Assembly (NCBI GenBank): GCA_022446825.1
Contig: JAKVBY010000027.1
Location: 1-49,445, forward strand
DNA length: 49,445 bases
DNA from: Pirellulaceae bacterium
GTDB lineage: Bacteria > Planctomycetota > Planctomycetia > Pirellulales > Pirellulaceae
Reading direction: 5' to 3'
Shown: one piece after another, positions 1 through 49,445 of the stretch
How the letters are laid out: each line of letters begins with the position of its first letter
Numbering within the stretch: the stretch's first letter is position 1
Notes under the pieces: generated by a model
What the model saw: only the letters and a program-made list of their open reading frames with translations
Told to the model about the DNA's origin: nothing
Database searches by the model: none
Made by a program: the position numbers and the translations under genes

Positions 1-657
1 GTCCCTACCTGCCTGGGTCTGCGCATCACGCGGGGCGACGGTGACGTCACTGGCGCCGTGGCCTGGAGTTGCAGGACCTGAAGTGGCGGGACCCGGTGTG
101 GCAGGCGCGACTGCGGTGGCGTCCGGATCGGCTTGGAGTTCAGCATCAACCGCGTCCAGCAACCGCTCATCTTCCTCGTTCAGCACAAGGCCTTCCTCTT
201 GTTGGCCAGCGGCTACTTCTCGCTTGCTGCCTGGCGGTACAGACGCTTGTGGCGGGAGGGTCATATCGCTGGTGACCGTGTCCTCGCTGGGGTTACCGGT
301 GCTGGGGTTACTGGTTGCTGAATTACTGGTTGCTGAATTACTGGGAGGGAGCGTACGTTCTGTCGCCGCTGGCGGGCTCGGCTGGCCTTGGTCTGCAGCC
401 AGGCGGGTCTCGTCGCTGGCCGCCGCGCGGCCCGTCTGACGCACGGTGTTGTCAGCTTGTTTCGAGTGGTCCTGCTGGCCCGGCAGGCCGTTGTCCTGGC
501 CCGGCGGAGGATTGTCTGGGCCGCTGGCCGCGCCGGTATTCTCCGTGTGCTCGGCGGCGGTGTCAGTCTGGTCTGCGTTTTCGGCGGCCGTGTCTGCGTT
601 GTTGGCGGCAGCATCTGGCGGGATACGGCCCGCATCGTCACGAGGTTCTTCCGGCAT
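1..657 (-). CDS. Low-complexity acidic Ala/Thr/Pro-rich protein, partial (C-terminus beyond left edge)
   Basis: The minus-strand frame is open from about 840 to the window edge. I chose the ATG at 657 because AGGAG lies at 671-667, nine bases upstream. About 219 residues are visible and no domain is recognised. The chain begins MPEEPRDDAGRIPPDAAANN and is rich in Ala, Asp, Asn, Thr, Pro and Gln. It contains short repeats such as SNSATSNSATSNPSTGNP and ATPGPATSGPATPG, and one more ordered acidic stretch, NEEDERLLDAVDAEL. This looks like a disordered linker or surface region of a larger protein. It has no signal peptide or membrane segment in the visible part. Upstream in-frame GTG (756) and TTG (804) codons are alternative starts. 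Its function is unknown. Confidence 0.6.
   Translation of the reverse strand, partial: MPEEPRDDAGRIPPDAAANNADTAAENADQTDTAAEHTENTGAASGPDNPPPGQDNGLPGQQDHSKQADNTVRQTGRAAASDETRLAADQGQPSPPAATERTLPPSNSATSNSATSNPSTGNPSEDTVTSDMTLPPQASVPPGSKREVAAGQQEEGLVLNEEDERLLDAVDAELQADPDATAVAPATPGPATSGPATPGHGASDVTVAPRDAQTQAGRD
291..344. repeat. 15-bp tandem repeat inside the low-complexity gene
   Basis: The unit TTACTGGTTGCTGAA occurs at 308-322 and again exactly at 323-337, followed by a partial copy at 338-344 and preceded by a diverged copy. In the minus-strand protein each unit encodes five residues of the SNSAT type, so gain or loss of a unit would keep the frame. Confidence 0.7.
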
Positions 658-786
658 CCAACCAAGCTCCTGGAAACGGGTTCTAAGGCGCAAGCCTGGG
701 GGTTGCCGAGGGGCCGCGCTGAGGAACTCCACGTAGCGCCCCTTATTATGGCCCACAGAAAATGGCCCTGACCAGTCAGGCGCCCT

Positions 787-835
787 AAAAAAAGCCCGCG
801 GCAACGCTGCCTGGGAACAGGCCCGCCGAACGAAA
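787..835 (-). terminator. Possible intrinsic terminator before the partial left-edge gene
   Basis: Read on the minus strand, a GC-rich segment with an inner hairpin GCCTG-TTCC-CAGGC, flanked by CGGC and GCCG that can pair, ends in GCGGGC followed by seven T (plus-strand A 787-793). It would end transcription arriving from the hydrolase gene. The outer stem is short, so this is a moderate call. Confidence 0.4.
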
Positions 836-840
836 AGCCG

Positions 841-1280
841 TTACTGCCAAGCTGTCACTGCCAAGCCGGGACGATAAAACGTTGGCTAGAACCTTACTTG
901 GCGTCTTGCCCCCACTGTCTAGATTTCCACTGTCTAGCTTCACAGTCTAACGCCACAGTCTCTATAAATTTCCCAAGTCTAGATTCCCAAACCTTGCTCT
1001 TCCCTTTTTCACGTCTTGTGTGGCCTGATCTTGGGAATTAGTAACCAGTGTCTTAGGTAAGTAACCAGTGCCTTGGTAAGTAACCAGTGCCTTGCGTTCT
1101 GCCGGCGCTTGATGAGTTCGCCGAGGCAGGCGACAACACCACCACCAGCACGCTGGCTTGCGCGACCACCAGCAAACAGCGGCGGCAGCTTCGGCTACAC
1201 ACGGCTGGGCAGCGCCAGTTTAGTCGCGCAGTCCGGCCGGTGAGCCAAGCAGACGCTTTGCCACACTACGGTGAGGTGCC
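841..1280. other. Repeat-rich intergenic region
   Basis: No gene is supported here. The stretch holds two clusters of short degenerate direct repeats: copies of CACTGTCTAG and related sequence around 912-975, and three near-identical 19-20 bp units at 1040-1097. CTGCCAAGC also repeats near 845-865. A short open plus frame at 1087-1566 is antisense to the hydrolase gene end and is not convincing. Confidence 0.6.
1040..1097. repeat. Three tandem 19-20 bp repeats
   Basis: The units start at 1040, 1060 and 1079 and share AGTAACCAGTG[CT]CTT. The first is 20 bases and differs by a substitution and an insertion; the next two are 19 bases. The array lies between a minus-strand gene end and the next minus-strand gene start, so it could be replication-slippage debris or a protein-binding array. 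Confidence 0.75.
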
Positions 1281-3521
1281 TTACTCCTGCGTCAACAACC
1301 AGCTGGCCACCTCGGACGCGCTGGGCGATTCGGCCGCCACCTGCAGCGCTTGCGCCGCACCGGCTGCCTGGTACGTGGCGGCGATGACTTGGCGTCCCTC
1401 TGCCGATTCTCCGGCGAGTAGCAGGGGGGTTGGGGCCGCTAAGGAAAGCATGCCCGGCAGGTCAAAGTATTTGGCTCCTCCGGGAAGGAAGTCGGGGGAA
1501 TGCAGGTCCGTGACATCATGGAAGCGGAAGCCGGCCGTTTCGATGGCGGCTCGGTCGATGAGGTGACCGGCTTGGGCCAGTGCTGCGGCTGCCCAAGGGC
1601 CCGCTTTGCCCAGCCCGACTAAAAAGATGTGTTGGGGTTTTTCTTCATGGTGCTGCACAAAGCTGATCGTGGTCAGGACATCGTGAACGCGTCGCGCAAA
1701 GAGCGTTGCGTTGTAGCCGAAGGTGTATGCAGCCGCTTCACGAGGATTTTCGACACGTCTAGTTTTTTGTGGAGGGTCGGTTGCGAGAAACTCTCCTTGG
1801 TACAACAGGTCGACTGCCACCACCGCCACCTGGTTCTGGAGCAATTGTTGCACTGCGGCGACCGGTTGACCTGCCGCGTCATACAAGGCCGATTTGCCCC
1901 GCGCATCGAGCCAGATGGCAACGTCGCCCGCCCACTTAGAAGGATAAAAGAAGGCCATTGGCAGCTCTTCGTGATGGGTTTTGTTGCGCACGAGTCCGAC
2001 GATTTCCAGAAAGTCACCGCGATCCCATTTGTTGGTGCGCTCGTATTCCAGTTCTGTGGCCGCGGACAAGCCGCGCCCGACCACGGCGTCGATGCCGCCG
2101 CCGACGACTTGACGGAACTCGGCCAGCGAGTCCGTGTCGGTCGGAATGAGCTCGTGCAGTTGCCGCTGGGCGTCGTCATGCCAGGTTGCGAGCAAGGCGG
2201 TTTCGAATTTGTCACCTCCGGCCGGTTGCGGATGGGCTGCGTCCCACACGGTCATTTCGGCGCTCGACAGACGCGGGAACTCGCCTTCCTGAGTCGGTTG
2301 CTTGCTGCCTAACTGCAGATGTTCGTTGAACCAAGCGTACATGGCCTGACGACTGGGCAAGTTGTAGTTATGGCCGAACTCCACGCGTGAGTGGAGCATG
2401 AGGTTGTCGGGGGCCCCCAGCATTTGGAAATGTTGCTGTAATTCGGGAAAGCCTTTGGTGACCATCTCTTTGGTCCAGTCATCCGCGGCGGTCAAGCCGA
2501 GCGGCTTGGGAGCGAACATGGCGGCGAAATGAATATTTCCCATCCCGACGCGCAAACAACTCGAATTTTCGCAGGTGCAGCCTCCCTGCATGGCGGTGGA
2601 GACCATCACGCAGGGCATCGATGCCGTTACCCGGGGATCGAGCGCGGAAACCATAAAGGTTTGGGTTCCCCCGCCACTGGCGCCGGTGACACCAATACGA
2701 CTTGGGTCGACGTCCTCTAGCTGGCTGACAAAGTCGATGGCACGGATTGAGTTGTAGGTCTGCAGCCCCATGACCGATTGCAGTTGCGATTCCGCTTGCG
2801 GGCTGAATAAGCCCCAATCTTCTGCCGCGTTCATTTTCGGGCGTTGTGTGGCAAAGCGATGTGCCAGATCGAAACTAATCTGTTGGCAATCCGCATAGCC
2901 GATCATGTCATAATGAAACACGACGCAGCCCAGGCGGGCCAATTGAACACAGCGGGACTGCAGAGGGCTGCGGCCACTTTCGATGGATGCTTCGGCCTCT
3001 TGCTCGATTTCGGTCTTTACCGCGGCCAAGGCGTTGTCGTAAAAGCGGCCCTGACTCCAGTGGCCGTGGGGGCAGAGGACGGCCGGTTTTTTACCGGTAC
3101 CGTGCTTGGGACGATAGAGACTACCGGTGACGTAAAAGCCGGGAAAGCTTTCAAAGTAGGCTTTTTCGATAGTGTAGTCCCCTTGGTCCAATAAACTGTG
3201 GATGACCGGTTTCAAGGGAGTCTTTTTGGGCAGTGGCCAGAGCCCTTGCGACACGAGCATTTGCCGGCGAATTTGCTCGGCCCGTAAATGCCAGGCTTGG
3301 GGTGTTGGGGAAACCGTAAAGGGAAAGTAACCATTCAGATCTTGCAGCGGTTGTAGGCGTTGGTCTTGGGGAAGTTGTCCTTCCGGCAGCACACGTGGAC
3401 CGGCAGCGAAGGCCGGGAAACTGCCGAGGCAGAGAACCAGCAGCAGGGCAGGGCGAGAGGAAGGGCTGCGGCGGCGAGTCGGGAGAGAATAACGTCGATC
3501 GATTCTTTTGAGGGCTCGCAT
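1281..3521 (-). CDS. Secreted tandem alpha/beta-hydrolase (acetyl xylan esterase-like)
   Basis: This predicted exported esterase has 746 residues from the ATG at 3521, chosen because AAGGA lies nine bases upstream and a signal peptide (ALLLVLCLGSFPAFAA) follows. An open frame continues to 3563. The first domain (about 50-410) has the nucleophile elbow GASGGG with Ser282 and a candidate catalytic His384 in FGHNYN, as in the acetyl-xylan-esterase/dienelactone-hydrolase-like group. A cysteine cluster, GGCTCENSSC, follows the nucleophile. The second half (about 430-746) resembles another hydrolase fold, but the elbow position reads GLGKAG, with Lys639 where Ser is expected, so it is probably inactive. 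The substrate is unknown; an ester on a polysaccharide is the best guess from the family. It stands alone downstream of sixA. Confidence 0.75.
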   Translation of the reverse strand: MRALKRIDRRYSLPTRRRSPSSRPALLLVLCLGSFPAFAAGPRVLPEGQLPQDQRLQPLQDLNGYFPFTVSPTPQAWHLRAEQIRRQMLVSQGLWPLPKKTPLKPVIHSLLDQGDYTIEKAYFESFPGFYVTGSLYRPKHGTGKKPAVLCPHGHWSQGRFYDNALAAVKTEIEQEAEASIESGRSPLQSRCVQLARLGCVVFHYDMIGYADCQQISFDLAHRFATQRPKMNAAEDWGLFSPQAESQLQSVMGLQTYNSIRAIDFVSQLEDVDPSRIGVTGASGGGTQTFMVSALDPRVTASMPCVMVSTAMQGGCTCENSSCLRVGMGNIHFAAMFAPKPLGLTAADDWTKEMVTKGFPELQQHFQMLGAPDNLMLHSRVEFGHNYNLPSRQAMYAWFNEHLQLGSKQPTQEGEFPRLSSAEMTVWDAAHPQPAGGDKFETALLATWHDDAQRQLHELIPTDTDSLAEFRQVVGGGIDAVVGRGLSAATELEYERTNKWDRGDFLEIVGLVRNKTHHEELPMAFFYPSKWAGDVAIWLDARGKSALYDAAGQPVAAVQQLLQNQVAVVAVDLLYQGEFLATDPPQKTRRVENPREAAAYTFGYNATLFARRVHDVLTTISFVQHHEEKPQHIFLVGLGKAGPWAAAALAQAGHLIDRAAIETAGFRFHDVTDLHSPDFLPGGAKYFDLPGMLSLAAPTPLLLAGESAEGRQVIAATYQAAGAAQALQVAAESPSASEVASWLLTQE

Positions 3522-3660
3522 CAGAGCAATTCCTTTCATGAGAGACGCAGCGTGGACCAGCACAATACCCAGCCAAGGGGAGTGACTCGCAGAGCGGTTG
3601 CACGCGCGGCGGACGACCTGTTCAGGGGAGAGGCTCGGTGCGGTTTAGTTTAGGTGAATC

Positions 3661-3700
3661 GAGTGGCCGATTCCACTCCCAGACCTCTATAATTTAGAGG
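3661..3700. promoter_or_regulatory. Pair of adjacent perfect hairpins between sixA and the hydrolase gene
   Basis: GAGTGG (3661-3666) pairs with CCACTC (3673-3678), and CCTCTA (3684-3689) pairs with TAGAGG (3695-3700). They sit just after the sixA stop and about 140 bases before the hydrolase start. No T-run follows, so they may be a processed 3' end, an operator pair or a leader structure. Confidence 0.3.
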
Positions 3701-3714
3701 GTGCCCAGAGAGCA

Positions 3715-4203
3715 TCAGAGCTCTTTGGGACGCCAGAAATCGACTAGGCTGTGGGAGCCGTTGAGAGTCAGTTCTGGCCAAGTTGCCAATTCACAGCGCA
3801 CGTGGGCGAGGGCCGCTGTCGGAAACGATTCATGAACTCCGGTAAGCTGTGCCGCTAAGTTTTCCATTCCCGGGTTGTGCCCGACCACCAAGACACGCGT
3901 GATCTCGTCTGGCAAGGACCCGAGCTTTTCGACATAAGTTGCGGGGGGCGCGAGGTAGAAATCGCCGTACCATTCGATTGGACCTGTATACGCACAGGCG
4001 GCGACGACCCGTTCGGTGGTGGTGCGTGCGCGCGTGGCGGTCGAACTGATGATCAAGTCGGGAATCAAATCTTGCTGTGCAATCAGTTGTCCCATACGCG
4101 GCGCGGCTGCCAGGCCACGTTCGTTGAGTGGGCGGTCATGGTCTGACAGACTCGCATCGCTCCAACTCGATTTGGCATGTCTCAGGATGAGCAATGTTTT
4201 CAT
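3715..4203 (-). CDS. sixA: Phosphohistidine phosphatase, SixA type
   Basis: The 162-residue cytoplasmic protein belongs to the histidine phosphatase (phosphoglycerate mutase-like) superfamily. The N-terminal LRHAKSSW carries the Arg-His pair whose His forms the phospho-enzyme; ATRARTT supplies the second basic site and VVGHNPGMENL the second catalytic His. The length fits SixA proteins, which remove phosphate from phosphohistidine. It lies downstream of ppk in the same direction. SixA homologues are often found near polyphosphate genes, so a role in that pathway is possible but unproven. No clear ribosome-binding site precedes the ATG. Confidence 0.85.
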   Translation of the reverse strand: MKTLLILRHAKSSWSDASLSDHDRPLNERGLAAAPRMGQLIAQQDLIPDLIISSTATRARTTTERVVAACAYTGPIEWYGDFYLAPPATYVEKLGSLPDEITRVLVVGHNPGMENLAAQLTGVHESFPTAALAHVRCELATWPELTLNGSHSLVDFWRPKEL

Positions 4204-4557
4204 ATTTTTCTAACCGAACATGTTTGTAGGGGTATTCGTGGGTTACTTTCTCGTATCACGGTGTAGGTCGCGAGGCATTTTTCGCCATTTTTTCCGTCTC
4301 TCGGTTCGTCGGAACCCTGCCGTGAATTCGAGGCAAGCCAGTGACCAAACGGGTAAGCAAACGCCGCTGAGGGTGAAATCAAAAAAAGGCCGCTGAGCTT
4401 GCGTTGCCACTTTGCAGCAGCGCGATTTAGTCTAGAGGTCTGCGCAGTCGCCGGCAAGTTTTTCGTCCTGCTGCCACAGTCGAACTGAGCGGGGCAGCAT
4501 GTTGCCTCGCCGAATGCCGATGCGGCTAGTGTTTAACCGGTTAGGTGAAGAAGGCGA
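4204..4557. other. Intergenic region between sixA and ppk
   Basis: No convincing gene. An 85-codon minus frame (4457-4200) overlaps the sixA start by ATGA, but its product looks random and lacks a ribosome-binding site. The stretch contains a candidate ppk terminator around 4381-4422. Confidence 0.6.
4381..4422 (-). terminator. Candidate intrinsic terminator downstream of ppk
   Basis: On the minus strand CGCTG (4422-4418) can pair with CAGCG (4395-4391), with a further TGC/GCA pairing inside. The stem is followed by GCC and seven T (plus-strand A 4381-4387). It is 136-177 bases after the ppk stop. The stem is short, so confidence is moderate. Confidence 0.4.
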
Positions 4558-6666
4558 TCACCGCCCGCTCGACGCCCGATGCGGCTCAAACACGGCGAGT
4601 CGTGAGTTCTTGGCATCCTTGACCGCCTGTTTGGCTTGTTCAAAGAGCGCTAACTGACTCCGGAAGGGTTTGCTACGTTCTTTCCGCTTCATCGCCAGGT
4701 AAGTGCCATCGGCGGTCAAAATGCGGGCTTTGACGTTGTCGCGGAAATGCGCGTCGAGATACGCAATGAGTTGTTTGCGACAGCTCGGGTTGTCGATCGG
4801 GATGAGTAATTCAACTCGGCGATCGAGATTTCGTTGCATCCAATCGGCGCTGGAAATGAATACCCGCTCATCGCCGCCATGACGAAAATGAAAAATGCGC
4901 GCATGTTCTAAGTAGCGGTCAACAATACTAATGACTTGGATATTTTCACTGAGTCCCTCGATGCCGGGACGCAGACAACAGATCCCACGTACATTTAATT
5001 TGATCTTTACGCCTGCTTGGGAAGCGGCGTACAGCGCATCGATTATCTCGGGATCCACAAGGGAATTTAATTTTGCGGTAATGCTGGCTTTTTGGCCTTG
5101 CTCCTTGCGGCGAGTTTCCGTCTCGATCATTTCAATAATGGTCTCGCGCATGCCGAGTGGAGCGGCATCCAGTTTGCGATATTGTTGGGGTTGGGAGTAA
5201 CCGGTAATGGAATTAAAGAAAACGGTTGCGTCTGCTCCGAGGTCATTGTCCGCCGTCAAGTAGCTGATGTCGCCATAGAACTTAGCTGTAATTTCGTTGT
5301 AGTTCCCGGTACTAAAATGGACGTAACGTTGAATGCCGTACGGTTCCCGGCGTACTACGATGCATACTTTGGCGTGCGTTTTCAGTCCTTTGACACCATA
5401 GATGACTTGGACCCCAGATTGTTCGAGGTTTTTCGCCCACTCGATGTTTTGCGCTTCATCGAAACGCGCTTTCAATTCGACAATCACGGTCACGTTCTTG
5501 CCGTTGGCCGCGGCGCGTTTGAGCGACGTGACGATGGGACTGTTGCGGCTCGTACGATAAAGGGTTTGTTTGATAGCGAGCACTTCGGGATCGTCCGCGG
5601 CTTCTTCCAGTAGTCGAATCACCGGGTAGAAACTGTCGTAGGGATGGTAGAGCACGACGTCGTGTTGACTGAGTGTGTCGAAAATGCTTGCCGTTAAATC
5701 GACTTGCGGCGACGCCTGAGAGGGCCAGGCTTCATAAAGTAGTTCGTCGAATCCGGAGATGTCGGATAATTGCATGAACGCGGAGAGGTCGAGCGGTCCC
5801 GGGCTCTTGTAGGTTTCCTTATTGCTGATCGCAAGTGCTGATTGCAAAAAGTTAACCATGGGCGTGGATGCCCGCTCGGCGATCTCCAATCTAACGCAGG
5901 CACTAATCTTGCGGGCGTCCAGCACCTCTTCCATCCCGTGCAATAAATCGAGTGCTGCATCTTCTCGGACGGACATGTCTGCGTCCCGAGCAAGACGGAA
6001 AGGAACTGCTTCTACGACCTCATCACCGGGAAAAAAACGGTCGATAAACAATTCGACGATCTCTTCGAGCAGGGTGTACGTGTAGGCTCCTTCCGAAGCC
6101 ACCGTCAGAAAACGTCGTACGGGTCCGGTAAATGGAATTACAGCAAACCGCGGTTCGTCTTCTTCGTTGGGCGTTAAACGAACACACATGTTGAGCTGGC
6201 GTGTTTTCAAGAGGGGGAAATCTTTCGCCGAGCTGACTGCTTGTGGCGAAAGAATCGTGGATATCTCGGTATCAAAGAGATGTTCTAAGCTTTGGGTTTG
6301 TTTGGGGTTTAGCTCGGCGCGAGTCAGGCGTTGCATTCCTGCTTGGGTCAGTTCCGGCTCCAAGTCGTCTGTCAGGCAGGCATACTGTTCCTGTATCATT
6401 TGTCGCGCTCGTTCACCGATCGCGACTAACTGTTGCCGCGGTGTCATCCCTGCGGGATCCTTGGATTTGCGACCTTGTTCCACGAGGCGCTGTAGACTAC
6501 CGACCCGTACCATGAAGAATTCGTCCAAGTTGGACGCCGTGATCGCCAGAAATTTTAAACGTTCTAGCAAGGGGACAGTCGGGTTGCGGGCCTCGTCAAG
6601 CACTCGCTGATTGAATTCCAGCCAGCTCAATTCGCGATTGAGATATTTGGAGTCTGAGTTTTTCAT
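4558..6666 (-). CDS. ppk: Polyphosphate kinase 1
   Basis: PPK1 transfers the gamma-phosphate of ATP onto growing inorganic polyphosphate, through a phosphohistidine enzyme intermediate. The 702 residues from the ATG at 6666 match the family length. The N-domain has SNLDEFFMVRVG, the head domain follows, and the two phospholipase-D-like catalytic domains carry His431 in KTHAKV and His588 in YLEHARIF, equivalent to the two essential His residues of E. coli PPK. A TTG at 6678 in frame is an alternative start. The gene starts 17 bases after the ppx stop, so the two are almost certainly co-transcribed and perhaps translationally coupled. It is intact, with no odd features. Confidence 0.97.
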   Translation of the reverse strand: MKNSDSKYLNRELSWLEFNQRVLDEARNPTVPLLERLKFLAITASNLDEFFMVRVGSLQRLVEQGRKSKDPAGMTPRQQLVAIGERARQMIQEQYACLTDDLEPELTQAGMQRLTRAELNPKQTQSLEHLFDTEISTILSPQAVSSAKDFPLLKTRQLNMCVRLTPNEEDEPRFAVIPFTGPVRRFLTVASEGAYTYTLLEEIVELFIDRFFPGDEVVEAVPFRLARDADMSVREDAALDLLHGMEEVLDARKISACVRLEIAERASTPMVNFLQSALAISNKETYKSPGPLDLSAFMQLSDISGFDELLYEAWPSQASPQVDLTASIFDTLSQHDVVLYHPYDSFYPVIRLLEEAADDPEVLAIKQTLYRTSRNSPIVTSLKRAAANGKNVTVIVELKARFDEAQNIEWAKNLEQSGVQVIYGVKGLKTHAKVCIVVRREPYGIQRYVHFSTGNYNEITAKFYGDISYLTADNDLGADATVFFNSITGYSQPQQYRKLDAAPLGMRETIIEMIETETRRKEQGQKASITAKLNSLVDPEIIDALYAASQAGVKIKLNVRGICCLRPGIEGLSENIQVISIVDRYLEHARIFHFRHGGDERVFISSADWMQRNLDRRVELLIPIDNPSCRKQLIAYLDAHFRDNVKARILTADGTYLAMKRKERSKPFRSQLALFEQAKQAVKDAKNSRLAVFEPHRASSGR

Positions 6667-6683
6667 GGTTTTTATCAAGAAGG

Positions 6684-8267
6684 TTAATTTTGGATGGTGC
6701 GCAACAGAACTTGCAGGCCAAAAACTTCCTCTACGAGTGAGGCGTTCTGAGTAACTTCGAGTTGTTCCAGTGACAAGTCTTCGATATTAGGAATGGCGAT
6801 CAACAATCGACCTTTTTCAATCGAACATTGTACTTCGTGAATGCGTTGACTGCGCGAGGTGTCGAGTGCCACGGCGATCCGCAAAATGGCGGCAAGTTTT
6901 GAAACCGTGACGCGTTCTTCTCGGGAGAGCCGTGAATATCCATCGTGGCGGGGTTGAGGTGATGCCCGGCGATGATAACGAGCGACGAGGGCAACCAGCA
7001 GCAGATTACGCTGGCCGAGCCCGAAAAGCTCACTATTTTGAATCAAATACATCGAGTGCTTATGCCTGCTGCGCATGCTGATGTAGTTGCCAATTTCATG
7101 TAACAAGGCGGCCACGTGGAGAATTAACTCAAAGTGCGCATCCAGCTGATGCTCTTCCTGTAGTTGACTAAAAAGAGATTTCGCCAGCATGGCTACATGC
7201 TTGGCGTGGTTTTCGTCGAAATCGAATTTGCGACCAAGATCAATTGTAGATCGCAGGACTTGTTTGCTGAACTCCTCCATCCAGGCGTGTTGGGCGGCAA
7301 AATTTTGTAGCAATCCATCGCGTAAATTCGTATCGGTTACAACTAGATTGGTGAGTCCGACTGCTTGGGCTAACTGCACGTATGCTAGCAGCGCCGGGCC
7401 GACCGTCTCGGCATCTGCAAAGCTTAAATGGAACCGACGCACAATTTCATCGACGCTTAAAGCAAGCAATTCGTCGGTGAGTTTTTCAAGTGCCGTCACG
7501 GGTATGCGTGCCAGACTGGAGGTGTCCCAATCGGGAATCAGCTGACGAGTGGCAAAGCGAATATCTCCACCCAGAGCAATCATTTCAAGTTGTCCGGCTG
7601 GAATAATGTCATGTCGAAACTCTTCGATGGTCCGCTCGATTTGCCCTTCCATGATTCCACGCTGTTTGGACTCGGGAGCCCGATATCTTTCCAGCGTTTG
7701 TTTTAGTCGCAAGGCTCCCAGTCGATATGTTTGGGCAAAAACGACATCGCCGCGTTTGACAACCAGGATTTCGGTGCTGCCGCCGCCCACTTCGATTACG
7801 ATGGTTTGGGAAGATAGGAGGGAGGGCTCTGATTCAAGAAACGGTCGGATTCCCAGGTAGGTGAAGCCGTTTACTTCAGCTTCCTCGAGTGGCTCGACTT
7901 CGATGCCTGTGGCGATAAAAACTCGATCTAGAAAAGCCAATCGATTACGTGCTTCGCGGACCGCGCTCGTAGCAATGACGCGAATGTGCTCTGGGTCGTC
8001 GATACCGTACTCTTCGAGTTTTTGACGATAAACTTTTAACACGCGGACACAGTCTTCGATGGTGCTCTTTTTAATCTGGCCCGACGTAAAAGTATCTTTG
8101 CCGAGATTCACGGTTTGCGAGAGGGTGTCCAGTGTCCGCACGTTCCCGTCGGGGTCGATTTCGGCGATGGCCATACGGATGGATGTCGTGCCGATATCGA
8201 TCACAGCGACCGGTGCCGATCCATGTTTTGCTGTGACTTCACATAATTCGTCAGGTAAGGTCGCCAT
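6684..8267 (-). CDS. ppx: Exopolyphosphatase / guanosine pentaphosphatase family with C-terminal HD-type domain
   Basis: Ppx/GppA enzymes release terminal phosphate from polyphosphate or convert pppGpp to ppGpp. The 527-residue protein has the ASKHA fold: phosphate-1 motif AVIDIGTTSIRMAI (21-34), the phosphate-2 motif VIEVGGGSTEILV near 155, and a Gly-rich adenosine-type motif, MIALGGDIRFA. The C-terminal third has an HD-like helical domain (LLHEIGNYIS, then HKHSMYLI), as in long Ppx proteins. It sits between the ROK kinase (53 bases upstream) and ppk. Polyphosphate hydrolysis is the likelier role given ppk next door. No ribosome-binding site is visible. Confidence 0.93.
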   Translation of the reverse strand: MATLPDELCEVTAKHGSAPVAVIDIGTTSIRMAIAEIDPDGNVRTLDTLSQTVNLGKDTFTSGQIKKSTIEDCVRVLKVYRQKLEEYGIDDPEHIRVIATSAVREARNRLAFLDRVFIATGIEVEPLEEAEVNGFTYLGIRPFLESEPSLLSSQTIVIEVGGGSTEILVVKRGDVVFAQTYRLGALRLKQTLERYRAPESKQRGIMEGQIERTIEEFRHDIIPAGQLEMIALGGDIRFATRQLIPDWDTSSLARIPVTALEKLTDELLALSVDEIVRRFHLSFADAETVGPALLAYVQLAQAVGLTNLVVTDTNLRDGLLQNFAAQHAWMEEFSKQVLRSTIDLGRKFDFDENHAKHVAMLAKSLFSQLQEEHQLDAHFELILHVAALLHEIGNYISMRSRHKHSMYLIQNSELFGLGQRNLLLVALVARYHRRASPQPRHDGYSRLSREERVTVSKLAAILRIAVALDTSRSQRIHEVQCSIEKGRLLIAIPNIEDLSLEQLEVTQNASLVEEVFGLQVLLRTIQN

Positions 8268-8320
8268 AATTTTGTTGGGGGTATTTGTTTAAAAGTAAGG
8301 GCCCTGTGAACAGAATGTAA

Positions 8321-9319
8321 CTAGGTCGAAGCCGGTACCGCTTCGACTGTTTTCTGAATCCACCCGGCGGCTCCCAAGACGGTAGCATCGTCTCCCAATT
8401 CGGCAGCCACGGTTTGGAAGGATTTTGCAAATGCTGGCATAGTATTACGCTTGACGGACTTATGAACTTCGGACACAAATAATTCAGGCATGGCTTCCAC
8501 TAAACCACCTCCTAATAAAATAACGTCCGGGCAGAGCAAGTGAACGAAATTGGCAATGGCGAGGCCGATTAAGCGGGCAGCAGATTGAATGATTTCTTCG
8601 ACGGCCGTGTCACCCGCTTCGATGGCAGACGACAAAACACTGCTGCGAATATCGCTGAGCTTGGTCCCGGCGGTCTCCATGATGTAGGGAGCCTTTCCCC
8701 GGTAGGCAGCTTTGGCAACTTCAGCAGAAATCGCTAAGCGGCTGGCTTCCGTTTCCAAGCAACCACGTTGCCCACATCCACACAGACTTCCGGCTCGCTG
8801 GACTTTGATGTGCCCTATTTCCATGCAGGAAGAATGTGCCCCATGAAGTACCTCACCATTGTAAATACAGCCTCCTCCGATTCCGGTACCGGGAAATACC
8901 CCCAGTACGGTTCTGGCCCCCATTGCTGCACCAAAACGATATTCGCCGTAAGTACCGGCATCGACATCGTTAAGTAATGTTACAGGACAGGAAAACTTGC
9001 CTGCGAGAATTTTTTGCAGGGGCAAATTTTTCCAGCCTAGATTGACTGCATCGAGGACAATACCGGCCTCCATGTCGATCGGACTCGGACAGCCAAGGCC
9101 GATACCAATTAGATCATCGGAAGTCAGTTCTGCTTCATCGAGGGCCTGTTGCATGGTGGTGACAATTCGTTCCACTCCGAGATCGGGCCCGTCGTACCCC
9201 TTTGTCTTCTTGCGTTGTCGACCAACTGCTTCGAATCTGTCGTTATATACAGTCGCTAGCATCTTGGTTCCCCCAAGATCAAAACCTAGCCAATGCCCGG
9301 GTCGTGTTTTGCTGCCCAT
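8321..9319 (-). CDS. ROK-family sugar kinase (glucokinase-like)
   Basis: ROK proteins without a DNA-binding head phosphorylate hexoses in the cytoplasm. The 332 residues show the phosphate-binding GFDLGGTKMLATV at the N-terminus, catalytic Asp in LLNDVDAGTYGE, GTGIGGGCI, and the zinc site with the ROK signature EIGHIKV...CGCGQRGCLE. No helix-turn-helix precedes the kinase, so it is not an NagC-type repressor. It is the first gene of the likely ROK-ppx-ppk unit. Some ROK glucokinases use polyphosphate as donor, which makes the neighbourhood suggestive. However, the classic zinc-motif glucokinases use ATP, so ATP is the default assumption. Exact sugar not determined. Confidence 0.88.
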   Translation of the reverse strand: MGSKTRPGHWLGFDLGGTKMLATVYNDRFEAVGRQRKKTKGYDGPDLGVERIVTTMQQALDEAELTSDDLIGIGLGCPSPIDMEAGIVLDAVNLGWKNLPLQKILAGKFSCPVTLLNDVDAGTYGEYRFGAAMGARTVLGVFPGTGIGGGCIYNGEVLHGAHSSCMEIGHIKVQRAGSLCGCGQRGCLETEASRLAISAEVAKAAYRGKAPYIMETAGTKLSDIRSSVLSSAIEAGDTAVEEIIQSAARLIGLAIANFVHLLCPDVILLGGGLVEAMPELFVSEVHKSVKRNTMPAFAKSFQTVAAELGDDATVLGAAGWIQKTVEAVPAST

Positions 9320-9527
9320 AGTCGATCTTGAGACAATCTAAGAGTGTCGGATGAGGATGAAAAGAGGAAAAGTAGTAATGTCGATATTGCGATGATGTTT
9401 ACTGCGTGGCCCTGTTCTCGTTTAAAGAATAACAGAGGTATGCTATTTACTGAAATAGACGCTTGCTTTCCCCGACTCACAGTAGGCAAAAGGGTAGGAA
9501 AAACCAGCGGAAGCTTTGCCTGTAAGT

Positions 9528-9623
9528 AGCAGCCCTATTGGCAACGCTGGCTGTTTGCGGTGTTGAAGTGACGCTTTAGAGGCAAAGCGTGTCACCCAGT
9601 AGGACCAAGGCATCGTGGCTGCT
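9528..9623 (-). ncRNA. Candidate structured RNA or leader element, family unknown
   Basis: Nested pairings close a multi-branch structure. P1 is AGCAGCC (9528-9534) with GGCTGCT (9617-9623); P2 is CTATTGG (9535-9541) with CCAGTAG (9596-9602), including one G-U wobble. Inside are two hairpins: 9542-9547/9557-9565 (CAACGC with GCG-GTTG, two-base bulge) and 9568-9577/9584-9595 (GTGACGCTTT with AAAGCG-GT-CAC, two-base bulge). I favour the minus strand because it then lies between the fliA terminator and the ROK-ppx-ppk genes, where a leader would sit. It does not match tRNA, 6S or a riboswitch I recognise. Confidence 0.35.
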
Positions 9624-9855
9624 GAAAGCTTTTTACATGTCGGCGTCGGATCGACCCCTGGGCAGCGGATAGGTAGGAGAAAAGGTCAAGTTGTTAAAGC
9701 ACCGTGCGAGAAAAATCCTCTCATGATTGATTGATTGGTTGTTATGGAAGAAACTTTCTTCGTGCGCATGCATGGAAAATTAAGAACAGTCCTAAAGGGT
9801 GCACTGATAGAGACGGTAAATTGCCCCTCTTGGGTAGTATGAATCACGACTAGTA

Positions 9856-9884
9856 GTGTTTGAAGCAGTTTGTGTTTGAAGCAG
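9856..9884. repeat. 13-bp direct repeat
   Basis: GTGTTTGAAGCAG occurs at 9856-9868 and 9872-9884, just downstream of the fliA terminator. It is probably a local duplication. Confidence 0.6.
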
Positions 9885-9891
9885 CAGGCCA

Positions 9892-9919
9892 CAAAAAAAC
9901 CTGGCAAAATATGCCAGGT
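9892..9919 (-). terminator. Intrinsic terminator of the flagellar operon
   Basis: On the minus strand ACCTGGCA, loop TATTT, TGCCAGGT form a perfect 8-bp stem with a 5-base loop, followed by a seven-T run (plus A 9893-9899, the first shared with the stem). It lies 34 bases past the fliA stop, the expected place for the end of the operon. Confidence 0.9.
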
Positions 9920-9952
9920 CTGTTTGTGCTCGTTGGTTACATCTGTCAGCAT

Positions 9953-10774
9953 TTAGGTCCCAAATTCGGGACGTCGTCGCCCCAATTGACCTTGCAGCCG
10001 TGACACAATGCTACTGTGCATTTGGCTGACACGACTTTCGCTTAGGTCGAGAGTTGCGCCGATTTCCTTCATTGTCAATTCTTCGTAATAGTACAAAATA
10101 ATGATTAGACGCTCGTTGCGGTTTAGACCTTTGGTGACCAGTCGCATGAGATCATTCTTTTGTACGCGACGGGTAGGGTCTTCACCCTTTTTGTCTTCTA
10201 AAATGTCGATTTCGCGAACATCTTTATAGCTGTCCGTTTCGTACCATTTTTTGTTCAGGCTAATGAGTCCGACCGCATTTGCGTCGAGCATCATCTTTTC
10301 GAGTTCTTGAACACTTAGACCCATGTGTTCAGAAAGCTCGACCTCGGTGGGAGCGCGGCCCAATTTTGCTTCCAGTGTTTTGGTCGCTTCACCAAGTTTA
10401 CTAGCTTTGGACCTTACGAGTCTCGGGACCCAGTCCATGGTGCGAAGTTCGTCCAGCATGGCACCGCGGATACGGGGCACACAGTAGGTTTCGAATTTTA
10501 CGCCACGTGAGAGATCGAATGCATCAATGGCGTCCATTAAACCGAATGTGCCTGATGAAATCAGGTCATCGAGTTCGACGCCCTCAGGTAAGCGTGCCCA
10601 AATTCTTTCGCCGTTGTACTTGACGAGAGGAAGATATTCTTCGACCAGACGATTGCGAAGCTCTTTCCGCTGGGGTTCTGCCTTGTACTGTTTCCAGATG
10701 ACAAGGAGTTCTTCCGTACGTTTCTTGCGAGCGATTTCGGTTGGTGTAAGTTCTGTCGTTGCGACGCTGGCCAT
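9953..10774 (-). CDS. fliA: RNA polymerase sigma factor FliA (sigma-28)
   Basis: This alternative sigma factor directs RNA polymerase to late flagellar and chemotaxis promoters. The 273 residues from the ATG at 10774 have an excellent GGAGG six bases upstream; the frame also opens at 10834, but that start lacks support. Region 2 shows LVEEYLPLVKYNGERI, DDLISSGTFGLMDAIDAFD and KFETYCVPRIRGAMLDELRTMDWVPR, typical of FliA/WhiG. Region 3 follows, and region 4 ends with TMKEIGATLDLSESRVSQMHSSI, the -35-binding helix-turn-helix. It is last in the flhA-flhF-flhG-small-protein cluster and is followed by a strong terminator. No anti-sigma flgM gene was seen nearby. Confidence 0.95.
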   Translation of the reverse strand: MASVATTELTPTEIARKKRTEELLVIWKQYKAEPQRKELRNRLVEEYLPLVKYNGERIWARLPEGVELDDLISSGTFGLMDAIDAFDLSRGVKFETYCVPRIRGAMLDELRTMDWVPRLVRSKASKLGEATKTLEAKLGRAPTEVELSEHMGLSVQELEKMMLDANAVGLISLNKKWYETDSYKDVREIDILEDKKGEDPTRRVQKNDLMRLVTKGLNRNERLIIILYYYEELTMKEIGATLDLSESRVSQMHSSIVSRLQGQLGRRRPEFGT

Positions 10775-10883
10775 GCAATCCTCCGTGATTGATTCGCCTT
10801 CCAGGGCGTCTGCCCGTCGTATATCTAATAACACATAACGTGGTGTGACCTTTAACTGCCCAAGACCGTCATCGACGGACCTG

Positions 10884-11123
10884 TTAGCGGCTCTGTTTGG
10901 TCGGGGGGATGGTTTTTAGTTCGTGATGGAACCGAGTAAGCACAGATTCGACGATTATCCATTCGGCGATCGTGCCAACAAACCAGCCAATTGCCGCAAA
11001 ACCGAGTAGACAAAAGGTTGACAGAATTAGACTTGCTTCGGCTGCGGCACCCTCGATCAATTCGCGGACTAATGTCGCTACGAACGCGAGCGTACCTAAG
11101 ACACCGGCAAACTTCTGACCCAT
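10884..11123 (-). CDS. Small two-helix membrane protein in the flagellar operon
   Basis: This 79-residue protein has hydrophobic segments around residues 6-22 and 30-57, an acidic turn between them (RELIEGAAAEA) and a basic, Pro-containing tail (HHELKTIPPTKQSR). It starts MGQKFAGVLG. I do not recognise a family. Composition and hydrophobic pattern are protein-like, and it fills the gap between flhG and fliA in the same direction. A minor role in flagellar placement or export is possible from context only. The ribosome-binding site is weak. The other open frame over the same bases (11154-10852) gives an unlikely product. Confidence 0.6.
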   Translation of the reverse strand: MGQKFAGVLGTLAFVATLVRELIEGAAAEASLILSTFCLLGFAAIGWFVGTIAEWIIVESVLTRFHHELKTIPPTKQSR

Positions 11124-11160
11124 TTGGTTTCTCGGATTGAGGCCGAAAATTCAAGCTATC

Positions 11161-11188
11161 TTTTGCAGATTAACAGTTGTTTGCAAAA
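11161..11188. promoter_or_regulatory. Inverted repeat upstream of the small membrane protein gene
   Basis: TTTTGCA (11161-11167) and TGCAAAA (11182-11188) form a perfect 7-bp dyad with 14 bases between, inside the 164-base gap after flhG and 38 bases before the next ATG. It could be an operator or a weak mRNA hairpin. Confidence 0.3.
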
Positions 11189-11287
11189 AACATCTTGTTC
11201 GCAATATCGGCTCAATAAGGTGTTTGGGTTCAATCAATTTTTTAGGTTATGAGGAATGTTGAAAATTCTCCGCTTAGTGTGAGTTGG

Positions 11288-12130
11288 TTAAGCCGCGGCG
11301 CGTGAAGGCTTAGCGGCGGTTCGTATGAGTTGTGTTGCTAATTGTTCGACGGCTCTGGAAACGGCGCCTGGGATTTGAGAATGTTCTAGAGGATCACCGA
11401 AACGGTTGCTGTCTTGTAGAGAGCCGTCCGTAGGGACGTGACCAAGCTGTTCGAGGTGAACCCCGAGGAATCGCTGGCAGGAATGATCAAGGCGACGGTG
11501 AATATCTTGGTGTTCCGCGGAGGTGACTGTTTTGTTCACTACACTACGGATACGAATTTTGTGGTCCGTCGAATTGGCGATGGCTTTGACCGTTGCATAA
11601 GCGTCCATTACAGAAACTGGTTCCGTGGTTGTAATTAAGATTGCCTCATCCGCATGAGGCCAAAAGTGACGTAGCATCTCGCTTGCACCGCAGCCAGCGT
11701 CGACAAGCACGATATCGGCGTGTCGCCCGAGGGCAAGGCATTGACTGATGAGGCGAGATTGCTCCTGTTCTGTGAATCCTGCTTGTTGGCTCGACGCCCA
11801 GCAACCAGGGACGATCAACATTCCTGCTGGTCCAGGTTGTAGCGCTTCGTGGATATTCTTTTGAGATTTCATGACGTCGGCGATCGTGACACCCTCGGAC
11901 AATCCACACAGAGTCGCGACATCGGACGACCTCAGGTCTGCATCGATCAGCACAACTCGCTGACCGAGATCACTGAGCGCAATACCTAAATTGACCGAAA
12001 TCGTGGTTGCTCCGACTCCTCCCTTTCCTCCGGCGACCAGTAGTATTCGCGGAGAGGGACCCAGCGTCGCCGCGCGGGTGCGGGTGGCTTGGAAAACCAA
12101 GTTGCGCAATTCGGTAGCTTGATCACGCAT
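11288..12130 (-). CDS. flhG: FlhG/FleN-type MinD-like ATPase controlling flagellar number
   Basis: FlhG (FleN, YlxH) is a membrane-associated ParA/MinD ATPase that restrains flagellar number and works with FlhF. The 280-residue protein has the deviant Walker A GGKGGVGATT (34-43) after a short N-terminal helix, with MRDQATELRNLVFQA resembling the FlhF-activating leader. It has RVVLIDADLRSSDVATL for switch I, and DIVLVDAGCGAS for Walker B. Its start lies inside flhF (8-bp overlap, 12123-12130), indicating translational coupling. The C-terminus is Ala/Arg-rich rather than a clear amphipathic MTS helix. Confidence 0.92.
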   Translation of the reverse strand: MRDQATELRNLVFQATRTRAATLGPSPRILLVAGGKGGVGATTISVNLGIALSDLGQRVVLIDADLRSSDVATLCGLSEGVTIADVMKSQKNIHEALQPGPAGMLIVPGCWASSQQAGFTEQEQSRLISQCLALGRHADIVLVDAGCGASEMLRHFWPHADEAILITTTEPVSVMDAYATVKAIANSTDHKIRIRSVVNKTVTSAEHQDIHRRLDHSCQRFLGVHLEQLGHVPTDGSLQDSNRFGDPLEHSQIPGAVSRAVEQLATQLIRTAAKPSRAAA

Positions 12131-13292
12131 GATGTTCCATCCCTAAAACAGTACGGGCCAATTTTCGTTGGTCTGCCGGTTCAATGTCATCCGGCACGTT
12201 TTGTCCATTCGTGACGTAACTTAGAGGTAGGCGGCATGCGCGAAGTAATGGAATAAGATTTCCCAGACCAGTTGCTTCGTCGAGTTTAGTGAATAACAGG
12301 GACGTGATTCCAACTTGAGAAAAGTGCTCGGCAGTTTTTTTCAAGCTTGCCGTTCCGGCCACACTACTTAAGACTAAATGAACTTCGTCAGCTTGGGCTA
12401 CGGACAAGAGAGATCTCAGCTCTTCGATTTTCACTTTATCGCGGGGACTTCGGCCCGCAGTATCCATCAAAACTAGATCAAAATCTGCGAGCCGTTCTAC
12501 CGCACCACGCATTTCGTGTGGGGTTGAAACGACTTCCATCGGAAGGTCAATAATATCGGCATAGGTTTTTAATTGCTCGACTGCGGCGATGCGGTAGGTG
12601 TCGACTGTGATCAGGCCGACCCGTTTTTTTTCTCGTAGATGATAATTGGCCGCCAGTTTTGCGATGGTGGTTGTTTTGCCGACACCAGTTGGTCCGACCA
12701 GAGCTACTAGGCGTCGGCTATTGGTGGTGAGTTGTATCGGCCCCGTTGTAGAAATTTCATTTTCCAGCAGATGAGCAATGCGATCTTTGATACAGGCAGC
12801 ATCATCCAAAGGTGAATATTCATGACTGCTTAGCACGCGGTCGATGAACTCTCGTGTTAACTCTTCGCTGACTTCAGCGTCGATTAAGTCGGTGAAGAGA
12901 TGAAATAAGGTGTCTGGTAATTCGCGTAGTGGTGTTAATGGACTTTGTTGACTCATTTCGGAGATCATTGACGGACAATCGCCATTGGTTTTTAGGGCAT
13001 TACGAAACTGCGTACGAAAATCCTGCTGGTGTGCGGGTTGAATTCTGTGGGGGGAGGCGTGCGGTGTGGCGAAGTCTCTCGACCGAGTTGTGCTCGCATA
13101 AGTAGGGAGCCGCCTGGGGACTTTGACCCCGGCAGACGCAGTGACTTCAATTTCCGGAATACCGCCAAAAAGACCGAGTAAACGCGGTTTGATTTCCTTT
13201 GTGTGAAGTACCGCTGCATCGGGGCCTAATTGTGTGCGAATGGCACGCAATGCGTCCTGAAGACTTTTAGCTCGAAACGTTTTAACTTCCAT
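12123..13292 (-). CDS. flhF: Flagellar biosynthesis SRP-family GTPase FlhF
   Basis: FlhF is a GTPase related to Ffh and FtsY that marks the site of new flagella. The 389 residues have the typical basic head MEVKTFRAKSLQDALRAIR..LGPDAAVL, a variable linker to about residue 120, an N-domain, and the G-domain: G1 GPTGVGKTT (200-208), VDTYRIAAVEQL, LVLMDTAGRSPRDK (G3) and TKLDEATGLG (G4). It lies 47 bases after flhA and overlaps flhG by 8 bp, so the three genes form one unit. Confidence 0.95.
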   Translation of the reverse strand: MEVKTFRAKSLQDALRAIRTQLGPDAAVLHTKEIKPRLLGLFGGIPEIEVTASAGVKVPRRLPTYASTTRSRDFATPHASPHRIQPAHQQDFRTQFRNALKTNGDCPSMISEMSQQSPLTPLRELPDTLFHLFTDLIDAEVSEELTREFIDRVLSSHEYSPLDDAACIKDRIAHLLENEISTTGPIQLTTNSRRLVALVGPTGVGKTTTIAKLAANYHLREKKRVGLITVDTYRIAAVEQLKTYADIIDLPMEVVSTPHEMRGAVERLADFDLVLMDTAGRSPRDKVKIEELRSLLSVAQADEVHLVLSSVAGTASLKKTAEHFSQVGITSLLFTKLDEATGLGNLIPLLRACRLPLSYVTNGQNVPDDIEPADQRKLARTVLGMEHHA

Positions 13293-13339
13293 GTTAATTT
13301 CCTTCTTCCAACCTCAAGGTTGAGGAAGTGGCTGATTTG

Positions 13340-15412
13340 TTATCCCGTGTTGGCATCCGTGACAATGCCAACCGATTTGATTTCTGTGTCGCGTGTTACC
13401 TCGCTGAAACTCAGGACGACGAGCTGTGGCAAAATGTTTGAAGTAATTTGCTTGAGTCCAGGACGAGTCTGTGGGCTGACAAGGATCACCGGAGTTTTTT
13501 TAGCTTTTACGAGGTTTTCTACTTGGTTGGTAATTAAATCACAAACGCTTTCGATGGCGGCAGGTGCCATGCGAATATGAAGACGATGGTCACTATGCTC
13601 GATCCCCGAATTGATGCGGTCTTCGAAGGCGGGATCGAGTGTTACTACATGCAGTTGTTTTTTCTCATCACGATATTTGGTACAGATCGTACGCGCCAGA
13701 CGGTGTCGCACATGTTCTGTCAGCCAAATCGGATCTTGTGTGTGCGGGGCGTAGTCTCCCAATGTTTCCAGGATGAGCGCCAGTTGCCGAATGGGTATCT
13801 CTTCGCGTAACAGTGATTGTAAAACGACTTGAACTTCACCTAATTTGAGAACTTTAGGAATTAGTTCATCGACCACCATTGGTGATTCTGTTTTTAACTC
13901 TTTCAGTAGATGATTTGTCGCATCTCGTGAGAGAAGTTCATCCGCATGCCGTTGAACAATTTCTTGCAGATGCCTTGCGAGAACGTCTGTCGGTGGAATG
14001 ATGTGGTAGCCTAACTCTTTGGCCTGGTCGCGACCTTCGTGATCAATCCAGACTGCCGGTTGACCGAAACTAGGATCGGCCATCGGTTGACCAGCGATTG
14101 TTTGATGGCTGGCAGCGGTTTCCAGTGCCAATAAACGATCGGATCGAATTTTGCCGCGTGCGACGGCGTTGTCAGAGATCTTGATGCGATATTCGTTGAC
14201 GCCCAGGTCCATGTTGTCGCGGATGCGCACTCTGGGTAACACAATACCAATATCGGCAGCCACGGTTTCGCGAACACGAGTGATTTGTGGCAACAATTTA
14301 CCTCCACGGCTTTCGTCGGCGAAGCGTAGTAAATCAATGCCCAGTTCTAGTTCCATGGGATCCACTGTGAGCAGATCCTCGACGCGCGTCTCGCGCGTTG
14401 GGACAGCCGGCACTTGTTCCTGGGCCTGTGCTGCTATTTGTGACTGTTCAGACGATTTTTGACGGGAAATCACAAATGCCAAACTCCCACAACCGGTGCC
14501 CAAGGTTAGCAGGGGAAGTGTTGGTAGATTGGTGAACACGAGGATGATGAGGAAACCAGCTGCGATGGCAAGTGCTGGTGGACGCGAGAAAAGTTGTTCG
14601 AGAAATTGTTTAGGAAGATTCTCCGATTGCATGCTTCGAGTCACGAGCAGGCCGGTCGCGAGGGAAATTAAAAACGCAGGTATTTGGCTCGCGAGACCGT
14701 CGCCGATAGTTAACTTCGTAAATAGTGCTGTGGCTTCCCCGAGAGCCATTCCTGACTGAATAACGCCGACAAACAACCCCCCCATGATGTTGATGAAGGT
14801 AATCGCAATACCAGCGATTGCGTCCCCACGAACAAATTTACTGGCTCCATCCATGGACCCATAAAAGTCTGCTTGGCGACCGATTTCTTGACGGCGACGT
14901 TGTGCGGTTTTCTCATCGATCAAACCAGCATTCAAATCGGCATCGATGGCCATTTGCCGGCCTGGCATCCCATCGAGTGCAAACCGAGCCGCGACTTCGC
15001 TGATTCTAGTTGCCCCTTTAGTAATGACGACGAATTGTATGAGCACGATGATGAGAAAAATAATGAGTCCAATCACAACTTCGCCACCTGTGACAAATTC
15101 GCCAAAGGCGCGAATGACTTGGCCAGATGCTGAGAGTCCATCTCTGGGTGCGTTGTTGAGGATGAGACGCGTGGTTGCTACGTTCAAGACGAGACGTCCG
15201 AGTGTTGTAGCTAACAACAAGGAGGGGAAAACGCTGAACTCAAGAGGAGTTCGTACGTAGATCGTGGTCAGCAAGACAATCAGGGCAATGGTGATGTTTG
15301 TCGCCAATAAAACATCAATCAGCGGTGCCGGGAGTGGAACGAGAATCACCAGGACACAGGCGATGATCCCAACCGGCAATAGCAGATCTTGCCAACGAGC
15401 AATCGGAGACAT
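13340..15412 (-). CDS. flhA: Flagellar export gate protein FlhA
   Basis: FlhA is the main membrane component of the flagellar type III export gate. The 690-residue protein has about eight transmembrane helices in its first 320 residues. It carries the FHIPEP-family signature (VFPSLLLATTLGRLVLNVAT and nearby TTRLILN) and the cytoplasmic loop FALDGMPGRQMAIDADLNAG. A cytoplasmic C-terminal domain follows after a charged linker with LTVDPMELELGIDLL. Length and order match the family. It is the first gene of the minus-strand flagellar unit; the 495-base gap before it would hold the promoter. Confidence 0.96.
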   Translation of the reverse strand: MSPIARWQDLLLPVGIIACVLVILVPLPAPLIDVLLATNITIALIVLLTTIYVRTPLEFSVFPSLLLATTLGRLVLNVATTRLILNNAPRDGLSASGQVIRAFGEFVTGGEVVIGLIIFLIIVLIQFVVITKGATRISEVAARFALDGMPGRQMAIDADLNAGLIDEKTAQRRRQEIGRQADFYGSMDGASKFVRGDAIAGIAITFINIMGGLFVGVIQSGMALGEATALFTKLTIGDGLASQIPAFLISLATGLLVTRSMQSENLPKQFLEQLFSRPPALAIAAGFLIILVFTNLPTLPLLTLGTGCGSLAFVISRQKSSEQSQIAAQAQEQVPAVPTRETRVEDLLTVDPMELELGIDLLRFADESRGGKLLPQITRVRETVAADIGIVLPRVRIRDNMDLGVNEYRIKISDNAVARGKIRSDRLLALETAASHQTIAGQPMADPSFGQPAVWIDHEGRDQAKELGYHIIPPTDVLARHLQEIVQRHADELLSRDATNHLLKELKTESPMVVDELIPKVLKLGEVQVVLQSLLREEIPIRQLALILETLGDYAPHTQDPIWLTEHVRHRLARTICTKYRDEKKQLHVVTLDPAFEDRINSGIEHSDHRLHIRMAPAAIESVCDLITNQVENLVKAKKTPVILVSPQTRPGLKQITSNILPQLVVLSFSEVTRDTEIKSVGIVTDANTG

Positions 15413-15907
15413 GAGCGAAGGGCAAGCTACGACAGCGAAAATGTCGCTGCGTGCGTGCGTGAAGTTTGTTTGAAAGTAAAAAGAAGTTACGTCGTAGAGA
15501 TGAGGGGCGGAGACTACTCAAAGCGCGAAAGAGCGTCTAGATCGTTTTGCCGTAGAGCAGAGCTTGCTTTATAAGCGGTAATATTGGCCTGAATCGACGT
15601 CCGGCGAACATCTTACCAGCGATTATTTCTCTACTTTAATTGAGTCGCTCGGCGGTACATTACCCTCCGCGGAACAATACGTGAAAACTCTCCGGAGGAG
15701 TTTTGATTTTACCGAAGGATCGATTTAACCTTAGGTATGTGCGGGGGAGAATGTGCTAGCAGCACACGCCGCACAAAGGCCGGGAAAAGGGGAGCGTCAA
15801 GATACTCCAGTTAACAAGCAACAAAAGATACAGTGTTTTGGTTGCTCCGAGCCGATATTGCATAGAATCACCATCCCGTTTCGTTTTGAGATCCGATTTA
15901 GTTCGTC
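15413..15907. promoter_or_regulatory. Divergent intergenic region between flhA and the sulfotransferase gene
   Basis: This gap must hold promoters for both directions, but no clear sigma-70, sigma-54 or sigma-28 boxes were recognised. The main structure is a hairpin or dyad at 15684-15704: AAAACTC, a seven-base TCCGGAG core, GAGTTTT. It is followed on the plus strand by GATTTT, so it may instead act as a weak terminator. Confidence 0.35.
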
Positions 15908-17071
15908 ATGTCTGACCAAAAACCAACGTCATCGCAAAAGACCAAGCCGTTAAAAACAAATCCGTACCCATTTTGGTCGCCACGGTTTTGGCACGGTATG
16001 ACACCTTGGGATTGGTATCGTTTGGTTTGGCACGGTGGATGTCGAATTCATCCCTTTCGAATGCCTCTGGCATTCATGTTGTGTTTATTGTCACCGGCGA
16101 CACTGTTGTTGAAGTGGCTCCAAAAAATCAGACATGGAAGAGCCATTGCTGCCACTGAAATTAATCCAGAGATCGTGTTTATTCTGGGGCACTGGCGCAG
16201 TGGCACCACGTTGTTACATGAATTGCTAGCACTGGACGATCGGTTTGCCTATTCGAATACGTTTGAATGCTGTGCACCACATCATTTTATTGTTTCCCAA
16301 TGGTTCTTTGAAAAGTTTGGTGCGTTCTTACTTCCCAAGAGACGTCCGATGGATAATATGTCTGCCGGTTGGCTTCGGCCGCAGGAGGACGAATTTGCAC
16401 TTTTGGCTCTGGGTGCGCCAACCCCCTATCGACGTATGGCATTTCCCAATCGCTCGCCGGTCGATGCGGAGTTTTTAAATATGGAGGGCCTTTCGGAGGA
16501 GCGTCTGCAGCAGTGGAAAGATGCTTTCCAAGGTTTTCTTCGCACGTTGTCTTATCGGTACCCCGGCAAGCGTTTAATTCTCAAGTCTCCACCGCATACG
16601 GGCCGGATCGGTCTGTTGCGAGAGATGTTTCCCGCTGCTCGGTTTGTGCACATAACACGAGATCCGCACACGATTTTTGCCTCGACTTGCCGTTTATGGA
16701 AATCGCTCGATGATGCACAGGCACTGCAAGTTCCGCGGAATAAGCACCTGAGAGAACTGGTTTTTGATTCGTTTGAGCGGATGTATGACGGGTTTGAACG
16801 CCACCGTCATGCGGTCGACGAGTCACACATTTGTGACATTCGCTATGCAGACCTTGTCGCAGATCCACTCCAGGTCGTGGCCGAAATTTATGACAAACTG
16901 AATCTTGGTGATTTTTCTCCGGCACGTCCTAAGTTGGAAGCGTATGTGGCCGAACAGCGTGACTATAAAACGAATGTGCACCAAGTCGATCCGGAGACGG
17001 CTGCCGAAGTGAGCCGCCGGTGGAGCGGGTATTTTAAAAAGTATGGTTACGTCGACGCCGCTGAAAGTTAG
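15908..17071 (+). CDS. Sulfotransferase family protein
   Basis: The 387-residue protein is a PAPS-dependent sulfotransferase of the Sulfotransfer_3 type, moving a sulfuryl group onto an unknown acceptor. The 5'-phosphosulfate loop is GHWRSGTT (94-101), and the 3'-phosphate site is FVHITRDPHTIFAS (247-260), with Arg251 and Ser259. An acceptor-side motif, LILKSPPHTGRI, lies between them. A hydrophobic stretch around 52-70 may anchor it to a membrane. The first 40 residues are aromatic- and basic-rich. It is a lone plus-strand gene, divergent from flhA. Planctomycetes carry many such enzymes and many sulfatases; acceptors are mostly unknown. No ribosome-binding site is visible. Confidence 0.88.
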   Translation: MSDQKPTSSQKTKPLKTNPYPFWSPRFWHGMTPWDWYRLVWHGGCRIHPFRMPLAFMLCLLSPATLLLKWLQKIRHGRAIAATEINPEIVFILGHWRSGTTLLHELLALDDRFAYSNTFECCAPHHFIVSQWFFEKFGAFLLPKRRPMDNMSAGWLRPQEDEFALLALGAPTPYRRMAFPNRSPVDAEFLNMEGLSEERLQQWKDAFQGFLRTLSYRYPGKRLILKSPPHTGRIGLLREMFPAARFVHITRDPHTIFASTCRLWKSLDDAQALQVPRNKHLRELVFDSFERMYDGFERHRHAVDESHICDIRYADLVADPLQVVAEIYDKLNLGDFSPARPKLEAYVAEQRDYKTNVHQVDPETAAEVSRRWSGYFKKYGYVDAAES

Positions 17072-17368
17072 CAAGCAAAGAGGTTGTCTCTCCATAAATC
17101 GGCGGCTCCGAATCTGCTTGTGCATGCTCACACAAGGCAAGGACGAAAGCACTTTTGAACGAGTCTCGAGCAACAGTGGCGAATCAACGTACTCATCGTT
17201 TGTTCCTGCTCTGTTTCCTCTGTTCAGGTGTGTGAGAGCAAGTTGGTGCGGTACGTTAGCCTCCATGTTCGGTTGACGCTGGTCAGCAAGGTAGCGTGGT
17301 GAAAGCTGTAAACACGTTGTTGCACTGCCAAGTTTTGGACCTTAGGGCGTGGGGTGAATCATTGCCGC

Positions 17369-18175
17369 TCATGAAGTCTTGCGCCTGACAATCCAGTCTC
17401 CGCACGCAGGCCAAAGTTGTGAAATTGCGAATAACCAACGGGCACGCTTCGGCACAATCAATTCGGGCCGTCGCAATTCACTGGCCCGGAGGATTTTTGC
17501 GGCGAGAAGCCTGGGAGAGATACTTTTCAGCTTGGCACCACCTGCCGGTTTTTTTGCGGAAGCGGGCAAATCAGCAGTACGCTGATCATAACGCTGACCC
17601 GCATCGTCACGTTTGATGGGCCCGGGGCAGACTAAAAGGACATGAACTCCTTGAGGACCTAATTCTAACCTCAATTGCTGCGAATAAGCGGCGATAGGGA
17701 ATTTACTAGCTGGGTAGGCTCCTAAAAAAGGAGAGGCTGTTTTTGATGCCAACGATCCAATGCTAATAATGTGACCTTGCGATTTGATGATGTGTGGCAT
17801 CGCAGCCTGGATGCAATTTACCGGACCTAAAAAATTTAGTTCTAAGAGTTCACGGAAAGTGTCTGGCGATGTCGAAATAGCGCGGCCTCGGTCTGATTTT
17901 CCTGCGTTGTTTACCAGCACATCTAATCGTCCAAACTTAGCAATGGTATTGTCGATTAATCGCTGCACATCGTTGGGGTTTGTTACATCTGTGGCAATGC
18001 CTGAGAGGTCCTGTGATCTTGTTGTGAGCTGGTCGACGGTGGCTGCGAGTCGATCTGGATTACGTGCGGCAATGACGACCTTGGCTTGGGCACCAGAAAA
18101 TGCTCTCGCAATCTCCAAGCCAAGGCCAGCAGATCCTCCGGTGACGATAACGACTTTGTCTTTCCAGTAACTCAC
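17369..18175 (-). CDS. Short-chain dehydrogenase/reductase
   Basis: This 268-residue NAD(P)-dependent classical SDR has the nucleotide motif TGGSAGLG (12-19), NNAG (89-92), catalytic Ser141, and Tyr154-x3-Lys158 (YPASK). The Arg-rich loop after strand 2 (AARNPDR) suggests NADP preference. The C-terminus is longer and basic (RARWLFAISQLWPACGDWIVRR) and may touch the membrane, as in acyl-chain or sphingoid-base reductases. The substrate cannot be assigned. It lies just downstream of the kinase gene in the same direction (84 bases). Confidence 0.85.
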   Translation of the reverse strand: MSYWKDKVVIVTGGSAGLGLEIARAFSGAQAKVVIAARNPDRLAATVDQLTTRSQDLSGIATDVTNPNDVQRLIDNTIAKFGRLDVLVNNAGKSDRGRAISTSPDTFRELLELNFLGPVNCIQAAMPHIIKSQGHIISIGSLASKTASPFLGAYPASKFPIAAYSQQLRLELGPQGVHVLLVCPGPIKRDDAGQRYDQRTADLPASAKKPAGGAKLKSISPRLLAAKILRASELRRPELIVPKRARWLFAISQLWPACGDWIVRRKTS

Positions 18176-18259
18176 GTCGACTTTGTAGAATCTATTGGGT
18201 TTAAGGGAGTTGTTAAAAGGGAAGTGCTATTGCTAATTTCCTGGTGAGTAGCATGCACC

Positions 18260-21200
18260 TTAGTTCAGCGGATGTCGACCGAAGAGCATACCAAGAACTG
18301 TTAGAATACTACCAGCCACGAGACTGCCAAGGTGGAATCGTTGAAATTCGATCCATGCAGGGATGCCTAACGATTCTCCGACTATCATCAAGGCGGCGGC
18401 GGGTATGACGAAAAAAGAGATCCGCCAGCCGAAAGCCAATGCGGAAGCTACCAAAACGATTCCGGCTAGGCCCGAATTGAAATTGTGAAAATACTTGGCT
18501 GCTAGATCATGAATGATCGGCAGATTCAGGGGTTGCGTTGGGTCTTCGGAAAGAAATTCTCTGAGTAAATTAGCTGGTTGGAGGTCATTGCTCGTTTGTG
18601 ACATCCACATGGTACAACCGGCGATGAGAAAACAGCCCAAGAGAAAACGGACACCGCTACCTAAAGCGAATGCAACAGGCCACGTAAAAACACGCAAAGC
18701 GTGGCGCTGAGTGTTGGCTTCACTTTTGGCTTCGGCCAACATGGATTTTTGCTGAGCTCGTTTTTCAGCTGCAGCGGCTTGCGGATCGAATGATTTGTCC
18801 GATGGTTGGGTGGCCGAAATGCGGGTAGCAACTGCCGCATCGATCATTGCCTGTGCACGGAACTCAGCTTTACTTTGAGCCTCACGAACACTGATTCCTG
18901 TGGCTTCTAAGCTTTGCTGTTCAACCTTCTGCAAGTAGTCTCGATTTTTCTTTTCTAGGTCGGCTTGGAGACGAGCGTTTATCTGACGGATGAGCCCGTC
19001 ACGCCAAGTACGAAACTGAGGCCTGCGCAGACCATCTTTTTGTAGCATCACTTGCCGCGTCTTAATCTTGGCTTCATAGCCGAACAGGTCTTCAAATAAT
19101 TCTTCCCAATGTTGGCCGCTGGATTGGCAAATAAATTCATGTACAGCTCCCTCGGCCATCCCATTGCTGCGCAAGTTTTTGAGTGTCGCTTGGATATTCT
19201 CAAGGGAAACGCGTCGTTGGTCGCGTAATTCTCGGTCGACGACAAGGTACAACGCAGCACCGGCGATTCCGCCCACAATCATCATTGCCAACCAAATCCC
19301 CAAGAGTCCTAAGAAATAAAAGATAAAAAGGAGTAAGAGGGAGCCAACCATTCCGGTGGCTTTCTCCGTCCAGTGTGCGGTGAACAGCAAAGCACGGCAT
19401 TTTCCAAAGAGATAGGTGCGGTCTTGAAGGCCACTGATGGTGAAGTAGCTTAGGATGGCCGCCAGTAACATCAGAAGCATTCCTGACGCGACGGACAGCC
19501 CCAGCAGAGGTAGACTGGCAAACGCTGCGAGAGTACAGGTCGATGTAAAAGCCCAGGAGGCAAAGCCTCGTGTTTTTGCGGCCGGAGCAGTATTGTAGGC
19601 GGCGACCCAACGATTGAGTTGGGCACTATCTTGATCTTCTGCGGGAGTATGGCGAGCGTTTCCTTTATCGAGCTTGCTGAGAAATGATTCCAGTACCTCA
19701 ATCACGGCGCCCAGATCTTCATAGCGCTCGGCAGGCTGCTTGGCGACCATTCTCTCGACAATCCCCGATAGTTCTGCTGGAATCTCTTTGACCACGGTAT
19801 CCAGAGGAGGCATTGGTTGACTGCGATGTTTCGTGATGACTTCGACAGCACTTGCGTCAGCAAAGGGAGGACGTCCTGCAAGCAGTACGTAGAGGGTACA
19901 GCCGAGCGAGTAGATGTCGGCACGGTGGTCCACGTGAGCGGCATCTTGGGATTGTTCCGGGGCCATATAGGCAGGAGTACCCATGGAGGCGTTGGCCAAG
20001 GTGACCGATGCGCTGGCATCTGCGAGTTTTGAGCGTGAGGCAGCTTCATCAAAACTAACGTCTTCTTCTTCAAGTAATTGGGGTGTTTTAACGAGGCCCA
20101 GGTCGGCTACTTTGACGACCCCTAATTCATTCAGCAGCAGATTGGCAGGTTTCACGTCTCGATGCACCATGCCATGGTTGTGTACGAATTGTAGACCACG
20201 AGCAGCTTGCAGAATGAAGCCAACAGCTCGTTTGGGTTGGAGTTGTCCTTCTCGCTCAAGTAGTTTGGCCAGAGATTCGCCACGAACAAATTCCATACTA
20301 AAAAAGTTGATGCCTTGATCTTCATCGAGGTCATAAACTTGTACCACGTTGTGATGAATTAGTTGCGCGGCGGCATAGGCTTCGCGAGTGAAACGGGCAA
20401 CAAATCGTGGGTTGTCAGACCACTGTGCCTGAATCGTTTTTAAGGCCACGGTACGGTCAAGAGACAATTGGGTTGCTTGATAAACAGTACCCATGGCCCC
20501 ACGCCCGATTTCATGAACGATTTTGTAACCACCAAGACGTTTAAGCATTCCTGGTGGATCAAGCCCTGAAACCTTTGATGAGCCACTGACCAAAGAAAAA
20601 TCAACGGAATCATCCTGCGCATGGCTTTCGTCTGGGCGCGTTGGATCCGCACCGTCAAAACTGCTTTTGTGTTCGACTGTCGCGGTTGCCCAGGTAGCTC
20701 GGGTTGGCCGGCTATCAGTCGAAATTTTTTGTGGCTGTGAAGTAGCTGTGCCTTGTTGCTGGTCATCGGGAGCATTCTGTGGATCCCGCTGCTGGGTTGG
20801 GACGGCTGTGGCAGCAGTGTCCGAGGCACCATCATGAGGATGGCTGGGGGAAATCGGTTGAATCAGATCGGGAGCAGCCGGGGACTCGTAATCTGCAGTG
20901 ATCGTTTTTTCAATTTGGTTCTGTGGTGCGGTGGGTGGATTGGAGATCTCGTAGTCTGCTGGGAATGTCTTTTCCGCTTCTACTGCAGGTTGTTCACTAC
21001 GGGACAATTTGTCGTTGGAATCCGTCGCTGGGAAGGTGGGAGTGTGAGAACTTTCATAGTCCGCCACAATGCTTTGCTGATCCGATGGTGTCGATCGATG
21101 TGGATCAGGAGAACGTTCCGCTTCCGGCCCTGAGGGATGACTATATCCTATGGCTGACAGTGGTCGAACGATCAAGTCTTGAGGGGAATCTTTCCCCACG

Positions 21201-21307
21201 ATCACAACAAAGCGTTGCGCGCAATGCACACACTCAGTTTGATAGGTGCCCGGTTTTGCTTCTTTTACCCGCCTTTTTGTTTTGCAGTAAGGACAAGCAA
21301 TTTGCAT
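18260..21307 (-). CDS. Membrane Ser/Thr protein kinase with zinc-ribbon head
   Basis: The 1,015-residue kinase starts with a CPYC...CVHC zinc ribbon (Cys5, 8, 26, 29), then a 200-residue acidic, Pro/Gln-rich linker. The linker holds three ADYE motifs (82-85, 117-120, 138-141), each preceded by a Thr, Ile or Val-rich lead. The Hanks-type kinase domain spans about 260-540: GRGAMGTVY, Lys290 in VALK, HRDVKPAN, DLG in place of DFG, and MAPE. Hydrophobic segments at about 582-626 and 652-691, then a coiled-coil/basic stretch, and further membrane segments from about 860 to the end make it a multi-pass protein. The target is unknown. The SDR gene follows 84 bases downstream. Confidence 0.9.
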   Translation of the reverse strand: MQIACPYCKTKRRVKEAKPGTYQTECVHCAQRFVVIVGKDSPQDLIVRPLSAIGYSHPSGPEAERSPDPHRSTPSDQQSIVADYESSHTPTFPATDSNDKLSRSEQPAVEAEKTFPADYEISNPPTAPQNQIEKTITADYESPAAPDLIQPISPSHPHDGASDTAATAVPTQQRDPQNAPDDQQQGTATSQPQKISTDSRPTRATWATATVEHKSSFDGADPTRPDESHAQDDSVDFSLVSGSSKVSGLDPPGMLKRLGGYKIVHEIGRGAMGTVYQATQLSLDRTVALKTIQAQWSDNPRFVARFTREAYAAAQLIHHNVVQVYDLDEDQGINFFSMEFVRGESLAKLLEREGQLQPKRAVGFILQAARGLQFVHNHGMVHRDVKPANLLLNELGVVKVADLGLVKTPQLLEEEDVSFDEAASRSKLADASASVTLANASMGTPAYMAPEQSQDAAHVDHRADIYSLGCTLYVLLAGRPPFADASAVEVITKHRSQPMPPLDTVVKEIPAELSGIVERMVAKQPAERYEDLGAVIEVLESFLSKLDKGNARHTPAEDQDSAQLNRWVAAYNTAPAAKTRGFASWAFTSTCTLAAFASLPLLGLSVASGMLLMLLAAILSYFTISGLQDRTYLFGKCRALLFTAHWTEKATGMVGSLLLLFIFYFLGLLGIWLAMMIVGGIAGAALYLVVDRELRDQRRVSLENIQATLKNLRSNGMAEGAVHEFICQSSGQHWEELFEDLFGYEAKIKTRQVMLQKDGLRRPQFRTWRDGLIRQINARLQADLEKKNRDYLQKVEQQSLEATGISVREAQSKAEFRAQAMIDAAVATRISATQPSDKSFDPQAAAAEKRAQQKSMLAEAKSEANTQRHALRVFTWPVAFALGSGVRFLLGCFLIAGCTMWMSQTSNDLQPANLLREFLSEDPTQPLNLPIIHDLAAKYFHNFNSGLAGIVLVASALAFGWRISFFVIPAAALMIVGESLGIPAWIEFQRFHLGSLVAGSILTVLGMLFGRHPLN

Positions 21308-21445
21308 GGGGAAACCAACACAGGGATTCAGTCCCGCAAAACGCCAGCTATAGAGAAAGCAAGTCGCAAAAACGGGTGGTTGTTTTTATTCTAGTTCGGA
21401 CGATTATCGTGGCTGCGAATTTGAGTCACAGTGATCGCGCAGTTT

Positions 21446-22837
21446 CTAGATCACAATCTCATATCCGGCACGTTGTTCGCGGGCTTGCCAGGCATTGGCC
21501 TCATCATCACCGACGATTTGTTCTAAGGCGGGATCCCATTGTATGGATCGGTTGAGTCGTAATGCGATGTTCGATAAGTGACACGTTGTCAAAGCTCGGT
21601 GATGTGTGAAAACATCGGAGATGGGATCTTCACGTGTTTTGATACAGTCGAAAAAGTTCCGCATGTGGGCGTTTCCACCACCCGGCTCTTTTCCCTTATA
21701 GAGAGAATTCAGTAAACCTTCAGGCAGTGGATTATCCTTTAACGCGTCAATTGCTTGGCCCGCGATTTTCCCTCGATTAACGATAAAACGTCCCTTGGTT
21801 CCTTCGAACATGAGTCCATTATCGAAGCCTAGGTCTTTGCAATCCTGTCGGATGTACATCTCAATATTATTGGGAAACAGAACCTTGATGTTGAATTTAG
21901 TCGCCGTATTGTAACGGTCATCGAGAGTCGGTTGGCCTGCTTTGAACTCCATCGGATGTTCCACCATTAGGGGCTCCAGTGCCAGCGGTCCTTGGCCTTC
22001 ACCTAGCTGATCGATTCCCCACTGGCCAATATCTACGTGATGCGCGCCCCAATCGGTAAGTTTGCCACCTGAGTATTCATACCACCAACGGAATTCATAG
22101 TGACAGCGAGTTTTGCGCCCGCCCTCCTTGTTGATTCGATAATCTACGAGCGGTGCTTGACCTAACCATTTTTCCCAATTCAGGTGAGATGGGGGTGTGG
22201 CAACAGGAATCGCACCACTTGTGGGTGATCCTCCGATGGCAACATGAACTTTTTGTACGTCACCAATTCGCCCTGCGCGGATAATTGCGACCGCTTGCAG
22301 GAAACGCAGGCCCATTTCGCTACGTTGTTGTGTTCCCACTTGAAAGACGCGTTTTGTGTCTTTAGCGACTTGGCAGATCTTTTTGCCTTCGTCGATCGTT
22401 AAGGAAAGTGGTTTTTCACAATAAACGTCTTTTCCCGCCTGCATTGCTTCGATGGCAATCTTTGAATGCCAATGGTCGGTCGTGACGATGGTGACCACGT
22501 CAATATCTTTACGGTCAAGGATGCGCTGATAATCTTCGTAGACTTTCGGTGTTGTGTTCTGGATCTTTTCGACTCGCTGCGCGGCACTCCCTACATGGCT
22601 TGCATCCACATCACATACGGCCACACAATCGGAAAATTTCATGGCATTCGGTCCAACAGCTCCCCAGCGACTTCCCGTACCGATGCATCCCAACTTCAAG
22701 CGGTCGACAGGTTTCGTTGCCGCCGAATCTTCGGTACCGAACAAATTCGGTGTGAAGAAATAGGGACTTCCTAGAGTTGCACCTGTGACGCCGGTCGATT
22801 TCTGGAGAAACTTTCGGCGGGTTGTTCTACGAGCCAT
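21446..22837 (-). CDS. Tat-exported Gfo/Idh/MocA family oxidoreductase
   Basis: The 463-residue protein begins with a twin-arginine signal ([14 protein letters not shown]), so it should be exported folded with its cofactor. The NAD(P) fold starts [12 protein letters not shown] near residue 50. The EKP motif is present ([10 protein letters not shown]), and the substrate half has [24 protein letters not shown], common in planctomycete glycoside or sugar oxidoreductases. The family oxidises or reduces sugars and cyclitols; the substrate here is unknown. It is a single minus-strand gene with no clear operon partner. Confidence 0.88.
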
Positions 22838-22938
22838 GTGATTATTTCCATCTAGAGAGGTGAAAACGGACCTGTTCTGGGAGAATCCGAGGGGAAACGC
22901 CTACCAGTAGTCTAGTGGTCCCGAAAGCTCATTGCTAC

Positions 22939-23502
22939 TCATTGGGACGCGACGGCGTGGAAAGTGACCTGCCAGGAAACGTCGTAGTTGGGGGACCACT
23001 TTCGTTGTTCCGTACGATGATAGCGCAGAGGATATCCTCGTTCTTTGTCAAAGGCAGCCCGAAGCGTCAATTGAGGGGTTTGGGAAGCTTGTTCCGCAGC
23101 AAACATCTCCACATTTTCCAGATCGATGGCCATTGTGTTGAACATGCCGGAAACGGACCAAGTATCAAATGTTCGTCGTTGCTTCAAGGGTTGACCATTT
23201 CGAGTAGCGGAAATGACGTTTCCAGCACGTACGACAATCCGATAGGTTTCCTCTTGACGAGTTGAAACAGCAACTTCGACATCGTAGTTGGTGAGGCCAT
23301 GTTGTTGCCATCTCTGTTGGGCTGCTGCGAACTCGACTGGCGTTAGCAGCGGCAGCCGCGCACCGGGATCGCGTAAGCGAATTGTCAAGACCAGAGTCAG
23401 GATGAACAAAGCCCCCAGCAATATCATTAAACCTATGCGTCGCAGACGCGCCAGCTTGGTCAGAGATTTTCGGACGTGAGAGGCCTCAGAACGACTGTTC
23501 AT
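22939..23502 (-). CDS. Membrane-anchored DUF6174-like protein
   Basis: The 187-residue protein has one N-terminal transmembrane segment (IGLMILLGALFILTLVLTI, about 28-46), then a soluble domain. The domain pattern, QRWQQHGLTNYDVEV ... YRIVVRAGNVISATRNGQPL ... WSVSGMFNTM ... KERGYPLRYHR, resembles DUF6174, whose function is unknown. I assign this from pattern memory, not a search. It lies divergent from pyruvate kinase. No ribosome-binding site is obvious. Confidence 0.65.
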   Translation of the reverse strand: MNSRSEASHVRKSLTKLARLRRIGLMILLGALFILTLVLTIRLRDPGARLPLLTPVEFAAAQQRWQQHGLTNYDVEVAVSTRQEETYRIVVRAGNVISATRNGQPLKQRRTFDTWSVSGMFNTMAIDLENVEMFAAEQASQTPQLTLRAAFDKERGYPLRYHRTEQRKWSPNYDVSWQVTFHAVASQ

Positions 23503-23707
23503 GATTAGGATGACGTCGCCGTTTTCGCATCGCCAAAAAAAGGGGAGTTCCGATCAAGGGACTAGCGGCAAATGGAGGTAGTTGTTTGCCATTTAACTTG
23601 GCTTTTACTGTCCGTGAACGCTTGAAGACCGAGAGGTCACAACGTTTAATGGTCTTGCTTGAGTTCATTGTGTCGGAGCCAATATCTACCGTCAATCTAG
23701 GTTATCA

Positions 23708-25153
23708 ATGCCTGTAAATTCCATTCAACCTCCACTGGCGAGAACAAAAACCATTGCCACTGTGGGGCCCGCTTGTGACCAGACTCCTATTTTGAAGGAA
23801 TTAATCGCAAATGGCGTCAATATATTTCGCCTCAATATGGCACACGGTAGCCGGCAAGAGCATGAGCGGATTATAGAGCATATCCGAGCAGCGAGTGATG
23901 AGGCCGATCATACGGTTGGCGTTCTTGTCGATCTGGCTGGTCCGAAGATTCGCCTCGGTGAATTGTATGAGGATCCCACCATTTGTGAGTCCGGCGACGA
24001 GTTCTTATTTGTGCGCGGTGACACAACGAATTCGAGAAATGAATTGCTCAGCAACTATGCCACTTTGGTCGATGAGTTGACGGTTGGCGATTGTGTTATG
24101 TTGGCAGATGGTGTTGTCAGTATGCGCGTCATCACGGTCGACGAAGATCGCGTCCGGTGTCGAGTCAACGACGGTGGCATGTTACGTAGTCGCCAAGGAA
24201 TCAATTTGCCGGGTGTCAAACTCAGCGTGCCGACGATGTCGCATGAGGACCGCAACAATGCGATTTGGGCTGCGACTGTAGGGGCGGACTTTGTCAGCCT
24301 AAGTTTTGTTCGTTCGCCGGAAGAAATCCTGGAACTTAAAGAGCTTTTGATTGCGCAGCGGTCGAGTGCTTTGGTGATCGCAAAAATCGAGAAGAGTGAA
24401 GCGTTGCAGAGGCTAGACGAGATTGTCGCGGTGGCAGATGGAGTCATGGTAGCACGGGGGGATTTAGGTGTTGAAACCGATGTGGCCGAGATGGCGGTGG
24501 TGCAAAAGCGGATTATCTCTACCTGCCAAAGCCATTTGAAGCCTGTGATTGTTGCGACTCAGATGCTGGACAGCATGCAACATTCGTTACGGCCAACGCG
24601 GGCAGAGGCCACCGACGTTGCCAATGCGATTTTGGATGGTGCCGACGCATGCATGTTGTCGGGTGAAACTGCCATTGGTAACTTTCCACGTGAAACAGTG
24701 ACCATGATGAATCGTATTATGTTGGCGACGGAACGATTATTGGTTGATCGGCCAGCTCAAGAAGTAGCGACTGTTGCCCTCTCGGGGATTCAGCCCATCA
24801 GTTCGGCGACCGTTTTTGGGGCGGCGCAAATTGCGGAAAAAATTCAAGCGAAATTAGTCGTCGTGGCAACCAGGTCGGGAGCAACCGCTCGGGTTAAATC
24901 GAAACAACGCGACTTTATTGCAACGATTGGGGTGAGTCAGAACGCAGAAGCACTGCAGCGCATGACTTTGTTTTGGGGGATCACCCCTCTAGCCCATGCA
25001 CCGGTCGATGATCCGGTGCAACTGCACGAGTTCATTACGGCCTGGGGCCGTCGCTACGAGCTGTTAGAGGTAGGTGATCGGATTGTTTATGTTACGGGCA
25101 CTGACGTGGTCCAAGGAACGCACAATCGCGTGGATCTCAAAGAGGTCCGTTGA
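23708..25153 (+). CDS. pyk: Pyruvate kinase
   Basis: Pyruvate kinase transfers phosphate from phosphoenolpyruvate to ADP, the last step of glycolysis, in the cytoplasm. The 481 residues match the family. Visible landmarks are ARTKTIATVGPAC at the N-terminus, IFRLNMAHGS, DLAGPKIRLGEL, the catalytic-site signature IAKIEKSEAL, GVMVARGDLGVE, and MLDSMQHSLRPTRAEATDVA...SGETAIGNFP. The C-terminal domain is present. It is one of only three plus-strand genes. Its last 17 bases overlap the end of the convergent membrane-protein gene. Confidence 0.97.
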   Translation: MPVNSIQPPLARTKTIATVGPACDQTPILKELIANGVNIFRLNMAHGSRQEHERIIEHIRAASDEADHTVGVLVDLAGPKIRLGELYEDPTICESGDEFLFVRGDTTNSRNELLSNYATLVDELTVGDCVMLADGVVSMRVITVDEDRVRCRVNDGGMLRSRQGINLPGVKLSVPTMSHEDRNNAIWAATVGADFVSLSFVRSPEEILELKELLIAQRSSALVIAKIEKSEALQRLDEIVAVADGVMVARGDLGVETDVAEMAVVQKRIISTCQSHLKPVIVATQMLDSMQHSLRPTRAEATDVANAILDGADACMLSGETAIGNFPRETVTMMNRIMLATERLLVDRPAQEVATVALSGIQPISSATVFGAAQIAEKIQAKLVVVATRSGATARVKSKQRDFIATIGVSQNAEALQRMTLFWGITPLAHAPVDDPVQLHEFITAWGRRYELLEVGDRIVYVTGTDVVQGTHNRVDLKEVR

Positions 25154-25736
25154 TCTCTGAAGTAGGTTTGACCGCCGAGGGATGTGGTTTGCTGTCGCGC
25201 GTCGCTTGCCAGATTGTTGTAGTGGAGACTTGAATAAAACCTGCGGAAACAAAGGACCAGATACCACCGAGGACGGCGCAGCCGAGGAGGCCAAGTACGG
25301 CAGTCAGGAAGTCGAGTTCGGGCCATGTTTCGATCCAAAGGAGGTAGATTCCCACCACGGTACCTCCGACCGCACCAGTCACTGTAGAAACCAGGAGCGG
25401 TAAACCTAGAGGTCGACGTTTGCTGAGTTGTGTTGTCGGCGCATAGTCTTCCGCTTTAATATTGCGACGGTTCCAGTTCCCGAGGAGAAACGGGCGCCCG
25501 TGCTCATCAATGGGAGTATCGCCACATTGGCGTAGACGTGTGCCGATGGCGTTTCCTGCGACATGTGCAATGATCGCTAAGGCAAAAAGAATAATAATGG
25601 CTGTGGGATAGGCACCAACGGACCGTGCGGCAGCCAGGATGGTACCGATCAAGCCAACAAGGAGAAACAGGGTTCTCAAGCGTAGTTGGGGCGGACGCAG
25701 GTGAGGACGATGATCGTCTTGGGCAATGGGGGGCAT
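25137..25736 (-). CDS. Hypothetical multi-pass membrane protein
   Basis: The 199-residue protein has four hydrophobic segments, near 22-38, 44-64, 110-133 and 140-167. The first follows LRLRTLFLLVGLIG, the LRTL-type membrane start seen in many planctomycete membrane proteins. A polar loop (DTPIDEHGRPFLLGNWNRRN) separates the pairs. No family is recognised. It is convergent with pyk, overlapping its 3' end by 17 bases. Confidence 0.65.
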   Translation of the reverse strand: MPPIAQDDHRPHLRPPQLRLRTLFLLVGLIGTILAAARSVGAYPTAIIILFALAIIAHVAGNAIGTRLRQCGDTPIDEHGRPFLLGNWNRRNIKAEDYAPTTQLSKRRPLGLPLLVSTVTGAVGGTVVGIYLLWIETWPELDFLTAVLGLLGCAVLGGIWSFVSAGFIQVSTTTIWQATRDSKPHPSAVKPTSEINGPL

Positions 25737-25936
25737 GATGCAATTTTAGAGAGATGGCAATCGATTCACCAAGATGGAATTGTGAGTGCAGGTTTGCACC
25801 AGGTGCGGTATCTCATGAGTTCCCCGATTTTTGGGAGCGTTTATGCCCAGCAGGCGAATTGATTGAGGAGTTGTGGTCACCAGAAGCAGGCAGCGATCGT
25901 AGTTTTTACGACATTTTATGTTGACTGAGAGGCCGA

Positions 25937-27061
25937 TCACTTGGTGTTGAAAATCTCGGAAATAGCAACCGCTCGGTGCTCTTGTGCTGATAAATAACAA
26001 GCATCGACCAAAGCCATCGTTTTAAGGTTATCGTGTCCACTTATTTCAGGTTCGCGATTTGTCTCTAACGCGCAGAGCAATTCGGCCATGGGACCGACGA
26101 ATGCGTCAGGAAACCAAACTTCCTCCCAGCGTGGTTGCAGCCATTTTCCAGGCAGGTGAGTTGTTGTGTAGTCGAGTGTACTCGGTGTCCGCGCCGGATA
26201 ATTGGGCCAGCCGATGCTGCCCCGTGCCAGGCCATCCGTACCTTCAACACGCCAATGGATTCCTATATCGGATTCGGCGCCGTTTTCGGCCGGGCCCGTC
26301 CAAACATCGTCCCAGCCTGCCGCTCGTAAGCCGTGCTCATATTCTAGGATGTACAGGCAAATCCCATCGGTGTGGGGAAAGCTTTTCTCGGTTCTGGGAT
26401 CGGGTCGAAAACTAGCAAAGACGCGTTGGGGATCGCCAAACCAGTAACGAAACGTGTCCAGGTGGTGGATGGACATGATTCTTAGCGTTACCCACCCAAG
26501 TCTCTTTTGCCATGGCATCCAGTGCGGAATGGCACGCATGTCGATCGTGCCGAAGACGGCTTCTCCCAGCAGGCCTTCTCGGAGTAAATGGTTACATGCA
26601 CGTACGGATTGATCATAACGCATGTTTTGATTGACCACTAAAGTGATGCCGGCTTGCTGGCACATCTGAACGATGGTTTTGGCTTCTGCATAGTTAAGGC
26701 CGAGTGGTTTTTGGGCCAGGATTCCCCGGATGTGATCGTGATGTTTCACGGCTTTTTGAATGATTCCAAGTTGCTTGTCGGGGGGGACCGCAATGTCAAT
26801 AACTTCGATTTCCGGATCAGCGAACAATTCGTGGCAGGTTGCATAGACTTTGGAGATGCCGTGTCGATCAGCCGCGGTTTGCGCCGATTTCAAGGTTCGA
26901 GAGGTGATGGCAATCGGGTTGAAGCCTGCTTGTCGATAGGCGACAAGGTGGCAATCCGACATGATGAATCCGGCCCCGATGCAACCAATCGGCACATCTC
27001 TGCGTTGAGGTAGCTCGGGAAGGTAGTCAAGTTCGACGCCCCTGGTGTTCTGGTTCGTCAT
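25937..27061 (-). CDS. Gfo/Idh/MocA family oxidoreductase, cytoplasmic
   Basis: The 374-residue protein lacks a signal peptide. It has the NAD(P) motif [15 protein letters not shown] near residue 26 and the substrate-binding half with MDFQ-like [15 protein letters not shown]. The usual EKP motif reads AQKPLGL here, so the acidic residue before Lys-Pro is a Gln while Lys is kept. It starts three bases after the stop of the isomerase-like gene, so the two form a tight operon. Such pairs commonly work on inositol or sugar derivatives; the actual substrate is not known. Confidence 0.85.
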
Positions 27062-27064
27062 AAA

Positions 27065-27886
27065 TCAGTTGCGCAGGCTCGTTGTTTTCATGAGCTTGTC
27101 CGTTGCTTGGTATGCATCCGTAACCCATTCAACGATTTTCTCGGGTTCCGGTGAGTACTCTAATTCGATGGAAATGGCTCCCTCCATGTCGAGTTTTCTG
27201 ATCTCATCTAAATACGGTTGGAAGGGGACAACGCCACGCCCTGGTGGCAAGTCGCCATGAACCTTTCCATCACAATCAGAAATATGTACGTGGATCGCCC
27301 GGTCTTTCAGCCTGCCGATTTCTTCCGGTGCTACGTTGGCCAGAAATAAGTGGGAAATGTCGATGTTGGCTTTTATCGCATCGTGGTTGACATCGTCGAG
27401 AAACTGCACCATCGTTTCGACGGAGTTTACTAACGAAAGCTTAAAAGGTTCTAATTCCAACGCAATTTCTATTCCCAGGGTAGCCGCATAATCGCCGAGG
27501 ATCTGACAATTCTCCACTGCCGTTTGCCACTGTGCTGGTGGCGGAATCACCTCTTTTTGCCAGATATACTCGCCTAACACGAGCAACAGGTTTTGGGCCT
27601 CGAAACGATAGACCAAATCGAGATACTGTTTACAGCGGTCGATATGAAAGCGTTGGACACTTGGGTTGAAATCAATCAGTCCTACTGCCACACAGCAAAC
27701 TGAAACAATGGGTAAATCGAGACGATCACATTCGTCCTTGATCAATTTTTGTTCTTGGACATCCGCATCGAGTGGATCGAGAAAGATGTCGACGGTGTCA
27801 AAGCCAATCTCTTTTGTTTTTTGTAGACCAAAGGCAGTGGACTGATTTGCTTGTACCCAAGCAGAATTAATTAAGCCAAGTTTCAT
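27065..27886 (-). CDS. Sugar-phosphate isomerase/epimerase-like TIM-barrel protein
   Basis: The 273-residue protein from the ATG at 27886 is supported by GGAG nine bases upstream; the frame is open to 27955. It belongs to the AP endonuclease 2/xylose isomerase-like TIM-barrel group. Probable metal ligands appear as Glu in ALELEPF, Asp/His in ANIDISHL, His in IHVHISDCDG, and Glu in ISIELEYS. The family interconverts keto sugars and inososes, often after oxidation by a Gfo/Idh enzyme. The directly downstream oxidoreductase (3-base gap) fits this. Confidence 0.83.
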   Translation of the reverse strand: MKLGLINSAWVQANQSTAFGLQKTKEIGFDTVDIFLDPLDADVQEQKLIKDECDRLDLPIVSVCCVAVGLIDFNPSVQRFHIDRCKQYLDLVYRFEAQNLLLVLGEYIWQKEVIPPPAQWQTAVENCQILGDYAATLGIEIALELEPFKLSLVNSVETMVQFLDDVNHDAIKANIDISHLFLANVAPEEIGRLKDRAIHVHISDCDGKVHGDLPPGRGVVPFQPYLDEIRKLDMEGAISIELEYSPEPEKIVEWVTDAYQATDKLMKTTSLRN

Positions 27887-27999
27887 TTGTGGCGACTCCG
27901 CATTCTTGGGCCAGTAGGAACGAAAGCTCAATGTAACTCGCGACAGTGCAAGCACAAGCGGTACTGAAAAAGAGCGGTGGGTGGGTTTGCGAGCGCATT

Positions 28000-29331
28000 T
28001 TATGAGGCGAGTAAATCTAGGATAGGATCGCCATCTGCAATTTTAATGGGGCGGCCAAGTTCGGAAATATTTTCAGTTGCGGGGTCCACGCCGAGAGCTG
28101 CTGAGAGAGTTGCCAGGAGATCTCCCACGAGAACTTTGCGATCGACGATTTCCATGCCACTGGCGCTTGTCTTGCCAAAGGCTTGACCTCCTTGAATTCC
28201 TCCCCCAGCGAGCACGGCCGTCCATGCCTGGGGGAAATGATCGCGTCCCGCGTCGCGGTTAATTTCTGGTGTGCGACCAAATTCGCTCATCCAAATGATG
28301 GTCGTGGATGGCAACAGATTGCGTTGTTCCAAGTCGTTGATTAGGGCTGACCAAGCCATATCGAGTTGAGTGCACAATTGTTTCACGGCAGGAAAGTTGT
28401 TCTGATGAGTGTCCCAGGCTAAAGACATCGGTCCCACCGATCCTAATGAGACTTCGACAAACGCCACGTCTTGTTCGATTAAACGTCGTGCCATTAAGCA
28501 ACCCTGGCCAAAGCGTCCTGGACCATAAGCCGCGCGCACTTCTGCAGATTCCTGGGATAAATCGAAAGCGTTCACCGCATGACTGTTCATTAATTTCATG
28601 GCGCGGCGATAAACGGTATCCTGTGCGCGTGGTGCAGTCCTTTGGTGGTTTGCCAAAAAACGATCTTGTAATTGTCGCCAGAGTTTATAGCGATCGTGGA
28701 ACTGTTTTGCGCCCACGGCAGACTGTAAATCATCGACCATCAACGGGGCCTTGTCATCTTGGAGTCCTTGACCATCGGTGGGGAGATTGTCGGTTGCACC
28801 GACAGTAAGTGGTGCATAACCGGGCCCCAGAAAGCCAGGCCCGAAGGCATTTTGATTGAAGGCTCGGTAGGGTGAAATACTAACGTAATTGGGAATCGCA
28901 TCTTCGTGATTCCCCAATTCTTTTGCCAGCGAAGAACCAATCGTGGGAAATCCAATTGGTTCCGTTGGTGACTGACCTGTACGCATCAAATAAGTACCGC
29001 GTCCATGATCACCTTCTTTGGTACTCAAACTACGAACGATTGCTAGTTTATCGGCTTGCTTTGAGAGATGGGGTAGATGTTCGCTAATTCGGATGCCAGG
29101 AACGTTGGTTTGGATTTCCTTGAATTCGCCCCCGTTTTCATGATTGACTTTCATGTCAAACGTATCGATTTGGCTCGCACCACCAGTCATCCAAAGCAAT
29201 ATGCAATGTCGCCGACGTTGCCGGTTCGTTAGAACCTGCTCTGCCCATGCCGACAATCTCCCCTGGGACGACAGCAGCAGCGATCCCAAGCCGGCAGTTT
29301 CGATACAACGACGACGTGAAATCTTAGGCAT
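28000..29331 (-). CDS. DUF1501 family protein, stand-alone
   Basis: The 443-residue protein carries a twin-arginine-like leader (MPKISRRRCIETAG) and the DUF1501 pattern: CILLWMTGGASQIDTFDMK, HLPHLSKQADKLAIVRSLST, GDHGRGTYLMRTGQSP, and TTIIWMSEFGRTPEINRDAGRDHFP. The fold is alkaline-phosphatase/sulfatase-like, but the family's reaction is not established. DUF1501 genes usually sit beside a DUF1549/DUF1553 gene; this one does not, unlike the copy at 41218. The isomerase gene follows 113 bases downstream. Confidence 0.9.
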   Translation of the reverse strand: MPKISRRRCIETAGLGSLLLSSQGRLSAWAEQVLTNRQRRRHCILLWMTGGASQIDTFDMKVNHENGGEFKEIQTNVPGIRISEHLPHLSKQADKLAIVRSLSTKEGDHGRGTYLMRTGQSPTEPIGFPTIGSSLAKELGNHEDAIPNYVSISPYRAFNQNAFGPGFLGPGYAPLTVGATDNLPTDGQGLQDDKAPLMVDDLQSAVGAKQFHDRYKLWRQLQDRFLANHQRTAPRAQDTVYRRAMKLMNSHAVNAFDLSQESAEVRAAYGPGRFGQGCLMARRLIEQDVAFVEVSLGSVGPMSLAWDTHQNNFPAVKQLCTQLDMAWSALINDLEQRNLLPSTTIIWMSEFGRTPEINRDAGRDHFPQAWTAVLAGGGIQGGQAFGKTSASGMEIVDRKVLVGDLLATLSAALGVDPATENISELGRPIKIADGDPILDLLAS

Positions 29332-29592
29332 GCCTTGATCTCATTGGAAAAGGACGCGATGAAAGGGCAAAGTGTGGGAATGGCTTATACGCTCTCCGGG
29401 ACTCTTAGTTTGCGGGTACCAAAAGGGGTGCACAGAACCTGTGTCATTATGATGTAATGACATGGTGGGCCAGGCGCAAAACTCAGAAATTGCATGGAAA
29501 CCTCTGCTGTTCTACTGTTCGTGTCCCTATATGGTTTGATGAACACATTTGCGGGTTTTCGTACTTCGGAGCCCTCAGCGCATGTATGAAAA

Positions 29593-31752
29593 TTAAGGCA
29601 GATGTAATTGATCTGCAAGAAAAGCCAAGATGTCTGCGGCAGCTTGGATGCGTTTGGATGTTGGTGTGCCAGCGCCGTGCCCGGCACTGGTTTCGATGCG
29701 AATTAGAACTGGGTTTGTGCCTCGGTGGGCATGTTGCAATGCGGCAGCAAATTTAAAACTGTGACCAGGCACGACACGATCGTCGTGATCTGCCGTTGTC
29801 ACCATGGTCGCTGGATAGGACGTTCCTTGTTCTAGGTTGTGCAAGGGAGAGTATTTTACGAGGTTTGAGAATTCGTCTGCATTCTCTGAGGATCCATATT
29901 CTGAAACCCATGCCCAGCCGATCGTGAATTTGTGGAATCGTAACATGTCCATCACACCGACTGCCGGTAACGCGGCGGCGTAAAGATCGGGGCGTTGAGC
30001 CATGCAGGCACCTACCAGCAGCCCTCCATTACTACCGCCTCGAATGGCCAGCTTAGGACGACTTGTATATTGGTTGTCGATGAGATATTCGGCTGCCGCA
30101 ATGAAGTCATCGAACACATTTTGTTTTTTGTTTTTCATGCCAGCTTCGTGCCACTCGCGTCCATATTCGCCGCCTCCACGCAGATTGGGAACGGCATAGA
30201 TTCCCCCCTGTTCTAGCCACACGAGATTAGAGACGCTGAAACTGGGTGTGATCGAGATGTTGAAGCCGCCGTAGGCGTACAGCAAGGTTGGATTGCTTCC
30301 ATCTAATTTGATACCTCGCTTGTGCGTAATGAACATTGGAATGCGAGTACCATCTGGACTGGCGAAGAAGATTTGCTTGGTTTCAAACTGCTGCGGATCA
30401 AAATCGACATCCGGCGCGCGAAAGACTTCACTCTTTCCAGAGGCAATGTCGTAGCGGTAAATACGGGATGGTGTGGTGAAATTGGAGAAACTGTAGAAAG
30501 TTTCTGTGTGTTCGCGTCGGCCACCGAACCCACTTGCGGATCCAATGGCAGGTAATGCGACGTCCCGTTCGTGGGTTCCGTCGAGTGCATATACTCGGAT
30601 CAAACTTTGGGCGTCTTTAAGATACGAGGCAAAAAAGTAGTCACCGACAAGACTTACGCCACGCAGCACTTCATCTGCCTCCCCGATCAGCTCTTGCCAT
30701 TGATCGCGAGCTGATTTTCTTGTGTCAATCGCGATGACTCGTTTAAGGGGCGCATTGAGATCGGTTGTGAGCCAAAATACAGGTCCGTCATTTCCGACAA
30801 AGCTATACGAGGCGTCAAAGCCTGAAATCAGCTCGACAACTTCTGAATCTGGAACTGAGAGTTCTTTGTAGAAGAGTTGATTTTTTCGTTCCGTTCCACG
30901 CCATACTTCAATGATGAGGTAGTTGCCGTCTTCTGAAACATAGCCGTCAAACCCCCATTCTTTTTGATCAGGCCGGTAATAAATCAAAGTGTCCTTGGAC
31001 TGTGGGTCTCCGAGGCGATGGTAAAAGAGTTTTTGGAAATAATTAGAACCTGTAAATTCTTTGCCTTCCTTGGGCTCATCGTAGCGACTGTAGAAAAAAC
31101 CGAGGTTGTCGGGAGTCCAAGAGATCCCTGAGAACTTGACCCACTCGATGTGATCGGCACGCTCTTGGCCAGATGCAACATCGAGAACCTTTAAATCTCG
31201 CCAATCCGAGCCATCCGATTGCAGCGCGATGGCTACCAAATTTCCATCATCACTGACCACCCAATTGGCCAAGGCAACCGTCCCGTCTTCCGAGAGGGTG
31301 TTTGGATCCAAGAGAATGCGAGGTTGCGAATCGAGACTTTCAGAAACATAGAGAACACTTTGATTCTGGAGGCCATCATTGCGAGTGTAAAAGTAACGTT
31401 CGCCGCGTCGTCGTGGCAAACCGAATCGTTCGTAATTCCATAATTTGGTTAAACGCTTTTCGAGCGGCTGGCGTGCAGGAAGTTGCTTTAAATATTCGAA
31501 CGTTACTTTGTTCTGTGCCGTAACCCAAGATTTCGTTTCATCGCTTTCAGTGTCTTCAAGCCAACGGTAAGGGTCGGCGATCTCTGTGCCATGATAATTG
31601 TCCATTTGGTCGGTGCGTAGCGTTTTCGGATAAGTCAGTTTCGAGTCCCTCTCTTCTGCAAAACCTGGGTTGTAGGCAGCGCACAAGACGCCACATAATG
31701 CCACACGATAAAATCGACAGAAGCCAAGCGATTGCTGGAAATATGCAGCCAT
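29593..31752 (-). CDS. Exported prolyl oligopeptidase family protein (S9A)
   Basis: The 719-residue serine peptidase cleaves short peptides, usually after proline. I start at the ATG at 31752; the longer frame to 31797 begins with TTG. An N-terminal signal segment (FYRVALCGVLCAAYNPGFAEE) suggests export. The N-terminal beta-propeller follows DPYRWLED. The catalytic domain has Ser574 in RGGSNGGLL, Asp in ADHDDRVVPGHS and His in SAGHGAGTP, giving the full triad. The length fits the family. It lies 63 bases downstream of the alcohol dehydrogenase and may be co-transcribed. Confidence 0.93.
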   Translation of the reverse strand: MAAYFQQSLGFCRFYRVALCGVLCAAYNPGFAEERDSKLTYPKTLRTDQMDNYHGTEIADPYRWLEDTESDETKSWVTAQNKVTFEYLKQLPARQPLEKRLTKLWNYERFGLPRRRGERYFYTRNDGLQNQSVLYVSESLDSQPRILLDPNTLSEDGTVALANWVVSDDGNLVAIALQSDGSDWRDLKVLDVASGQERADHIEWVKFSGISWTPDNLGFFYSRYDEPKEGKEFTGSNYFQKLFYHRLGDPQSKDTLIYYRPDQKEWGFDGYVSEDGNYLIIEVWRGTERKNQLFYKELSVPDSEVVELISGFDASYSFVGNDGPVFWLTTDLNAPLKRVIAIDTRKSARDQWQELIGEADEVLRGVSLVGDYFFASYLKDAQSLIRVYALDGTHERDVALPAIGSASGFGGRREHTETFYSFSNFTTPSRIYRYDIASGKSEVFRAPDVDFDPQQFETKQIFFASPDGTRIPMFITHKRGIKLDGSNPTLLYAYGGFNISITPSFSVSNLVWLEQGGIYAVPNLRGGGEYGREWHEAGMKNKKQNVFDDFIAAAEYLIDNQYTSRPKLAIRGGSNGGLLVGACMAQRPDLYAAALPAVGVMDMLRFHKFTIGWAWVSEYGSSENADEFSNLVKYSPLHNLEQGTSYPATMVTTADHDDRVVPGHSFKFAAALQHAHRGTNPVLIRIETSAGHGAGTPTSKRIQAAADILAFLADQLHLP

Positions 31753-31815
31753 GATGGGTCTTTCTTGACGAATAGGTGATTTATCAGATTGGGTCAATTG
31801 TGAAAGCAGCTTGTT

Positions 31816-32970
31816 TTAAAATGCCGCTTCATAGATTGCTAGGGCATCTTCTTCGCTAAAGGTACGAGGATTGTTTTTCAATAGTCTCGTTACCTGCATT
31901 GCATCCCTGGCCATGCTAGGCAAATCGCTCGCTTGAACTTTAAATTCGCGTAGACTGCGGTCGGTACCGACTTTGGCCGAAAGAGTTTCTACGAAGGTCA
32001 CCAAATCGTTGGTTTCGACTGCCACGGCCAATGCTTGAAACCGTTCTTCGACAGCGGGATAGTTAAATCGTAAAACGTGAGGCATGAGTAGAGAGTTGGC
32101 AACACCATGCGGTACGTGAAAACGCCCCCCTAGTGGATAGGCCAATGCATGAACTGCTGCTGTATTGACGGGGCCGAGACAGAGTCCACCCAGGACGCTT
32201 GCTCGGGACATGGCATAGCGGGCGTTCAAATCGTTGCCATCATGAACGGCGGGCTCTAAGAAGGTTGCCACCAGACGTACTGCTTCGATGGCCAGGGCGT
32301 CGATCAGGGGAACTGCAAAGCGGTTTGTATAAGCCTCGATGGCGTGTGTCAGCGTATCCATGCCGGTATACGCCGTTGGGGCGGCGGGCAACGTCAGGCA
32401 AAACTCTGGATCGACCAGAGCACGATTCGCCAGTAAGTAGGGGCTGACGAGACCTTTCTTCAGTTGATTCGTTTCGTCAGAAAGAACGGCAATGGGAGTG
32501 ACTTCGCTACCGGTACCGGCCGTGGTCGGGACGAGCACTGTGGGGATCCCCGGATGGGGAATCAGATTGATCCCAAACATTTCTTCCACGGCTGGTGAAT
32601 CACCGACAAGAATGGCCGCAACTTTGGTGATGTCGAGCGTACTGCCACCACCGACTCCCAAGAAAACCGCCGGTTCAAATGCACGGGCTACCTCGGCACA
32701 TGCCAAAACGTCTTCAATTGGAGGATCTGGAGTCAATTTCGAGAAAATTTGAGTTTGGAAACCACTGTCTAAGAGTTGTTGGTGGGTTTCCTGAAAAATC
32801 GGTTGTTTGGTGATGCCGGGGTCCGCGACAATAAAAACTCGTTCACCAAAATCACGTAGGATCTCAGGGAGTTGCCGACGCGCACCGACGCCCATGGTCA
32901 GCGGCGGGCAATGAAGATCGAAAACACGCCCCGTGTCGATGGCAAGACCTGCGTCTGTTTGTTTACTCAT
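31816..32970 (-). CDS. Iron-containing alcohol dehydrogenase
   Basis: This group III, metal-dependent NAD(P)-linked alcohol dehydrogenase has 384 residues. The ATG at 32970 has AAGGA seven bases upstream, so it is preferred over the frame start at 32991. The nucleotide-binding region has FLGVGGGSTLDITKVAA, followed by PTTAGTGSEVTPIAVL. The metal-site signature is HALAYPLGGRFHVPHGVANS. The family reduces aldehydes and oxidises alcohols, lactaldehyde, butanol, methanol or maleylacetate; the substrate is not determined here. Confidence 0.93.
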   Translation of the reverse strand: MSKQTDAGLAIDTGRVFDLHCPPLTMGVGARRQLPEILRDFGERVFIVADPGITKQPIFQETHQQLLDSGFQTQIFSKLTPDPPIEDVLACAEVARAFEPAVFLGVGGGSTLDITKVAAILVGDSPAVEEMFGINLIPHPGIPTVLVPTTAGTGSEVTPIAVLSDETNQLKKGLVSPYLLANRALVDPEFCLTLPAAPTAYTGMDTLTHAIEAYTNRFAVPLIDALAIEAVRLVATFLEPAVHDGNDLNARYAMSRASVLGGLCLGPVNTAAVHALAYPLGGRFHVPHGVANSLLMPHVLRFNYPAVEERFQALAVAVETNDLVTFVETLSAKVGTDRSLREFKVQASDLPSMARDAMQVTRLLKNNPRTFSEEDALAIYEAAF

Positions 32971-33385
32971 CGCTCCATCCTTTTGAAGCATTGCATTGGA
33001 TCAACTCACTGTGGTGTATCGTAGCCAAATTTAGCGGCGGGACCAGCATAGAGTGATTTCTTGTCTGGTCAGGGTATCCATCCGGAAAAATGTTTGCTCA
33101 GGAGCAGCCATCGATTTAAAAAATTGCGATGCCTGATGGAGTTCAGATAGGGCTTTGCGAGCGGAATGAGTCGGCCTGCGCAGCGACAAGAGAGGGATCT
33201 GATTTGCAGAAAAATCGAGGTGCGTAGGGTCCCATGTCAGGCGACCTCAGTTGTGTTCGAGCAGGCAATAAAAAAGTCAGTCGCAACAACGAAGGTAGCT
33301 GGGGCGGCACAGTCACGATCAAGCGACCAAAACGAAGAGTTCGACAACGCCTCAGGAAATGAGCAGGTTAGATTGAAGACGGCTT
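32971..33385. other. Intergenic region between AbgT-family gene and alcohol dehydrogenase
   Basis: I see no gene here. A plus frame at 33166-33402 gives an unlikely product and overlaps the transporter end. No strong repeat or hairpin stands out. Confidence 0.55.
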
Positions 33386-34993
33386 TTACGAGCCAGTGTT
33401 GAAAGAAATGCCACCGATGGGATCAATAAACAATTCGGAGCCACCGGGGCCTAGGGGTAAGCCAAGGAGCATCCAGACTACCAACATGGCGATCCAACTG
33501 ACGAAGAATAGAACCGTATAAGGCAACATCAAGGAAATGAGCGAGCCAATGCCAGCCTGCGGTTGATACTGCTTCATGAATACCAAAATGATGACGACAT
33601 AAGGGTTTAATGGGGTGATGGAGTTGGTGACTGAATCACCAATGCGATAAGCCGCTTGGGTCAGCTCGGGACTGATGCCGACGCCTGCGAAGATGGGTAC
33701 AAACACCGTCGAAATTAAAGCCCACTTCGCAGACGCGGAACCGAGGAAAAGATTGAGACCGGCGGCCAACATGACAATCGAAATTACCAGTAACGAAAGC
33801 GGCATTTGCCAGGATTGTAATAGAGCAACGCCCTCTAAGGCGATCAGTTTGCCAAGATTGGATTCACCAAACCAGCTGATAAACTGACTGGCGAAAAAAG
33901 CTAAAACGATATAGGGACCCATAGAACTCATGGTGTTGTTCATCATTCCGGCGGCGTCACGATCATTGGCGATGGATTTTGTGGCGATTCCAAATGCCAG
34001 GCCGGGTACAAGAAATAACACAAAAAGAATGGGCACAATGACTTGGACCCAGACGGCCAATTTCCATCCGGGTCGTGGTTCGACGTACCCATTTAGCGGT
34101 GCTCCCGTCACAAAGATCATGGCCAAAATAACAGCGCCTACCAGGGCCAAAGCAAACGCTGCCCAGGCCAGTCCCTTGTATTCCGCAGGTGTCAACTCGT
34201 GTGACACGTGGGAGCTTGTGCTATGCGTCTGAACGGCTTCCACTTGAGCCCGGATGTCGGCCGCAGAGTAGCGTGGTTCGACAAGAAAGCGGGTTGTCCC
34301 CCAGCCGACGAGGGTGATCAGGAATGTGGAAGCGATCATGAAATAATAATTGCAACGAATGTCGACTGAATATTCTGGATCCAGAATACGTGCCGCTTCC
34401 TGAGTAAAACTTTGGAGTAGAGGGTCCAGGCCGGTCACGAGCAGATTGGCGCTAAAGCCGGCCGCAACTCCGGCAAAGACTGCCGCCAGTCCGACGATCG
34501 GAGAGCGCCCTGCACGCATAAAGATCGCTGCAGCCAAAGGTGGCAAGACGACATAGCCAGCGTCCAAGGCCATGCTGCTCATCACACCGACGAAAATAAT
34601 CGCAGGTGTCAACAAGGTGGGTGGCGTCAGTGCGACAATTGCTTTCAACAGTGCACCAATCAAGCCGGAGCGTTCCGCCACGCCGATACCAATCATCGCG
34701 ACTAACACGACTCCTAAAGGAGCGAATCCCGTGAAATTAGTTACCAACTTACTCCAAACCCATTGCATTCCTTCCGATGACAAAAGGCTCTTTGCCACCT
34801 CGATTTCACCGGTTGTGGGATTCTTAACACTCCATCCGGATTGAACGGCAATTTCAGAACCAATCAAAACAACGAACGCGCCCACGATGAATAGCGTTAC
34901 GGGGTCTGGTAACCGATTCCCAATACGTTCAATGAGGCCGAGAATCCCAAGTGATGCAGGAGGTTGTGCTTCCGACGGTAGAGATGCGGTCAT
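33386..34993 (-). CDS. AbgT family transporter
   Basis: AbgT-family proteins are inner-membrane secondary transporters; members import p-aminobenzoyl-glutamate or export sulfonamide-like compounds. The 535 residues contain about a dozen membrane segments. Recognisable pieces are GIIGLIERIGNRLPDP-like LGLIERIGNRLPDPVTLF, APLGVVLVAMIGIGVAERSG, MALDAGYVVLPPLAAAIF and AGLAAGFSANLLVTGLDPLL-like VAAGFSANLLVTGLD. C-terminal ASAKWALISTVFVPIF and SVTNSITPLNPYVVII contain repeat-like hairpin-tip sequences. It is a single gene between the giant protein and the alcohol dehydrogenase. The substrate is unknown. Confidence 0.9.
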   Translation of the reverse strand: MTASLPSEAQPPASLGILGLIERIGNRLPDPVTLFIVGAFVVLIGSEIAVQSGWSVKNPTTGEIEVAKSLLSSEGMQWVWSKLVTNFTGFAPLGVVLVAMIGIGVAERSGLIGALLKAIVALTPPTLLTPAIIFVGVMSSMALDAGYVVLPPLAAAIFMRAGRSPIVGLAAVFAGVAAGFSANLLVTGLDPLLQSFTQEAARILDPEYSVDIRCNYYFMIASTFLITLVGWGTTRFLVEPRYSAADIRAQVEAVQTHSTSSHVSHELTPAEYKGLAWAAFALALVGAVILAMIFVTGAPLNGYVEPRPGWKLAVWVQVIVPILFVLFLVPGLAFGIATKSIANDRDAAGMMNNTMSSMGPYIVLAFFASQFISWFGESNLGKLIALEGVALLQSWQMPLSLLVISIVMLAAGLNLFLGSASAKWALISTVFVPIFAGVGISPELTQAAYRIGDSVTNSITPLNPYVVIILVFMKQYQPQAGIGSLISLMLPYTVLFFVSWIAMLVVWMLLGLPLGPGGSELFIDPIGGISFNTGS

Positions 34994-35179
34994 GCGGCGT
35001 GGCTCGGAGTATGGGGATATATGATTCGGGGCGAGGACGAAGCAAATGTGTTGAAGAATTCAGATCGCAGTGATTGATTTTTAGGATCGCTGTGTCTTAT
35101 CTGTGGTAAAGAACCGCCCATTTTCGGCAGGTGGGGGTGAATACTTTGGTGATGCGCCCGAGTGTCACTGGGAGTACTT

Positions 35180-38100
35180 TTAAGGAATTGGTTCAAGATA
35201 AATTGTTCTCAAATCGATCATGGCTGACTTGATGACGCCGGCAGATTGCATCAGGAGTTCAACGGTACCGGCGGGCAATTGTATTTCACCAATTTCTTTT
35301 TGGGTGTAATCGTCCCAACTACCGGTTCCGATGACCGTATCGAGAAGTTTTTCTTCCCCAACGCTGAGTGTGAAGTGGTCTCCCGCCGCTGAGTTGTCAC
35401 TAGCGTAGTCGAAGATAACTCGGTAGGTGCCACTTTGCGGAACCACCAGAGTCCAGATCGCATGATCGGTGGGGTCGCTCCAGTAGCCCAGGTTTTTATA
35501 GTGTTGCTCGAAAACCAAACGTGGTCCGTAGATTCTGCAATCGGCGGCGCTGAGTTCCAGAACGCCGTCGGTTCCCGCCCTGATGACTTTCGGTTCATTG
35601 CCCGGGAAGCTTTTGGGGGGCGTGCCGAGTTCTTGAAGATAAGCAATCAGATCAGCAATATCTTGGGACCGAAGATCTTTTTCCATTCCTTCTGGCATCA
35701 GCGATTTTCCAGAGGTTCGTAATTCTTCGATCTCTTCACGTAGGAGCGTTTGTTCTTTGCCTTCTGGACCTTGCAGAGAGATGCTATTGCTTGTTTCTCT
35801 TGCCAGCATCCCCGTAACTTGGCGTCCATCCTCTGTTACTGCGACGTAGTCGAGAAACTTATTTTCGACTGCTCGGTTTGGATCGAGGATGGCGATCAGT
35901 AAGGCATGAGAGGAGCGATCTTTGATGGCAGACAAGTCGGGGCCAACTGCGTGTCCCATGCCAGCGACTCGATGGCAGTTACTACAGCGTTTTGTGAAGG
36001 TTGCTTGCCCCCGTTTGGGAACGCCTGTGATTTGAGTCGCTTCTTGGTATTCCTCCAGGACCTTTTGACGATTGGGGTGTATCATGTTTCTGAAGAGTTC
36101 TTCTGCACCTTGACGCACAACTTGGTCTTCATGCTGTAACAACAAAGTCTGCCGACGAGCATCAATTGGCAACGCAGAAATCGTTGACGTTTTCAGAGCT
36201 TGGAGGAGTTCGCGGGTGAGGCCCGGTCGGCTTAGAAAAAGATCAAGAATCGTCCCTCGTAGCACTGGAGAGTATGTTGGCCAGTTACGGAGTAACTGTT
36301 TGGCTGTGTGTGCATAGTTTGTGCCTCCCAAGGTGACGATGGTGCTGGCAGCCAAACCTTGGATCTCGGGAACTTCGCGAGGGGACAATAAGGGTGTAAA
36401 AACGGTCAAATCATCGGTGGCAGTGGTTAGGCCGCAACTCAAAAAACGCAGCGTCTGCAGGCGATCTGAAAGTGTGGCGGATGCGTCTAGTGCTACATGG
36501 ATGGCGTGGTCATGCAGAGCGGAAATGCGTTCACGCAGCGATTCGTTGATAACGTTCTCGATTGGTATATTGCCGGCCCGCAGGGCGCGAACCAGCGTCG
36601 TTGCGGTATTCATGGCGTGGCTTCGTGAGTTGGGATCGTCGCTGGTGACGATCCGCTCAAAGACTGGCGCGACGCTGGTCGGTCCCTTCAAGGCCACCGC
36701 GGCAGTCACGACTTGTTCCAGAGCTTGTAGCGAAGCTTGTGGTGTGTTGAGGAGAGGAAAGGCAGCAGTGTTTGAATCGTGCTTTCTTTCTAATAGCGAC
36801 AAAAGTACGTGTTCCACGTTTGCTTGGTTGAGTGAACTCAGGGCGGCGCTGCGCAAATACGGATGTTGTCGGTAATGTTCGAGGGTGGCCGCAAGAAAAC
36901 GGCCTATTTTACCTTGGACGTGCTGGTGTGATTTCCAGTGGCCAAAGGTGAGCAGCGCTTGCAGCAAAACCACGGGTTCGGATTCGACGCTCTTCGACGC
37001 GGCTTCTAAGACAGCCAGAGTCAAGGCTTCGTTCTCTGGGAATCTCGCCGCGATTCGAATGGCATGTTTGCGCACTCCAGCATGTACATCTTTTACCGCC
37101 AGAGTGACAAGCGCCGGATCCACGGTGTTTAATCCGTCGAGCGTACAGAGTGCGTGCAATCGTGCGGTCGCTCGTTTGCCAGTCTTTACGACCAAGGCCA
37201 ACTCGTCGGTGACACTTTCCTCGCCACGCCAGATAAGTATCTGTTGCACCATGTCTCGCAACCAACCATTGGGACTTTCCAACAGTTGAACAAGTTGTTT
37301 TGGCGAGAGTTTGTCTAATTGCGGGAGCTTGGGTGGTTGCAGATCTGCGCGATAAACGCGGTAGATGCGGCCTCGATTGCTACCTGCACGCATGTCCAAG
37401 ATGTTCTGTAAGTCAGGAGGAATCCATTCGGGATGCTCAATCACAAATCGATAGATGTCGGCAATCCATAAAGCGCCGTCGGGGCCGGTACGGATCATCG
37501 TAGGGCGGAACCAATTGTCTGTCGAAGAAAGGAATTCGCTTTGTTGTTCTTCTTCTGCCCGCCGGCTGGTAAACGAAATTCCTGCTGGCGAGACGATTTC
37601 ACGGTGCACGAGATTATGCACCGGTTCACAGACAAAAGCATTACCAGCGAACATCTCGCCGAGAAATTCATCGCGGTAAATCGTCGGACTGCAAGCGGAT
37701 GTGAAGCGATTGAGCCCGTTGGGATCGTTGAAGCGAGTTTGTGTGATACTCGTCGGGAAGACTGTGGCAGCGTTGGGTTGTACTGAAACGTTCTGGCGAA
37801 GGTTGGGAGGTACGACAAAGGGATTGCGTCTCAAATAGCGGTCTTCAAGAACATAATGCCACATAGGATTCGAGTTGTTGCCACCGAACCAATTGCCCCA
37901 GTCGTCACGATTACGACCAAACTGTGTTTGACCAGATAAGGCTTCAAGGGTTCCGTTGTCAGGACGAATCCGTAAATCACGCCCACCGATTTCTACGGTT
38001 TCCTCGGTTTGGAGTGAGCGGATCGTCCCACCGCTATCGCCATTCGCTAGATGGAGCCAATTGTCGAGACCCCAACGCAACCCATTCATGCGGTGTTGTT

Positions 38101-40393
38101 GGTTACCTTCCCCGAATCCTTGATAGAGAGTCTGGCGCTGATCGGCTTGGCCGTCCCCGTCGGAATCTTCCGCATAAAAAACTTCGGGGGCCGCAGAGAT
38201 CAAAACTCCTTTTCGCCATACTTTGATGCCAGTGGGAAAGGGAATCTTATCGAGAAACAGGGAAGCTTTGTCGTAACGTCCATCTCCATCGGTATCGGTG
38301 AGAATCTTGATCCGACCTCCCGCCTCACCGCGACGATCGTTGGGGTGATTCCAAGTCAGCCCGTTCGGATAGTCGTGCATTTCGACGACCCACAAGCGGC
38401 CATCGGTTCCCCAATCAAAGGCAATGGGGTCTGCGACTAATGGTTCCGCTGCGACCAAATCCACTTTAAGGTCCGGGTGTGTTTGAATGGTGGCCAGAGA
38501 CTTCTCTGGCGACAAGGGAGCGGGTTGCGGCGTTTCTTTAACGCCGAGCGTGGAACTTTGCGCCAACATGTTTCGAAACGATTGCCGCTCGACCAAATCG
38601 GGCAGGCGATTGGTATCTTCATTTTGGAGCCAGAGTTGACCGGAGTGAAACCAAGCACCGTTATTACTGCCATCTGGTCGGACGATGGGAGGTAGTGTCA
38701 AGCGATCCTCGCTGTCCGTCGTTTGCCTACGGACTTTGCTGATCACTTCTGTTGACCAGCCAACCTGCATGTTATGGAATAGGTGTAAAGAGTATTGTTC
38801 TCCATTGGAGAAGAGGCAGTCGTCAAAGCCATCCTGATCGACATCCACGAAACGTAGCCCTGCATCTCCACCCTCAGAGGTAAACCGGACTGCGCCTGGA
38901 GGTAGTGTAAAGGGCAGTGGCTCCCAAACACGGTCGTCGTGTTGGCTGAAAATGAGCGATTGCTGATCTGCTTCAACAAAGAATTCCGATTGCCCGTCGT
39001 TATTCAGGTCTCGAAAGAAATAGCCGCTGAGCGACTCAGCAAGCTCGAGCCGCGCACTCCATGCGGCGTGCGTTGCCGGTAGCTGGAATCGCATGGGGTG
39101 GCGTTTCCATTTGCTGTCCTCGTAAGTGCGTAAAACAAAAGTTCCGCTCGCTTCGATTTCTAGAAAAGAGGGCATGTTGTTCTCTGCCGTGAAACCAAAA
39201 CGAGGTTTCTGGAATTCAAATGATTGTTTTGAGACGCGCCAGGTGTTTTCTGCAGGTACCCAAATCCTGGTACTGACCTGTTTGTCGCCATCTGCCGTCA
39301 TTACGTCAAGAAAACCATCCCCATTGATATCAAATAATTGAGCTTGCTCATTCTTGTCGCCGCTGCTGCGGAGCGGCTGGTTGTCGAGCAAGTTGTGGTT
39401 GATTCGCGTAATGGCTTCACGGAAATTGAGAAACTTGATTTTGGACCCATGTTTTTGCACCGCGTGATCGATTAAATCAATAATCTGCTCACTGCGGATC
39501 CAGCCGTGGGGATGAAAAACCAAATTGTAAACGCCTTGTTTGATGACTGTCGCGTCCAACGCAGCTTTTAGATCTTCCAGAGTGCGGGGATTATTTGGCT
39601 GCTGTAAATTTTGCCCCTCCCAGTCACTGGGGATGACACAGGGGAATTGCCAGCACTGCTGAGCAACGACGTAGGGGTAAGGGTAATTTTCAATCCAATT
39701 TACAAAGGCAGGGAAGGGAATATATTTTCGAAAACGGTCCCGGCCATTCGTGTCGCGGACGAGGTGGAGGGGAAGATCTTTGTCCTGGGCAGTGAAGAGG
39801 TGGAAAACAGAACTGTCAATGGCGAGATAATTCCCCGCGTCAGTTCGTCGATTGAAAATCTCGGTGAAGAATCTTGGGCTGGGTGTATTCAACGAGTCAC
39901 AGCAAGGCATGCGAAATGCGACGGGCTGGTTGTTAGGGATTTCGCCAAGCAAATCCACGCAGCGGTCATAAGTGCTTTTGGAACGCGCCAGGTCTCCGTC
40001 CGCGAGGAGAGGACAAGGGTGATCGATCGTATGGACTTCTATAGAGAGCCCCTCTTCTAGCCATGCCTGCAACTGCGGATCTTGTGGATCGACACTGTTG
40101 GTCATAATACTCACAGGCGCACGCCCATCGATTTGTTTTAAACGTTCCAGGATCGGTCGCAAGTAGCGCTCGTAGATGGCAGGATCTCGCATGTCGTCAA
40201 TGGCCAGCACAACGACAGTTTCCACGCCTTCTTCACCGACCCATTGGGGAGTTGTAAGTTTGGGGAAATCGAGATCGACATAGTATGGATTGCATGGCAT
40301 ATCCAAATGTGCGAGTCGATTTCCTTCGGCAGCCGAGAGTGTAGAACTCAGCAACGTGAGCAGGACGCAAAGCCAGTAAGATTGAAAGGTCAT
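35180..40393 (-). CDS. Giant secreted fusion: NodB-like deacetylase, FG-GAP, PVC-type haem dehydrogenase propeller, HEAT, cytochrome c, sugar-binding-like tail
   Basis: The chain has 1,737 residues from the ATG at 40393, chosen because a signal peptide (YWLCVLLTLLSSTLSAAEG) follows; the frame opens at 40474. A polysaccharide-deacetylase-like domain (about 40-350) has VLAIDDMRDP (Asp66/67) and HTIDHP (His121, His125), the metal triad. FG-GAP-like repeats (DINGDGFLDVM, DLNNDGQSEFF, DVDQDGFDD) span about 355-620. A beta-propeller of the planctomycete membrane-bound-dehydrogenase type runs from 634 to about 1011. HEAT repeats extend to about 1440. CSNCH (Cys1470, Cys1473, His1474) marks a c-type cytochrome, and from about 1610 a beta-sandwich resembles a carbohydrate-binding module. 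The last four modules are common together in planctomycetes; the deacetylase and FG-GAP front is unusual. Confidence 0.85.
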   Translation of the reverse strand: MTFQSYWLCVLLTLLSSTLSAAEGNRLAHLDMPCNPYYVDLDFPKLTTPQWVGEEGVETVVVLAIDDMRDPAIYERYLRPILERLKQIDGRAPVSIMTNSVDPQDPQLQAWLEEGLSIEVHTIDHPCPLLADGDLARSKSTYDRCVDLLGEIPNNQPVAFRMPCCDSLNTPSPRFFTEIFNRRTDAGNYLAIDSSVFHLFTAQDKDLPLHLVRDTNGRDRFRKYIPFPAFVNWIENYPYPYVVAQQCWQFPCVIPSDWEGQNLQQPNNPRTLEDLKAALDATVIKQGVYNLVFHPHGWIRSEQIIDLIDHAVQKHGSKIKFLNFREAITRINHNLLDNQPLRSSGDKNEQAQLFDINGDGFLDVMTADGDKQVSTRIWVPAENTWRVSKQSFEFQKPRFGFTAENNMPSFLEIEASGTFVLRTYEDSKWKRHPMRFQLPATHAAWSARLELAESLSGYFFRDLNNDGQSEFFVEADQQSLIFSQHDDRVWEPLPFTLPPGAVRFTSEGGDAGLRFVDVDQDGFDDCLFSNGEQYSLHLFHNMQVGWSTEVISKVRRQTTDSEDRLTLPPIVRPDGSNNGAWFHSGQLWLQNEDTNRLPDLVERQSFRNMLAQSSTLGVKETPQPAPLSPEKSLATIQTHPDLKVDLVAAEPLVADPIAFDWGTDGRLWVVEMHDYPNGLTWNHPNDRRGEAGGRIKILTDTDGDGRYDKASLFLDKIPFPTGIKVWRKGVLISAAPEVFYAEDSDGDGQADQRQTLYQGFGEGNQQHRMNGLRWGLDNWLHLANGDSGGTIRSLQTEETVEIGGRDLRIRPDNGTLEALSGQTQFGRNRDDWGNWFGGNNSNPMWHYVLEDRYLRRNPFVVPPNLRQNVSVQPNAATVFPTSITQTRFNDPNGLNRFTSACSPTIYRDEFLGEMFAGNAFVCEPVHNLVHREIVSPAGISFTSRRAEEEQQSEFLSSTDNWFRPTMIRTGPDGALWIADIYRFVIEHPEWIPPDLQNILDMRAGSNRGRIYRVYRADLQPPKLPQLDKLSPKQLVQLLESPNGWLRDMVQQILIWRGEESVTDELALVVKTGKRATARLHALCTLDGLNTVDPALVTLAVKDVHAGVRKHAIRIAARFPENEALTLAVLEAASKSVESEPVVLLQALLTFGHWKSHQHVQGKIGRFLAATLEHYRQHPYLRSAALSSLNQANVEHVLLSLLERKHDSNTAAFPLLNTPQASLQALEQVVTAAVALKGPTSVAPVFERIVTSDDPNSRSHAMNTATTLVRALRAGNIPIENVINESLRERISALHDHAIHVALDASATLSDRLQTLRFLSCGLTTATDDLTVFTPLLSPREVPEIQGLAASTIVTLGGTNYAHTAKQLLRNWPTYSPVLRGTILDLFLSRPGLTRELLQALKTSTISALPIDARRQTLLLQHEDQVVRQGAEELFRNMIHPNRQKVLEEYQEATQITGVPKRGQATFTKRCSNCHRVAGMGHAVGPDLSAIKDRSSHALLIAILDPNRAVENKFLDYVAVTEDGRQVTGMLARETSNSISLQGPEGKEQTLLREEIEELRTSGKSLMPEGMEKDLRSQDIADLIAYLQELGTPPKSFPGNEPKVIRAGTDGVLELSAADCRIYGPRLVFEQHYKNLGYWSDPTDHAIWTLVVPQSGTYRVIFDYASDNSAAGDHFTLSVGEEKLLDTVIGTGSWDDYTQKEIGEIQLPAGTVELLMQSAGVIKSAMIDLRTIYLEPIP

Positions 40394-41217
40394 AGGATAC
40401 TTACGTGGTGGATGGGCTGGGATTGGCAGGAAATACAGATTCCTAGCATGATAGCATTTGTTCCGAGTGAGCACATTTCAAAATCTAAAAGTTCTTGTGC
40501 CGCAAGATCCTGTCGATCTGTTTTGGGGACTCTTGTTGATGTTCCCGCGGCCTGAGCTTGAATGGATTGTTGGTTGGCGTTGGAACTGGAATTGATGTCA
40601 ACCTGACACGGGGGTAAACGGCGCACTGCCTGTGCCTGATGGACGTGCGAGTTGACGAGCTGTTGGGTGGAAGGAAGTTGTCTGCAGGAATTCACTGGGC
40701 TGTGAATCTTCGGGCGGTCTGAGAAACGAGTAAGCGGGAGGTGTTTGTGGCGGTGTCGCTGATGTGGCGGCGTCTCGTCGCCCGAACGTCCTGGCATCAA
40801 CGGTCCTTGGCATCCCAGATCTCTAGCGTCTCATCATAAATTCCACTGGTAATTTTTCGACCAGCGGGACTAAACGTGACACGATTAATCCGCCAGCATG
40901 TCCTGTGAGTGACTGCAGCAGCTTTGGATCGCTCGCTGGGACGTTACCCTCCTGGACCTCTTTCTTGCACCTCAGACTCTGAAAGATTAGCCTCTAGAAC
41001 ATCCCTTATGGCAACCGTATTCAAGGCATCCGTTTGCTGGTCAGATTCGTTGCCACCACAACCCTATCGTATCGCTACCACCAAAACCACTGTTCGATAT
41101 TTCATGGCCTTCCCCACATGTTGATGCGCAACTGTGTCTGTTAAGGGAAGCGTACGTTGCTTGGCATTTTTGGCTTTACGCTTATGCACGTGGCCCAGAA
41201 TATAGAGCCCTTACCGG
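40394..41217. other. Gene-poor region holding a decayed lipoprotein/WD40 gene
   Basis: No intact gene. The upper part contains the pseudogene annotated separately (40797-41105). Below it, minus frames between 40813 and 40394 are open but Pro/Ser/Gln-rich and broken, and may be further decayed remains of the same gene. Confidence 0.6.
40797..41105 (-). pseudogene. Decayed lipoprotein with WD40 repeat
   Basis: Reading one minus frame from the ATG at 41105, which follows GGGGAAGG, gives a hydrophobic leader MKYRTVVLVVAIR. A TAG stop (41066-41064) comes next, immediately before GCGGNESDQQTDALN, which looks like a lipobox and mature N-terminus. A second stop, TAA, lies at 40946-40944. The same frame then resumes with a recognisable WD40 blade, INRVTFSPAGRKITSG and IYDETLEIWDAKDR, and ends at 40797. 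Two in-frame stops inside a gene with clear start, lipobox and WD40 motif indicate a dead gene, probably also shortened by a deletion. The original product was probably a surface WD40-repeat lipoprotein. Confidence 0.7.
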
Positions 41218-42681
41218 TCAGGCCAGAATCTCACGCACTACTTTTCCATGGACATCCGTGAGGCGGAAATCACGACCTTGATGACGGAAGGTCAGGCGTT
41301 CGTGGTTCACCCCGAGTTGATCGAGGATGGTTGCATTCAAATCGTGAATATGAACCGGGTTTTCGATGACGTTGTAACTAAAATCATCCGTTTCGCCATA
41401 GACAATGCCGCCTTGAATTCCAGCGCCGGCCATCCATTTGGTGTAACAGCGTGGATGGTGGTCACGGCCATAGTTGGTTTTGGTTAATCCCCCCTGGCAA
41501 TAGATCGTCCGGCCAAATTCACCTCCCCAGATCACCAAGGTATCTTCCAAGAGTCCGCGCTGCTTGAGATCTTGGATCAACGCGTAGCACGGCTGGTCGA
41601 TAATCCCACATTGGCGGCGAATGTCTGTCGGGAGATTTCCGTGTTGGTCCCATTGCCGGATGAATACCTGGGTAAAGCGGACACCGCGTTCAGCCAAACG
41701 CCGCGCTAAAAGGCAGTTGGCGGCGAACGTGCCGGGCTTTTTGACCTCCTCACCGTACAGATCGAGTGTCGCTTGAGACTCATCAGAAATGTCGGTCAGT
41801 TCGGGAACTGAGGTTTGCATGCGGTAGGCCATTTCGTATTGCGCAATGCGGGATTGAATCTCCGGATCCCCCACGGCGTTGTAGCGATCGTTGTTTAAAA
41901 GGCTTAACTCGTCCAGCATGCGGCGCCGCATTTTTTCCGACATGCCGTCTGGATTGGAGAGATAGAGTACGGGGTCGCCAGTGGAGCGCAAGCTGACACC
42001 TTGGTGCCGCGTTGATAAAAATCCCGCTCCCCATAATCGTGAATAAAGGGCTTGCCCACCGAAATTGCCGCCGACCGTCGAGTGCAGGACCACGAAAGCA
42101 GGCAAATTCTGATTCATCGTTCCGAGACCGTAGGACATCCAGGCGCCAGTACTTGGTCTGCCAGGCAATTGGCTGCCAGTTTGGATGTAGGTGATCGCGG
42201 GGTCGTGGTTAATGGCTTCTGTGTTGATTGTTTTAATCACGGCCAATTCATCGACCATCTTGGCGGTGTGGGGTAGGAGTTCGCTCACCCATGCACCGTT
42301 TGAACCATGCTGCTTGAACTTGAAGGTCGATGGGGCGATGGGAAACCGTGCTTGGCCTGAGGTCATTGTGGTGATGCGTTGACCGTTGCGGACCGAATCG
42401 GGCAATTCTTTGTCGAACCAATCGTTCATCTTGGGCTTATAATCCCACATGTCTAATTGGGATGGCGCACCCGACATGAAGAGATAGATCACCCGTTTGG
42501 CTTTAGGCGCGAAGTGTGGAACTCCAGCGATCCCGCCGATCCTTGCTTCGTCGGTTGATTTAGCAGCGAAAAGGTCGGGGTTGACGAGGGATGCTAAGGC
42601 GACAGAGCCGATCCCGGTGGAGGCGCGGGAAAAAAAATGACGTCGTGTTTCCACGAGTGCTGATTCACGAACCGGATTCAT
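41218..42681 (-). CDS. DUF1501 family protein, paired with the DUF1549/DUF1553 gene
   Basis: The 487-residue protein has a twin-arginine leader ([16 protein letters not shown]) and the DUF1501 landmarks: [59 protein letters not shown], and [27 protein letters not shown] just before the ATG is a good ribosome-binding site. It starts 15 bases after the stop of the DUF1549/DUF1553 gene, the standard planctomycete pair. The fold is alkaline-phosphatase-like; the reaction is not established, but export and pairing suggest a role outside the cytoplasm. Confidence 0.93.
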
Positions 42682-42696
42682 AGGGAGCCTACCTTC

Positions 42697-45600
42697 TTAT
42701 TCCTTTGTAACAGTTTCGCTCAGATTCAAGAGCAAGTGAGTGATCATAGTCCAGGCAGCTAATTCGTTGGTATTGAGTTGGTCGTCACGAGGAGATTCAC
42801 CGGAGGACAATAATTTGGTGGCCGCTTCGGTGGCTGTGGCAAACTCACTCGCATACTCGTTGAACGCCTTGTTTAACGCTTGCCGTTCGAAGTCGTTGGG
42901 GTGTCGCGTCAGGATGGAACGGAAGGCAAACTCGATTTGATCCTGCACGTTCGTCCCCCCTTCTTTCATGACACGTTCGGCAAATTTCCTTGCTGCTTCG
43001 ACAAATTGAACATCATTCATGAGGACCAGTGCTTGAAGCGGCGTATTCGTACGTGCTCGGCGCACTTGGCACGTTTCGCGGTCCGGCGCGTCAAAGGTGG
43101 CCATGGACGGTGGAGGAACTGTGCGTTTCCAGAAGGTGTACATACTGCGTCGATAGAGTTTGTCGCCTTTATCCTGCACAAAGACAGATGTGTTACTACC
43201 ACCAAATCCAACCGGTTTCCAAAGGCCAGCCGGCTGGTACGGTTTGACACTTTTTCCGCCAATTGTTTCAATCAGCAATCCACTCACGGCAAGTGCCTGA
43301 TCGCGAATGACTTCTGCATCTAATCGAAACCTTGGGCCGCGGGCAAATAAACGGTTTTCCGGGTCCTTCGCCAGCTTTTCTGGTGTGACGCGGGACGATT
43401 GTTGATAGGTGGCGGACATTACAATTTGCTTGAGAAATCGTTTGATGTTCCAGCCGGAATCGACAAAGTCAACGGCCAGCCAATCAAGTAACTCTGGATG
43501 CGATGGCTGTTCTCCTTGCACGCCAAAGTCTTCGGACGTTCGCACCAAGCCAATCCCGAAAAACTGCTGCCAATAACGGTTGACGGTTACACGTGATGTT
43601 AGTGGATGCTGGGGCTGGACCAGCCATTGCGCGAGTCCAAGTCGATTTTTCGGAGCACCTTCGATCGGCGGTGCAATCCACAGGGGGACGGAAGATTCGA
43701 CGGGATCCCGCGGGAGCGTGTATTCTCCACGTTCCAGGATGTGCGCCTGTCGGGCTTCTTTACGGTCCTCCATTACTAGCGTTGCTGGAATGGCCTTTTC
43801 CAGATCTTCCAGTTGTTTTTGTAGCGTTGCTTCTTTTTCAAGTGGTGTGGCCAATTGGGCACTGGAATCGGGGTGCACATGTTGAAGAAAATAACGCGTT
43901 AATTGTTGAGTTTGGTCAGCGGATCTTTGTTCTCGATCCACCTTGAGTATTTTCTCAATGGCGTCCGGAGTTTTGGTTGCCTTACCACTCTTTTGAAACT
44001 GCTCCCAGGCGAACAAAGAACGCTTTTGCTCCTCCGAAAGCAGATGCGTAATGATCCCTGCAGTATCCCAGTGCACCGTTCCTTTGACCTGGGTAAACGC
44101 CCAGCCATTCAATTCTGCACCGGGTTTTAGTCCGACGTGGTCGGCACTCACCTCGAGTCGGACCCATTTGCCCGTTTCCGGTAATTCGCCGATGAGGCGA
44201 TTTGATGCATTTTGGCGTCCTGCACCGAATGCTTTGTCTGCACCCCAGGAGGCTCGGTGCTCCCATGTACCGTCATTGAATTGTAGTTGAATCGTCTCTG
44301 GTGGATTGTCGGGGTCGAGATACACGTAAGCGAACAGCCGCGCGTTTTCGTGGATTTTTAATTTGTCGGTGGCGTTGATGAAGTAATGTTGCGTGATGCC
44401 ATCTCCCTCGCCCGTTCGAACGGTGGAATTTTTCCCGCGATAAACTGGGTGATCGGGAGCCTCGACGAATTCCCAGGGAGTGTTTCCTTCAGGACTTGCT
44501 CCAGCAGGAAGCTCATCATCAAACCAAATGAATTCATCTTGGCTTAGAGCGCCCAAGGGTTCCGCGGGTTTTGGATCGGAGTAGGCGAACTCTGCGAGCA
44601 ACGTTTCAAGCTGTTGTCTCACGGCAGCAAGTTCTTCTGTAGTTTGTTGTTTCTGCGCAATCTGGATTTCTGTGGGGACTTTGACCGTGGGCGGTGGCAA
44701 TAAAGCGTTTCCGTCCATGGCTCGTTCCGTCAAGCTAAAAAAGTATGAGAAAAGCTGGTAGAACTCTTTTTGGCTAAGTGGATCAAACTTGTGGTCGTGA
44801 CAGGCGGCACAGCCAGCAGTCAGGCCGAGCCAAACGGTTGCAGTGGTTTCTACTCGATCGACGGCATAACGGACATAGTATTCATCGTCGATAGAACCAC
44901 CTTCACTGGTAGTTACGTTGCAGCGGTTAAATCCTGTTGCGACCCGTTGCTGTAAGGACGGCTGGGGCAGCAAATCACCCGCAAGTTGCTCAATCGTGAA
45001 GGCATCAAAAGGCTGATTTTTGTTAAACGCTTCGATCACCCAGTCTCGATAGGGCCAGATCGAACGTTCATTATCCAAGTGGAGCCCATGGGTGTCACCA
45101 TAGCGTGCAGCATCGAGCCAGAAACGCGCCATGTGTTCTCCATACTTCGTAGACTCCAGCAACCGATCCACCACGCGTTCGAAGGCTTGATTGGAACCGT
45201 CGTTCAGAAAGTCATCGATGTCTCGCACGCTCGGTGGCAGACCCGTCAGGTCCAGAGTTACACGACGGATTAAGGCGGCTTTGGAAGCCCGTGGTTCCGG
45301 AGAAAGATTGCGATTTTCCAAGGATGCTTGAATAAACTGGTCGATGGCATTGTGGACGAGCCAATGATCATGCGCTGCTGGTAGATGTTTTCGAGTTGGT
45401 GGTCGAAAGGCCCAGTGTCCCGACCAGTCTGCCCCACTGTCGATCCACTTTTGGAACAAACGAATTTGCTCCTCGGTGAGAGCCTTCCCTGAATCAACCG
45501 GCGGCATTTTCACATCGGGATCTTTTGAGGAGATGCGCTGAAACAGTTCACTCTGGGCACTATCTCCTGGTACTACAGCGACATGTCCTGATTCCAGCTC

Positions 45601-45798
45601 GGTTGTCGAATTCGGCTGTTGATCCAGACGCAAATCATTTGCGCGATTGGCCTCATCGGGTCCGTGGCATTGAAAGCAGTTGTTAGAAAGCAACGGTAGA
45701 ATATCGCGGCTGAAATCGATCGCCTGATCCTCAGCAATGAGAACCTGACTTGCGGAGATGGAAATGGCAACTGTCAAAATCGTTTGTCGAATTGTCAT
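42697..45798 (-). CDS. PSD1-type protein: planctomycete cytochrome c, DUF1549, lectin-like insert, DUF1553
   Basis: The 1,033-residue protein has a signal peptide ([18 protein letters not shown]), then a planctomycete cytochrome-c motif with Cys41, Cys44 and His45 ([12 protein letters not shown]). The DUF1549 domain follows (about 150-380), with [13 protein letters not shown] and the conserved end [20 protein letters not shown], itself a second CxxCH. A LamG/concanavalin-like insert lies around 440-600. The DUF1553 domain is near the C-terminus ([46 protein letters not shown]). The family is abundant in planctomycetes with unproven function, probably polymer breakdown or respiration-linked oxidation. 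It is the first gene of the pair. Confidence 0.93.
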
Positions 45799-46108
45799 GG
45801 GGCAAGTGGGTCTTGAGGGTAGGAAAGTGGGGTAGCGTGGTACGGAACGATTAGGCGGTCCGTCCAGACTGTCTATCGATTCATATAATATAGTGAAATA
45901 TTCTGACGAGATTTTCTAGCCTTTGCCAGGGTGAAAATCCTTCAGGACTAAGGAGAAAACTCTGTATCCAGGGGTCGCTTGAGACGCAAAAGTAATTCCT
46001 GAGGGTTTTCGCAGGGGTAAAATGCAGGACAGCGGTATTTTTTCAGGTCCTCGGCAGCAGTGATTTTCGCTCTGAAAAAATGTGTCATATGTCCGCGGAG
46101 GGCGCGTG
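45799..46108. promoter_or_regulatory. Divergent promoter region between PSD1-type gene and comEC
   Basis: A perfect TATAAT lies on the plus strand at 45884-45889 in an AT-rich patch, a plausible -10 box for comEC, but I see no convincing -35 partner. The minus-strand start at 45798 lacks a visible ribosome-binding site. Confidence 0.25.
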
Positions 46109-48601
46109 ATGGAACCCTTTCCGACCCATGAAGGGAAACAACCGCTGCTGCTTTTCCAGCCGTTATTGGTTGTTCTGACGGCCTTGATATGCGGGGCCGG
46201 CCTAGATCGGCAAATAAACAGTGGGTTTCTAATCTGGCCGCTGACCGCTGTCCTGCTGCTCATGTTTTGGTTTGGATGCTGGCGACTTAGTTGGGTCCGC
46301 CTGGCAGCGTGGATTTTGTTTGTTTCATTAGTGACTCTAGGGAGTGCATGGCACCATTTCTATTGGCATCAGTTCCGAGACGATGAGATTGCTTTGAACG
46401 CCGTGGAAGAAGAGCGGCCAATTTGCCTGAAGCTTGTTGCCTGTAGTACTCCTTGCTGGTTACCAGCTCCTGCGCACAACGTGATGAGAACCATTCCGGT
46501 TGCACAACGAACGCGTCTCGAGGTTTGCACGGAAAGTTTTCGTGACGGTCAAACTTGGCGCTCATGTTCGGGACGGGCAACGTTACTGATCAATGGGATT
46601 CTTGACGGTGTTGATGTGGGTGATCGCCTTCAAGTATTTGCCTATTTGTCACGTCCAATGGCGCCGCTCAATCCTGGAGATTTTGATTCTTCCGGGTATG
46701 AGCGATCGGAACGACGTTTGGCACGTCTGAGGGCACCTCATCCAGAATGTGTGTCGTTAACTTCGACTGCATCTGCCTGGACTGTCGCACGCATCGTGAG
46801 TGAATTGCGAGCCGGTGGTCAGCGGTTAATTACCCGTTATGTCGGGGCGAATCGCGCGCCACTTGCGGCGGCAATCTTGCTCGGCGCTAGAGAACAATTG
46901 GATGTTGAGCAGGGCGAACGTTTTTTTACCACAGGAATTGTTCATCTTCTGGCAATTTCGGGATTACACATTGGCATTCTTGCCGCGGGTTTGTTGTTCT
47001 TTGGTCGCCTGGGATTAATGCCTCGTGGTCTCTCGTTGCTGATCACTGCCATATTTGTTGTGATTTATGCTTTGCTGACAGACTTCCGTCCGCCTGTCGT
47101 GCGGGCAACGGTTTTGATCGTGATCATGTGTGTAGCATGTCACCTGGGACGTATTTCAGTCGGCTTCAATTCCTTGGCAGCGGCAGGTGTCTTTTTGTTT
47201 GCGCTCAATCCGACCGCTTTTTTCCAGAGTGGCACGCAGCTGTCATTTCTTGCAGTGGTAACGATTGTTTCAGCGCGTCCACTTTGGCGATCTGGCAAAA
47301 GTAAAGATCCACTGGATCAATTAATCAGGCAAACTCGGCCGTGGCCGGTGCGGCTAGCGAAAAAAGTGATGGGGCGTGTTTTTCAGTTTTGGTTTGTGAC
47401 GACATTGATTTGGATTGTCGCCTTACCGTTGGTGATGTATCGCTTTCATTTGGTCTCACCGATTGCCTTGGTGCTCAATTTGTGGGTGTGGATTCCTATT
47501 TGTATCGCATTGTTTTCCGGCTTCGGCGTTTTGCTGTTGGGTGGCATGTTTTCGTCGATCGGAAATCTATGTGGTGCTTGTTGCGATGTTAGTTTGCAAT
47601 GGATTGAAGCGGGTATTGATGTTGCCGAGACCGTTCCGGGAAATCATTACTGGACATCGGGTCCACAAGGTTGGTGGGTTGCCGGATGGTATTTAGGGTT
47701 GGCCTTTCTTGTCGCCGTCCCCGTGGTGCGTTTGCCGCCACGCTGGGTGGGAATGTTGCTACTTGGTTGGCTTGCTTTGGGATGTGTCTGGGGTAAGAGA
47801 GAACGCTCGTTGTGTGGTCACGAACTGACGTGCACATTTGTTGCCGTTGGTCACGGGACGGCTGTGCTTTTAGAGTTGCCAGCTGGCGAAACATTTTTGT
47901 ACGACGCCGGACGACTTGGTTCACCACATATCGGGGTGCGGCGAATTGCGCACGTGTTGTGGTCTCGCGGCATTAAGCATCTAGATGGAGTGATTTTGTC
48001 TCATGCTGATGCGGATCATTACAATGCGTTACCGCAACTCCTGCAAAGGTTTTCCGTTGGGAAAGTCTACGTTTCGCCCGTGATGTTCAAGTTCGAGAGT
48101 GCGGCGCTGCAGTCTTTGCGGGAATCGATCAGAATACGAAAAATCCCGCTCGAGCATCTTAGCGTCGGTGACGTGTTACCAAATCGGTCAGGCGTGAGCA
48201 TGACCGTTCTCCACCCCTCGAAACAAGGGGTTTTGGGAAGCGACAATGCCAATAGCATCGTTCTTAGCATCGAGCATGCCCAGCGGCGAGTTTTGTTGCC
48301 GGGGGACCTGGAAACGACTGGGATAGAGCAGTTAATGGAAAAAATTCCCATTGACTATGACCTTGTGATGGCGCCACATCATGGTAGTTCTCATAGCGAT
48401 CCTTACCGATTTTCTGATTGGGCGACACCCGAATGGGTTGTGGTGAGTGCAGGATCTGGACGGGATATTTCCAACGTGAAAGCGGCTTGCAAGCAGGTTG
48501 GTGCCGAGTTGTTGCACACTGCCAGTGATGGTGCCATCCAGCTCACGATTCGCGCGGGCGCCCTGCAAGTCAAAACCTGGCGGGGATGTCCGTGGCCTTG
48601 A
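46109..48601 (+). CDS. comEC: ComEC/Rec2 family DNA-uptake channel
   Basis: ComEC forms the inner-membrane channel that takes up single-stranded DNA in natural transformation. The ATG at 46109 follows GGAGGG at a good distance, giving 830 residues; a GTG at 46082 is less likely. The N-terminal DUF4131-like part, the competence core (AAAILLGAREQL...FFTTGIVHLLAISGLHIGIL) with about ten membrane helices, and the C-terminal metallo-beta-lactamase-like domain are all present. The domain has LSHADADHYN (His632, Asp634, Asp636, His637) and APHHGSSHSD (His757/758). It is complete. No other competence genes lie in this window. Confidence 0.93.
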   Translation: MEPFPTHEGKQPLLLFQPLLVVLTALICGAGLDRQINSGFLIWPLTAVLLLMFWFGCWRLSWVRLAAWILFVSLVTLGSAWHHFYWHQFRDDEIALNAVEEERPICLKLVACSTPCWLPAPAHNVMRTIPVAQRTRLEVCTESFRDGQTWRSCSGRATLLINGILDGVDVGDRLQVFAYLSRPMAPLNPGDFDSSGYERSERRLARLRAPHPECVSLTSTASAWTVARIVSELRAGGQRLITRYVGANRAPLAAAILLGAREQLDVEQGERFFTTGIVHLLAISGLHIGILAAGLLFFGRLGLMPRGLSLLITAIFVVIYALLTDFRPPVVRATVLIVIMCVACHLGRISVGFNSLAAAGVFLFALNPTAFFQSGTQLSFLAVVTIVSARPLWRSGKSKDPLDQLIRQTRPWPVRLAKKVMGRVFQFWFVTTLIWIVALPLVMYRFHLVSPIALVLNLWVWIPICIALFSGFGVLLLGGMFSSIGNLCGACCDVSLQWIEAGIDVAETVPGNHYWTSGPQGWWVAGWYLGLAFLVAVPVVRLPPRWVGMLLLGWLALGCVWGKRERSLCGHELTCTFVAVGHGTAVLLELPAGETFLYDAGRLGSPHIGVRRIAHVLWSRGIKHLDGVILSHADADHYNALPQLLQRFSVGKVYVSPVMFKFESAALQSLRESIRIRKIPLEHLSVGDVLPNRSGVSMTVLHPSKQGVLGSDNANSIVLSIEHAQRRVLLPGDLETTGIEQLMEKIPIDYDLVMAPHHGSSHSDPYRFSDWATPEWVVVSAGSGRDISNVKAACKQVGAELLHTASDGAIQLTIRAGALQVKTWRGCPWP

Positions 48602-48620
48602 TTGTGGCGGAAATCAAGGC
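48595..48620. terminator. Shared stem-loop at the comEC / EF-hand gene convergence
   Basis: GCCTTGATT (48595-48603) and AATCAAGGC (48612-48620) pair perfectly (9 bp, 8-base loop). The stem includes the comEC stop on the plus strand and the EF-hand gene stop on the minus strand. Only a short T-run follows on the plus side, so it may be a bidirectional terminator or mRNA 3'-end stabiliser. Confidence 0.55.
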
Positions 48621-49445
48621 TTTAAGGGGCTGGCAGGAATATCCAGTTGGCGGGCGAAGCTCTCTGCTCTCAGTTGCACTTCCAGATGGCTGAGCTGGGA
48701 ATCTTTGTCGAAGTCGATTTCCGACCATAATTTGGGAATGCGAGGTTCGTAGATGCGCCGCCGCCGATTGCCGAGTTTGCGGATGGCAGTGCGGATTTCT
48801 TGTTCTGTAAGAAAGAGGTCGTGGTTGGCGTCCAGGTCTTCAAAGGCGCTGCTGACCGCTTTTCCAAGTCCGCCTGCTGCGACCCTTTTTGCCGCCAGGT
48901 CGAAGGCGATTTCGATGTCTTCAACGGTCCCATTTTGATTTGTATCGAGGAGCTGCTTAAAAAGATCGCCTTGGATTGTTCCTTGGGCTTCGGTAATTGC
49001 TTGCCGAAGAACGCCTGCGGCGTGTTGAACCTCCTGGTCAGAAATCCATTGATTCTGATTCGAGTCAAGTTGTATGAGAATTTCTCCGTGGATTTCAGTT
49101 TGCACTGTTCTGACACGTTGTTCGAGTTGTTGCGGGTCCAACTCGGGAGAATTCTCTACTGGCGTCGAAGCCGGTGGGTCAACCGTAGAGTTGTCTTTGG
49201 CTGAGGGAATCTGTGCTGGTACCTGGAAAATGCCTGAGGTTGTGGTATTCGCCTGTGCTTGCTGGGGTACGCTCGTGAGAGGTTCATTGGGTGTCTCTGT
49301 TGCTGGCAGTGGGGCTGGCCGGGATGTGCCGTCGAATGATTGTTTTTTGGGGTTGGATTTTTCGGAACGGGAATCCTTTAGCTCTGTGGTGTCACCTTGC
49401 TGAGGTGCCGTTTGGGCATCATCGCGTTGTTCTCGTGTGGCTATT
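48614..49445 (-). CDS. EF-hand calcium-binding protein, partial (N-terminus beyond right edge)
   Basis: The minus frame is open from the right edge, about 276 visible residues. The visible N-terminal 100 residues are a low-complexity Pro/Thr/Gln/Ala-rich stretch (TAPQQGDTTELK, TPNEPLTSVPQQAQ, STPVENSPEL). Four canonical EF-hand loops with Asp at 1 and Glu at 12 follow: 49066-49031 (DSNQNQWISDQE), 48946-48911 (DTNQNGTVEDIE), 48832-48797 (DANHDLFLTEQE) and 48715-48680 (DFDKDSQLSHLE). No signal peptide can be judged. A calcium-binding, probably exported protein is likely. It converges on comEC with 12 bases between stops. Confidence 0.85.
   Translation of the reverse strand, partial: IATREQRDDAQTAPQQGDTTELKDSRSEKSNPKKQSFDGTSRPAPLPATETPNEPLTSVPQQAQANTTTSGIFQVPAQIPSAKDNSTVDPPASTPVENSPELDPQQLEQRVRTVQTEIHGEILIQLDSNQNQWISDQEVQHAAGVLRQAITEAQGTIQGDLFKQLLDTNQNGTVEDIEIAFDLAAKRVAAGGLGKAVSSAFEDLDANHDLFLTEQEIRTAIRKLGNRRRRIYEPRIPKLWSEIDFDKDSQLSHLEVQLRAESFARQLDIPASPLKP

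Follow-up and report, generated by a model that had tools for sequence, protein, structure and literature searches.

CE4/NodB deacetylases are defined by the motifs DD, H-x3-HP, R-x-P, D-W and a His, and CE4-like folds are also known among inactive proteins. The PVC-type heme-binding CxxCH proteins, which combine TIGR02604 and TIGR02603 and contain DUF7133, are often annotated as 'putative membrane-bound dehydrogenase'. They have no known function, and about 25 copies of this type, none of them carrying a NodB head, are found elsewhere in the genome studied here. The large PVC cytochromes PSCyt1/PSD1, found with DUF1501 and in some cases with carbohydrate-binding domains, have been described as proteins without an assigned function, in a paper whose main text does not contain the term 'polysaccharide deacetylase' (PMC5615132). 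Kustd1711 of Kuenenia (7zs0) is a small stand-alone diheme electron carrier in which M292 is the distal heme ligand (PMC11791136). The protein described here belongs to a different family from PSCyt1/PSD1, yet it shares with those systems the presence of c-type heme and sugar-binding modules in a large PVC protein. It resembles the CE4/NodB deacetylases PdaC (6h8l), SlCE4 (2cc0), insect chitin deacetylase (5zns) and the putative enzyme 3rxz in fold and catalytic residues, but its head is fused to an FG-GAP domain and a cytochrome chassis. Residues 628-1588 belong to the PVC-type CxxCH proteins; a NodB head, which the paralogs of its own genome lack, and a CBM35-like end have been added.

The gene is located in the window, that is, the whole 49,445-nucleotide stretch of Pirellulaceae DNA that was analysed (Table 1). 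A preliminary description, made from the sequence alone, had proposed a single modular chain of 1,737 residues; the frame is indeed uninterrupted, and we add that the gene lies on the minus strand. An alternative GTG start at 40474, 27 codons upstream of the ATG at 40393, would lengthen the protein. The N-terminal helix spans residues 2-20 in the AlphaFold model of the head, and the secretion-type N-terminus suggests that the protein is secreted, with the surface proposed in the preliminary description as a possible location. From the N to the C terminus, the modules are a NodB/CE4 head, an FG-GAP propeller-like domain, a DUF7133 propeller, HEAT repeats, a CxxCH cytochrome c and a CBM35-like domain, an assignment on which AlphaFold, Foldseek and profile searches agree. 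All modules named in the preliminary description were found, although the HEAT repeats and the sugar-binding end became clear only by profiles and structure.

Table 1. Features of the locus (positions are those of the window)
Feature	Residues	Positions	Strand	Evidence
Gene for 1,737-aa protein		40393 (ATG) to 35180 (stop)	minus	frame without internal stop
Signal-peptide-like N-terminus	1-22	40328..40393	minus	hydrophobic core, A-x-A-like end, read from translation
NodB/CE4 polysaccharide-deacetylase fold	45-336	39386..40261	minus	Pfam, PDB profile, model, Foldseek
CE4 motif 1	D66-D67	40193..40198	minus	invariant 79/79
CE4 motif 2, then P-C-P	H121-T-I-D-H125	40019..40033	minus	both His invariant 79/79
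CE4 motif 3, then invariant C-C-D-S	R161-M-P163	39905..39913	minus	invariant 79/79
CE4 motif 5 histidine	H294	39512..39514	minus	invariant 79/79
FG-GAP / integrin-type propeller-like domain	340-615	38549..39376	minus	PF13517, PDB profile, Foldseek
DUF7133 / TIGR02604 propeller	628-1016	37346..38512	minus	Pfam, NCBIfam, model strands, Foldseek
HEAT-repeat alpha solenoid	1025-1453	36035..37321	minus	PDB profile to HEAT designs, helical pairs in model, Foldseek
Mono-heme cytochrome c domain	1457-1588	35630..36025	minus	TIGR02603, PDB profile, fold
CSNCH heme-binding motif	1470-1474	35972..35986	minus	Cys, Cys, His invariant in 38 tails
Probable distal heme ligand	M1566	35696..35698	minus	invariant 38/38, aligns with Kustd1711 M292
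CBM35-like carbohydrate-binding domain	1600-1737	35183..35596	minus	profile and Foldseek
DUF1501 gene, upstream candidate partner		41218..42681	minus	PF07394, E 1e-157; order and strand shared by several relatives
PSCyt1-PSCyt2-PSD1 gene, upstream candidate partner		42697..45798	minus	PF07635, PF07583, PF07587

The preliminary description had read a metal-triad, deacetylase-like head from the letters and had named structure prediction as a check on it. The prediction gave a deacetylase fold in the first ~340 residues: the AlphaFold model (pLDDT 90.2, pTM 0.91) was matched by Foldseek to 3rxz, 5zns, 3qbu, 6h8l and 2cc0, the best being polysaccharide and chitin deacetylases, and Polysacc_deac_1 (PF01522) was found at residues 58-164 (E 2.4e-5) with a score above the Pfam cut-off. 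The same Pfam family was matched in 63 of 68 relatives scanned. A PDB search with the single head sequence returned no match, and a profile of the head alignment was needed to reach PdaC (6h8l). The active site is intact. The residues of the metal triad and the catalytic Asp (D66, D67, H121 and H125) are present in all 79 aligned heads, as are those of motifs 3-5 (R161, P163, the D257-W258 pair of the D-W motif, and H294), while P126 is kept in 78 of the 79. Separate motif checks placed HTIDH, CSNCH, H294 and M1566 at the positions given in Table 1. With fold and catalytic residues both present, the assignment of this head as a predicted deacetylase is well supported. Three cysteines beside the metal-binding motifs (C127, C164 and C165, in HPCP and RMPCCDS; window 38513-40393) are also invariant in the 79 heads; they fall outside the usual CE4 motifs and constitute a further difference from the CE4/NodB deacetylases.

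The FG-GAP-like repeats of the preliminary description correspond to an FG-GAP_3 match (PF13517, residues 462-527, E 2.7e-6) above the curated cut-off, a family also matched in 67 of 68 relatives; the PDB profile of this part matches CRTAC1 (9etn), and Foldseek gives propellers and lectins. The membrane-bound-dehydrogenase-type propeller was likewise recovered, as DUF7133 (PF23500, residues 628-1016, E 7e-164) and as TIGR02604 (residues 641-1014, E 8e-86, 288.7 bits against a curated cut-off of 122.2), with strands in this part of the AlphaFold model and a Foldseek match to the propeller 5d9b. Its similarity to sugar dehydrogenases is only faint. Apart from NHL-type teneurin repeats, the PDB sequence search with the propeller gave nothing but very weak matches to glucose dehydrogenases (2ism, E 0.58; 2g8s, E 0.92), and significant similarity to the PQQ-dependent glucose/sorbosone dehydrogenases was not found, a GSDH (PF07995) match being absent from this protein in the Pfam scan and weak in 3 of 32 relatives. 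Many propeller positions are invariant across the 38-member set of NodB-headed proteins. Among them is H767, which, judged by spacing, may be comparable to the catalytic His of sugar dehydrogenases; several related chassis have Leu or Ala instead.

For the remainder of the tail, a profile made from an alignment of 38 tails was searched against the PDB, and an AlphaFold model (pLDDT 87, pTM 0.74) was compared by Foldseek, which returned armadillo/HEAT proteins, the Kustd1711 cytochrome and CBM35. HEAT_2 is weak on the single sequence, whereas HEAT designs are matched clearly with the 38-tail profile. The single CxxCH cytochrome c of the preliminary description is confirmed by the CSNCH motif and by TIGR02603 at residues 1460-1588 (E 5.7e-36, 123.5 bits against a curated cut-off of 68.15 in NCBIfam), and Cytochrom_C in Pfam also exceeds its curated cut-off at residues 1460-1499, so that both propeller and heme domain score above the curated cut-offs that mark PVC-type heme-binding CxxCH proteins. 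The C-terminal heme domain of Kustd1711, with its beta insertion, matches residues ~1457-1588 both by the 38-tail profile (7zs0, E 8.7e-23) and by fold, including the distal Met. Because M1566, like the CxxCH residues, is the same in all 38 tails and aligns with the ligand M292, a His/Met-ligated electron-transfer heme is likely. The C-terminal domain shows both the fold and the sequence similarity of CBM35, with a profile match to 2vzp of the exo-chitosanase CsxA (E 8.7e-5) and Foldseek matches to 2vzp, 2w1w and 2w47 (target TM 0.78-0.80), at ~20% identity. This end is missing in the Verrucomicrobial members and in one Hydrogenedentota member. Foldseek matches of the tail to Cry toxins were dismissed as a chance pairing of a helical bundle with a beta domain, their rmsd being above 24.

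It could be argued that a sequencing or assembly error has joined two genes near residue 630, a possibility raised in the preliminary description, and the head does stand alone in some genomes. We regard this explanation as already refuted and give it virtually no credence. A contig scan for relatives of the head found 146, of which 80 were kept for analysis; 59 are fused to DUF7133, 19 are stand-alone and 2 run off the end of their contig. The same stop-free join thus recurs in 59 of 80 loci across Planctomycetota, Verrucomicrobiota and Hydrogenedentota, including the complete genome of cultured Singulisphaera acidiphila (L036). Nor did its view that a NodB head with FG-GAP is uncommon hold up. 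The head was matched in 43 of 394 planctomycete genomes (40 strongly, 3 weakly), for the most part in frames longer than 1,600 aa. Open frames of more than 1,100 aa account for almost all of the strong matches, and four others fall in frames of 640-700 aa; wherever the propeller search sampled the same genomes, DUF7133 came directly after the head. Since the head occurs, mostly in long frames, in about 10% of the sampled planctomycete genomes, the fusion is not rare. Conversely, in the phylum of one Verrucomicrobiota metagenome-assembled genome (L062) the head looks rare, for among 289 genomes it was found in the centre genome only, three faint matches being to FG-GAP alone. The proteins are already present in public genomes, and the literature searched, with partial coverage, yielded no description of the fusion; the broader planctomycete literature held nothing specific to it.

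The genes upstream encode candidate partners. Among the neighbours of the relatives, PSCyt genes recur most often (12 loci). The PSCyt-DUF1501 order of the window is repeated immediately upstream, in the same orientation and with 18-69 bases between genes, in L016, L021, L030 and L079 (Hydrogenedentota), whereas in L018/L019 one gene intervenes; the free-standing head of L077 shares 24 bases with a PSCyt frame. In the window itself, the gap between the DUF1501 gene and the NodB-headed gene exceeds 700 bp. Of the ~40 fused loci with sufficient flanking sequence, about 5 show the arrangement, and several of these belong to one clade; the full pair lies upstream on the same strand in 1 of 38 loci of other DUF7133 proteins (L126). 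The linkage is recurrent, though confined to a minority. In that one locus, which is in the same genome, a ThuA-F5/8-DUF7133-cytochrome gene (L126:3426-7274, minus strand) sits between PSCyt on one side and DUF1501 on the other, all in the same orientation. The gap between the DUF1501 gene and the target in the window contains a frameshifted WD40-repeat relic (40800-40920, minus strand), with LTGHAGGL in one frame and VTFSPAGRKITSGIYDETLEIWDAKDR in the next.

How the modules might work together can be outlined as follows. The protein would be exported by virtue of its N-terminus. A glycan would be gripped by the CBM35-like end, possibly with help from the FG-GAP domain, and the NodB/CE4 head would strip acetyl groups from it by means of a divalent metal held on D67, H121 and H125, with D66 as the base. 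The DUF7133 propeller, mounted on the HEAT scaffold, would then act on or sense the exposed product, and its electrons would be handed to the His/Met heme domain, which would deliver them either to partner PSCyt proteins or to a soluble carrier. We put at about even the chance that PVC bacteria have here a secreted, probably bifunctional redox protein that acts on carbohydrates; its tail may, as the preliminary description proposed, oxidise the same polymer that the head deacetylates. This proposal is supported by the invariant CE4 motifs, the fold of the head, the many fused loci, the CxxCH and M1566 of the heme, the CBM35 end and the exchange of heads on the chassis described below; the redox linkage in particular is supported by the PSCyt-DUF1501 genes upstream in L016, L021, L030, L079 and the window and by the overlap in L077. 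It is weakened by the faint likeness of DUF7133 to sugar dehydrogenases and the loss of H767 in the wider family, by the minority status of the PSCyt-DUF1501 linkage and the wide gap in the window, and by the absence of the CBM35 end from some members and the existence of inactive CE4-like folds. In another explanation, a deacetylase carries a non-catalytic tail, with the propeller and HEAT repeats serving as a scaffold and the heme only sensing redox state or docking the protein, and no polymer is oxidised. The lack of a close enzyme relative for DUF7133, the variable His767 and the tolerance of the chassis for many different heads would fit such a tail, but the many invariant propeller positions, as in a functional site, and the equally invariant heme ligands would not, and we consider it a serious though somewhat unlikely alternative.

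That tolerance became apparent in a search with the propeller only, which found close chassis in long frames without a NodB head. Their N-termini mostly match neutral/alkaline ceramidase (PF04734); chassis further removed have ThuA or an alpha/beta hydrolase there. The PF04734 matches are below the Pfam cut-off in L167, L173 and L177, which also carry a laminin-G-like domain, whereas L165, L168, L170 and L171, as well as L175 and L176 with their extra N-terminal domains, were called ceramidase-like solely by eye, all six from the same motif at the start of the sequence. The ceramidase-like heads sit on chassis 47-60% identical in the propeller to the NodB-headed type, and more distant DUF7133 paralogs in the own genome bear GDSL or ThuA heads. 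On a quick propeller tree, made without bootstrap, NodB and ceramidase-like heads are interleaved, and the NodB label changes 4 times, at least 3 of these changes being forced by well-supported branches, compared with 19.9 in shuffles. A single origin of the NodB fusion, apparent with few outgroups, was abandoned once ceramidase-headed chassis were added to the tree. L006 contains a free-standing NodB-FG-GAP gene (5844-7712, plus strand) and, 4 kb away, a ceramidase-headed DUF7133 chassis with a CBM35-like end (11792-16522, minus strand), whose propeller adjoins that of NodB-headed L029 on the tree; this arrangement suggests that one head has replaced another. The DUF7133-HEAT-cytochrome chassis is probably reusable for different hydrolase heads, NodB being one of at least four.

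Head and tail might also have different substrates and owe their fusion to nothing more than joint export or a shared place at the cell surface, as the 19 of 80 heads that stand alone and the sharing of the chassis with heads of unrelated fold would allow. Yet NodB propellers cluster strongly on the tree, with far fewer label changes than in shuffles, which indicates that head and chassis types are not freely mixed, and we find such a purely spatial fusion improbable. The replacement of NodB by ceramidase-like heads on near-relative chassis suggests that deacylation is a shared first step. A broader proposal, which we advance as speculative and rather doubtful, is that these proteins form a PVC class of modular, single-chain hydrolase-plus-redox proteins, in which interchangeable deacylase heads (NodB, ceramidase-like, GDSL) unmask a group that the propeller oxidises into the c-type heme. 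If true, it would provide a function for one of the largest unexplained planctomycete protein families, and would amount to a heme-wired breakdown of glycans distinct from the known hydrolase, lyase and LPMO systems. That a deacetylase whose active site is intact has been fused to this tail gives a chemical hint of the substrate, pointing to an acetylated glycan, and allows the question to be tested with one purified protein.

Further variation of the chassis was seen along the way. Near the NodB group, L162 (1437-6308, minus strand) encodes a headless chassis in which the CBM35-like end is followed by ~500 further residues. In the own genome, two DUF7133 paralogs with GDSL heads, each ~1,650 aa long (L116:3954-8930, plus strand; L124:1027-5976, minus strand), have a plastocyanin/azurin-like copper domain immediately ahead of the cytochrome c, which places copper and heme redox modules side by side in one chain.
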